DNA of 64,000 bases from NCBI GenBank assembly GCA_963931925.1, contig OZ007583.1, positions 14,263,117-14,327,116 on the forward strand, read 5' to 3'. The notes under the pieces were generated by a model that saw only the letters and a list, made by a program, of their open reading frames with translations, was not told the DNA's origin and ran no database searches. This document shows, piece after piece, positions 1 to 64,000 of the stretch. This DNA is from Onchidella celtica. Its lineage: Eukaryota > Mollusca > Gastropoda > Systellommatophora > Onchidiidae. How positions within the stretch are numbered: position 1 is the stretch's first letter; the number at the start of each line of letters is the position of its first letter. A program made the translations under genes and the position numbers.

Positions 1-15
1 TTCGTGTCAGACTAT

Positions 16-696
16 TTATATCAGGAGGCCGGTAGCCTTTATGAAGGATGCTGTGCTCCTGAGTTCCTCTGCTGTCCCATATAGCTTGGTGTGTAGTGCC
101 GCACCTCGGGGCCAGCTGTTTTCCCTCGGTTCTCTGTATAGGGGGCATTGTTGGAGGACATGTTCTGCATTCTCTGGGCAGTTTCCAAATGGGCATGTCT
201 CAGTTTCTCCAACCCTGGATTTTTTGTAAAGGTGCTGCCGGAGTCTGTTATGTCCTGTTCTCAGCCTAAAAATGATAGTTTGCTCCTTTCTGCTGAGCAA
301 GTGTATCGCATCGTCTGTTACATGGCTTGGATGACTTTGTTTCCACTTGGATTTCAAGGCTGCCTTAATGTGACCTTTAGCTTCTGAGACTGTTATGTTT
401 TCTCTGTCTTGGGGGAAGTTTGCGCCATTTTTTGCCAGAGTGTCTGCCTTATCATTTCCGATGATGTTACAGTGACCAGGGATCCACTGGAGAACCACGT
501 TGCTTGCTGTGTGGCATAACTGCACTAAGGCAGAGGTGAGTTTGTTTTGATAATAATCATGTGAACTTTGAAGGGCCTGCAGGACTGACCTAGCATCTGT
601 GAGAATAACTATTTTTTGTTGTATTATGTCTCGGTTTTGTAAGTTTAGCGCAGCTTCTAGTATGGCTTCTGTTTCAGCTCTGTAGTTGGTAGAATA
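16..696 (-). pseudogene. LINE RNase H domain and C-terminal tail
   Basis: Encodes the RNase H part of the LINE, which removes RNA from the cDNA hybrid. Visible motifs are YRAETEAILEA (active-site Glu region), TDARSVLQAL (Asp), WIPGHCNIIGNDKADTLAK (the HxxxGNxxAD block), then a CPFGNC...H...C cluster in the tail. The first catalytic Asp (FTDGSAQEA) lies across the inserted LTR at about 1915. The reading frame resumes correctly on the far side once the LTR and its 5-bp duplication are discounted, so the LINE was in place before the LTR. The ORF start near 702 lies inside the LTR and is artificial. Confidence 0.85.
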
Positions 697-1811
697 TGTC
701 ACGAGTGGAGTGAGTGCAATTAAGGGGATTGCTACAGAGCGGGTGTGGAGTGGGAGGGGCTCACGGTAGACAGCAAGTTGGGCGTGCTGTTGTGGGTGGT
801 GGGAGGGTCTGGGTGGGGCGAGGGCGCGGTATTGCTGTCACTGCGGGTTGGAAGGTCCGACGGAGCGGACCTGTGAGTAAGAGCCCGTCGGGCGGACGTG
901 AAGGGAGCAGTCGAGAAGACTAGTGGAAGAGTCTTTCCAGTGGTGACTGGTATGTGGAGCGTTGATTGATTGTTATGATTGATGTATTGTGTTATATTCG
1001 TCTGTTGCCATGATGTGGGTAAGTGTATGTGAGGAATGTGGAAGTCCTTGATGTTGGATGTAGCAGTGTGCGCCACGAGCGATAGATGAAAGTGAGTTCA
1101 TGGATTTGTAGCGCGAGTGAGTAGTGTGTACTCCGATGGAGGTGTGTTACCGTAAGATGTGTGGTGAGTGAAAGGTGAACTAGTGTGTGTACGCTTCATG
1201 GATTGTAAGGAGAGGTGGAGTGAATAGAAATGGTAGGGTATTATACCAATGTAATGTTATTCTTGTAGGTGTCGGGGACGGGCCGAAGAGCCACCTCGAT
1301 GAGCACAAGTGATAGGCCAGCATAGGGCCGGAGGCCGTACACAGGCCAGAAGGGAGACTGTCGGGGCAGGACAGTAGAGGCACATAAAGTCGTGGCAGTC
1401 GGGCCACGGACAGGGACGTAGATATGAGAGTGAATGAGATACTATATTATTGCCATGATGAGGGGCAAGTGAACTGATAAGTTGTATGGCAATAGGAAGG
1501 TGATGTTGAGAGACGGCGGTGCCAGTGAATCATTAATGTGCTATTAAGACCCTGAGGGGAGAGGCTGAGGCCGAAGTGCCTTTAGGAGTAACTACCGGAT
1601 TGTGGATCCGAGGGAGAGTGTGTGTGAGAATAAGGCCGTTGTACGGCAGTTCATTTCAATAATATAATGTATGTAATTGCGCTATTATATGTATAATTAT
1701 GTTTAATAAATGTGTGAGTCTGATGGGTTGTTTTGTTAAGTGTTAACTTGTTTGTTCGTGATTGTCGTCCTGTCATAAACTATTACATCTCCCAGTCTGG
1801 GATTTGTGACA
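697..1811 (+). mobile_element. Solo LTR of the GMR1-like retrotransposon family
   Basis: The 1115-bp sequence starts TGTCAC and ends GTGACA, the same termini as the LTRs of the full elements at 19.9-35.1 kb. It is flanked by a perfect 5-bp target duplication, GAATA, at 692-696 and 1812-1816. AATAAA near 1710, about 100 bp before the end, is the probable polyadenylation signal. No internal region is present, so this is the product of recombination between two LTRs. Short open frames inside it recur in every LTR copy and are not judged to be genes. Confidence 0.95.
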
Positions 1812-1816
1812 GAATA

Positions 1817-3766
1817 TTTCCCTGTGGGTACTGATTGTTCTGATTCTTCCCCATTAGTCCATTGGATATATACACCACCTCCTCCATCTCTTACGGCTTC
1901 TTGTGCTGACCCGTCCGTGAATACCCGGATCCAGCTGTTTTGTGGATAGGAGCTGTCCAGCATTTCCTGTGTGAGTGATTGCAGCTCTGCCGTGGACTGA
2001 TTGGTCTTGGAGGTGATGCCGTAAATGGTGTCTTTGATTAGGGGAAAGTGTTGTCTTTCCCATGGAGGGCAGCAGTCAACCTCTGTAAGGTCCTCGTCTT
2101 CATCTATGGGTGGGATTTTAAGGTTGATTAACTGTTGTCTAGCTGATTTTATAAAGCTGGTTCTTTTTAGTCTGCTCTTTGTTGGTTTCTTTACTCTATC
2201 ATTCATAGGGTGATTTCGAAGGTTTTGAAACTTTGTTAGCTGTGAGGTTAGTTTTCCATTTTTTCTGTCCTCCAGTGGTTGTAAACCAGTGATGCTCTCC
2301 ATCTCTACAATAGGTGTGGATTTCATTCCCCCGGTGATAATTCGAAGGCTCTGGTTTTGGATGCGTTCCACTCTCTGGAAATTGCTCTTTGCTGCTGCTC
2401 CCCATGCTGAGATACCATACTCCAGAACCGGACGTATGTATCCGGTGTAGGTTTTCTTAAGTATGTTTTGTGCTGCACCCCAGTCTGTGCCTGCCAACTT
2501 TTTTAGGAGCGCAATCCGCTGCATTGCTTTAGTTTGGGTCTTTTCCAGATGGGCTTTCCATGTCAGTCGTTGGTCAAATGTGACTCCGAGGTATGAGTGT
2601 GAGTCATCTTTGATGAGAAGCTCGTTGTTGATTTTGAGTTTAGGTGCCTGCATTCTGGTGGAGAGACTAAAGACTGTGTGAGTTGTTTTCTTGGCATTCA
2701 GCTTCATGTTCCATGTTGTTGTCCATTGTTGTAGGTTGTTTAGGGTAGACTGAAGACGCATCTGAGCTGTGCCAAGGCTTGTCTCCGAACAGAGTAGTGC
2801 CAGATCATCAGCATACATTACCGCTTTCATTCTTGGAGTTAGAATTTCTTTTATGTCATTCATGAAGAGGTTGAAGAGTGTGGGGGATATCACTCCTCCC
2901 TGAGGGACTCCATGTTTCAGTTGTGCAGTGCTACTTTGTTTACCTTGTAACCTTACTTTTGCTTTCCTGTCGTGATGTATTGTTTTATCCACTGGTACAT
3001 CCGGTTGGACACTTTCGCTTTCAGGAGTTTAAGAAGGAGACCATTCTTCCATACGCGGTCGAATGCTTTCTCCATATCTACCCATACTGTGATGGTCACT
3101 TTCTTTTCCTGGAAACCGTCTTCTACGACTTGTGATATGTAGGTTATCTGGTCCTCTGTTGATCTACATTTTCTGAAACCGGCTTGTTCGTCCATGATGA
3201 GTCTTTCCTTCTCGATGAACCAGGTTAGTCTACTGTTTATGATCCTCTCCATTACCTTACACAGGCAGCTTGTAAGGCTGATTGGGCGGTAGCTATCCAC
3301 TCTATTTCTTGGCTTGCCTGGCTTGTGAATTGGGATGAGTGTGGCTTTTTTCCAGGTTCCAGGAATCCTGCCATATTTCCAACTGGAGTTGAAGAGGGCC
3401 AGCAGTTTCTTCTTAGCATTCTGTCCAAGGTGAATTAACATATCATTTGTTACTTCGTCTGGACCAGGGGCTTGTTTTTGTTTCAGTTTCTGGAGGGCAG
3501 TGTTCAGTTCCTCCATGGTGAGTGAGCTGGTCATTGTGTTCTCCTTTGGCTGTTCTGGTTGGCTGTCTTCCAAGTCCTGTATGTTTGCTTGTACTTCCTG
3601 TTCTTTATCATAGTCTACATCTGCGTTGCCAACAGACTGGAACTGTTTCAAGAGTTCTTGTGCAGCTGCCTTTCCAGATAGGAGGTTGCCTTCTTTTTCA
3701 ATAGTTATCGTGGCATATCTGTTTGCTTCTTTGTTGAGGGACTTTGTTAGCTTCCATAGTTTGAAC
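1817..3766 (-). pseudogene. LINE reverse transcriptase, frameshifted
   Basis: Reverse transcriptase of the LINE. The amino part (2953-3766) has the conserved block RPISLTSCLCKVMERI, the AGFRKCRSTEDQ block and motif A, WVDMEKAFDRVW. The carboxy part (1817-2992) has motif B, HGVPQGGVISPTLFN, motif C, MYADDLALL near 2803-2820, and thumb/connection sequence such as SYLGVTFDQRLTWKAH. The two parts are in different frames: the first stops at TAA near 2953 while the second is already open, so a one-base indel near 2960-2990 breaks the protein. The N-terminal endonuclease is absent. It cannot encode an active polymerase as it stands. Confidence 0.85.
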
Positions 3767-4568
3767 AATGACACTCAGATGTTCTATTCATCGTAACCAG
3801 CCTCCACGAAACAGTGAACAGTCAGATCTTTCAAGACGTATTTCATCTAATATTGACATTAACTACGCTGTCTCTATGCTTATCAGTCGAACCCGGGGTG
3901 GCAGGTCGAAGAGCGAAACTGTGGCTGAAGTTTCGTCGCGTTCCCCGGCAAAAGCTAAAGCGGACCTCGATTCAATGAATGTAGAAGGGGCAATCGCAGA
4001 GGCAGGTTCCACCTCAAAAGTGCTCGGCTATTTACAACTTACGCGGGACTATCCTCTTGAAGAACAGTCTGGAAGATACGTTTGCGATGTCAAGGTCCTC
4101 AACTCCGCTCAACATATGCAAATGGTGTCTGTGGCAATGAACATGAGCCAACGTAGTCCAACCACAGATGACTTTGTACTAAACTTTATACAGTTGAGGA
4201 GAGACTTGAGAATGTTTAAGAACAATACTAGAATTCAATTAAATGAGGCCGATAAAAAGATTGCAGAGATGGAAAAAGTTACTCAGAAACTGATTGGGCT
4301 AGTTGGCGATGGGCGAGGCCAGATGATACAAAAAGGTGAATTGGTCTGCAATTTCAAAGGGTCTAAAACTATAACGTTTGCTCAGAGTTATGACAGTCCC
4401 CCTGAAGTTGTCATAGCGATTAGTTACCTATATGAAGATGAAAGCAACAGGTATGGTGCAGATCTTAAGCCAGTTGCCAGTGGCATAAAAAACACAGGGT
4501 TCAAAATCGCATGTTCCCAATCTAAATGCTTTAACTGCAAATTTGTGTGGATAGCATTTAAGAAGTAG
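3764..4568 (+). pseudogene. Ig + H-type lectin protein, paralogue 1, 5'-truncated
   Basis: Open frame of about 266 codons, read from the point where homology to paralogue 2 (49785-50644) begins. Visible parts are an Ig-like domain (first Cys in MTLRCSIHR, second in GRYVCDVKVL, with LGYLQLTRDYPLEEQSG before it, as in gastropod FREP-type Ig domains), a charged heptad-like stretch (residues about 135-180), and an H-type lectin domain with SPPEVVIAISY, NTGFKIAC and KFVWIAF. It ends in TAG at 4566-4568. The A-strand of the Ig domain, the splice acceptor and any signal peptide are missing and are replaced by the LINE at 3766. No stops or frameshifts are seen in the rest, so the break is recent or the exon is still used from an alternative start. 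Expression is unknown. Confidence 0.75.
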
Positions 4569-4710
4569 GCTGCCTATCTCACCATTTCTCTTTTACCTAA
4601 GGCACTACATACACAAATATTCTCATGTTGTCACAGAAAAATAAAACAAAATACAGTAAAAAGGTTTAAATGTCAACTTTTCTCTCTCTCTCTCTCCCTC
4701 TCCCCCCCTC

Positions 4711-4752
<42 letters not shown>

Positions 4753-5360
4753 CCTCTCTCTCTGCTTTAAAAAAAAAATATTTACAAATTATCTCTTCCA
4801 AATGGATGTGCAGAAATATTGTGTTTATCGTGGCTCTTTTTTTCTTCTAGAGAACAATACTTACATATAATTATAAATGTATGAAATGTACGGAGGCGAT
4901 CTAGTAGGTAGATTTGAGCAAATGGTTATAAACGATATATGAAGCATCAACGTGTGATTCTTGTTTTTTCCTTCCTGTTTAACCTACTTGTATTCCTGTA
5001 TTACCTGAACATTTGGACTGACACACAAACAGAACACCAATGTCACCGAATATCATTGTTTCTGTCTCACCAGCTTCATTCCACGGTCCAATGTTAAAAT
5101 ACATTAGAACTGCGAATTTATCATACAAATATGAGTATTGCGATCACAAAAGTGAATACCATCTCGAGAACAGAACTCTTGGGGTGGCAATTAGTATTAT
5201 ATGGGTAAGAGTGAGAAATGAGCTTTACATTCGTTATCATGAATTAATAGACACGCCATAGTCCGTAGGGTGCGCTCTTATTGTGTGTGAAATTGGGACG
5301 GTTCTTCTTGGATCCAAATATGGAAAGAGGATAAAAGGCCCTTCTGTGAACAATCCAACC
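4569..5360 (+). other. 3' UTR and flank of lectin paralogue 1, duplicated at 50645-51490
   Basis: No gene. This stretch aligns by eye, colinearly, with the sequence after the stop codon of paralogue 2. Shared blocks include CTAAGGCACTACATACA, GAGCAAATGGT followed by ATAAACGATA, CACCAGCTTCATTCCAC and GAGGATAAAAGGCCCTTCTG. AATAAA at 4640-4645 is a possible polyadenylation signal; the matching site in paralogue 2 reads GATAAC. A short frame at 5040-5261 is not conserved as coding sequence in the other copy. Confidence 0.75.
4679..4763. repeat. (CT)n microsatellite in the 3' UTR of paralogue 1
   Basis: An interrupted CT-rich tract about 115 bp past the stop codon. An equivalent tract lies at the same place after paralogue 2 (50787-50848). 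The leucine/serine-rich frame across it is a by-product of the repeat. Confidence 0.9.
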
Positions 5361-6079
5361 CTGGCGATATATATATAATACACCCACTTAAGCTTCCCTT
5401 CAGATATGACCAGGTTGTTAATATTGTGCTCTCTAGGTCAAGGTAACAATTCCTAAAGGCAGCCTTCATTTGTTTGTAAATATAATGTGAGAATCACAAT
5501 CATGAGAATGTTACTGACACCGATTTGTGTTAATCATTTTGAAAAGAAATGCGTGACGGCATATTTCTGTCCGTGGAAAGTTAGACAAGGTATAAAATTA
5601 CCTTTGCTCAAACAATACTTTCTATCATCTTTATACAGAATAAATATTGTTTGTCTCTGTCTCTCGTCTGTTTACAGATATCCTAGCAGACAGCAATCCT
5701 TGATAAAAATAGAAAACGAACAAAACGAACACAACAAACTGTACAGAACTGTATAATACTACATGTACTTAAGATCACACAATTACATCCAAATCCACAT
5801 TTACAAATACCTACAATCTTAACGATCCAGGTGTCTCAAAAGAAAGTTCAGTTCAAAATTTAAAACAAGCCTATCACTATCAGACTTATGATACCATTTC
5901 CTTGAAGTGGTAATTCAACCCTTCTTTAGGATATTTCTGTATGGAATAGAATGTCATGTCAAAGACCGTCAGTAATTTAAAAAAAAACCCCATTGCAAAC
6001 TGTTTTAGTATGTTTTTGTTGTCACCTATTATTTATCTAATGAATTGTAAGTGCAATGATACGGATAAGGTCCTACCTT
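5361..6079. other. Downstream flank of paralogue 1, similar to 55870-56960
   Basis: No gene recognised. Parts align with the third flank copy: CAGATATGACCAGGTTGTT near 5401 against CAGATATTGCCAGGTTGTT near 55884; AATCATTTTGAAAAGAAATGC near 5531 against the same block near 56533; and TCCTTGATA...AAAACGAACAAA near 5697 against TCCTTGATAGAAAAAGAAAAC near 56724. It ends at the solo LTR. Confidence 0.6.
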
Positions 6080-7021
6080 TGTCACGAGTGGAGTGAGTGC
6101 AATTAAGGGGATTGCTACAGAGCGGGTGTAGAGTAAGAAGGACTCACAGTAGACAGCAAGTTAAGCGTGCTGTTGTGAGTAGTGGGGGGGTCTGAAGGAG
6201 GCGAAAGCGCTGTATAGCTATCACTGCAAGTTAGAAGGTCCGACGGAGCGGACCTGTGAATAAGAGCCATCGGGCGGAAAGGGAGCAGTCGAGAAGACTA
6301 GTGGAAAAGTCTTTCCAGTAATGACTGGTGTCGGGGACGGGCCGAAGAGCCACCTCGATGAGCACAAGTGATAGGCCAGCATAGGGCCGGAGGCCACACA
6401 TAGGCCAGAAGTGAGGCTGTCAGTACCGGACAGTAGAGGCACATAAAGTCGTGGCAGTCAGGCCACGGACAGGGACGTAGATATGAGAGTGAATGAGATA
6501 CTATATTGTTGCCATGTTGATAGGCTAGTGAACTGATACTATGTTGTTGCCATGTTGATAGGCTAGTGAACTGATACTATGTTGTTGCCATGTTGATAGG
6601 CTAGTGAACTGATACTATGTTGTTGCCATGTTGATGGCTATGGAAATAATAATGTGTTATTGCCCTGCTGAGGTGCTAGGGGAGTGCTAAGGTGTATGAC
6701 AATAGGGAGGGGATATTGAGAGACTGCGGTGCCAGTAAATTATTAATGTGCTATTAAGACCCTGAGGGGAGAGGCTGAGGCCGAAGTGCCTTTAGGAGTA
6801 ACTACCGGATTGTGGATCCGAGGGAGAGTGTGTGTGAGAATAAGGCCGTTGTACGGCAGTCATTTCAATAATATAATGTATGTAATTGCGCTATTATATG
6901 TATAATTATGTCTAATAAATGTGTGAGTCTGATGGGCTGTTTTGTTAAGTGTTAAACTTGTTTGTTCGTGATTGTCGTCCTGTCATAAACTATTACATCT
7001 CCCAGTCTGGGATTTGTGACA
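6080..7021 (+). mobile_element. Second solo LTR, with internal tandem repeats
   Basis: A 942-bp LTR with TGTCAC and GTGACA ends and a perfect 5-bp target duplication, ACCTT, at 6075-6079 and 7022-7026. It lacks part of the left half seen in the other LTRs. Near 6500-6625 it carries about three tandem copies of a unit of roughly 40 bp containing GTTGCCATGTTGATAGGC. AATAAA lies near 6914. No internal retrotransposon sequence is attached. Confidence 0.95.
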
Positions 7022-7026
7022 ACCTT

Positions 7027-7744
7027 ACCACATAATAAATAGGCCTGATACAAAAAAATATTATGAAAATAGCCATGGAAACTAAAAAAACAAAAGAAAC
7101 AAAACAAAAAACAACAGTGTATTGCTGCTTGTTTCTGTCCGTATAAGTGGTCTTGTACACAGCATCTGCTCCGCTCTTTTTACGGAAAATGACGTATACA
7201 AAACTTTCTTTGCCTCTATAGCGGTTACAAGTGGAGCGGAACGAATGCTGTGGAACATTATACAGAGGCAAAGAAAAATATTTTACTTTTTCATACGTCA
7301 TTTTCCTGAAACATCAACAAAAAAAGCGGAGCGGAGGGGATGCGGTGGACAAGAGCGACAAAGGCAAACAAACCACAACAATAACAACAAAAACAAACCG
7401 ATTAACAAATGACTTACTTAATGTTTAAATTCCAGGAAAGATATTAAGTGACTGAAATTACAACACATTGTTTTTTAAAGATTCCAATTGTTTAAAATAC
7501 AGCATAGCTGTCATGGTGTACTATCTACAGCCTCAGGGTTATTTCTCCAAAAGTCCTAATGACAAAGGTCAAGAGGAAGACGCCAGGAAAATTTCATGCA
7601 GATGCGATATGCACTAGTGGCGTTAGATTTTGATGAAAATTCCATTTTTTTTTTCTATAATACAGATTATCTTCACGTCCCATGAACACGGTAGCATTTC
7701 TTTCATTGTGCATTCATTTATGTGGAAGTCACCAACTGTTGTCC
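7027..7744. other. Unassigned sequence around the foldback
   Basis: Apart from the foldback, one short block near 7511-7560 (TGGTGTACTA...TTTCTCCAAAAG) resembles the sequence directly after the lectin flank at 51489-51540. No gene is recognised. Confidence 0.4.
7122..7375. repeat. Imperfect foldback (inverted repeat)
   Basis: Two arms of about 90-100 bp face each other around a loop of about 40 bp at 7222-7262. Matching blocks are GAAAATGACGTATAC on the left against GTATGACGTCATTTTCC-type sequence on the right (ATACGTCATTTTCC near 7295), CTTTGCCTCTATA against CAGAGGCAAAG, and GCTCCGCTC against AGCGGAGCGGAGG. It could be a MITE or foldback element; no clear target duplication was seen. Confidence 0.6.
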
Positions 7745-8105
7745 GTGGTTAGTGTATATTATTATATGATAACTTGGTTATTCTGCCAACAAAATATCAC
7801 CTGTCCCCTGAGGGCATCTCCGTTTTTGAAGTTTGCCTTCGCGCGTGAGGACACAAAGGTGTTCCACTGGCTGCGATCTTCACATTTCTGACTTATCTCT
7901 TGCACGGATAAATTGCTGACATCCTTGGTGTTGCTGTCGTATGTGATTGATGCTCTTCCTCTTTTTCTCTTTGATTCTATTTTTCCTTGCAGGATAATTT
8001 TCATGAGATTGGTTTTCTTATTTCTCATTGCATGTCCTACATATTTAAGCCTTCTTTTGTTGATGAAATTGAGTAGTTGTCGTTTGATTGATAGATCTGA
8101 TCACC
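7745..8105 (-). pseudogene. LINE C-terminal tail fragment
   Basis: The minus strand reads LLNFINKRRLKYVGHAMRN, then KTNLMKIILQGKIESKRKRG and RAKANFKNGD. The pattern of a (W/Y)xGH motif followed by a basic, arginine/glycine-rich stretch is the usual C-terminal tail after the RT of endonuclease-RT LINEs common in molluscs. Only the last ~110 codons are left; the RT itself is absent, so this is a dead 5'-truncated copy. The clade is not determined. Confidence 0.65.
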
Positions 8106-8139
8106 TCTATCAGATCTTTCAACAAAATGTATAAACACA

Positions 8140-9020
8140 TTAAACATGATCTTGAATGGATACCGTTGAAAACCCTAACCCATGATATTCTGTTATTATA
8201 TATACGGTAAAGAAACTAAAAACAGGAAGATGCTAAATAAATGCAAACATCAAACTAAAATAAAAAATGCATTGCAATTGTAAATAATGTTATACAGGCT
8301 GGGCTAAACATCAGTGCAAAATTTTATGCAAAATATCCAAAAAAAAGAAAAATAGTTTAGATACTCTCCTTTTTTGAGGGGTATTTGCCATTTTGTTGTA
8401 TGCGACATTTGGCGGATTTTGAGGTTTTGTCATGAAAGTGGTTCTCTCACTCCTAATTTTATAATGCACATGTGTCATTCCAATCAGTAAAAACTTGACG
8501 AGACTTGATGTGCTATGCGTTTTGGCTCTCTTGCCTAGGAACGTTCAACCTCATTTTCTCGAAAAGGCAAAAGTGCACATACAATACATTAGAAAAATAC
8601 ACAGCGATTTCTTGACAAGCTTAGCTCTCGAATAATGGATGGACCCCCGAGGGAATGCAATAAGACTTCTTTAGAAACCAACATATAATAATTATAATTT
8701 TACTTAGTATCTGATAAAAGCTAAAGGAACGGGCCATTGAAGCAGCTCCTTTAAATAATCACTTACAACTGAACTACTGAACAGATTTATCCTCGGCAAA
8801 ACTGTAATAATTAATATTTTCCAATACTTATATCTATAGAGGGTAAACCGCTGGCTTTAGGAGATTAAGACTGGGTACAGGGGAGGGGATAAGAGTGGGT
8901 AATTCAACACCAGGAACAGGTGTCGGTCAGCCTGTCTGTTTATGCATTTGCCCGTTTGTGTGTGTTTTGTAGTATTTGGATAATAAGCGTTTGGCCTATT
9001 TCCTTTTTCTTTCTTTGTCC
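8140..9020. other. Unassigned AT-rich sequence
   Basis: No gene, RNA or repeat structure that I can support. Open frames here are short and lack recognisable motifs. Confidence 0.4.
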
Positions 9021-9021
9021 T

Positions 9022-11642
<2,621 letters not shown>

Positions 11643-11946
11643 CTATAGACCCTTTTCACTTCCGCGTGACGGTTGTTTGCGGGGAGCCACGCGGCTTCGA
11701 AAAGCACCGTGTAGGGCAAAAACCTCCACTTGCCTTAATGATGGCATCTGAATATGTGCACAGTCTAAGGAAAGATACATTTTTATGCCTGAACCTGCAC
11801 GTAACGGGTTTGTACAGTTGGGTGCCCAACAAGAGGATGGCATCGTTCGGTTGTTGTCCACCGCTTCCGCCATACAAGTGGGATACCCATTCATTTTGTT
11901 TGCAAATCACGTGATATGGAGGACGGTAAATGAAAAGGGTCTATAG
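11643..11946 (-). mobile_element. MITE with 16-bp terminal inverted repeats and a THAP-like start
   Basis: A 304-bp element bounded by perfect 16-bp inverted repeats, CTATAGACCCTTTTCA at 11643-11658 and its complement at 11931-11946. On the minus strand, near 11840-11770, it reads MPSSCWAPNCTN followed by GSGIKMYLSL. This fits the start of a THAP DNA-binding domain (MPxxCxAxxC...). The element is therefore probably an internal-deletion derivative of a THAP-transposase transposon that kept the first coding exon. The exact target duplication is ambiguous because the ends contain TATA. Confidence 0.65.
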
Positions 11947-12391
11947 GGTTTAACCAAGAGTGGAATTTGCTGGTCCTTGATGTAGTGGGATTTTATTCTT
12001 GCTTTAGCAGATTGATAGTTAGGCCATTTAAAAAAAAAAAAAAAACCTTCATTTGCAGGACTAAACCTCCAACTTTTAACATATCCTACGGTTTGTCAAG
12101 GGCTAGAAACATGCCATATCATTTTTTTTTTTAAAGAGTCCAGTTACGATAGTTTACCATACTACCTACCCATCAGTCATAATCAATCTACAGCAGGTGT
12201 TAATGACACAATAAAACATTTTTTAATAAGAATAATGGCGAACGGGACAATGATAAATCTGAGTACGTGCCAGAGATGCAATGAACAGGTCCACAGCTAT
12301 TACAATAAAAGCGCGTGCCAAAGGCCCAATAATATTATCTGGTTTAATAGATGGTGTCATAGAAAAAGATAGATGAATGGGGAGTGGGTGA

Positions 12392-12392
<1 letters not shown>
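11947..12392. other. Unassigned sequence
   Basis: Contains two poly(A)/poly(T) runs (near 12030 and 12122). No gene is recognised. Confidence 0.4.
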
Positions 12393-12466
<74 letters not shown>

Positions 12467-12468
12467 GG

Positions 12469-12527
<59 letters not shown>

Positions 12528-12545
12528 AGAGAGAGAGAGAGAGAA
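12393..12545. repeat. (GA)n microsatellite
   Basis: Interrupted GA tract with short poly-G interruptions near 12465 and 12517. Overlapping frames on both strands are low-complexity artefacts. Confidence 0.95.
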
Positions 12546-13851
12546 GGGGAATTAAAAAAAAGGGGGAGGGGTGGAAAGTCGGTAGCATTATATACTTGAT
12601 ATTTGTTCATACTGTGGGTTAGAGAGATGTGATAGATCTGTCCAGTTCCAGATCTAGGTTACAAGACAAAATCTGTCCAGATCTAGATTACAAGACGAAG
12701 TACAAAGGCATAGACTATAGTAGATTGATCTAGATCTATTTCAAGCAGAGAGACTTCGGAAATCTCTAGTAATAGCCCCGCACTATGATAGTATTGCAGT
12801 TCGTAATCATCTCTCAGGGCTGTTCCATGAAAGTTCCCTTTAGAACAGCTTTCTCTCATGTCAGCCTCGCTGTAACTATGATAATAATATAGATCTAGAT
12901 CTAGTTCATCAGACACTGATTAATGAAGTCAAGCTGTTCAGAGCTGTTATGAGAGATGGCACACTAGTGAACATTACGCTGTGCAAAGATGATATCACAA
13001 TCAGTGAAAATCCATAATATCAACATGAATGCCCATCGAGACAGGTTCCCTTACTGTAGTGTAATGCCCATTGAGATGGAGTCCTTTACCTGTTAAAACA
13101 TGGGTCCCTAATGCCCGTGTCCATGACAGCCCTTGCCACCAGAAATGAACCCAAACCTCGGTAAAAAGAACACAGCACAATGCCTGCTGACCTGTAGACT
13201 CGTGAAAATCATTGTTCTAGAATTTATTATATTGCATTTTGAAAAACCTTTATTTCGTAATTAGAATGAGAAAGATGTAACTACCTTTCAAAATTTCAAG
13301 ATTTATTGTCAAGGAAGATTGTCTAATCAAAAGAAAACTGATAAAGAGCTTACAAATCTTTATTATAAAAATGATGTCCAGTCTAATCTATGCTGTAGGC
13401 CATGAGATTCAAATAATTATATTCAGTAAGCTACCCACGATCCTGATTTGACAGTATCCTTTGCAAATTTGTGTTAGGTAAAGGGCATGTTTAGAGTAGA
13501 AAATCAGCCCCAGGCATGGTTACCAGATACTATTGTGGACTGCCCCTTATAAATTAGTCGTTGCTTTATCTTTTATTTAGAAACCTATCCTCAAATCTCT
13601 AGCTAACCTTTCTCAAATAATAGTTTGGATTTTAGATCCATCATTATACATCACTCCCTAGACTGGACCACTGAGAAAGTGGTCTGTTGTTTTTTTTTAA
13701 AATATGCTCAGTAATGCAGAATGGTTGCCAGTGAGAACACATACTAGTTTGTTGGCTGTTTAGAAACCATAGTCTTCCTCTTCAACAGACTCTTTGTATT
13801 GAAAAAAAAATCTAATAATTAATTATTTTTTTTGCCTCTTTTGTTTACCAG
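12546..13851. other. Unassigned sequence with small local repeats
   Basis: A unit of about 35 bp containing CTGTCCAG...AGATCTAG..TTACAAGAC is present twice near 12636-12705, and AGATCT/TAGATC motifs recur to 12905. No coding motif is recognised. Confidence 0.4.
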
Positions 13852-16560
13852 GCTCACAAAGGGCTGAGTGCATATGATATTGCCTACAATGGTTGGGTGC
13901 AGGTTGTTGAGACATACATACCACCAAGCTGTAAATGTATGGTATTGAGAGCCAAGATGAGTGAGATTTTTGTATGCACTCAGAAGATTTAGTGAGTCAA
14001 AGCATGTTAAGACATACATGGCTAATGGTACCAGTATCCACAACATCATAATTATATGATACACCCATGCTGCGGAAATCAGTTAAACTGAAGCTGCTTA
14101 ATTTGAAGAAAAATACAGTGGCTAGCCAACTAGAAGGCTTAACCATTGTGACATGACACTAACCCTTGTCTCTATGGTGTTTTTTATAAGTGGATCCCTA
14201 GCTGGCTCCAAACTTGCCCAAGTGAAATCCAATCCGACACGATTTGTTTGAATTTTTCAGTTTCCTTGTAATTGACTTCCACTGTATCTAGATACGTAGA
14301 ATGACAAGTTTTCAGCCTCGGCTTAGCAATAAATATGAATGATTAATGAGGTATTTAAAGATGGGAGAGAGAGAAAATCTGTTTATTTTGAAAATGAGAA
14401 AGGATTTAATATTTTATAATAGGTGAAAACCAGTATTGTTAATTTCCTAGTACTATAAAAAGTTTTTTCGCAATAAGTGTGTTATGAGTTAATTAAAAGT
14501 GGCATCCGTATGTCAAAAATTGATTGTAGATGTATGTCTTGGATAATTCAAGTTAAATGGAAAAAGAGAACATGCACATGCCAAACTGGCAATTGATGAG
14601 ATAATAGCTTATGATGATCTTGCAAGCAGACAATATTTTATTTTTTGAACAGCAAACATACTATTTTATTACACACATTAAATTAATGTATAACATGATG
14701 TTTTTTTTTTTTACCCATGTGGCCCACCAGTGATGTCGTCCTGGAATTCAAACTTTTGGAAGACAAGGGTCACCATTGCTATATATTTCTTTAATAGAGG
14801 CCACAGGCTTCACTAAAAAAATATCATCATGCATGGATATAATTCTATCAAATGAGTACTACACTAAAATGATTAAGTAATTTATAAAGGTTGATTCTGT
14901 TTTGACCTTTTGGTTCCCTTTAGTAATAATTTCATTATTGATTGGTTATCCACAGCTTTTTTTTTTTTACGAGAACAAGTGAAATGTGTGATATTGGCTA
15001 AGTTACTTTCATCATATTAGTTAATTAGTCCATGACATTTGATCCAGTTATTAGATCTTAATTTCCAGATGACATCTCTGTAAGGTTAATATATCAGAGC
15101 ACGGTTTTGATACCTTGTGTCATCAATCTCTTTTTACAGGTACTGCATTCTCAGAAAGTTACTGAGAAACCATTGCTACCATGGGTCATTGTTGAGGAAG
15201 AAGGCACAATAATTTCTGGGTAGTGTACTTGTATGGCTGGCCTGGCAGAGGCATGCACACACATTGCCGCCTTATTGTTTTATGTGGAAACGTGTGAGTA
15301 TCCCAGAAAAAGAGACAGTCACAGAGATGCCCGCTTATTGGAAGCCACCACTTGGCCCTAAGAAAGTTCAATCTGCCAGAGAGGCTTCTATGGACTTTAC
15401 TTCATGTCTTACACAGAGGAAAAAACGTGTTGACAATGTTGTTGTCAAATCGGTATCTGTGAAACCCTTAACAGTGATTAACTCAGTGGATGCAAGAGAA
15501 ACGCTCTTTGAACAGTTAAATTGTTGTGATGAAAAATCAGTTGTGCTTTCTGTATTGCCTAACTACCAGGATGTCTTTATACCTCACAGTAATTATTGTC
15601 CACAGCCACTTATACATTTAAAAGATGATTCACTTTTCGATTCATCATATTTATAATAATATTTTGAAGCATTGTCCCTCTGTTTGTATTGGTTTGACAG
15701 TTGAACAACAACAGAAATCGAGAGAGAAACAAGAGAGCAGTCTTTCTCTAAGACATGACATAGACAGGGGGATGGGAGAATTACTGCTAGCATATTATTT
15801 GCTGTTTGCCATACAAATGTATAAAACCTTCTTTATCCTTGCTACATAGCATTGTTTCTCTCCCATCATTTTCAAATGCAGCTACCAAATGGGGTACAGA
15901 GAAAGATGCCCTTGCAAGAAGTTCCGATATTAAGTTAACTGAAAAGCCTCATGCCAGTTTCCAGTATTTTCTTTGCGGACTGTTCCTTTCAACTGACAGT
16001 CCATTTCTAGTTGCAACACCAGATGGCGTTATTTCGTGAGCTTGTTGTATGAAAGGGAGTTTAGAAATAAAATGCCCATTTACTGCTCGAGACTTGACGC
16101 TACATCAAGCCATTTTGAGTCTTAAAGATTTTTGTTTTCATTTGGAAAATAGTGAACCTGTCTTAAAAATAAATCATCAATATTTTTTTTTTTTTCAGAT
16201 CCACTGCCAAATGTATGTTACAAAACTTGATTCTGTTGATTTCTGTGTATGGACAACAAAAGATATTTTTGTTTAAAGAATTTAATATGACTCTAAGTTC
16301 ATGAGAGCTTCTCTTGAGACTGCAGAATTGTTTTTTTAGGGAGTAGTTCTCCCTGAGCTTGTAGCAAGTTACTGGTCCACACTGCAATCCCGAAAACCTC
16401 TCTCTCCAAAGAAGCTGTCTGAAAATACTGTAACTGACAAGCTATACTGCTCATGTCAACAGCGTGATCATGGTCAAATGATTCTCTGTGATAATGACAG
16501 CTGTGCTGTGCTATAGGATGGCTTCATTTTGCATGTGTGGCAATTCATAAAATCCCTCTT
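13852..16560 (+). pseudogene. SWIM-YqaJ-PHD protein of an ISL2EU-like DNA transposon (fossil)
   Basis: A decayed gene for a YqaJ/lambda-exonuclease-type nuclease. Segments in order: exon 13852-13956 after a TTTACCAG acceptor, containing YNGWVQVVETY and ending VLRAK; exon from 15139 after TTTTTACAG, with HSQKVTEKPLLPWVI and a SWIM zinc finger CTCMAGLAEACTHIAALLF near 15223-15285; then YqaJ blocks TKWGTEKDALA (15887), TPDGVIS (16019), LEIKCPF (16063) and QIHCQMYVT (16197); then a PHD finger, YCSCQQRDHGQMILCDNDSC near 16445-16502, with HFACVAIHKIP. Damage: the first donor reads AAG|ATGAGT instead of GTGAGT; a stop at 15220; frameshifts near 15295 and 15800; a stop at 16038. Members of this family accompany IS5-like transposases in ISL2EU transposons; a host-gene origin is less likely given the transposase nearby. 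Confidence 0.75.
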
Positions 16561-16674
16561 CAATTTTTGCAATCTTGCTAAGAAGAGGAGAAAGTAGGCA
16601 TACAAAATTTGTAATTTATGAAAATGATACAACTGATGGACATAAATTTGTTAAACACGCACAGACAGCCACAA

Positions 16675-17368
16675 TCTATATATATAATTGGGTAAAATTG
16701 GACGGTTGTACTCTATAGCTGAAAATACTACTGAACGTAGAGCCATGAAAAAATTACTGAAAGTAGTTCAAAGACTGAGCAAGGTTTGTATCAATTCATT
16801 TTAATGATGCAACAACCTTAAAAATTTAGAAAAATAAAAAACAAAATAGGCCGTTCGAGGTTTTTCCGATTCGTCATTTTTACAGCTCAGACAGGGCCGA
16901 GTGTATTGGGATATTTTGGTAACTCGAAACTTTGGTGACCTAAGGCTCAGGAACCGCATCACACTCAGGCTTCAAACTTTGCACAACAGCATATTATCAA
17001 TGCAAAATTAACATGGGCTATATTAGAAATTATGAAATGTTCAGGCTTCTACGTTTCATTTTTCATTGTTTCGGCATCATTTAGATTTATTTCGAGTCAT
17101 GGTTCGCCATTTTAAGGTTTCGTTATCACTTCCTGCCATGTGTTCACTATCAAACACACTGACCCGTGCGCAAATCATGCTATTGTACGGGACGCGCAGG
17201 GTGTCAACTCACAAAGGCAGAGCAGTAAGACTTAATTAAAAACAAACAAATAAAAATAAAATAAACAAATAGGAACAGGCAAGATGAAGCAGGTGCATAA
17301 TAACCACCCAGAACTGAAATTAATATTCAAACCGATTTATCCCGGGCAGGGCCGGGGACCTCAGCTAG
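16675..17368 (+). mobile_element. Non-autonomous Helitron
   Basis: Starts with TCTATATATATAAT after an A (16674) and ends with a GC hairpin (CCCGG...CCGGG, 17341-17356) followed by CAGCTAG and then T (17369). The TC start, the hairpin about 10 nt before a CTAG end, and insertion between A and T with no target duplication are the marks of a Helitron. It is 694 bp and has no Rep/helicase coding sequence. It sits between the YqaJ pseudogene and the transposase pseudogene, so it entered after the DNA transposon. Confidence 0.7.
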
Positions 17369-17423
17369 TCTGATCTAAAATTGTAACTTCCTGTTCACTG
17401 GTCAGTAAATAATCAGTTGGTAT

Positions 17424-18400
17424 TTATGTATTCAGTACGGTGTATTTCACATTTATGTTACTAATAACTCTTTCAACATGTATTCTAAGATGTGCAAGCT
17501 TTCTTGTAGACTCTATTCCAAATGGAGACAAATGCTTTTTCCCACGGATAAATACTGGTATTTTTAGTTCAGCACACATCGTATTTACACTGTCATGAGC
17601 ATCAAAACCTCTATCTGCAAGGACAAATCCCCCCCCCCCCCAATCCAATTTAGAAAGAAAAAATGTTCAACAATGTGCTTACCAGATGTTCTCCCTCCTC
17701 AGCCCTCTGATATATAACTAATGAAGCCTTAAGGGGCGATGCCAATCAATTATTTGATATTGTTGTTACTCTCGTAATTTGAATAGGTTTGTGCTCTGGC
17801 CTTGATATTTGTGGGCCTTTCAATAAAAACTTCAATACAGTCAATGATAACTGCAACACGCCTTCCAAAATACTTCACAAATTCAAGTGGCATAGTTTTT
17901 GTCAGGCAATCACGATTCGGCCAGTGAATCAAAAACTTCATATTGTGGTACATAACATTCAGAACTCTTGAAAAAATTCTTGAAACAGTACTCTTGTCAA
18001 TTTGGAAAAAAGTCTCCAATAATTTTGTAAGACAGGCCAAGGCCGAGTTTGATTAGAACAAGTAAAATTTCCTGAAAATTGGAAAGGGAATCTCTTCCTT
18101 GATGAACTAATGCTGATTGAAGAAAAGAAATTAGACACATAAGATGCCCCCACGAAGGCAATCCGGTGTAGTACTACACATTTTCATTGTTCCCTTTAAA
18201 CATGTCTTCATTGAAAGCTGTAATTTCCGTGACCATACCATTCACAGCCTTTAATATTGACTCCACTGACTGCCCTGTGACCACTGTCATGATGGTTTGC
18301 TCTGTATTCCCAAATTTGTCTGACACTGAATCATCAGGTTCATTCTGTTTAAAATGGCTACTGAATGTCTCATGGTCTTTGATCTGAAGTTCAGCTCCTT
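17424..18400 (-). pseudogene. DDE_Tnp_4-type (IS5-like) transposase, ISL2EU-like fossil
   Basis: The minus strand encodes, from right to left, a helix-turn-helix segment (LLETFFQIDKSTVSRIFSRV, near 18025-17960), then the first catalytic Asp in IIDCIEVFIERP, a middle stretch with LIGIAP and GGRTSGKHI, the second Asp in VLADRGFDAHD (near 17625), and the acidic block LRIHVERVI (near 17480). Stops fall in the middle stretch between 17649 and 17760 (three in frame), and the part right of 18040 is in a different frame. It is therefore dead. It is convergent with the YqaJ/PHD pseudogene, an arrangement expected for an ISL2EU element. Terminal inverted repeats were not identified, and a THAP domain was not found upstream. 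Confidence 0.75.
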
Positions 18401-19597
18401 AGTAGAAACCCCTGCAGAAGTGCCAGATTAGGACTTTAAGGCCAAAGCACCTTAAACCTGCTGAACTTACTCACAAATCAAGATCGGATGCTCTCTTAAG
18501 ACTAATAAGAGTCTTTGTGAAACGTTTTCCTTTAAGACATCTCTTTTGTTATTGTTGTTGTTATTTTTGTTTTTGTCGGGAAGGGAAAGGGGGTAGGAGG
18601 GAATGGGGGCCTCAGATTGAAATACGATCTGAAATGTATTCACTATGTGCATGACTCAGTGCTTACAGATTACAAATAACTGATTGGATATGTAACTACA
18701 TAATTCAAAGAATACAATAAAAAGTAATGGGTAGATATCAATACGTAAATAAGTAAAGGGTTGAAGTAAATAAATTGAGGCAGTCTCTGGGAAAATGGCG
18801 AAATAATATTTTTTAAAAAAAATGCTGAAAAACTGTGGGATTTTAGCAAGGCCATATGCAAAGACAAAATTTGGCAAAAAAACAACAACAAAAGGTGCAT
18901 GTAGCAAAGCCTCGCGTACAAAATAATACCCAAATATGGCCTAAACTTCGGCAACAGCCTTTGTCAAGGAACAATAAAAAATTTAAATATGAAATAGATC
19001 CTACATACTACAAAAGAAGACTATGTCAACATTATCAAATTTGAGTTACGGCTCTTTAAAGTGAGCAAAAACCAAAAATGTTGGCCAAATCCAAACCCCG
19101 AAATTTTGTTCCTCAAAAAGTGTTGTTTAAAATGCATATCGATGGTGTCAGGGCGCAAACCGGCCAAGTCCAAAAATTGCATATTACTTTATAGAGTACC
19201 AATTTATTAAGCCTGGAATCCTGCATCATATGTAAAAGCAGCTGTTACCATTATCCAGTAGAAATACTCAAAATAAGCATTATGATCAAACCGGCTGGCT
19301 CCATTTCCCATTAGTTTTAGCGGCAGTTTTTTTTTTTTGTTTCACCTGTAAAACTTGCTTATTTCGACTTGGCTGGTTTGCTTCTGTGTCAGATGGTGTC
19401 CATCGATATGATCCAATTCCATGAACGACAAAAATTAGAATTGAATACGAATTCATGACTATTCAGGGTTCTGTCCCTTGGCATATGATGACCTTTCCTG
19501 GCGTGGCGCACCAAATTAGATGGAACATTTGTGTTGTGATACAAACGGTTTTGTTTTGATTAAGTGTATTAAGACAACATGTTATATCATAATAATA

Positions 19598-19602
<5 letters not shown>
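18401..19602. other. Unassigned sequence
   Basis: No gene recognised. AT-rich, with short frames on the minus strand near 18.6-18.95 kb that show no motif. Confidence 0.4.
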
Positions 19603-19629
<27 letters not shown>

Positions 19630-19715
19630 CATGTGTGTGTGCGTTTATGTGTTGCTACAGTTTTGCTTTGAATAAGTTCAAGAAAATGGTTGGTTGAGTA
19701 GTAATGGGTACTAGC

Positions 19716-19803
<88 letters not shown>

Positions 19804-19851
19804 TGCTCTCTCTCTCCCTCTCTTTCTCTCTCTCACACACACACATACACA
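19603..19851. repeat. (GT)n and (CT)n microsatellites
   Basis: A GT run at about 19603-19640 and an interrupted CT run at about 19717-19832, followed by a short CA run. The Glu/Arg-rich minus-strand frame is an artefact. Confidence 0.95.
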
Positions 19852-19902
19852 CACATTGAAGTTACATAAAGCGAGCAAACATAAAGTCTAGCTATCTCAA
19901 AG

Positions 19903-21132
19903 TGTCACAAATCCCAGACTGGGAGATGTAATAAGTTATGACAGGACAACAATCACGAACAAACAAGTTTAACACTTAACAGAACAATCCATCAGACTCA
20001 CACATTTATTAAACATAATTATACAGATAATAGCGCAATTACATACATTATATTATTGAAATTAACTGCCGTACAACGGCCTTATTCTCACACACACTCT
20101 CCCTCGGATCCACAACCCGGTAGTTACTCCTAAAGGCACTTGGGCCTCAGCCTCTCCCCTCAGGGTCTTAATAGCACATTAATAATTCACTGGCACCGCA
20201 GTCTCTCAATATCACCTTCCTATTGTCATACACCTTATCACTCCCCTAGCACCTCAGCAGGGCAATAACACATTATCATTTCAATAGCCCCTCAACATGG
20301 CAATAGTACATTATTAGTTCCTAGCCCATCAACATGGCAATAGGACATTATCACATTCACGCTCATATCTACGTCCCTGTCCGTGGCCTGACTGCCACGA
20401 CTTTATGTGCCTCTACTGTCCTGCACTGACAGCCTCACTTCTGGCCTATGTGTGGCCTCCGGCCCTATGCTGGCCTATCACCGTAGGCGGCGCTCTTTGG
20501 CCCGACCTCGGCACCTACAAGAATAACATTACATTGGTATAATGCCATACCATTTCTATTCACTCCACCTCTCCTTACAACTCATGAAGCGTACACACAC
20601 TAGTTCACCTTTCACTCACCACACATCTTACGGTAACACACCTCCATCGGAGTACACAATACTCACTCGTGCTACAAATCCATGAACTCACTTTCATCTA
20701 TCGCTCATGGCGCACATTGCTATATCCAATATCAAGGACTTCCACATTCCTCACATATACTTATTTACATCATGGTAATAGACGAATATAATATAATACA
20801 TCAATCATAATTATCAATCAACGTTCTACCTACCAGTCATCACTGGAAAAACTCTCTCACTGGTCTCTCGACTGCTCCCCCTATGTCCGCCCGCTGGGCT
20901 CTTACTAGCGTCCGTTCAGTAGGACCTTCTAACTTGCAGTGATAGTAATACAGCGCTTTCGCCTCATTCAGACCCCCACCACTCATAACATGCACGCTTT
21001 CCTTACTTGTCTTCGTGCGTTAATTTTACTCTCTTCCTTCCACGTCTTTCCCTACCTGTCTGTCGTGAGCCCTTCTTACTCTACACCCGCTCTGTAGCAA
21101 TCCCCTTAATTGCACTCACTCCACTCGTGACA
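19903..21132 (-). repeat. 3' LTR of element B
   Basis: 1230 bp, TGTCAC...GTGACA ends. AATAAA on the minus strand lies near 20010 (TTTATT on plus). Flanked on the outside by CAAAG. Confidence 0.95.
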
Positions 21133-21153
21133 TCATCCCCCACCCCAAAAAAA
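21133..21153 (-). promoter_or_regulatory. Polypurine tract of element B
   Basis: On the minus strand, a T run is followed by GGGGTGGGGGATGA directly against the LTR. This is the primer site for plus-strand DNA synthesis. The same tract is at 29011-29024 and 62343-62356. Confidence 0.85.
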
Positions 21154-21475
21154 TTAATGCAATTAATTTCAATTCGCATCAAGATGACTGTCAACGAGTG
21201 AGCGTGAGCAATACCTACACTAAAAAATGACCTAGCAGTTCCCCTAGTATATAAAATACCGAAATCAGGGGAAAATATGGGGATCAATATGCCCTGCAAT
21301 ATGCATCACATCATCAATAGCTAACTAAACACAATATCTAATACAGAATCAAAAACCAATCAACCTATCAACCATTCTTCATATATTTATAATGTCAATA
21401 TTTTAAAGTCGACTCATTCACACAGATCCTGTCAATGTTCCTGTCTTCCGACGTATAAGCTCCTGAACTCTTCCC
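21154..21475 (-). other. 3' untranslated region of element B
   Basis: Non-coding sequence between the pol stop codon and the polypurine tract; conserved in elements A (28669-29010) and C (62001-62342). Confidence 0.8.
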
Positions 21476-23341
21476 CTAGGCTCGACTAAGGTAGTCGGCG
21501 ATATGATTGCTGGTTCCTGGAATTGGTTGAATAACGAAGGTATACGGCTGCAAAGCCAATGCCCATCTAGATAAGCGTGGGCTGGACGAACTATTCTTCG
21601 ACAAAAACGTTAGTGGCTTGTGGTCTGTCTGGATACAAAATTCTCGTCCCATGAGATAACGTCCTAATTTCTGGACGGACCACACAATGGCAAGACACTC
21701 CCGCTCTATCACAGAATATTTACTTTCTCTCTGCAATAACTTCTTACTGACATAACATACAGGATGGAGACATTCGTTCTTCTCCTGTAGAACACAAGCG
21801 CCGACACCAGAGTCCGACGCATCCGTTCTGAGGATAAAATTAGATCGAAAATCGGGTAATATCAGAATGGGTGACGATGATAATGCTGTCACCAAATTAT
21901 CAAATGCTGTCTGACACTCAGACGTCCACTGGACCTTATCGGGTTGTCCCTTCTTAGTAAGGTCAGTAAGAGAAGATGACAAGGAGGAAAAATTTGGAAT
22001 GAACTTTCTGTAATAATTTAAAATTCCCACTAAGCTTCTGACTTGTTTCTTTGTTTTAGGGATTTGCAACCCTACTAATTTGTCAATTTTTGTTACTTCA
22101 GGTCTCTGAACACCTCTACCCACGATATGTCCTAAGAATATTATCTCTGGACATGCCAAATCCATCTTTGCGGGTTTAGCAGTCAACCCAAAATGACGTA
22201 ATCGTTGAAAAATTACTGTTAGTGTCTGAATATGATCAGACCATGTCGACGTATGACATGCTATATCGTCAAAGAATGACACGACATTAGGTATGTCCTT
22301 CAACACTAATCTCATTAATCGTGCAAACGTCGCTGGCGCGTTTACCAACCCAAATGGCATGACCTTAAATTGGAATAATCCAATGGGCGTTTGGAACGCC
22401 GTATATTGTTTAGACTCCTCAGTAAGCGGGATTTCCCAATACCCTTTCGTTAAATCTATCTTGGAAAACCACGTGGACCCGGCCAATGAAGCTATTAATT
22501 CCTCCTGAAACGGAATAGGCTCCCTATCGCCTACCGTAATAGTGTTCAATCTTCGAAAATCAATACAGAACCGCACCGATCCATCAACTTTTTTCACGAG
22601 GACGATGGGTGATGAATACGGCGATGTTGATGGTTCTATCACATCTAACTTCAACATTGACTCAACTTCCTTTATGACTCTATCTCTCGAAGAAAAAGGC
22701 AACGGATACGGTCTAAGAAATACTGGCTTATCCGAAGTCAACTTTATTTGGTGCTGAATCACCGTAGTGCGACCCGGCAAATCCGTAACAACATCCGGGA
22801 ATGACGCTAACAGGGTCTTAAGTTCCCTACTCCTTGAACTCGTAAGGTCAGGGTTAATTTTTACGTCCCTGTAACCTTGTGTCGGAGTTAACTCCGGCAA
22901 TTGAATTTGTAACTCTTCCTGCGCCTCGGTGTCGCTTATGTCACAGTCCAACTGGTCTACGACCCCCGTACAAGCAGTAGAGAAGACAGTCTCCTCTGGT
23001 CTTGTCTGTGCACACAGATACTGTGGTCTCTCATAAAATCTCTGTAGCATATTAACATGGAAAACCTTACTCGTTCCATCAATGTGGATAGCGTAATCTA
23101 CCTTTGAAACAACTCGCTCAATAACATAAGGGCCTTTCCATGTCATCAATAACTTATTATGGTCCGTAGGTAACAACAATAGGACCTTGTCTCCTGGCTT
23201 AAAAATTCTCAGTTTGGAACCTCTATCTTTATAGTCTTTTGCTATTTTCGAAGCGATACCAGAAGCTTCTTCTGCTATAGTGCGCGCTGAAGATAGTCTT
23301 TCTCTTAAATCAACAAGGTACTGAAACACCGAAATCTGCTC
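21476..23341 (-). pseudogene. Element B: integrase C-terminus, reverse transcriptase, RNase H
   Basis: One open frame of about 620 codons. At its start is the integrase C-terminal GPY/F-like module (DKVLLLLPTDHNKLL, WKGPYVIERVV). This is followed by Ty3-type RT: SPIVLVKKVDGSVRFCIDFR, FSKIDLTKGYWEIPL, FGLVNAPATFARLM and the active-site box SFFDDIACHT near 22265 (FFDD in place of the common YxDD). Then comes RNase H: LRTDASDSGVGACVLQEK, YSVIERECLAIVWSV, IQTDHKPLTFL, ending HIADYLSRA. The frame itself is intact, but it is cut from the rest of pol by element A at 23342, so it is classed as broken. Integrase preceding RT is directly visible here. Confidence 0.9.
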
Positions 23342-24341
23342 TGTCACGAGTGGAGTGAGTGCAACTAAGGGGATTGCTACAGAGCGGGTGTAGAGTAAGA
23401 AGGGCTCACAGTAGACAGCAAGTTAAGCGTGCTGTTGTGAGTAGTGGGAGGGTCTGAATGAGGCGAAAGCGCGGTATTACTATCACTGCAAGTTAGAAGG
23501 TCCGACGGAGCGGACCTGTGAATAAGAGCCCATCGGGCGGACATAAAGGGAGCAGTCGAGAAGACTAGTGGAAGAGTCTTTCCAGTAATGACTGGTATGT
23601 AGAACGTTGATTGATTATTATGATTGATGTATTATGAGTGAGTGAGTAGTGTGTACTCCGATGGAGGTGTGTTACCGTAAGATGTGGGGTGAGTGAAAGG
23701 TGAACTAGTGTGTGTACGCTTCATGGATTGTAAGGAGAGGTGGAGCGAATAGAAATGGTAGGGTATTATACCAATGTAATGTTATTCTTGTAGGTGTCGG
23801 GGACGGGCCGAAGAGCCACCTCGATGAGCACAAGTGATAGGCCAGCATAGGGCCGGAGGCCGTACATAGGCCAGAAGTGAGACTGTCGGTGCAGGACAGT
23901 AGAGGCACATAAAGTCGTGGCAGTCGGGCCACGGACAGGGACGTAGATATGAGAGTGAATGAGATACTATAATTATTATTGCCATGATGATGGGCAAGTG
24001 AACTGATAAGTTGTATGGCAATAGGAAGGGGATGTTGAGAGACTGCGGTGCCAGTGAATCATTAATGTACTATTAAGACCCTGAGGGGAGAGGCTGAGGC
24101 CGAAGTGCCTTTAGGAGTAACTACCGGATTGTGGATCCGAGGGAGAGTGTGTGTGAGAATAAGGCCGTTGTACGGCAGTTCATTTCAATAATATAATGTA
24201 TGTAATTGCGCTATTATATGTATAATTAGGTTTAATAAATGTGTGAGTCTGATGGATTGTTTTGTTAAGTGTTAAACTTGTTTGTTCGTGATTGTCGTCC
24301 TGTCATAAACTATTACATCTCCCAGTCTGGGATTTGTGACA
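23342..24341 (+). repeat. 5' LTR of element A
   Basis: 1000 bp; same sequence as the 3' LTR apart from a deletion of about 120 bp at 23636 and one substitution near 23818. AATAAA near 24233. Confidence 0.95.
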
Positions 24342-24342
24342 C

Positions 24343-24355
24343 TGGGGGCTCGTCC
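24343..24355 (+). promoter_or_regulatory. Primer-binding site, tRNA-Pro type (element A)
   Basis: TGGGGGCTCGTCC begins one base after the LTR. It is complementary to the 3' end of tRNA-Pro including CCA, the same primer as is used by murine leukaemia virus; the match here covers the first 13 bases. It primes minus-strand DNA synthesis. Confidence 0.85.
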
Positions 24356-25288
24356 TGTTTACCTGTGGTCATTTTGACATTGTGTATTCGTTATATCTAG
24401 TTGTTTTTCTGTTGTGCTAGGAATTCATGCTGTTGTCTTTGTTCGTGGGATGAATGAAATTTACATGATATGATTTATGTATACTTATGGATATGTATTG
24501 ATGCATGTATTGCTATGAATAGGTATTAATGTGTATTTAAACTTTCCAGAGTGTGTGCGTGCAGCCTGAGGAGACGAGCAGCCAGAGCTCCGATTAAAGG
24601 GAGGAGTTTTACTCAAAATTTCAAAAATTGAAAGTTAAGTGAAGATTTTGTACCCTGGATTGAGGGCTGTCTTTTCATCTGTCTGTTTCCCTGTTTTTGC
24701 TGTTGTTGTCGTTATAGGTTGTACGGGCGGTGGCGCGGGTTGGCTGTGGTGAGCGTAGTTTGTCCTCTTCGGGAGGTGGGCTAATCTAGGAACTTCGTTC
24801 ATCACAGTGAACAGTTCTGTAGGGACCTGTATTTTTGTTTAGATTGTAGCGTTCTATCTTCCTCGTTGTTTTAGGAAGACGTTTCTCTTGTCCCTCTCTT
24901 CCCTATTTGTAGATACGTTCTTTTTTTTCAGACTCTGTTCTTGTTCGTACCGTGTTGTGTAATCGGCGTAGTAGGTTGCATTTTTTTTTCCATTATAGTT
25001 TTTTTTTGTAGAAGCTTGTCCTAGTCTGGTTCGTTGTCCTTGACGTACTTGTGGTCCTTCTACTGTATTTCTTCATTCTTGTCGTTCTATTTCCTTTTAT
25101 AATTGATAGTGCTATACATTTTATAGGTATAGAATTAGTTGTGCTGTAAAGGTAAATTTCTGAATTGTATTTGAGACAACTGGGTATTGTTATATCTGGT
25201 GTGATCTCAGGTCTCTGGTCGTATCGTTAGTGATCATACCGACAGGTTGGTCGTCTTATAATAGATACCATAACCATAAATCTGTGAA
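24356..25288 (+). other. Leader of element A
   Basis: About 930 bp between the primer site and gag, T-rich, without a long frame. It may hold the packaging signal; none can be pointed to. The corresponding leader of B is 32918-33859. Confidence 0.7.
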
Positions 25289-27836
25289 ATGGCGGAACTC
25301 CAACAACTAATGAATTTGGGTAAGGAACTTGGCCTGGAGGGAGAGGAGCTACGCGGCTGGATTAAAGAACAGCAGGCAGAAATGCGCGATGAGCGTGCTA
25401 AGGATAGAGAGCGAGAAAAAGAGGCTCAGGTAAAGGAGTTAGAGGCTCAGCAACAGGAAAGGGAGTTTAGGCAGCAGAAGATAAGGTTAAAGGAGATAGA
25501 GGCGCAAGTAAAGATCGCCGAGTTAGAACTCAAAAAGAATGCGCCAACAGGAACAGTTGAGCGGCAGGTACACAATAAAGGTGGCGTCAGGATTAAGCTC
25601 CCTACGTTCGACGACCGGAAGGACGACATAGACGCCTTCCTTTACAGGTTCGAACTGAACGCACAATTGCAATGGGGGGAAAATAAGGAATTATGGGCCA
25701 CGTACCTGGCATCGCTATTGCAGGGGCGAGCGTTAACCTACTTTAAAGAGCTACAGCGCGAAGACGTGCAAGATTACGATAAGCTGAAGGCTTTGCTGCT
25801 TCGCCGATTTGCGCGTACCGAGGAATATTTCCGGGAGCAGTTTAGGCGAGCACGTGCAGATACCAGGGAGGACTTTGCTGCCTTCGTCGCGAGACTAACG
25901 GAGTATTTCGCGAACTGGGTAGACTTGGCGCATGTGGGCACGGATTTTGCTAAACTGAAAGACTTAATGATCCGTGACCAGCTGTACGCGTCGTGCCACA
26001 AAGATCTGGTGGCTTTCCTGAAAGAGAACGAACCCACGACGGTGCAGGAGGCGTCTAAGTTGGCGGAGGCATACCGTACGGCGCATCCGTCCAAACCAGT
26101 CGCCAGGGCGTACGTCCAAGATGCTGGGTACGTCGCCGGCAGGACTTAGGGACAGGTCGCGTCAGCGTGGTGCCTATAGCGGGCAAGCCCAGGGGCAGCG
26201 TAGGGGCTATCACCAATCACCGGCATATGGATCCGGTAAGTTTGACCGAGCAGGAGGGCTAGGTCGCGGTAATGGCCGGGGGCGAGTTGTGACCTTTGCC
26301 GATGACCGACGGCATAGGGACTTTAGTTCCGGTCGCGACGGGTCACGGGGACCCAGGCCTAGTACAGCACAGGGAGCGGAGTGTTGGATTTGCGGACGCG
26401 TGGGTCACTTTTCACGCGAGTGTAGGGCCGCGAAGTGTTGGAACTGCGGAAGAGCAGACCACATCAGCGTGAACTGCCCTGCAGGTAGGATAGCGGCGAA
26501 CGTGGACAGTAGCTCCAGTCCATGTTCCCCAAATAAATTTCATCATGCGGCTGCGTGTGTTACATCGGACAACGGAGGCGGACAGTATTCTAAGTGTCCC
26601 AGTTGTGAGAAGTTATTATCTTCCGGTGTTTTACCTTGTGGGAGAAAGATCCCCGTTATAAATTCATGTCATACAGGAGGTGGTCTTAGGGTTTATCCGG
26701 GGTTTGTTGGGGACGAACCGGTCTCGGTTTTACGAGATACAGGATCTACTGTTGTGGGAGTGCATAGAGACTGCATTCGGGATTCACAGCTTACAGGTGA
26801 GACTGTCCCGTGCATCCAATTTTCGGGGGCCATTGAGAAGTTACCCATGGCAAGAATAGTGATAGATACACCTTTCCTTAGCGGGGAAGTCGAAGCAGTC
26901 GTTGGTTGTTTTCCAGGCGCCCAGCTCATCATTGGGAATGTATCACGGGTAGTTTCCCCTTCCGATGAGAACGTGCAAGCATGGTCGCAATCAAAAGGTA
27001 TTGACTTTTGCGCCGCGGTCGAAACACGTCGACGGGTAGTGGATAAAGATAAGATTAGACCTTTGGCAACGCCAGCGGTCAACCTAGATATCACGCCAGA
27101 GCGCTTGGCGAGATTACAAAGGGAGGACCCATCATTAAACCCATGTTTTGGGGAAGCGCGAACCGAGAAAACGAGGAAATATAAAAACGGGTCATCTTCT
27201 TTTTTTGTCCAGGGGGGCATTCTGTTCCGTATGTACGTCACAGTGGCTTCCGTTCAAAAGCAGGTCGTCGTGCCACGGTCGTTAATTGCTACAGTATTGC
27301 GTCTGGCCCATGATGTTCCATTAGCGGGTCATATGGGAAGTGCTAGAACCAAGGAGAGAGTTCTGAAATATTTTTATTGGCCATCGATACATAGAGATGT
27401 ACGGCTGTATTGTAAGACGTGCAGTGCGTGCCAAAAGACGACGCATAAGGGTCGTACACCCCAGGCTCCTCTTCAAAAGATCCCCACAGTTTCGGAACCG
27501 TTTAAAAAGGTTTCGATAGACCTTGTTGATTTAAGAGAAAGACTATCTTCGGCGCGCACTATAGCAGAAGAAGCTTCTGGTATCGCTTCGAAAAGAGCAA
27601 AAGACTATAAAGATAGAGGTTCCAAACTGAGAATTTTTAAGCCAGGAGACAAGGTTCTGTTGTTGTTACCTATGGACCATAATAAGTTATTGATGACATG
27701 GAAAGGTCCTTATGTTATTGAGCGAATTGTTTCGAAGGTAGATTACGCTATCCACATTGATGGATCAGTAAAGGTTTTCCACGTTGATATGCTGCAGAGG
27801 TTTCATGAGAGACCAAAGTATCTGTATTCTCATACT
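25289..27836 (+). pseudogene. Element A: gag, protease and partial integrase
   Basis: Starts MAELQQLMNLGKELGLEG, with a charged coiled-coil (residues ~25-85), then a capsid-like region (VRIKLPTFDDRKDDIDAF, ...LLRRFARTEEYFREQFRRAR). A 17-bp deletion between two GTCGCC repeats at about 26130 shifts the frame and ends gag early at 26149; the same protein resumes in the other frame. It contains two zinc knuckles (CWICGRVGHFSREC, CWNCGRADHISVNC), a protease motif LRDTGSTVVGVH near 26733, and the integrase H2C2 finger (H...H...CKTCSAC, to 27440). At about 27524 the integrase core is missing, joined at the shared 8-mer CCTTGTTG, and the integrase C-terminus (WKGPYVIERIV) follows. First catalytic Asp is present (SIDLV). 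Confidence 0.9.
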
Positions 27837-28668
27837 GGTGTTGAAGGACATACCTAATGTCGTGTCATTCTTTGATGATATAGCATGCCATACGTCGACA
27901 TGGTCTGATCATATTCAGACACTAACAGTAATTTTTCAACGATTACGTCATTTTGGGTTAACTGCTAAACCCGCAAAGATGGATTTGGCATGTCCAGAGA
28001 TAATATTCTTAGGACATATTGTGGGTAGAGGTGTTCAGAGACCTGAAGTAACAAAAATTGACAAGTTAGTAGGATTGCAAATCCCTAAAACAAAGAAACA
28101 AGTCAGAAGCTTAGTGGGAATTTTAAATTATTACAGAAAGTTCATTCCAAATTTTTCCTCCTTGTCATCTTCTCTTACTGACCTTACTAAGAAGGGACAA
28201 CCCGATAAGGTCCAGTGGACGTCTGAATGTCAGACAACATTTGATAATTTGGTGACAGCATTATCATCGTCACCCATTCTGATATTACCCGATTTTCGAT
28301 CTAATTTTATCCTCAGAACGGATGCGTCGGACTCTGGTGTCGGCGCTTGTCTTCTACAGGAGAAGAACGAATGTCTCCATCCTGTATGTTATGTCAGTAG
28401 GAAGTTATTGCAGAGAGAAAGAAAGTATTCTGTGATAGAGCGTGAGTGTCTTGCCATTGTCTGGTCCGTCCAGAAATTGGGACGTTATCTCATGGGACGA
28501 GAATTTTGTATCCAGACAGACCACAAGCCACTGACATTTTTGTCGAAGAATCGTTCGTCCAGCCCACGCTTGTCTAGATGGGCATTGGCTTTGCAGCCGT
28601 ATACCTTCGTTATTCAACCAATTCCAGGAACCAGCAATCATATCGCCGACTACCTTAGTCGAGCCTAG
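27837..28668 (+). pseudogene. Element A: RT C-terminal half and RNase H
   Basis: After the integrase C-terminus the sequence jumps, near TGTTGAAGGACAT at 27837-27850, into RT just before the FFDDIACHT box (27868-27879). The fingers and first palm motifs present in B are absent. The join is out of frame: the upstream frame stops at 27857. RNase H is complete (LRTDASDSGVGACLLQEK, YSVIERECLAIVW, IQTDHKPLTFL) and ends at the HIADYLSRA stop at 28668. No functional polymerase can be made from it. Confidence 0.9.
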
Positions 28669-29024
28669 GGCAAGATTTCGGGAGCTTATACATCGGAGGA
28701 CAGGAACATTGACAGGATCTGTGTGAATAAGTCGACTTTAAAATATTGACATTACAAATATGATATGAAGAATGGTTGATAGGTTGAATGGTTTTTGATC
28801 CTGTATTAAGTATGGTGGTTAGTTAGCTATTCATGATGTGACACATATATGCATATTTCAGACCATATTGATCCCCATATTTTCCCCTGATTTCGGTATT
28901 CTATATACTAGGGGAACTGCTACTTCATTTTTTTTAGTGTAGGTATTGCTCACGCTCACTCGTTGACAGTCATCTTGATGCGATTTGAAATTAATTGCAT
29001 TAATTTTTTTGGGGTGGGGGATGA
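28669..29024 (+). promoter_or_regulatory. 3' UTR and polypurine tract of element A
   Basis: Non-coding, ending with a T run and GGGGTGGGGGATGA (29011-29024) directly before the 3' LTR. Confidence 0.8.
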
Positions 29025-30144
29025 TGTCACGAGTGGAGTGAGTGCAACTAAGGGGATTGCTACAGAGCGGGTGTAGAGTAAGAAGGGCTCACAGTAGACA
29101 GCAAGTTAAGCGTGCTGTTGTGAGTAGTGGGAGGGTCTGAATGAGGCGAAAGCGCGGTATTACTATCACTGCAAGTTAGAAGGTCCGACGGAGCGGACCT
29201 GTGAATAAGAGCCCATCGGGCGGACATAAAGGGAGCAGTCGAGAAGACTAGTGGAAGAGTCTTTCCAGTAATGACTGGTATGTAGAACGTTGATTGATTA
29301 TTATGATTGATGTATTATATTATATTCGTCTATTACCATGGTGTGAATAAGTATATGTGAGGAATGTGGAAGTCCTTGATATTGGATATAGCAATGTGCG
29401 CCATGAGCGATAGATGAAAGTGAGTTCATGGATTTGTAGCGCGAGTGAGTAGTGTGTACTCCGATGGAGGTGTGTTACCGTAAGATGTGGGGTGAGTGAA
29501 AGGTGAACTAGTGTGTGTACGCTTCATGGATTGTAAGGAGAGGTGGAGCGAATAGAAATGGTAGGGTATTATACCAATGTAATGTTATTCTTGTAGGTGT
29601 CGGGGACGGGCCGAAGAGCCACATCGATGAGCACAAGTGATAGGCCAGCATAGGGCCGGAGGCCGTACATAGGCCAGAAGTGAGACTGTCGGTGCAGGAC
29701 AGTAGAGGCACATAAAGTCGTGGCAGTCGGGCCACGGACAGGGACGTAGATATGAGAGTGAATGAGATACTATAATTATTATTGCCATGATGATGGGCAA
29801 GTGAACTGATAAGTTGTATGGCAATAGGAAGGGGATGTTGAGAGACTGCGGTGCCAGTGAATCATTAATGTACTATTAAGACCCTGAGGGGAGAGGCTGA
29901 GGCCGAAGTGCCTTTAGGAGTAACTACCGGATTGTGGATCCGAGGGAGAGTGTGTGTGAGAATAAGGCCGTTGTACGGCAGTTCATTTCAATAATATAAT
30001 GTATGTAATTGCGCTATTATATGTATAATTAGGTTTAATAAATGTGTGAGTCTGATGGATTGTTTTGTTAAGTGTTAAACTTGTTTGTTCGTGATTGTCG
30101 TCCTGTCATAAACTATTACATCTCCCAGTCTGGGATTTGTGACA
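29025..30144 (+). repeat. 3' LTR of element A
   Basis: 1120 bp, TGTCAC...GTGACA, followed by target duplication TGCTC. AATAAA near 30037. It retains the ~120 bp missing from the 5' LTR. Confidence 0.95.
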
Positions 30145-30149
30145 TGCTC

Positions 30150-32917
30150 ATCGTCTCCCGATGATGGCGACGTCATCATGTCCCGAAGAACATCAGTTGG
30201 GCCCCTAGGACTACGACCATACATCATTTCAAACGGCGAGAATCCCGTTGACTCCTGCCGTCACTCTCTGTACGCGAATAACACTGCAGGGATATATCTA
30301 TCCCAATCTTTAGGGCGATCAGCAGCTATCTTACGCAGCATCGACTTTAACGTCGAGTTCAATCTCTCGCACATGCCATTAGCCTGCGGATGATAAGGGG
30401 TGGTAGTGATGGGTTGTATGCTGAATAAGCGGAACAATTCCTTCATCATCTCCGACGTAAATTGTGCGCCCCTATCAGACAGAATTTGCTCTGGTATTCC
30501 TACCCTAGCGAAAATTGCAAACAACGCTTCCGCGACTGCCTCAGACGTAATGGTCCGCAGAGGGAGCGCCTCTGGCCATCTCGTAGCATTACATATGACC
30601 GTTAAGAAAAATCGATTCCCCCTATCGGTCGCTGGGTGAATGGGGCCAACAAGGGCTATCGAAACCTTTTTAAACGGTTCCGAGACAGTGGGGATCTTCT
30701 GAAGAGGAGCCTGGGGTGTACGCCCCTTATGCGTCGTCTTTTGGCACGCACTGCACGTCTTACAATAGACTTGTACATCTCTGTGGATCGATGGCCAGTA
30801 AAAATTTTTAAGAACCCTTTCTTTGGTTCTAGCTATCCCCATATGACCCGCTAATGGGACATCGTGTGCCAAATGCAATACTGTTGCGATCAGCAACGCT
30901 GGCACAACGACCTGCTTTAAAATGGAGGCCACCATTACATACTTACGGAACAGAATGCCCGCCTGAACAACAAAGGAAGACGAGCCGTTCTTATATTTCC
31001 TCGTTTTCTCGGTTCGCGCTTCCCTAAAACATGGGTTTAATGATGGGTCCTCCCTTTGTAATCTCGCCAAGCGCTCTGGCGTGATATCTAGGTTGACCGC
31101 TGGCGTCGCCAAAGGTCTAATCTTATCTTTATCAGCTACCTGTCGACGTGTTTCGACCGCGGCGCAAAAGTCAATACCTTTTGATTGCGACCATGCTTGC
31201 ACGTTCTCATCGGAAGGGGAAACTACCCGTGATACATTCCCAATGATGAGCTGGGCGCCTGGAAAACAACCAACGACTGCTTCGACTTCCCCGCTAAGGA
31301 AAGGTGTATCTATCACTATTCTTGCCATGGGTAATTTCTCAATGGCCCCCGAAAATTGGATGCACGGGACAGTCTCACCTGTAAGCTGTGAATCCCGAAT
31401 GCAGTCTCTATGCACTCCCACAACGGTAGATCCTGTATCTCGTAAAACCGAGACCGGTTCGTCCCCAACAAACCCCGGATAAACCCTAAGACCACCTCCT
31501 GTATGACATGAATTTATAACGGGGATCTTTCTCCCACAAGGTAAAACACCGGAAGATAATAACTTCTCACAACTGGAACACTTAGAATACTGTCCGCCTC
31601 CGTTGTCCGATGTAACACACGCAGCCGCATGATGAAATTTATTAGGGGAACATGGACTGGAGCTACTGTCCACGTTCGCCGCTATCCTACCTGCAGGGCA
31701 ATTCACGCTGATGTGATCTGCTCTTCCGCAGTTCCAACACTTCGCGGCCCTACACTCGCGTGAAAAGTGACCCACGCGTCCGCAAGTCCAACACTCCGCT
31801 CCCTGTGCTGCACTAGGCCTGGGTCCCCGTGACCCATCGCGACCGGAACTAAAGTCCCTATGCCGTCGGTCATCGGCAAAGGTCACAAATCGCCCCCGGC
31901 CATTACCGCGACCTAGCCCTCCTGCTCGGTCAAACTTACCGGATCCATATGCAGGTGATTGGTGATAGCCCCTACGCTGCCCCTGGGCTTGCCCACTATA
32001 GGCACCACGCTGACGCGACCTGTCCTTAAGTCCTGCCGGCGACCCCTCAACCACGGCGACGTACCCAGCATCTTGGACGTACGCCCTGGCGACTGGTTTG
32101 GACGGATGTGCCGTACGGTATGCTTCCGCCAAATTAGACGCCTCCTGCACCGTCGCGGGTTCGTTCTCTTTCAGGAAAGCCACCAGATCTTTATGGCACG
32201 ACGCGTACAGCTGGTCACGGATCATTAGGTCTTTTAATTTAGTAAAATCCGCGCCAACATGCGCCAAGTCTACCCAGTTCGCGAAATATTCCGTTAATCT
32301 CGCGACGAAGGCAGCAAAGTCCTCCCTGCTATCAGCACGTGCTCGCCTAAACTGCTCCCGGAAATATTCCTCGGTACACGCAAATCGGCGAAGCAGCAAA
32401 GCCTTCAGCTTATCGTAATCTTGCACGTCTTCGCGCTGTAGCTCTTTAAAGTAGGTTAACGCTCGTCCCTGCAATAGAGAGGCCAGGTACGTGGACCATA
32501 ATTCCTTATTTTCCCCCCATTGCAATTGTGCGTTCAGTTCGAACCTGTAAAGGAAGGCGTCTATGTCGTCCTTCCGGTCGTCGAACGTAGGGAGCTTAAT
32601 CCGAACACCACCTTTATTGTGTACCTGCCGCTCAACTGTTTCTGTTGGCGCATTCTTATTGATTTCCAACTCAGCGATTCTTATTCGCGCCTCTCTCTCT
32701 CCTGTTGCTTATCCCTAGCCTCTATCTCCCGCTCTTGGGCTTCTATCTCCTTTAACTTTAACTCCCTTTCCTGCTCCTGAGCCTCTTTTTCTCGCCCTCT
32801 ATCCTTAGCACGCTCGTCGCGCAAATCCGCCTGCTGTTCTTTAATCCAGCCGCGTAGCTCTTCTCCCTCAAGGCCAAGTTCCTTACCCAACTTCATTAGT
32901 TGTTGGAGTTCCGCCAT
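30150..32917 (-). pseudogene. Element B: gag, protease, integrase
   Basis: Begins MAELQQLMKLGKELGLEG at 32917. The N-terminal coiled-coil frame stops near 32681 and the protein continues one frame over, so gag has a frameshift in the GA-rich stretch near 32685. Then capsid, two zinc knuckles (CWTCGRVGHFSREC, CWNCGRADHISVNC), protease LRDTGSTVVGVH, integrase H2C2 finger, and the integrase core with ILSDRGAQFTS and NGMCERLNS. The first catalytic Asp is replaced by Ala: codon 30654-30656 reads GCC in SIALVGP, whereas A has GAC. A TGA stop falls in frame at 30261-30263, just after LFAYRE. The frame continues past it to the TSD of element A at 30145. Confidence 0.9.
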
Positions 32918-33859
32918 TTCACAGATTTATGGTTACGGTATATATTATGAAAACGGCTAACCTGTCGGTATGATCACTAACGACACGACCAGAGACCTGA
33001 TATCACACCAGATATAACAATACCCAATTGTCTCAAATACAATTCAGAAATTTACCTACTTCCTAACTAATTCTATATTTATAAAATGTATAGCACTATT
33101 AATTATAAAAAAGAGTAGAAAAGAAAAGAATAAGGAAATTTAGTAGAAGGACCACACGTACGTCAAGGACAACGAACCAGACTAGGACAAAGACCTAAAA
33201 AAGAAAATATAATGGAAAAAAAAATGCAACCTAACTACGCCGATTACACTACACGGTACAAACAAGAACAGAGTCTGAAAAAAAAGAACGTATCTACAGA
33301 CAGGGAAGAAAGAGGGACAAGAGAATACGTCTTCCTGCAGAACAGAGAAGATATCGACGCTACAACTAAACAAAAATACAGGTCCCTATAGAACTGTTCA
33401 CTGTGATGAACGCGGTTCCTAGATTAGCCCACCTCCCTAAGAGGATAAACTACGCTCACCACAGCAAACCCGCTCCACCGCCCGTATAATCGATTACGAC
33501 AAAAACAGAAAAACAGCGGAAAAAGACAGAAGAACAGGCAGCCCTCAATCCAGGGTACAAAATTTCAGTTTCACTTAACTTTCAAATTTTGAGTTTAACT
33601 CCTCCCCTTAATCGGAGCTCTGGCTGCTTGTCTCCTCAGGCTGCACGCACACACACTGTCTCTCTGAAAGTTTAAGTACACATTAGTACATATTTATAGC
33701 AATACATGCATCAATACATATTCATCAATATACATAAATCATATCATCATGAAATTTCCATTCATCCCACGAACAAAGACAACAGCACGAATTCCTAGCA
33801 CAACAGAAAAACAACTACATATAACGAATACACAATGTCAAAATGACCACAGGTAAACA
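32918..33859 (-). other. Leader of element B
   Basis: Non-coding, homologous to the leader of A. No long frame. Confidence 0.7.
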
Positions 33860-33872
33860 GGACGAGCCCCCA
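33860..33872 (-). promoter_or_regulatory. Primer-binding site, tRNA-Pro type (element B)
   Basis: The minus strand reads TGGGGGCTCGTCC one base from the 5' LTR, identical to element A. Confidence 0.85.
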
Positions 33873-33873
33873 G

Positions 33874-35103
33874 TGTCACAAATCCCAGACTGGGAGATGT
33901 AATAAGTTATGACAGGACAACAATCACGAACAAACAAGTTTAACACTTAACAGAACAATCCATCAGACTCACACATTTATTAAACATAATTATACAGATA
34001 ATAGCGCAATTACATACATTATATTATTGAAATTAACTGCCGTACAACGGCCTTATTCTCACACACACTCTCCCTCGGATCCACAACCCGGTAGTTACTC
34101 CTAAAGGCACTTGGGCCTCAGCCTCTCCCCTCAGGGTCTTAATAGCACATTAATAATTCACTGGCACCGCAGTCTCTCAATATCACCTTCCTATTGTCAT
34201 ACACCTTAGCATTCCCCTAGCACCTCAGCAGGGCAATAACACATTATCATTTCAATAGCCCCTCAACATGGCAATAATACATTATTAGTTCCTAGCCCAT
34301 CAACATGGCAATAGGACATTATCACATTCACGCTCATATCTACGTCCCTGTCCGTGGCCTGACTGCCACGACTTTATGTGCCTCTACTGTCCTGCACTGA
34401 CAGCCTCACTTCTGGCCTATGTGTGGCCTCCGGCCCTATGCTGGCCTATCACCGTAGGCGGCGCTCTTTGGCCCGACCTCGGCACCTACAAGAATAACAT
34501 TACATTGGTATAATGCCATACCATTTCTATTCACTCCACCTCTCCTTACAACCCATGAAGCGTACACACACTAGTTCACCTTTCACTCACCACACATCTT
34601 ACGGTAACACACCTCCATCGGAGTACACAATACTCACTCGTGCTACAAATCCATGAACTCACTTTCATCTATCGCTCATGGCGCACATTGCTATATCCAA
34701 TATCAAGGACTTCCACATTCCTCACATATACTTATTTACATCATGGTAATAGACGAATATAATATAATACATCAATCATAATTATCAATCAACGTTCTAC
34801 CTACCAGTCATCACTGGAAAAACTCTCTCACTGGTCTCTCGACTGCTCCCCCTATGTCCGCCCGCTGGGCTCTTACTAGCGTCCGTTCAGTAGGACCTTC
34901 TAACTTGCAGTGATAGTAATACAGCGCTTTCGCCTCATTCAGACCCCCACCACTCATAACATGCACGCTTTCCTTACTTGTCTTCGTGCGTTAATTTTAC
35001 TCTCTTCCTTTCACGTCTTTCCCTACCTGTCTGCCGTGAGCCCTTCTTACTCTACACCCGCTCTGTAGCAATCCCCTTAATTGCACTCACTCCACTCGTG
35101 ACA
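33874..35103 (-). repeat. 5' LTR of element B
   Basis: 1230 bp, same length as the 3' LTR at 19903-21132, about six differences by eye. Followed by CAAAG. Confidence 0.95.
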
Positions 35104-35108
35104 CAAAG

Positions 35109-36645
35109 TTCCCCACAGGAGAAAATACATGTATCTAGGGATGCCTGCCCAAACACTGTAACTCGAACATTTTCGATTTTTATTACCATTTGTTTATTAT
35201 TATTATTATTATTATTTTGCAAATGTTTCACCTTGGTACAAGTGCTGCATTTTGACTTGATGCGAATTTCATTATCGAATTATTTGACCAAATTATTGTC
35301 GAGGATTTAAAGATTAAAGATATATTGAAAAGAGAGATGGACGGCGGGAGCTGGGAATATTATCACAAAGCCCTTATGAATATGGAGCTACTTAACATTT
35401 TTATAATCTTCACTTGAAACAGTTAGTCTGGTCGTGGGTTCAAAGGATGTGCTATGCGACTTGAAAAATATTTTAAACATTTCGTGATTGTGAGGACTTT
35501 GCCATACCAGTGTTGACCAAGCTGCAGCGACACAAATTTAAGGGATGCAAAGACAAAAATATGAGATACTGACGACCATGTGTCTTGCAGATAAGGAGTA
35601 GATGACAATTATCCTTGCGTAGAGAGGAAGGAAAGGGTCGGCAGGCAAAAGAAAGAGTTAAGTTAATTAACTGAATGATATTAACAATGTGTCAGTGTCC
35701 AACATAAACTTGGGTTTTGAAGAAATATATTATGGCCAGTTCGAGCTTCCTGTTTACCACCACTTTCCTGATTAATAGGCCAATTAATGTAATTTGTATC
35801 AAGTTCAGAATCTATTTAAGGTGCTCTTCTTTTCCCGGTGCCAACTATTTATATGAACAGTTCAAAATGCTTAGAGTCCGTTTCAAAACATCCAGTAGGG
35901 TGTTTCTTTCAGTTCCTTCACTTTATCTTATTTTTATACAGTTTCTAACCAGGACATTCGCTTTTATTCAGAACGCGCCAAAACAGTTGTAGAAATGTAC
36001 AAGAGAACAAGATATACTTAGGGTTCACTCAGGCTAAAAGCCGATAAGATGCTAAAATCGGTCACTGCACCTTTTGTAGTGAATAATACTTCTGCATTCA
36101 TCTTATTTCGTTTTTCGTCTCGGGTGAGATCTCCAGGAACACTGCCAAAAGCTGGCAGAAAACGAAATGACCTCAAAGACATGATTTTGCTCTGACTGTG
36201 CTGGTCTAATTAAATCTTTCAGAGAAGAAACGTGTCGGTAGAAAAGGAAAACACACAGTCACCTTCTCTCTCAGAAGAAAATAAAATGGAATAGGTGGCA
36301 AGGTATTCAACATTTGGCCAATAAAATAGAATGAAGAATTGCACACCAGGAAACAGTTATTAATTTACAGAACTATCCATTTTACTTGGTGTTCGACTAA
36401 TAGAAAGTTCTATGATCAAAACGATTGGTTTTTGGTGTAAAGTGAGACGAACCAAATTAGTGACTACACGGACGATGTCCTGTAATCTTACTTATAATAT
36501 CGGTGACAATTTAGGATCGATTCACCTCATAAAACATTATTTAAAAGAGCTGCAAAGCTGTCTCTCTCATTGTTCGAGGTGCTACTTTTAGTGGTCCTCT
36601 TGAAACGAAGACCTGTAACAGGCTGTTTCCCTGCAGAGCAAAATA
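35109..36645. other. Unassigned sequence upstream of the signal-peptide exon
   Basis: Contains an (ATT)n run near 35190-35215. No coding motif. TATTTAAAAG near 36539, about 105 bp before the ATG at 36646, could be a TATA box for lectin paralogue 2; this is a guess from position and sequence only. Confidence 0.35.
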
Positions 36646-36712
36646 ATGGACTTGAAAATTATGATGTTTTTCCTCCAAGGTATCATTCTCTCTTATATTG
36701 CATTATCTTCAG
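36646..36712 (+). CDS. Ig + H-type lectin protein, paralogue 2: signal-peptide exon
   Basis: ATG followed by 22 codons, MDLKIMMFFLQGIILSYIAL then SS, a typical short secretion signal, ending in G|GTAAGT, a strong splice donor in phase 1. The main lectin exon at 49785 opens with a phase-1 acceptor (TATTCAG|CTGAC), and joining the two gives Ala at the junction, a natural signal-peptidase site (SSA-DF). No other acceptor with a fitting exon was seen between them. The link over 13 kb is an inference; the phase and the function of the two halves agree. Confidence 0.65.
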
Positions 36713-36810
36713 GTAAGTATACAAATTACTCAACTTTCTCTTCATCTCCTGCAATCAAGCTATTCTCATACATGGAGGCCTGTTCTTCTTGTGACGATTT
36801 TGTATGTAAG

Positions 36811-37050
36811 AGTGTATGTATGTATGTATGTATGTATGTATTTATGTATGTATGTATGTATGTATGTATGTATGTATGTATGTATGTATGTATGTATGTA
36901 TGTATGTATGTATGTATATATGTATGTATGTATGTGTGTGTGTATGTATGTATGTATGTATGTATGTATGTATGTATGTATGTATGTATGTATGTATGTA
37001 TGTATGTATGTATGTATGTATGTATGTATGTATGTATGTATGTATGTATG
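36811..37050. repeat. (TATG)n microsatellite array 1
   Basis: About 240 bp of TATG repeats with few interruptions. The Val-Cys-Met-Tyr and His-Thr-Tyr-Ile frames across it are artefacts. It directly abuts a LINE copy at 37051. Confidence 0.95.
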
Positions 37051-38243
37051 AACTGATGAAACGTCTTACGCGGGGTATAAAACAAATGAAAAAGGTATAA
37101 TTACGAAAGAGTCTAAAGTAAATTGGACGAAATCAACATGGGTACATTTGAACGAAATGTGTGCAAGAATAAACCTAAAGCTACATGACAGAAGCAACAA
37201 ATAGGCCTTCGAACTCCACATAGAGGAAGAGATATCAACTGTCATCGAAGATGCCACATGATTTTATGCGGCGTACAAAAAACTTCAGCTAAACGAAATC
37301 ACCGAAAATTGGAAAGCCAAGAAATCTCAGGGACGTATTGTACGGGAATCCCCCAATATCGATCACTCTCTCTCCAACTCATTCTGGACAAACCACAACA
37401 TTCCGGACAAAATAAGAACTTTTATCACTAAGGGACGATTACAATTACTTCCATGTGAAAGCTTAATGAGTCTTTACTATCCTAATGTGTATTTCAAAAA
37501 ATGTAAATTTTGTAACCATCCTACAGAAACTGCCTCACATACTTTAAATGGATGCACAAAATTTAAGACCATGTATCAGAAGCGACACAACAGAATTGTT
37601 AACTTTATAACAAACAAAATTAAAGGAAACAGCATCAGCAATAAAATTGTCCTTATGGATATGCCCCTCACGCCAGCAATTTTTCAGGCTAGTAATATAT
37701 CCTTCAACCACTCACAAAACAGACCGGATATCACAGTCATAGACCCAGATAATAAGGCAGTAAAGCTTGTTGAAATATCTATCCCGTTCGATGCCTTCAT
37801 TGACAGGTGCTATCAGTCGAAATTTGATAAATACTATCCATTGTGTCTGGAAATTAATTCACTAAGATATCATTGTGAAATAATTCTTTTGATCTTTGGT
37901 TCATTAGGTCACGTCCACAAGAGAGTAAAAAGTGGACTATGTAAACTTGGCCTCAGTAACACCGAAGCGAAATTTATAGCAAAATACTGCAGTGTTAGCA
38001 GTGGCATAGGCTCTTTTAACGTATGGAAGCTGAGAGCAAGAAAGTAGGACAGAGGTAGTTTAGCATAAAGTGAAATAATATTGTATTAACTCTAATATTT
38101 TACCAGAGAAGAAGATTTGGAGAGCAAGAATGAAAGGGACCATAGCATGTATTTCCGCTTCTGTACAATGTGAAGTATTGTTTTTCCAATAAGATATTGT
38201 ACGGGTAAATTTGACATGTATTTCATGGAAATAAACAAATTTG

Positions 38244-38244
<1 letters not shown>
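37051..38244 (+). mobile_element. RLE-type LINE copy i (5'-truncated)
   Basis: Homologous to 46638-47502 at roughly 95% by eye. It encodes the C-terminal part of an R2/R4/NeSL-like protein: a zinc knuckle, CKFCNHPTETASHTLNGC, and a restriction-like endonuclease with RPDITVID and VEISIPFDAF, then a tail ending NVWKLRARK at 38047. In-frame stops at 37201-37203 (TAG) and about 37258 (TGA) are absent from copy iii. The 3' UTR ends with AATAAACAAATTTGAT at 38244, directly followed by (ATGT)n. (TATG)n lies on both sides. Confidence 0.85.
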
Positions 38245-38274
<30 letters not shown>

Positions 38275-38385
38275 TGTATGTATGTATGTATGTATGTATG
38301 TATGTATGTATGTATGTATGTATGTATGTATGTATGTATGTATGTATGTATGTCTGTATGTTTGTGTGTATGTATGTATGTATGT
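38245..38385. repeat. (TATG)n microsatellite array 2
   Basis: About 140 bp of TATG repeats between the 3' end of LINE copy i and the 5' region of the next LINE. Confidence 0.95.
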
Positions 38386-41300
38386 CAGGTCAGAAAAATC
38401 TGCTACTGGTAACATGTAATCCAGTACAACCTGTTTCATGAACTGGTACGCTATCATGGTATCAGTGGGCGTGCACCTGTCGGTGCAAACGGCCGGGGCG
38501 GAGGAGGTTTCATTAACCCAACGGCCACATGCTAGGGCACAATGTGACCCTCAGTACTTGAGTCCTTCATATTGGCCCCCGGTAGCGGTGTGGTCATAGG
38601 CTTGTTTGCCTAAATCACAGACGAAGAATTGAGCAAACTTCCCGGACGCAGCTTCGAAGCTGGCGGCAGCAGGCCAGTGTTTGATTGATAGGGCAGATGG
38701 CAATATACCGTCACTCTGGCCTGGATATCGTGACACAGAGCATCCACCAGTATTGGTGTTCTTTGGTTTGGGTCTTTCACCCTAGTCAGTTGGGACTGCG
38801 AGGCTGTGGAGTAGCCTACAGGCAGCCGGTCAGGCAATATGACTGTCCCTCTGGCATCCTCCTGCACCTGGATACATTTCCAGTCGTCTTGACCCTGTCT
38901 TGCCATTTGGATAAGTTGTGTCCAGGCGAGAGAGTGAGTCTGATGTTTGCGCAGCTCTTTGTCACTAAAAACAAATTCTTTGCGCCAGTCTTAACACTCA
39001 CCTCGTCTTCTTTCATCTTTGTCTCGTCTTCTTTCCTCTCAAAATTCCAACGGCGATGGGCGAGTGCGGTGGCAGCAGGTTTGGATAGACTGGAAGCTGT
39101 TAGCACAGACCAACACGTTGGTGGCTGTGGGCTATGGTCGCTTCATCGTCGATTGAAGTGGAGGCGTGGGGAGGCAGCACCCACAGTAGCTGAGCAGCCT
39201 TATTTAAGGATAGCACTGCTCACCTCAACTGAGGAAGGGGCTAGAAAAGGTGCCCTAAAGAAAGCCCACTTCACATCACCCTGACTGGTATACCGCGACC
39301 AGTGGGGATCCCTTTTTGCAGTCGAAACAAAAAGAAATTCAGCTTACTCAGGCTAGGAGCCTGGAATGTACGCACACTACAGGACAACTCAAACAACCCG
39401 GAACGACGCACTGCACTTATGGCCATTGAGCTCAGCAGGTACAACCTGGACATAGTGGCACTCAGTGAGACCAGACTCCCTGATAGTGGCCAACTCAAAG
39501 AGTTCAGTGGTGGATACACCTTCTTCTGGAAAGGCAAGGGTGCAGTCGAACCGAGACAGCATGGTGTTGGGTTTGCAATTAAAAATGACCTTGTCAGAAA
39601 CTTGCAGTCCATGCCAATTGAAATAAATGACAGGCTAATGACACTCAGGATCCCAGTTGGGAAAAGCCAGTCAGCCACCCTCATTAGCGCATATGCGCCC
39701 ACCATGACAAACCCAGATGAAGCCAAAGACAAGTTCTATTCTGATCTAGAATCTGTCATATGCTCTGTCCCGGCAGCTGATAAGCTGATTCTCTTGGGGG
39801 ACTTCAATGCTAGGGTTGGCTCCGAAATCTCAGCGTGGCCAAATGTTTTGGGCCCTCATGGAGTTGGTTCATGCAATAACAATGGGTTGCGCTTAATTAC
39901 TCTGTGCGCTGAATTTGGCCTGTTCATTACCAACACAAATTTTAGTCTCCCCGTGACAAACAGAACGTTATGGATGCATCCCCGCTCAAAGCATTGGCAT
40001 CTCATAGACTATGTCATTGTGAGGAAGACTGACAGAAAGGATGTCCTTGTAACAAAGGCGATGTGTGGTGCCGAGTGTGGAACTGAAGACAGACTCATTG
40101 TTTGCAAGCTCAGACTAACATTGAGGCGCAATAGACGCCCTCAAGGGAAAGCGCCACCTAAACGCCTAAATGTTTCAAAACTCTGCTCAGCTGAGAAACA
40201 CAGCGAGCTCTCATCAGAACTCTCCTCAAAATTGGATTGCGTGACATTTGACCCTGAGAACATTGAACAGAGCTGGACTGACCTAAATACGAATGTACAC
40301 TCTTGCGCCAGCAGCACAGTTGGTTTTCCTGTCCGCAAACACCAGGACTGGTTCAATGATAATTATAATGAAATCAAAGTGCTCATCGAAGAAAAAAATA
40401 GTCTCATCCAAGCTCACTGCAGTGACCCCTCTTCCACAGCAAAAGCTGACGCACTGCGTGCACGTAAGGGTGTACTCCAGAAGAAGCTGAGGAAAATGAA
40501 AAATGACTGGCTTGAAGAGCGAGTAAGAGAAACTCAGAAATATGCCGACACAAACAACACTAGAAAGTTCTTTGAGAGCCTCCGAGCTGTGTTTGGACCA
40601 TCCCGCTCTGGCACTACGCCACTTCTTGCGTCAGATGGTTCAACACGCATTGTTGAATTGAATGCCATAATTCAGCGTTGGGCAGAACATTTCGGAGGTG
40701 TGCTAAATCGGCCATCAAATATAAATACTGAGTCCATTGACCGCCTCCCTCAGACTCCTATTAATGCAGCTCTTGCCAAGCCATTCACAGCAAATGAGAC
40801 CCGAACTGCCACAAATCAGATGTCCTTTAACAAATCACCAGGCGTGGATTCAATTCCTGCTGAGGTGTATGCCTTCGGTGGAGAAAAGCTTATTGAAAGG
40901 TTGACCGAGTTGTTCAATCATATGTTGAAAGCAGGGAAGCTGCCACAGGACTTCAAAGATGCTTCAATCATCCATCTGTACAAAAACAAAGGGGACAGCC
41001 AAGTCTGTGACAACCATCGGGGAATCTCTCTACTTTCAATTGCTGGCAAAATATTGGCAAGAATGCTTCTGAATCGCCTTCTTGATCACCTCTCGTCAAA
41101 TGACTTGCTTCCCGAGAGCCAATGTGGCTTTCGTAAAGAGAGGGGAACGGCGGATATGATTTTTGCTGCCAGACAGATTCAGGAAAAATGCAAGGAACAA
41201 AATAAAGCGCTGTATATCACATTTGTTGACCTCAAAGCTTTTGACACAGTGTGTCGTGAAGGCCTCTGGAAAATCTTGGCGAAGTTTGGGTGTCCACCCG

Positions 41301-42668
41301 AATTCATCACAATAGTGCGCCAGTTTCATGATGGCATGCAAGCTGCAGTCAAAAGCAACGGCAGTGTTTCAGAGCCCTTTCCTGTCACAAATGGGGTAAA
41401 ACAGGGTTGTGTCTTAGCCCCAACTCTGTTCAGCATCATGTTCTCTGCAATGCTACAAGAAGCCTTTAGCTCTCCTCCTCAAGGGGTAAGCATCAACTAC
41501 CGAACTGATGGCAGTCTATTCAACCTCAGGAGACTTCAGGCAAAAACCAAAACCAAAAGTACTCAAGTCTGTGACCTACTATTTGCTGATGATTGTGCAC
41601 TTCTGGCACACGATGAGGATAGCATGCAAAACTGTGTTGATAAGTTCTCTAGTGCCTGTGACAACTTTGGCCTCACAATAAGCACAAAGAAGACGGAAGT
41701 GCTCCATCAGCCTACTCCAGACGACAAGTATGCTGTGACCCCAAATATCAAAGTCCATGACAGTCTTCTGAAGGTGTCGGAGAACTTCACCTATCTTGGC
41801 AGTACACTGTCTTCCGCGGCTCGTGTTGATACTGAAATTCTCTCAAGAATCAGCAAAGCCAGCTCTGCATTTGGCAGGCTTCGAATGGATGTCGCCGGCA
41901 TTCGCACAGACACTAAGCTGAAAGTGTACAATGCTGTGGTCCTTCCCACCCTACTCTATGGGGCTGAAACCTGGACAGTGTACCAATCGCATGCCAGAAA
42001 GCTAAATCACTTTCATCTGGCCTGCCTTAGAAAGATCCTAAGGATCAAATGGCAGGATAAAATTCCAGACACTGAGGTCCTTAATCGTGCCAAGTAATTG
42101 AGCATCTTCTGCCACCTGAAAAAAATTCAGCTACGTTGGGCAGGACATGTTGTCAGAATGCCCGACTCAACACTCCCTAAGCAAATCTTCTTCTCTGAGC
42201 TCCCCAATGGAACGAGGAATGTTGGGGCCCCAAAGAGACGTTACAAAGACACTCTCAAGCAATCACTGAAGGCCTTTGCCATTGATGTGAGTGAGTGGGA
42301 AAAGCTCTTGCTTGATCCTGCCAATTGGAGGGCGGCCCTTACCAGAGGCAGCAAAGCATGGGAAGCTGACAGAGTCCAGCAGGCTATCAAAAAAAAAGAG
42401 AACGGCGCAAGAAAAGGCCCAGTGGTAGTGAACCAACGGAGCACTCTTGTCATTTATGCGGAAGGGTCTGCAGGGCAAAAATAGGACTTATCAGTCACAT
42501 GAGAAGCCATAAGTCATGAAAGAACAGTCTTTCCATTCTGTCCTCTGTGTCCTTTAGTTCTCTTTATTGTCCATGTGTTGAAATTCTCAACAATTTCTGT
42601 TCTTTATTCCTCTGGTGTTGTTAAGGTCATCATCATACCTGATGGACGAACTATTACAAACTATTATT
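38386..42668 (+). mobile_element. Endonuclease-RT LINE, near full length
   Basis: Single-ORF LINE with about 0.9 kb of GC-richer 5' UTR, an endonuclease/RT frame (39302-42484), a short 3' UTR and an end reading ATTACAAACTATTATT before a TATG array. Its 3' UTR is short (about 150 bp). It lies between two TATG arrays, as do the RLE LINEs around it. Clade not assigned; the C-terminal C2H2 tail and single ORF are typical of mollusc RTE/L2-type LINEs. Confidence 0.85.
39302..42520 (+). pseudogene. LINE endonuclease/reverse transcriptase
   Basis: About 1060 codons. The EEP (AP-like) endonuclease shows WNVRTLQD, ALSETRLPD, LLGDFNARVG and DYVIV. The usual T-D-H-R-L motif reads TEDRL, so the catalytic His is lost. 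RT shows NKSPGVDSIPAEV, DNHRGISLLSIAGKILARM, AGFRKERGTADM-type block (CGFRKERGTADM), motif A FVDLKAFDTV (one residue shorter than the common VDLTKAFD), motif B NGVKQGCVLAPTLFS and motif C LLFADDCALL near 41580. A stop, TAA, at 42095-42097 splits off the WAGHVVRM tail. Near 42440 a frameshift removes the terminal C2H2 finger, which is readable in the next frame as CHLCGRVC...GLISHMRSH and ends at 42518. At least four lesions, so inactive. Confidence 0.85.
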
Positions 42669-42735
42669 ATGTACGTATGTATGTATGTATGTATGTATGT
42701 ATGTATGTATGTATGTATATATGTATATATGTGTG
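42669..42735. repeat. (TATG)n microsatellite array 3
   Basis: Short TATG array with TATA variants, directly after the LINE 3' end. Confidence 0.9.
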
Positions 42736-43097
42736 TACACAGGGTCTGGAAGAAAAGATATCATTTAATCTAATTCATCTCTAACAATATTTTGTCATAT
42801 ACAGTAGCTTTCAGTGGTGCATTCACTCCCTTTTTTCTTCGTTTTTTATCAGTCAAAAGGCTTTTATCAATGCAATGCATGTTGGTAATTCCATACACTA
42901 TATTACTACTATGCATTCTCATTACAATGCATGTTGGTTACTCCATACACTATATTACTATTATACAGTTTCATTGTATTACACTATTTAGGTTGTTGGT
43001 ATGCTTGTAAGCTGATATATTATGTTGAATATGTGATTATGCAATTGGATTGTTCATTGCATGTGAAAAATCATATAGTCAATAAAATTCTCGAAGT
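42736..43097 (+). mobile_element. Probable LINE 3'-end fragment
   Basis: No coding motif. It ends AATAAAATTCTCGAAG immediately before a TATG array, similar in form to the 3' ends at 38244 and 43697. A unit of about 50 bp starting CAATGCATGTTGGT is duplicated in tandem at about 42872 and 42925. Confidence 0.4.
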
Positions 43098-43130
43098 ATG
43101 TAGGTATGTATGTATGTATGTATGTATGAT
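43098..43130. repeat. (TATG)n microsatellite array 4
   Basis: Eight TATG-type units. Confidence 0.9.
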
Positions 43131-43698
43131 TATATATTATGATTATATATATTTTGATAACACCCAAGAAAATTATGACACCACTGCCAACAGGCCTGAT
43201 ATTACAATTATTGATCGTGAACACAAAAGAGTATGGCTTGTAGAGGTTGCAGTCTGTTTTGATGCCCATATTGAAAACTGCTACCAAAATAAATTTAATA
43301 AATATTTCCCCCTCAGTATGGAGATAAACAAAATGGGATTTAACACCCGTGTAATTGTTTTGATTGTTGGCAGTCTGGGCCACATTCATAAAAATTTTTC
43401 TAAAGGATTGTTCCAACTAAATATCAGAAAATAGGAAATCCGGGGTCTCTGCAAATACTTAAGCAATAGTGCAATATTCTCATCCCATCACATATGGAAA
43501 CGCCGTTGTAAATCCCATCCTCTATAATCTATGTACTGTGTCATTACCCTTTTATATCATTATTTCAATATTCTTCATGAGTCTTGTTTCCTGTTTACCT
43601 GCATCCAGCATGCTACCATCCATTTTGATGTATTTCTCATCATCATTTTTCTATGATGTTACATTACTTGTATTGTATTATAGAGAAATAAAGATATT
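43131..43698 (+). mobile_element. RLE-type LINE copy ii, diverged 3' fragment
   Basis: 43170-43434 encodes RPDITIIDREHKRVWLVEVA, then QNKFNKYFPLSMEINKMGF and VGSLGHIHK, a diverged match to the endonuclease region of copies i and iii. The Arg-Pro-Asp and the following acidic residues are kept. It ends at TAG 43432-43434. The 3' UTR ends AATAAAGATATTGAT and then ATGTATGT. A different subfamily from copies i and iii, judging by the low identity. Confidence 0.75.
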
Positions 43699-43759
43699 GA
43701 TATGTATGTCAATATAGGTGAGCAGAAGCTCGGGGGGAGGCAGAGCACTAGGATAACAG

Positions 43760-44303
43760 TTTTAAGAGAAAATAAGTATTAGGCGGACGAAGGTTGTAGT
43801 GCCTAGTAAGTGCTCAAGAAAGCAAAGCGGGAGTGAAAAAAGGAAGAAAGAAAAATGATCAAGATGGGACTAGAACCCGCGACCTCTGCTACGGCACCCG
43901 TCGCCTTGCCAAGAAGAAAACAGATAAAACTCGGAGGCATACATCTTGTATTCGTTGTCCTAGGTGTTCGTATTGTCCAATGCCAGGCGGGTGAAAAAGA
44001 GAGAACAGGGAGGGGAGAGGTGACACGGGTGGGTTGGGTCCCAGCGAACGAATACTCAAGTCAGCAAAAAACACCGTGAAACAGTTCGGCCACGATCGTC
44101 TCTTTTTATAGAGACGGAGTGGCCGAACGGTTAAGCGATCTGTTTTCTTCTTGGCAAGGCGACGGGTGCCGTAGCAGAGGTCGCGGGTTCTAGTCTCATC
44201 TTGATCATTTTTCTTTCTTCCTTCTTTCACTCCCGCTTTGCTTTCTTGAGCACTTACTAGGCACTACAACCTTCGTCCGCCTAATACTTATTTTCTCTTA
44301 AAA
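43760..44303. repeat. Large inverted repeat with tRNA-like arms (SINE-derived)
   Basis: Arms 43760-43925 and 44138-44303 are near-perfect reverse complements of 166 bp around a 212-bp centre. The right arm with its upstream sequence reads like a tRNA gene: TGGCCGAACGG (A box, 44119) and GCGGGTTCTAGTC (B box, near 44183), as in Leu/Ser tRNAs. The left arm carries the complementary B box. This fits two tRNA-derived SINEs inserted head to head, or one foldback. A working tRNA is unlikely because no acceptor stem forms. Confidence 0.7.
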
Positions 44304-44320
44304 ATGTATGTATGTATGTA
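44304..44320. repeat. (ATGT)n tract before LINE copy iii
   Basis: Four ATGT units between the inverted repeat and the LINE 5' end. Confidence 0.8.
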
Positions 44321-47300
44321 TCCCTGTTCCGGTTCAAGATGGCGGATAGGCCAGCAGGGCTTTGTGCTTCTGTGCACGATCCGTGGTAACTGCCCCCGTT
44401 AACGTAGTTATGGTCTGAAAAGGGTTGGGCCTGTTTACCAGGCTCAAAATGTGCGTGAAGGATGCTGTGAAAAGTGGTAAAATTCGATGGATTATAGCTG
44501 GAGTAGAAAACAACAGGAAAGCAGACATCCAACATGGCGACAACACTCTTCAAAACCCCGTGAGTTGGTCTAACTTTCATGATCCCCAGCTTTGGGATGA
44601 GTTTGTAGCTGCAGAGAAAACTTTTAGGAATTCTCTTAGCACCAAGCCAATAACACTTAGAAATAGATATTGTCATGCCGACCCCAGCAAGTGGTGGAAG
44701 CTTGTGTCATTGCTGTGCAGCATATTTCATAGGGGCAATGGATATCAACACACCAGGCCAGACGGCCAGCCGTTCAGTATTTGTTTTCTGAAATATGTAA
44801 AGAGAATACTTCTGAAATTCCCTGTGACAATCCCAGAGGAATTCGAAGAAGCTGAGAACAACCCAGATAATGTACCACCTAATCAGAGCAAGTCGCTACT
44901 TAACAATATTCATTTCATGTTGTCTTTTGTGAAAGTTCATATTCAGCCATGTTTCAGTAAGGGAAAACCCCACCTCAATAACAACACGGACAAGTCAAAG
45001 GTATCTAAAGAGGAGATCACCACTCTGTGGCAAACCAATCAAACTAAAGCCATTGAAATTATTAACAACGAAGGGAAAATGCCGAAATCTGCTTCGTGCT
45101 CAATAAATATAGACACCATAGAACAATATTTTAAAGAGCGCTGTCAGCGATCCCTTAATACCATCCAGATACCAACATGGCAAAATGATGTCATCACCCC
45201 AGATCCCGATTGGGCACCGTCCACCGACCCATTTAATGATGACGAAATTAAGACAGTTATTAAAAGCCTACCAACTAAACGTTCCCCAGGAGCAGATGGG
45301 GTCACATACGATACCATCAAACAAAACATAAACAAGCTCACGCCCGTGCTTAGAGCAATTTTCAACACTTGCCTCGCCCACCGTCGCGTTCCGCCCGAAT
45401 GGAAACACGGGATAATAAAACTTGTTCCGAAAAAGAACGGTAAGCCAGAGAACATTGAAGACTGGCGACCAATTTCTTTGCTGCTGACCTCTTACAAGAT
45501 ATTTTTAAAAGCAATTCAAGCACGACATGTAAAATGGATCGTAGAAACACAAAGATTATCATCTCGGCAGAAAGGATCCATGCCAAGAAACGGGCTACAA
45601 GAACATGTATTTAAAAACAACGATATCTGACTTTCTGCATACAATTTCCAAACTCTTCGTCGGATTCGTCGACATAAAAGAGGCCTTCGGAAGCATCGAC
45701 CACGAATTTATGCTCAATGAAATGAGCGCAGCCGGATACCCTAAACCATTTATAGATATCACAAGAGACATATACAATGGATCAACATTCCAAGTAATGA
45801 CCGCCCGTGCAATAACGCAACCCATCAAGCGTAGTAGAGGAATTATCCAAGGCTGCCCTTGGTCAGTGATAGCCTTCGAACAGGACATAGATAAATGGCT
45901 TCGATGGATAGAGCACTCTTACGACCCAGTGCACATCCCAAACCCCGTTCAAGGCTATGTAGATGATGTCAACTTCACTGCAACGACAGAAGAAGCCCTA
46001 AAGGAAATGGCATTAAAAACTAACTCTTTTTTAAACACCAGCGGAATGGAAATTAAACACCGTAAATGTACCATTTTACATGGACAAAGAACGGGAAACA
46101 ACTGGAAGAGAAACACAACAACAGGATATAACCAGATAACAGTACAAGGCAGCCCATTGCCCATGTATGAAAAAGAACAATGTTATACGTATCTAGGATA
46201 CGACTTCAACATCTCAAATAGTGCCGATAAACAGCAAGTGACGTCACTGATTAGAGACTACGAAAAGTCACTCAATAACATTGACAAAACGCTGTTACCA
46301 CCAAGCGCAAAAATTGAGGCTGTCAACATAATGTGCAACCAAAAGATAAACTTCTATTATCCAAACCTCACCTTCACTGAAAAGGATATAAATCACCTTG
46401 AAGATATTATTGCCAATATGGTCAGGGAGTGGCTAAATCTTAACAACTCTGCCACTAGAGCCTTCATGTTTACACCAAAGTCACCCGGAGGACTAGGTCT
46501 ACTCAGCCCACGTGTAATGTACTATGCGAAACACCTGGCATTCTACCTGTCGGTATTGAACAGCGACGACCCACAGGTTAGAGAAACAGCGAGAAAATCA
46601 TTAAAACTGCACATGGACAAACGCAAGGTTGCAAACACGACTGATGAAACGTCTTTCGCGAGATATAAAACAAATGAAAAAGGTATAATCAGGAAAGAGT
46701 CTAAAGTAAACTGGACGAGATCAACATGGGTACATGTGAACGAAATATGTGCTAGAATGAACCTAAAGCTACATGACAGAAACAACAAATATGCCTTCGA
46801 ACTCCACATAGATGAAGAGATATCAACTGTCATCGAAGATGCCACACGATTTTATGCGGCGTACAAAAAACTTCAGCTAAACGAAATCACCGAAAGTTGG
46901 AAAGCCAAGAAATCTCAGGGACGTATTGTACGGGAATCCCCCAATATCGATCACTCTCTCTCCAACTCATTCTGGACAAACCACAACATTCCGGACAAAA
47001 TAAGAACTTTTATCACTAAGGGACGATTACAATTACTTCCATGTGAAAGCTTAATGAGTCTTTACTATCCTACTGTGTATTCCAAAAAATGTAAACTTTG
47101 TAACCATCCTACAGAAACTGCCTCACATATTTTAAATGGATGCACAACATTCAAGACCATGTATCAGAAGCGACACAATAGAATTGTTAACTTTATAACA
47201 AACAAAATTAAAGGAAACAGCATCAACAATAAAATTGTCCTTATGGATACGCCCCTCACGCCAGCAATTTTTCAGTCTAGTAATATATCCTTCAACCACT

Positions 47301-47502
47301 CACAAAACAGACCGGATATCACAGTCATAGACCCAGATAATAAGGCAGTAAAGCTTGTTGAAATATCTACCCCATTCGATGCCTTCATTGACAGGTGCTA
47401 TCAGTCGAAATTTGATAAATACTATCCCTTGTGTCTGGAAATTAATTCACTAGGATATCATTGTGAAATAATTCTTTTGATCTTTGGTTCATTAGGTCAC
47501 GT
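44321..47502 (+). mobile_element. RLE-type LINE copy iii (R2/R4/NeSL/HERO-like), 3'-truncated
   Basis: Starts CCCTGTTCCGGTTCAAGATGG right after an (ATGT)n tract and appears 5'-complete or nearly so. It encodes RT and the start of a restriction-like endonuclease, and is cut after LGHV at 47502, where it leaves homology with copy i. No 3' UTR or terminal microsatellite follows. Confidence 0.85.
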
Positions 47503-47512
47503 GATTCGATAA
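44425..47512 (+). pseudogene. RLE-LINE reverse transcriptase/endonuclease
   Basis: Frame 1 (44425-45630) has a long N-terminal region, then RT blocks KRSPGADGVTYDTIK, PPEWKHGIIKLVPKK and EDWRPISLLLTSYK, and LSSRQKGSMPRNGLQEHVF. A one-base shift near 45605 moves the rest into frame 2 (45605-47512): motif A VDIKEAFGSIDHE, motif B RGIIQGCPWSVIAFEQD, motif C GYVDDVNF near 45955, thumb, zinc knuckle CKLCNHPTETASHILNGC near 47093, and RPDITVID with VEISTPFDAF. Absence of an N-terminal AP-type endonuclease, with knuckle plus RPD endonuclease at the C-terminus, defines the RLE class. The frameshift and loss of the C-terminal tail make it inactive. Clade within the class is not determined. Confidence 0.85.
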
Positions 47513-48137
47513 TGTCGAAAATAATACTACTGCATACCGTGTCGGCTTTCTTTGAAGTTTATATTTGTTCTGTGATTTTGCCCAATTGCACACGACCCAT
47601 GTCGAATGGTGTCGAATGAAACTCTTGCCACGATCTAAATTATCACTGAAATATTTTTTTGGTGCAAGCGAAATCCTATGTTTATCTATGTTTATGTACA
47701 TACATGGAACGCGAGTCCAATTGGACTAATATGAAAAAGAAAACTAGGTTCAATTGCCCAGTAAACAGCAAAGCTAGTAAACATGTGGTAGGAAAAGAGT
47801 TCTTATAGAATTAATCTTCTCTTCTGATAAGGTAGCTGTATTGAGTCCTAGGGGTGTCAAGTCTGTGATGAGAGCCACCCCCACCCCCACCCCGACTGTG
47901 TTAGTCAAACGAGAAAACAAAAGTAGGTGGGGGAAAATTTCAAAACTTAATCATTCAATATTGTGCCCTTGATGAGTTTTTTTTTTTTTATAAGTAAAGC
48001 CAAGGAAGAGAAAATTAAAGATGGTTGTAAGAATATCAAGCCTTAAATTCACGGTCAAATTCACAATAGCAGTTACAAATTATGCAGATGATATATAAAG
48101 AACCAATTAATCCATCAATCCATCAATCAGTACGAAT
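47513..48137. other. Unassigned intronic sequence
   Basis: No gene, no clear repeat. A C-rich stretch near 47877-47893 and a T run near 47980. Confidence 0.4.
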
Positions 48138-48320
48138 AAGGTGAAAGGTGCTCGCCTGTCATGCCCAAGGTACCGGGTTCGGATCCCAGTCGCTGCAGGC
48201 ATGTTGGAATTTCGGGATAAGGACGGATTCTTGGACATACTGAAAACATGCAAAATTTGAGGAGAGCGTGTAGACCACAAAAACTGTGGAGAACGTGAGG
48301 ATTTTGCTGGATTTTACCAT
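48138..48320 (+). mobile_element. tRNA-derived SINE-like sequence
   Basis: GGTGCTCGCCTGTCATGCCC followed about 25 bp on by CCGGGTTCGGATCCC. This resembles a pol III A region and B box (GGTTCGAxxCC) as found at the head of tRNA-derived SINEs. The tail and target duplication were not resolved. Confidence 0.5.
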
Positions 48321-48819
48321 TGAATTTGGCACACCCGGTGGAGGAATGTTGAACAGAAAGATTCAGATGGTTTAAAAAAACAAACAAATTACTCAGAAAA
48401 TGGCACTGCTTTCTATTCTCCTCAACAAAAGAATACAAAGGGAAATTTCAATAAAGAAAAGTTAGGATTGAAAAATAGTATCAGTGCAATTCTTCGCGCT
48501 ATTATAAAACGATCACCGCCTTTAATAATGATATACAACAATGTATTTATTCTAATGGTTCCCTTTATATAACTGATTAGTTTAATATAGAATCGATCAG
48601 GGTGAGGAAAAATATTCAATATTATCCAGAAATTGCCGCATACGTCTAATGTATTCTATCATTGTAATAGAAATGCCAGATATAAAGGCAGCCACACCCC
48701 AGGAACTCTCTTTTTTACAAAAGAATGGTCATTTCTTGAAACGATTTTGAGAATTTGAAGACTCATTGCGGGAGGTATCAAACAAGAGGACATCAGCGAG
48801 GATAACTGTATACATTCTA
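48321..48819. other. Unassigned intronic sequence
   Basis: No coding motif or repeat identified. Confidence 0.4.
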
Positions 48820-48994
48820 AAGCTGTGTTCTCATGTGTACGGAAACGGAAACGGCAAACAATCCATCGTACAGTAAAAAGAAAGAGTGTTTCCATGTGTA
48901 CGGAAACGGCGTGCGGAAACAGTATTTCTATTTCACAACTTGACGGGTTTTTGACGTTTCCCTTGCCGTTTCCGTACACATGAGAACCCAGCTT
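48820..48994. mobile_element. MITE with 29-bp terminal inverted repeats
   Basis: Left end AAGCTGTGTTCTCATGTGTA (continuing CGGAAACGG) and right end 48966-48994 are inverted copies with one mismatch by eye. A third copy of the core, CATGTGTACGGAAACGG, lies inside near 48893. About 175 bp, no coding capacity. The target duplication may be TAA/TTA but is palindromic and thus uncertain. Confidence 0.7.
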
Positions 48995-49330
48995 AAGTCC
49001 GTTCACAATATAGCCGTCGACATAATTATTTCCACTGGCCGGAAAGTTTGGGGACCTGTTTATGAAGAGTTGAGAAGGACATGGTATGAGGGAGAAAAGG
49101 GCACATAATAATTATGTACTGGTGTTCTTAGCTGTTCTGTCAGTGGGGCAGGACTGTGTTACAGCCATTATGCATTTAAAATACGATAAAGTTGTCGAAG
49201 ACATCTACTTAATAAAATCAAAACCTGTTGCAGTTGATCTATAATTCAAGATTGATTTGATCCAAGTGAGCGCCCAATCTGCCTTACTGTAGGGTTAAAA
49301 CGTATGTAAGACTTTACTACTTCATCAGTT
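48995..49330. other. Unassigned intronic sequence
   Basis: No feature recognised. Confidence 0.4.
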
Positions 49331-49337
49331 CTCTCCT

Positions 49338-49395
<58 letters not shown>

Positions 49396-49557
49396 TCACT
49401 CTCTCTCTGTCTCTCTCTCTGTGTCTCTCTCTGCCCCTTTCTGTGTCTCTCTCTCCAACTCTCTCCCTCGCTCTCTGTATCTCTCTGTGTCTCTCGCTGT
49501 CTCTCTCCAACACCCTCTCTCTCTGTGAGTCTCTATCTCTCTTTGTCTTTGTCCCTA

Positions 49558-49591
<34 letters not shown>

Positions 49592-49640
49592 TGTGCCTCT
49601 CTCTCTCTCTTTCTTTCTCTCTGACTCTCTCTGTGTCGTT
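49331..49640. repeat. CT/CA microsatellite cluster
   Basis: CT runs, a (CA)n run at about 49349-49394 and a (GT)n run at about 49575-49593. The frames over it are low-complexity artefacts. Confidence 0.95.
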
Positions 49641-49784
49641 TCCCCCCTTATTTCAAGTCACTCTGTCAAAGTATATACTCCAACAAAATTGGTTTAATTG
49701 TATGTCTGTTTATTTTCTGTGTTGATTTCCAATGTTACATTGCCTCAATATATATGATCTTTCATTCTCAATTCCTGTATTCAG

Positions 49785-50644
49785 CTGACTTTGTCCAGAT
49801 ACAAGGCAATCCTGAGATGTTCAACCCAGGACTGACCAAAACAATGACACTCAGATGTTCTATTCATCGTGACCAGCCTCCAGGAAACAGTGGACAGTCA
49901 GATCTTTCAAGGCGTGTCTCGTCCAATATCGACATTAAAAAGGTCGTATCTATGGCTATAACTCGAATCCGGGGTGTCAAGTCGAAGCCCGAAATTGTGG
50001 CTAACGTGTCATCGCTTTACCCGACAAAATCTAACCTCGACAGCAAGTATATAGAAGGGGCAATCGAAGATGAAGGCTCCAACTCAAAAGAGCTCGGCTA
50101 TATACAACTTAGGTGGGACCATCCTCTTGAAGAACAATCTGGAATTTACGTTTGCGACGTCAATGTTCTCAACTCCGATCTACATAGGCAAATGGTGTCT
50201 GTAGCAGTGAATATGAGCCAACGGAGTCAAACAATTGAGGATTTTGGTGTTAACTTGATGCAGCTGAAGAGCGACTTCAGAATGTATAAGAACAAGACAA
50301 GAATTCAATTAAATGAGGCCCATAAAGAGATTGCAGATTTGAGAAAAGTTACACAAAAACTGATTAGGATAGTTGGCGATGGGCGGGGTCAGATGCTGCA
50401 AAAAGGTGAAATGGTCTGCGATTTCTGTGGTTATAAAACTATAACTTTTCCTCAGACTTATAACAGTCCCCCTGAACTTGTCATAGGGATTAGTTACATA
50501 CATGTAGACGGAAGCAACGACTATGGTCCAGATGTTAAGCCCATTACCAGTGCCATAAAAACCACAGGTTTCAATGTGGCATGTTGTCACGTCAAATGCT
50601 CTACCTGCAAAATTGTATGGATAGCATTTGAAAAGTATTTGTAA
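49785..50644 (+). CDS. Ig + H-type lectin protein, paralogue 2: main exon
   Basis: Joined to the exon at 36646 this gives a 308-residue secreted protein. Ig-like domain about residues 24-165: first Cys at 47 (MTLRCSIHR), second at 146 (GIYVCDVNVL), preceded by LGYIQLRWDHPLEEQSG, the pattern of gastropod FREP/VIgL Ig domains. Heptad-like charged helix about 172-218, likely oligomerising. H-type lectin domain about 231-308: ITFPQTYNSPPELVIGISYI, TTGFNVACC, and the terminal KIVWIAF; this family binds N-acetylgalactosamine-type glycans in snail agglutinins and discoidin. Extra paired cysteines (CDFC, CCxxxCxxC) are shared in part with paralogue 1. Frame open throughout; TAA at 50642-50644. The acceptor at 49784 fixes the start, as the upstream ATG at 49754 is intronic. 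Role in pathogen recognition is inferred from domain relatives. Confidence 0.85.
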
Positions 50645-50795
50645 GGATATCCTTTGAAACGTGAGCTGCGTATCTCACCATTTCTCGTTTGCCTAAGGCA
50701 CTACATACAACAAATGTTCTCATGTTACCACACAAAAAGATAACAAAATATAATAATGAAGTTTAAATGCTAACGTTTCTGCCCCCTCCCCTCTC

Positions 50796-50846
<51 letters not shown>

Positions 50847-51490
50847 GTGTCTCAATAGGCTTCTTTACTTCTTTTTTTTTGTCAAATTTATGTTTACGAA
50901 TCGTCTGAACTGAAGTGCAGAAAGGTTTGGTTTATCATGCATTTTGTTTTTTCAAGAGAACGGTGCTTACATTTAATTAATGCTTAAAAGGTATGGAGCC
51001 GTTCTAGTAGGTACATTTGAGCAAATGGTAATAAACGATAGTATGAAGCATCAAGATGTGGTCCTTCTTTGTTACTTTTTTTTTTAACATACTTTCCTGT
51101 ATTGTCACTTTATTTACCTGAACATTTGGACCGACACACAAGCAGATCCACACCAAGCACAAAGGCCAATGTTCCCGAATATCATTGTTCCTGTCTCACC
51201 AGCTTCATTCCACTGTCTGATAATTACAATACATTAAAACTGCGATTTTATCATAAACATCTGAATGTTTCATACACAAAAGGGAATACCATCTCGAGAA
51301 CGGAACTCTTTGGGTGACTATTAATATAATAATATTAATATGGGTAAGAGTGAGAAATGAGCATTACATTCATTATAATGTATAGACACGCCATGGTCCA
51401 CTGGGGGAGCCTTTAATGTGTGTGAAATTGGGACGGTTCCTCTTGGATCCATATATGGAAAGAGGATAAAAGGCCCTTCTGTGAACATGC
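50645..51490 (+). other. 3' UTR and flank of lectin paralogue 2
   Basis: Colinear with 4569-5360. Homology stops after CCCTTCTGTGAAC at about 51488. Confidence 0.75.
50787..50848. repeat. (CT)n microsatellite in the 3' UTR of paralogue 2
   Basis: Same position relative to the stop codon as the tract after paralogue 1, so it predates the duplication. Confidence 0.9.
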
Positions 51491-53379
51491 CGTGGTGTAC
51501 TACTTATTTAAGCCTAAGGGGTGTTTCTCTAAAAGCCCAAGCTCGTTGGAAAGAAAGACCTAAGTAATAGCGTAAAGAATAGAATGTCATCTGACAGGTC
51601 AATGCTTTTGTTTCAAGTTTTTGTTTGGATAACTTTGCCATACGACATGAAGGTAAATGTGCTACTCTTTATAAAAGATGCTTAAGTAGAAAGTCACTGT
51701 GCGTCCCCTGCAGTTCCAATAAGTCAGACAAGCGACCTCAAGAAGGCGTCGACCAGTAACAGAAGAAGAATGCTAATTATGTTACAATGTTATTATTGTG
51801 GATAACTGTGTGAGCTGTAACGGGCTAAAAAGCCCTGTAAGTAGAAAGTCGTGGGGTCCTTCAACTTTATTACATGTAACTGCATAAGTTCACATGATGC
51901 AAATTCCGCCCCTACCCCGACCCCAAGTGTGTTCCGACTCACGACTGTGCTATATTCCGTTCCACCCTATAACTTATGGCTATTTCTCCCACTCGGCATT
52001 TTTAATAAAACAAAACAAAAAAAGGTCAAATTAAATTTTCTCGAACTTGTACTTTGACCAGTAATTTGTGAACTAGTTTCTTACTTATGGATCAATTGGT
52101 ATAAAATTTGCCTGAGAGCACGTTTAAAGAAATCAAAAAATTCATACAGAAGGAAATTATTTGTTTGTCTTCTCAATTTTCTTGTAGTTATTTTTTTTTT
52201 CTTTTTTTTTTTTTGCATAGAAAATAGGGGGAAATGGAATTTCGCTACATACCATTTTCCAAAACGTGTAACCTAAGATCTGTACAAGATATCAAAATTC
52301 CCTTCTGCATACAGTTTTACATTGGATTGAAAATGACATAAATTAAAAGAAGTTTGAAAGAAATAGAAAACGTTGACGAAGCCTTTCGGTATTAACGTTG
52401 ACACTTTTGGCCTGAACATCCAGGATGACGGCATTTCCGTGACGAGCGTAATAAAATGATTGTTTTACATTTTTTTCTCTATTAATTCAGACATTCTGAA
52501 TTCGATTATGATATTGCGACACTACCTGATTCCAGAAAATCATTGAAAGGCTTCAGAGGGTAAATTTTGTCGACTTGGTGTTTTCAGTGTTTTTTTTTAA
52601 AGTTTGATCTCTTTACTATTCCTTTTCCAAACAATAATCCTGTCTGGGAAGGGTAAATGCCCCAAAAGTGGCTTGGAATTGAGTGACCATCAATAATTAT
52701 GATGAAAAGTTGAAACTTTACTAACGTTTGTCTCAAAACTGCGGCTGTGTCATTTGCTTCTTTTACAGGCCATATCTTCTCCGCTAATTAAATGACAGGA
52801 ATATGTTTTTACCAAACGAAAGGGCTTTGAATAACCTATATGGTGATACGATTATCTCCATACCACCCAAATTTTGCCGATGACTACCTAATTGTCTATT
52901 TCTTATCATAACAGACATCCTGTTCAAGACCGCCGCCCCCCAAAGGGCAGTAACACACTATCTACTTATAGAAATGAGATGAGACTTTGTTTGTATACTC
53001 ACTAATAAATGATTATTTTATGAGATGGCACAGAAATCTAAATTCAACAATTCTGACATAGTCCCATTTTCTGAGATCGCCTTATTTATAATAATGTTCC
53101 GTACACTCAGTTGGTTTAATACAGTTTCCAAAAGACATAGCCCCATCCACTTCTTGAAATCAAATGACTATTTCAAAATGTGAGAGTCAGAGATGTCGGA
53201 TCCAGAATGATTTCACACAAACCATGACAATACGCATTTCTTTACCCGAGGGAAATCGCAACTGAGCGTTACTGTAACCTGTCAGAAAAAGTAAACTCTG
53301 TAACTGATGACAAGCATCGACAAGTCCTGTTATATAATATGTAAGCTGATAATTACAGATGGGAGAACACCACATAGTA
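51491..53379. other. Unassigned sequence
   Basis: About 1.9 kb, AT-rich, with poly-T runs near 52190-52215. The first 50 bp resemble 7511-7560. No gene recognised. Confidence 0.4.
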
Positions 53380-55403
53380 AAATATTATAACAAAAGCAAT
53401 AAATGACATTCTAACCACACAGAGAATACCTGAATCATGGCAGTAAGCAAAGACCATAATTCCACATTAAAAAAGGGAACGGAAAAGATATAAGAAATTA
53501 TAAACCATCTATTGTAAGGGCCCGTTCAAAGAACAAGTTGCATACAACATGCACAATCAGCACACAGATTATGTAGATCTAGGAAGAAAACAACTCACAA
53601 CTGGCACAGTAACACCCGCATGGCCCGGACCGTGCATAAGGCAGACGGCACAGAAACTCATGCCTTCAAACTTTGAAACGCAACCAGAATTTTTAAAGTC
53701 GAAACAAAACAAAGGCAGGAGGGAGGCAACCATTGTTGAGGAGCAAGCATTATTCGATGACGTACTCTCTCTCTCTCTCTTACAATAATAGTAGTAATCT
53801 GCAGTCCTGCTTCAGAACTCATGCGCGCCAGGACACTACGCACCAAGCTTAATTTTTATGACATGCACGGTACTAAACTCGAAACAAAACAAAGGCAGGA
53901 GGGAGGCCATCATTGTTGGGGAGAAAGCATTATTTGATATTTTTAGGCCTATTTTCATTTATTACAAAATGACGATACTTCGCTTTTATTGTCAAAGGAA
54001 TAGACATGGTAGCAAAAAAAAAAATTATCTTTCACGTGTAATTTTTTCAGGTCTGGGCATTTCTTCCTGGCAGCAGTGAATTTTTTTTCCTTGCTTGTTA
54101 TATAGAAGAAGATAAGCCCTCTATCACACACATAAACTCTTTACCAAAGTATTACAAAATAGAATGGAGAAAGTGCTAGACGAGAACCAACCGAGAGAAC
54201 AAGCTGGCTTCAGAAAGAGTTACTCAACAACAGATCATCCACAGGCTCTTAACCAAGTAATACAAAAAAGGTAAAGAATATAATTTACCGCTGTGTGCGG
54301 GCTCTATCGACCACGAAAAAAGATTTCGTTTAGTTGAACACAATGCAATCTTTGAAGCCCTCGGAAAGATCAATAATAACGAAGTCTATATAGAAATAAT
54401 GCAAAAAATATATAAAGAAGCCTATGCCAGAATACACATGGAAAATCATAAATAAGAAAGGTGTGCCAAGAAAGGGGAGTGAGCAGGGAAACCCCACATC
54501 GCCGACAATATTTTCTGCAACAATCGAAGAAATATTTAAACAGTCACGTTTAGAAAAGTATAATTATTGATAGTGCAAGACCTGAGATTTGCAAACGGTC
54601 TCGTACCCTGCAAAGATGAAGTATACAAAATGGAAACCAATCTCAACATGCTAAAGAAGGTCGGCCCGGAGACAAAACTAAATACATCACAAACTACCAG
54701 ACAGAAGAAAAGGTTAAAATTGAAAACAAAGTCATCGAAAAAAAGTCATGGAGTTTAAATACTTAGGCTAGATAGTGAATATGGAACACAACAAAATAAT
54801 TGAATAAGAGCAGCATGGAGTAGTTTTGGAAAACAAATAAAACAAAAACAAAACAAAAAAATATATTCCTGAATTCCAAACGGCCAAAGTCAATCAAGAA
54901 GCAAGTACTAAATCAATGCATTCTTCCAACGTTTACATAATTATGATTGTCAACATGGCCGATCACAAAACAGTTTAGAAATAAACTAAGAACTACCCAG
55001 AGGACAATGAGAAGAAAAATGCTTAACATCAAACTGCAAGATAGAATTCCCCACGCTGACAGTCGCAAACAAACAAAACTAAAAGAAGTAGTGGAATTCG
55101 TGCTACAGCAAAAGTGGAATTGGGCCGGACACGTGAGGAGGATGAATGACAATAGATGGACAAAACGCTGCACTGAATGGCAACCAAGGACAGGAGAAAG
55201 AACAAGAGGACGACCAGGAAGAAGATGGAAGGACGACATTACACAGAGAGGAGGAACAACATGGATGAGGAAAATAAAAGGCAGAAGAGAATGGAAAGTA
55301 TTGTCGGAGGGGGGGGGGGGGCTACATCCTGCAGTGGGTGGACAACGCCTAAAAGAAGAAAAAGACGACGACGACGAGAAAGAAGAAGAATAAGAAGAAG
55401 CTA
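53380..55403 (+). pseudogene. Decayed LINE reverse transcriptase with an insertion
   Basis: RT signatures appear in shifting frames: RIPESW with RNYKP near 53430-53505; then, after an insertion, KLFTKVLQNRMEKVL and QAGFRKSYSTTDH near 54140-54235; SIDHEKRF (motif A) near 54306; EQGNPTSPTIFSATIEEIFK (motif B) near 54483; and the tail NWAGHVRRMNDNRWTKRCTE with RGRPGRRWKDDI near 55117-55240. Many stops and frameshifts. The last part (54947-55393) is the longest intact frame. An old dead copy of an endonuclease-RT LINE; its endonuclease is not visible. Confidence 0.75.
53516..54117. mobile_element. Unclassified insertion within the decayed LINE
   Basis: About 600 bp separating two adjacent RT blocks. 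AAACCATCTAT before it and AAGCCCTCTAT at its end may be a diverged target duplication. Inside, a block of about 60 bp starting CGAAACAAAACAAAGGCAGG is present twice, near 53700 and 53879, about 180 bp apart. No coding motif. Confidence 0.5.
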
Positions 55404-55764
55404 ATAATTAATACAATATGTTTATTATCCTTCAAGTCACAAACTTCTTCCTAGTGGGACCAGGTGATTAACTTCATGGTACGGTACGTTTTATCTGTAT
55501 TTGCGACGGCCAAATTCAATGATTCTTCAGAACGTTCTGTTGGCTTTTCTAAAGAAAACAAGGAAAATGTTGTGTATTGAATGGATTTCAAATGAGGGAA
55601 ATTAAATAATTATACATTATGATAGGGAACTGTATGAACTACCCGATGGTAGCGTTCAATATTGAAAATGGGCAATAGATGGGGTATAATGAATTGGTGA
55701 CATTTACGGATGACATGAAAATAATGAAAAAGCCTCTGCTTTGCGATCAATATGTAAACATTCC
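55404..55764. other. Unassigned sequence
   Basis: No gene. Possibly part of the third lectin flank copy, but the match is too weak to claim. Confidence 0.3.
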
Positions 55765-56960
55765 AGGACCGACAAGATGGGCTCTTGTTGTGACTGAAAA
55801 TGAGACATTTTCCCTGTTATCCGGTTATGAGAAGAGTATAAAAAGCCGTATTCTGCACAATCTCTCCTTTGAAAAGAAAATCACAGATATTGCCAGGTTG
55901 TTCTCTGGAGGCCAAGAAGGCAAGTAGGATAAAGCACCTAGTCTTCTCCGATGGCCCTTGTGCACATTGTTCACGTTAAAAATACCTTGGCAGTTGGCAG
56001 TTGAAAAGAACAGGCCTAGCAAACCAAATGACCTGGCAAAATTAAAAATAAAACACATCCTTAACCCCCCCCCCCTCCAGGGATCAAACAAGTAAACCAA
56101 CTGCAAATACAAATATAACAATAAAGGGACAAGCAAACAAGAAAAAAATAAAGAAAGAGAAAGCTTCATGCGCCAGGGCCAGAGATCCTCGGAAAACAAA
56201 GACCTCAAAACAAGAGAACAAAACTTGTAGTTAGTGTTCCTTGCTTTTAATATACTGAGAGAATAATAGAAGAACATTACAAATACCACTGAATATCAGT
56301 GAGAGTATTCTTATATAAATCAACTAGCATAGACTCAGAAAAATCGTAAATTCTGACAGCTTTAATGACCACAAAAAAAGAGTTCACCACATGTGCCAAG
56401 TTCATAAATTAGACCGAACCCAGGACACATCTAACTGAATCCAGCACTGAGATGAAGCTGTGACGTTCCCCTTTAGTTTTATGAAAAGTTAATCGATGAA
56501 TTAACAAGCGTACTAACATTAACTTTTGTATAAATCATTTTGAAAAGAAATGCATGGAGGAATATTTCTATCATTGGAAGCGAGCAACTGCATAACATAA
56601 CCTTTTCTCAAACACATTTTTCTATGATCCTTGTCCAGGCATGGTGTAATGGTTTTACTTCAGTCCCTACTGATACCCATATCTTTGTTGGCACACGGTA
56701 CTGCTTCGAAGATGAATCTATAGTCCTTGATAGAAAAAGAAAACAAACAAAAAACAAGAGAGTATTGTACATATATAACATTATGTGCTGAATTCCAGAC
56801 CACAAAATTATATTCAAGTGCACAGGAACATACATTGATAATAGTATAGGTGTCTGAAATAATAAGGAACCCTTCAAGTATTCTTTTGGGAGTCACACAA
56901 ATAGTATGAAAACTTTTACACTAAAAACGGATACTAAGTGACTTAGATGAGTGATAAATT
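55765..56960 (+). repeat. Third copy of the lectin-gene downstream flank
   Basis: Colinear with 5285-5960: GGGCTCTTGTTGTG...TGAAAATG and AGAGTATAAAAAGCC against GCGCTCTTATTGTGTGTGAAATTG and AGAGGATAAAAGGCC; then the CCAGGTTGTT block; then, after about 550 bp of unmatched sequence, the TCATTTTGAAAAGAAATGC block. An 82-codon frame at 55679-55927 falls in this non-coding homology and is not counted as a gene. No Ig or lectin coding sequence was found upstream of it, where the decayed LINE sits. Confidence 0.6.
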
Positions 56961-59759
56961 AGATGATTAAAACAATATTAGAGGAGACAGCTTATGTCAA
57001 CCATTCAAAGCTTCATTGTATGTGGTGTAACAGAAGGGGGTGGAAATCAACAGGATAAATAATTTATAAAATCATGAACACCATTATAATGAAAGGCAAA
57101 ATAAATAATTATGTGTGGATATGCATCTATAGGTGAACTATTTTGTACTTTGGCTGTGAAACAAAAATGTTGTGTTACCTTAAATGAACGTTCACATGCC
57201 CCGTTCCATCGGAATAACAGATCACAAAAATGTAAAGTGAATAACTATCCAAAATAAACAGAGAATGAAATGATTTCTGCCATGAGCGGAAATGCACAGC
57301 CTAAACTAACATAAAACCAAACACACCATCATAAAGAAAGTTAAATTACTATCTGCTAATGTGCATGAATGGGAGAACCATCCCCTCGGTATCCCAGTGT
57401 CAATCTGGCGTAGACTCCTAGAGTATTTCCGCAAAGCTGACAAATACTACCGTGTTTTCGCGGTGACTTGCGACGATTTGTGCTCTACGTCATGAATACC
57501 TGAGCAATCCCAGTAAGGAGCAGAAGGTAGACCTGTACTACGCATGCACTGTGCGCCTTTGCTTGATGCACATTAAAAATGAAGCGCTACCATTTTGAAT
57601 CAGCAAAAAACAATAAAAGATCAAAGGCCTTAGGCCTGGGAGAAAGATCACAGAAATGGAGATGGCACTGAACCCATTATTGTGGGGCTACTCATGGACT
57701 GTATTATTCGAGTATTATTTCCCATCACTATCAAGGAAATCACTTATCTGCATACACTTTGTTCATAAAAAGCACAAAATCTTGTCCTACATATTATAAT
57801 GCTTTATCTTGGTAAATAGAGACTTACTTGGCATTAACTTGTCCTCATTAGACCCAGATCTTTTCCTCTAGCATTTTCATATGTAATAAAAAAAATAATG
57901 ATATGTCTTTCGACCTGTCAACAGGACAGTCTGAGAAGAGTAATAGTTTACGAGACACTGAAGGATTCTTCCAAGCACTAAGTAGCAGCTTCAACTGTTG
58001 CAGTTCTAGAGCTTCTTTTTATTAATTGCAAGAGAAGGTTTTATGACCATAAACGGGTGCATAGGACCTTTAATTCTAATTTTAGTAAGAAGTACTACTG
58101 AAGTAGATATATTTTGTATAGTCTAGCCCAGCGAACATTCTTGTGTCAATCCGACATAGATTCGTAAAAGATTTCCATAGGATTGGCAGGATGAAAGTAG
58201 GAGCAAGTCAGCCTCATCAGACCGAAGTCGGTGGGATGTCGGAACCTGCAAATCCACATGGGAACGATGTCATCACTACACAAGTGCAAATTTGATGACA
58301 TTCCTATAGATCGGATTTCTGTCGGGTTGCTGGCTGGGACACTATCTTAGAGGAGAATCTTATAAAATGATGAGTCAAATTTATTTTAGAGCAACTGATA
58401 ACATTAAACAAAAGACGATGAATTGTAAGTCTACCCTATCCATAAAATGAAATTCAGTTTATTTAGAAATATACGCCTGTTTCAAATTCTTTTAAATAAT
58501 TGAAGAATTATGTAACACTGATTGCTTCTTCATTGCATTATTTACGTATTGAAAACAATTTTTTTTTTCAGGTATAGCTATGGACATTGAGCAGCGATAG
58601 CTACTCGAGCTGAAATTGTATGCTGCCCGGAGTACATGGACATTCTGGAAACGTGACAAGAATATCTAGAACTCAAAATTTAGAATAGTCCCCACGAACG
58701 CATCACCCAGCATCTTGGATTTGATAAAAATGGCATTCACTTCTTGTCTCAGGACAAGACTCGGCTCTCATGATTATAGGATAGTGAAGATATAAGGAAT
58801 CCATTCATTAGTATGTAGAAAATCGCATCGAAATCCTTCAGCTCTTTTTTCTTAGAAATGCATGTGTGACTTTTCCCAACTCTTGGACAAAATGGCTTGT
58901 ACAGGTGTTCTCGTCAACATCGCTTTTCAGCATTTGGTTTGCAAAGTGTTCACATTATAGTCTCTAAAATTTATTGGGCAAAATTATGCCTGGCAAAACA
59001 TGGAAATGCCTTGTTGTACATGTCTGCAGCAGATCAGAATAGAGAATAGATAACTTCGCTTTTCTCGAAACGTCTTTCAATAAAGGTCAGCAGCCTTTTT
59101 CTTGCAAGACGTTAGCTACATGTTTTATATGGAAGATTGATATCACAGAAAATATCCATTTATTCAAATTTCCAATGATTTATATTGTTCATGGTTTGTT
59201 TCTTCTTGTTATTAAACTGCCTTTATGACCAATAAAGATAATAATGCACAACAATGTTAAATAAAATAGAACAAAATTCCTTTATTTTTCGTAAAAAAAT
59301 ATAAAAGTTTATTTGTGATCAAGGTCTCTCAATATGGAGAGCGGCTTTCAAAGGACTAGCCCCACATCTCCTCTGCTGCTGTTTGCAACCAAGTACAAAT
59401 CGTTCGAGATGATGCATGCCCACAGTTTCCTCCGAACTGATTTCCTTTTCCTTGTTAGAGAGGACTACTGGTGTATTCTGAACGCCTGTTTGATTTTTTA
59501 AAAAGTTTTAAAAGTACAGAAATATGTATTTGGCGTTTTCTTTACACAATATACACGAAGTAACAGTGATTCCGTAATCATTGTTTTATTCTCTGTAACT
59601 CTCATCAGTAGTAATAAGAAGTATGCTACAAATAGAATCATGATGTTTCTTTTTCAGCTTAGTTTATTCCCAGTATGTGAAAACATTGTGTTGGCCTCTT
59701 GATGTGTGAAATCTTATAATTTATAAAACATAACTTTACTTATATTGTGTAGTAAATGT
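56961..59759. other. Unassigned sequence with a possible repeat pair
   Basis: No gene recognised in 2.8 kb. Segments at 57395-57455 and 58145-58205 resemble each other (TGTCAATC followed by TAGA and TATTTCC/GATTTCC). The second may be a MITE ending near 58340, with ends CCCAGC-GAAC and GTTGCTGGCTGGG only partly complementary. Confidence 0.35.
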
Positions 59760-60170
59760 TATAAGATAAGATAAGATAAGATAAATTTTATTCGTCCTTG
59801 TACAAGGAAATTTGTTTTGATCATTGAATACATAACAATACAGTTACAGAAGCAGAAAGTATGATACATAGCGCGCACACACACATATATACACACACAC
59901 TGATAAATTAACTAAATTAACAAAATTAACAGTGCACACAATATGCTTCCCTAACTAAAACACATTGACCTGACACGCAGGACATAATTCAACTGTGCAC
60001 AGATTACGATCAAGATGACGACATTATTGTAACATCCTAGTTGATGATGGAATAAACGATTTAAAGTAGCGCTCAGTTTTATCGTGTTGCTGGATCCCGT
60101 GGCTTCTTCGTGAGTCTTCTGCAGTGTACAGTTGTACTGTAGAGACACGCTGCCAACATCATCAAAACAT
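59760..60170 (-). mobile_element. LINE/SINE 3' end with AAGAT-type tail
   Basis: The plus strand begins with four to five ATAAG units followed by AAATTTTATTCGTCC and TTGTACAAGGAAATTTG. Read on the minus strand, a small hairpin (CCTTGTACAAGG) precedes a short (ATCTT)n tail. This is the common 3' end of L2/CR1-like LINEs and SINEs that share it. No RT coding sequence remains; the 65-codon frame at 59951-60148 has no motif. Confidence 0.5.
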
Positions 60171-61349
60171 TTAATGTCAAGCCCTTGATGAATACCTGCT
60201 AGTCTCTATAAGATACAGTTGGGCATTGTTCTTGATTTTAAATTAATCATTAACAATGATTTACCTTTGCAAACATGCCACATGTCAAACCATTGCTTAA
60301 TGTCAGGCCCGGTCTTCATGATTTTTTTAACACCATTGTAGTGGTCTGTACATTCTTCTGAGACTTATTCTCCCATTTGGTTTACCACACCGCAGCCCTT
60401 CCAACTCCATGGCACATGAGTTTGGCGCCTCTGTGGCCCTGAAAATATGTGAAAAGATGAAAGATTGAACATCAAAAATATCATGAGACTTCACGTCAAT
60501 TATCTAGTGTGATTAGGATTTGGCAACTTTAAACACCATGTTACACACGGCTGAACAGTCTAATGCATACAATCATGATGTCAGTAAATCACATGCAGAA
60601 TGAGCATTGGATGGAATTGATTTTTTTCTTCTCTTGTAAATTCAGTCAGATTACAATCTATATTGCTTTGAAAAATCAGGAGTGTGTTTTTATTAATATC
60701 AATCCAAGCTGTCTCTATCATTGTTGTGGGAAATGAAAAAAAAAAATTAAACATGATAATAGTTTCAAACAATAATGTTACAAGATTTACAAGGAAATAT
60801 AATATGTATTTGCCGAGACATCTACATTTTTGGTAGCAATAATATCAACTTTTATTTGTTACATATCTGTGTTATTTTCATGCCTACATTTTCTAACAGT
60901 AGTAACCTTTCTTCACATTACAACATCTAGGCCATGCATTAAGTGTACCAACATATCAGAACTAGTACTAGTGTAAATAGCAAAAAGGTTAATTGAGTAG
61001 AGTAAGGTGGACCAAAGATGAGAAAGGTGAACGTTTTTTGTGTGTGTGTGTTTTTTTTTTTTCAAGAAAACAATTGAAGAATTCTGAAATTAAATTGGAT
61101 TCAACCATGACTGATTCCTCTCATGTGGCAGTGTGATGGGTATTTAGATATTTCATGCCTGCTTGGGCTGTCTAGGTAAGTATGTAAGCCTACTGTATGA
61201 TTTCTAGTGGCTGAAAGAATGAAAATATTACCTCCCTAAAATTGTCTTTTAGGCCAGTAAATTTAAAGGTACAACGTGTCAGGGGATAACATACTACGTA
61301 CTTTTCAAATGACTAGATACAGTTGCGACTTGATCTAGTCCAGTAGATC
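60171..61349. other. Unassigned sequence
   Basis: No gene supported. On the minus strand near 60440-60390 an exon-like stretch follows TTTTCAG and is followed by GTAAAC, but it encodes only about 18 residues and I cannot name it. Confidence 0.35.
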
Positions 61350-61352
61350 TAT

Positions 61353-62000
61353 GTGGGTAGAGGTGTTCAGAGACCTGAAGAAACAAAAATTGACAAGTTA
61401 GTAGGGTTGCAAATCCCTAAAACAAAGAAACAAGTCAGAAGCTTAGTGGGAATTTTAAATTATTACAGAAAGTTCATTCCAAATTTTTCCTCCTTGTCAT
61501 CTTCTCTTACTGACCTTACGAAGAAGGGACAACCCGATAAGGTCCAGTGGACGTCTGAATGTCAGACATCATTTGATAATTTGGTGACAGCATTATCATC
61601 GTCACCCATTTTGATATTACCCGATTTTCGATCTAATTTTATCCTCAGAGCGGATGCGTCGGACTCTGGTGTCGGCGCTTGTCTTCTACAGGAGAAGAAC
61701 GAATGTCTCCATCCTGTATGTTATGTCAGTAGGAAGTTATTGCAGAGAGAAAGAAAGTATTCTGTGATAGAGCGTGAGTGTCTTGCCATTGTCTGGTCCG
61801 TCCAGAAACTAGGACGTTATCTCATGGGACGAGAATTTTGTATCCAGACAGACCACAAGCCACTGACATTTTTGTCGAAGAATCGTTCGTCCAGCCCACG
61901 CTCGTCTAGATGGGCATTGGCTTTGCAGCCGTATACCTTCGTTATTCAACCAATTCCAGGAACCAGCAATCATATCGCCGACTACCTTAGTCGAGCCTAG
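61353..62000 (+). pseudogene. Element C: RNase H and RT remnant
   Basis: About 215 codons: RT connection (KKQVRSLVGILNYYRKFIPN), RNase H with LRADASDSGVGACLLQEK, YSVIERECLAIVW, IQTDHKPLTFL, ending HIADYLSRA. Thr to Ala change before the first catalytic Asp compared with A and B; the Asp is kept. The frame is open, but the polymerase active site and all upstream parts are missing. Confidence 0.9.
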
Positions 62001-62356
62001 GGGAAGATTTCAGGAGCTTATACATCGGAGGACAGGAACATTGACAGGATCTGTGTGAATAAGTCGACTTTAAAATATTGACATTATAAATATGATATGA
62101 AGAATGGTTGATAGGTTGAATGGTTTTTGATTCTGTATTAAGTATTGTGATTAGTTAGCTATTCATGATGTGACACATATATGCATATTGCAGGCCATAT
62201 TGATCCCCATATTTTCCCCTGATTTCGGTATTTTATATACTAGGGGAGCTGCTAGGTCAGTTTTTTTAGTGTAGGTAGTGCTCACGCTCACTCGTTGACA
62301 GTCGTCTTGATGCGATTTGAAATTAATTGCATTAATTTTTTTGGGGTGGGGGATGA

Positions 62357-63279
62357 TGTCACGAGTGGAGTGAGTGCAATTAAGGGGATTGCTACAGAGC
62401 GGGTGTAGAATAAGAAGAGCTCACGACAGACGGATAGGAAAAGACGTGAAAGGGGAAGAGTAAAAATAACTCATGCAGACAAGTGGGAAAAGCTTGCGTG
62501 TATGAGTGGTGTGGAAGTCTGAATGAGGCGAAAGCGCTGGATTACTATCAATGCAAGTTAGAAGGTCCTACGGATCGGACCTGTGAATGAGAGCCCATCG
62601 GGCGGACATAAAGGGGAAGCAGTCGAGAAGACTAGTGAGAGTCTTTCCAGTTATGACTGGTGTCGGGGACGGGCCGCAGAGCCACCTCGATGAGCACAGG
62701 GGATAGGCCAGCATAGGGCCGGAGGCCACACATAGGCCGGAAGTGAGACTGTCAGTGTAGGACAGTGGAGGCACATAAAGTCGTAGCAGTCAGGTCACGG
62801 ACAGGGACGTAGATATGAGAGTGAATGAGATACTATATTGTTGCCATGTTGATAGGCTAGTGAACTGATATTATGTTGTTTCCATGTTGATGGCTATGGA
62901 AATAATAATGTGTTATTGCCCTGCTGAGGTGCTAGGGGAGTGCTACGGTGTATGACAATAGGAAGGTGATGTTGAGAGACTGCGGTGCCAGTGAATCATT
63001 AATGTACTATTAAGACCCTGAGGGGAGAGGCTGAGGCCGAAGTGCCTTTAGGAGTAACTACCGGATTGTGGATCCGGAGGGAGAGTGTGTGTGAGAATAA
63101 GGCCGTTGTACGGCAGTTCATTTCAATGATATAATGTATGTAATTGCGCTATTATATGTATAATTAGGTTTAATAAATGTGTGAGTCTGATGGATTGTTT
63201 TGTTAAGTGTTAAACTTGTTTGTTCGTGATTGTCGTCCTGTCATAAACTATTACATCTCCCAGTCTGGGATTTGTGACA
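62357..63279 (+). repeat. 3' LTR of element C
   Basis: 923 bp, TGTCAC...GTGACA. It carries a segment near 62420-62500 that resembles the B-type LTR, and the GTTGCCATGTTGATAGGC unit once or twice rather than about three times as in the solo LTR at 6080. AATAAA near 63172. Confidence 0.9.
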
Positions 63280-64000
63280 CAGCGGTCATGACCTATCTGG
63301 GAGAGGCTAAGATCTACAGGATAGCTGAAAAGCTTTATCTCTTCACAAGACTTTGTTCATATAATACAATTTTTGAGAATTTCACCAATGTGATACAATG
63401 TGAAACTTTTTAACTGCATTAAGAAATTACAGAAACGTGTACTCAAATTAATAGTGAAGGGAGAAAAGTGGCTGTTGTCATGCCAATGTGCCGAAAAGCC
63501 CAACCTCAAACAAATACGATTAGTAGATCTATCACTCCGAATGTTAAAATGTTTCATGATGTTTTAATTTTTCACTAAAAGTAGAAGTGAGTTCCTCAGT
63601 ACTAATTCCGTATTAAACAACAGATAAAACTGCCGTGTGGACGCTGAACAACACTGCCCAACACTGACTGGACTAAGTCTTCCTACCACTGTAATGCTGG
63701 CTGTGGCATTGAATAATTGAGCGGAAACTGGGAAGCATTGACAATTGGATATTTCTAGAGAGTGAGGAAAGAGATTAAGGGCTGCCACTTACACATACAT
63801 GTATAAGGAAGCCTAGATCTAGTGTTTTATTGGACATTTTACCAAACTATCACTGTATGATCTAATATCATGTCTCCAGTCTAACTTAACTAGTGACTAG
63901 CTTGTGTGTCCTGAACTCACCTCGTCTTTTCTTTCACAGAGGCATCTCGTTTTCACAGTTAGAGGTTGAATGTCTGTCTTTGTTCTGTTCTGTTTGATGA
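63280..64000. other. Unassigned sequence
   Basis: No gene or repeat recognised. Two frames of 66-75 codons on the minus strand have no motif. Confidence 0.4.

Follow-up and report, generated by a model that had tools for sequence, protein, structure and literature searches.

What is encoded by the long open reading frame at positions 49785 to 50644 (+ strand) of this stretch of the Onchidella celtica genome, and does its product represent a new class of gastropod VIgL proteins? We analyzed the whole 64,000-nucleotide stretch (the window, C17:14263117-14327116) and searched the 1.14 Gb assembly (43 contigs) to which it belongs; the gene containing this frame is called copy 2, and a related, interrupted gene at the start of the window, copy 1. 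An earlier note on the same DNA had suggested a secreted protein with an Ig-like domain, a coiled coil and an H-type lectin domain, forming a VIgL class not described before. We consider it quite probable that the gene encodes a 308-residue secreted VIgL of the HREP class, in which a signal peptide is followed by a single V-like Ig domain of FREP type, then by a coil and, at the C-terminus, by an H-lectin, and that this protein would act in humoral recognition. The class, however, is not new, since gastropod proteins with Ig-like and H-type lectin domains are already named HREPs in section 2.7 of PMC8878817, citing Gorbushin 2019.

Exon 2 of copy 2 (49785-50644, +) is a single uninterrupted frame running from the splice acceptor to a TAA stop, and comprises an Ig-like domain, a coil and an H-type lectin domain. 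The V-type Ig-like domain covers exon residues 2-145 (49787-50218, +), as indicated by a profile of related genes that matches FREP and CREP-like Ig domains and by weak matches to V domains in the PDB, and the N-terminal region contains the Ig-like signature SGIYVCDV. Its cysteines, Cys25 (49856-49858, +) and Cys124 (50153-50155, +) in exon numbering, correspond to the Cys47 and Cys146 proposed earlier once a 22-residue signal exon is added; their spacing of 99 residues exceeds the IgSF cysteine loop of more than 40 aa given for VIgLs in PMC7588048. The charged helix that had been noticed behind them (50228-50374, +) is present with a heptad pattern (p 0.006 in copy 2 and 0.03 in copy 1, against shuffles of the same segment) and is a probable oligomerizing coil. 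The H-type lectin domain lies at 50399-50641 (+), with the Pfam match to PF09458 at 50435-50629; this match scored 38.5 bits (E 1.3e-9) in the whole product, against a curated cut-off of 24 bits, and reached E 1.2e-10 with the lectin piece alone. Its best PDB match was Helix pomatia agglutinin (HPA; profile E 3.6e-4), and the C-terminus reads VWIAFEKYL, in line with the VWIAF ending reported before. A cysteine-rich loop at 50582-50608 (+) contains Cys267, Cys268, Cys272 and Cys275 (exon numbering). A fibrinogen C-terminal domain (PF00147) had no Pfam match in the copy 2 protein, homologues were absent from the protein collection, viral contigs and prokaryote genomes searched, and the Rfam and tRNA scans were empty. 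AlphaFold2, run with two alignment rows each, gave no confident model for the whole exon (pLDDT 29) or for the Ig alone (pLDDT 34).

The signal peptide proposed for this protein was also supported, but its exon is found 13 kb upstream rather than adjacent to exon 2. In six cluster genes, the region 5' of exon 2 was scanned for exons that combine a start codon, a hydrophobic stretch and a phase-1 donor; repeat peptides with MYVC or CVCV were removed before groups were counted. One group of exons was common to five of the six genes (copy 1, copy 2, L010, L011 and L012), with copy 2 and L010 linked via the other three members and not directly; in L013, the upstream scan found no exon of this group. 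In copy 2, the coding part of this exon 1 (36646-36712, +) comprises the predicted signal peptide MDLKIMMFFLQGIILSYIALSS plus one base, in phase 1, followed by the donor CAG/GTAAGT, whereas in the other four genes the exon is situated 4.6 to about 11 kb 5' of their own exon 2. All donors of the group are CAG/GT and agree with 8-9 of the nine consensus positions. The reverse-complement control yielded groups of at most three genes, the donors of the three-gene groups matching 3-5 of nine positions, and the forward scan contained one further group, of three genes (MEHLCC/MENLCR), with donors matching 3-7 of nine. The putative intron 1 between exons 1 and 2 (36713-49784, +; 13 kb) holds reverse-transcriptase elements at 39419-42097 and 44449-47512 (RVT_1 / Exo_endo_phos matches) as well as microsatellites, and its acceptor tract TTTCATTCTCAATTCCTGTATTCAG showed no differences among four aligned genes. 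The exons would be joined through the junction codon GCT, giving ...ALSSA-DFVQIQ and a total of 308 residues, the length stated in the earlier note. A closer candidate for the signal exon, at 49086-49155, ranked first in hydrophobicity among 17 in the vicinity (near the 95th percentile of shuffles) and had a poor donor (4 of 9). It was rejected because, in three aligned paralogues, the corresponding stretch has lost its start codon, contains a stop, is thrown out of frame by indels or carries a deletion; moreover, the 308 residues and Cys47/Cys146 are incompatible with this exon and compatible with the one at 36646-36712. Copy 2 is thus likely secreted by means of the conserved signal exon. 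Microsatellites that read as MYVC repeats lie close to exon 1, both in copy 2 (window positions 36700-38500) and in L011 and L012, and in L010 the T-rich intron ends, when read through, imitate signal peptides.

The identity of the Ig domain required a comparison within the genome itself. With an E limit of 1, Pfam had no Ig match for the complete copy 2 protein, and the Ig piece matched 'ig' alone (E 0.13); the initial Ig call was thus a good guess, which the standard models do not bear out. Searching the whole genome with the copy 2 protein, we obtained 32 matches with E no higher than 1, from which the 5' piece of copy 1 and 18 further places were fetched (three weak places, one on C9 and two on C16, were left). 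Twelve of the 18, all on C16, are FREP-like, with two Ig domains or parts of them and a coil by eye, and in ten of the twelve a fibrinogen start was seen by eye in the same frame. In two of these FREPs, Pfam found PF00147 (E 1.3e-25 and 1.5e-23) and, in one, a V-set match (E 5e-4) below the cut-off. Another place, L036, combines Ig, coil and Lectin_C (E 1.2e-5) and is CREP-like, and L029 and L044 are further Ig plus H-lectin genes, although the lectin of L044 scored 21.6 bits against the Pfam cut-off of 24. A profile built from the Ig domains of eight members of the copy 2 clade was then applied to 13 further proteins from the assembly, including six of the twelve FREPs, and matched all 13 (FREPs, E 1.1e-11 to 3.3e-6; L036, 3.7e-10; the weakest, L044, 3.3e-4). 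As these proteins had been picked beforehand by the copy 2 or H_lectin searches, the shuffles are the control that counts, and the best of 300 had E 0.038; reversed sequences were absent from the 30 best rows. Motifs of the copy 2 clade recur in the alignment of FREP and CREP-like Ig domains. Set beside the FREP genes from its own genome, copy 2 was thus confirmed, at the level of sequence homology, to join a FREP-type Ig scaffold to an H-type lectin; the part of the earlier Ig assignment that pointed to FREPs stood, while the Pfam models did not recover it.

Other comparisons of the Ig domain reached further afield. An 11-row Ig profile had only weak matches in the PDB (best E 0.0054), the best being nanobodies; by name, 24 of the 26 matches were antibody, nanobody or CD8 chains and two were integrin alpha-5. 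In a side test, 91 Biomphalaria plasma peptides (PMC5433772, Table 1, with one row omitted) were aligned to both copies, and the eight top-ranked of 182 alignments fell in the Ig domain (copy 2 residues 90-132; copy 1 residues 88-113), and came from roughly five different peptides, YVCGANIVNQEGQLEK and SYLQVTR among them. Almost as good were the alignments at ranks 9 and 10, in which a single peptide matched the lectin (p 0.007-0.009). PMC5433772 assigns one of the Ig-like peptides to a protein that it describes as having no Ig fold. As side observations, C16:31.2-37.8 Mb (L031-L035 and L037-L043) forms a large FREP cluster of the two Ig plus coil plus fibrinogen type, with coils from short to hundreds of residues (L043); the CREP-like L036, with its C-type lectin, lies on C4; and L030 (C17:20.84 Mb) has an Ig exon of the same type with no head found in its frame.

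With regard to class, copy 2 holds Ig-like and H-type lectin domains together, as HREPs do, along with a FREP-homologous IgSF domain, a C-terminal lectin domain and a predicted signal peptide, as found in VIgLs. The likeness to the HREPs of Gorbushin 2019 concerns the two-domain combination as described in PMC8878817. FREPs, consisting of one or two IgSF domains, a coiled interceding region and a fibrinogen domain, share with copy 2 the homologous Ig, the coil between the Ig and the C-terminal lectin, and the signal peptide; in contrast to them, copy 2 has an H_lectin head instead of fibrinogen, and its Ig is longer by about 20 residues behind the first cysteine. CREPs (Ig and C-type lectin), GREPs (Ig and galectin) and QREPs (Ig and C1q, a sister class according to PMC10672478) follow the same plan of an exchangeable head but bear other heads. 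What the present data would add to the HREPs is a tandem array, fast protein evolution and the cysteine loop; the excerpts of the literature surveyed, which was not queried for the loop, contain no mention of such a loop or of a tandem HREP array.

The earlier suggestion that the cysteine-rich loop was worth examining proved fruitful. We aligned 19 H-lectins of the genome with HPA residues 32-101, omitting four short places (L020, L021, L022 and L024). Nine sequences (copy 1, copy 2, L009-L013, L023 and L027) form a loop clade in which the cysteine at HPA position 80 is kept, while the TWHNT loop is absent and replaced by one three residues shorter, with the pattern C-x4-C-x2-C in nine of nine. 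Three HREPs (L014, L015 and L018) and three Ig-less H-lectins (L016, L017 and L019) keep the TW, as TWHDT in L014 and L015 and as TWG or TWS in the others, and L025, L029, L044 and L028 have neither the TW nor the C-x4-C-x2-C loop. HPA and copy 2 share the H-type lectin family, the cysteine at the Cys80 position and a similar C-terminal strand (SWISI and VWIAF, respectively), but HPA has neither Ig nor coil. The HPA disulfide links Cys9 and Cys80, and its first loop is long; such a long first loop was seen in L016, L017 and L019 and is absent in the copy 2 clade. In HPA, GalNAc is reportedly contacted by the Trp83-His84 loop and Arg63. Copy 2 does not display this site, having Asp in the Arg63 column, and its clade keeps neither the TWHNT loop nor Arg63. 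Given that the Trp-His loop is lost in the clade, copy 2 probably has a ligand other than GalNAc in its customary binding mode, and the cysteine loop is probably held by a disulfide.

Is copy 2 an isolated gene? At least 19 H_lectin places exist in the genome (two in the window and 17 fetched, each examined). In 12, counting the split copy 1 and L015, whose Ig is partly left, an Ig shares the frame with the lectin, and in seven the frame has no Ig. The protein search added four Ig-linked H-lectins (L027, L028, L029 and L044), and open Ig plus H-lectin frames amount to 13 in the genome, with coils visible by eye. Eight Ig plus H-lectin genes, all on the + strand, are lined up within 236 kb of C17 (14168499-14404961), with relatives at other places of C17 and on five further contigs. 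L014 (C6) shows an apparent signal peptide in frame with its Ig. We also observed that L014, L015 (C6) and L025 (C8) constitute a second HREP subclass, with an in-frame signal peptide and an acidic N-terminal stretch by eye in L014 and L025, and that L016, L017 (C1) and L019 (C2) present a coil-like stretch without a same-frame Ig and are possible head donors. Finally, the coil at L012:2356-3285 contains a duplicated segment whose second half matches copy 2 (163-284) at 78%, versus 66% elsewhere, which hints at exchange between array members.

Copy 1 is not a whole second copy, as a LINE interrupts its exon 2. The 5' part is located directly upstream of the window (C17:14263028-14263111) and the 3' part at 3764-4568 (+; 67% amino acid identity), with the 12-bp target duplication AACAATGACACT at 3764-3775. 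The LINE-type element between them (1736-3763, - strand, extending past the window start) was recognized by RVT_1 matches (E 4.8e-8 and 4.3e-19), the target duplication and a repeat boundary, and it probably includes the repeat at 696-1811. Retroelement pieces at 19901-35103, 61350-63280, 6080-7021 and 696-1811 are near-identical (up to 99.9% over 702 bp), some pairs being inverted, and these are signs of recent activity around the array.

The LINE in copy 1, together with a stop in L028, a far member of the eight-gene array on C17, raises the alternative that the tandem array is decaying and that most of its members, copy 2 included, are functionless relics kept open by recency. Substitution patterns also lend themselves to that explanation: dN/dS over exon 2 ranged from 0.62 to 1.06 in the ten pairwise comparisons among five paralogues (the four clade members at greater distance being left out), with 0.65 for copies 1 and 2 (bootstrap 0.43-0.94), and strong constraint is disfavored because the 0.8 kb 3' flank of these two copies diverges less (15.9%) than their coding sequence (17.6% of aligned bases). 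Nevertheless, the coding sequences differ by two indels, each 6 nt long, whereas the 3' flank has 17, of which 12 are not multiples of three, and random substitution at the copy 1/copy 2 level left the frame open in 0.7% of trials, all of which makes a chance reading frame unlikely. The whole exon 2 is open in six cluster members and two on C7, five signal exons have near-perfect donors, and the loop cysteines are present in nine of nine sequences, so that we regard a relic array as improbable. The frame is guarded while amino acids change almost at the silent-site rate, a pattern compatible with diversifying or relaxed selection alike.

Accepting a working gene, its product might still be a secreted reproductive or mucus H-lectin, comparable to HPA in egg fluid, with a borrowed Ig, serving egg defense and not recognition in the hemolymph. 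Land snail H-type lectins are held to protect eggs (PMC8878817, PMC4795696), yet the Ig partner in copy 2 is that of FREPs, which are described as hemolymph lectins (PMC7588048), and on balance this role seems unlikely to us. A fusion of separate origin that merely resembles the FREP/CREP scaffold would agree with the Pfam results for the Ig and with the HREP lectin halves, which do not group clearly as a single clade (AU p 0.03, in a weak tree). The Ig tree placed the eight clade members in one group (support 99/99) with the deeper forks open, and a single origin of the HREP Ig, with support 48/86, is neither demonstrated nor excluded. Since the Ig profile matches the FREP and CREP-like Ig domains of the same genome far above shuffles, and their motifs agree in the alignment, we hold a separate origin to be very improbable.

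Altogether, the copy 2 product is most likely a secreted multimeric recognition protein of the HREP class. Its frame, domain homologies, conserved signal exon, tandem array and fast evolution are all evident from the sequence; the humoral recognition role is what we infer. HPA is a trimer (PMC5793061) and FREP coils go along with multimer formation (PMC7588048); in copy 2, the coil and the trimer-forming H-lectin fold would join three chains. Clustered in this way, the lectin faces could attach with avidity to surface patterns that repeat, and the Ig ends could engage another target or partner. The outcome might be opsonizing or agglutinating, as proposed for FREPs, and the short cysteine loop in place of the sugar-contacting Trp-His loop would direct the protein to a ligand other than classic GalNAc. 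It is also conceivable, although we would lean slightly against it, that the whole clade uses the H-lectin as a new recognition head, with the Trp-His lost and a C-x4-C-x2-C loop probably stapled by a disulfide, and that its exon, diversifying near-neutrally across the array, provides a repertoire of secreted recognizers that bind proteins or, in any case, not GalNAc.

The at least 19 H_lectin places of this genome contrast with the description, in PMC8878817, of H-type lectins as a family that is not expanded in molluscs. With the ligand loop replaced, the idea that a VIgL head is able to abandon sugar binding can be tested directly. In addition, fibrinogen, C-type lectin and H-type lectin heads are all joined to one Ig scaffold in this genome, and the exchange of heads is therefore traceable within a single species.
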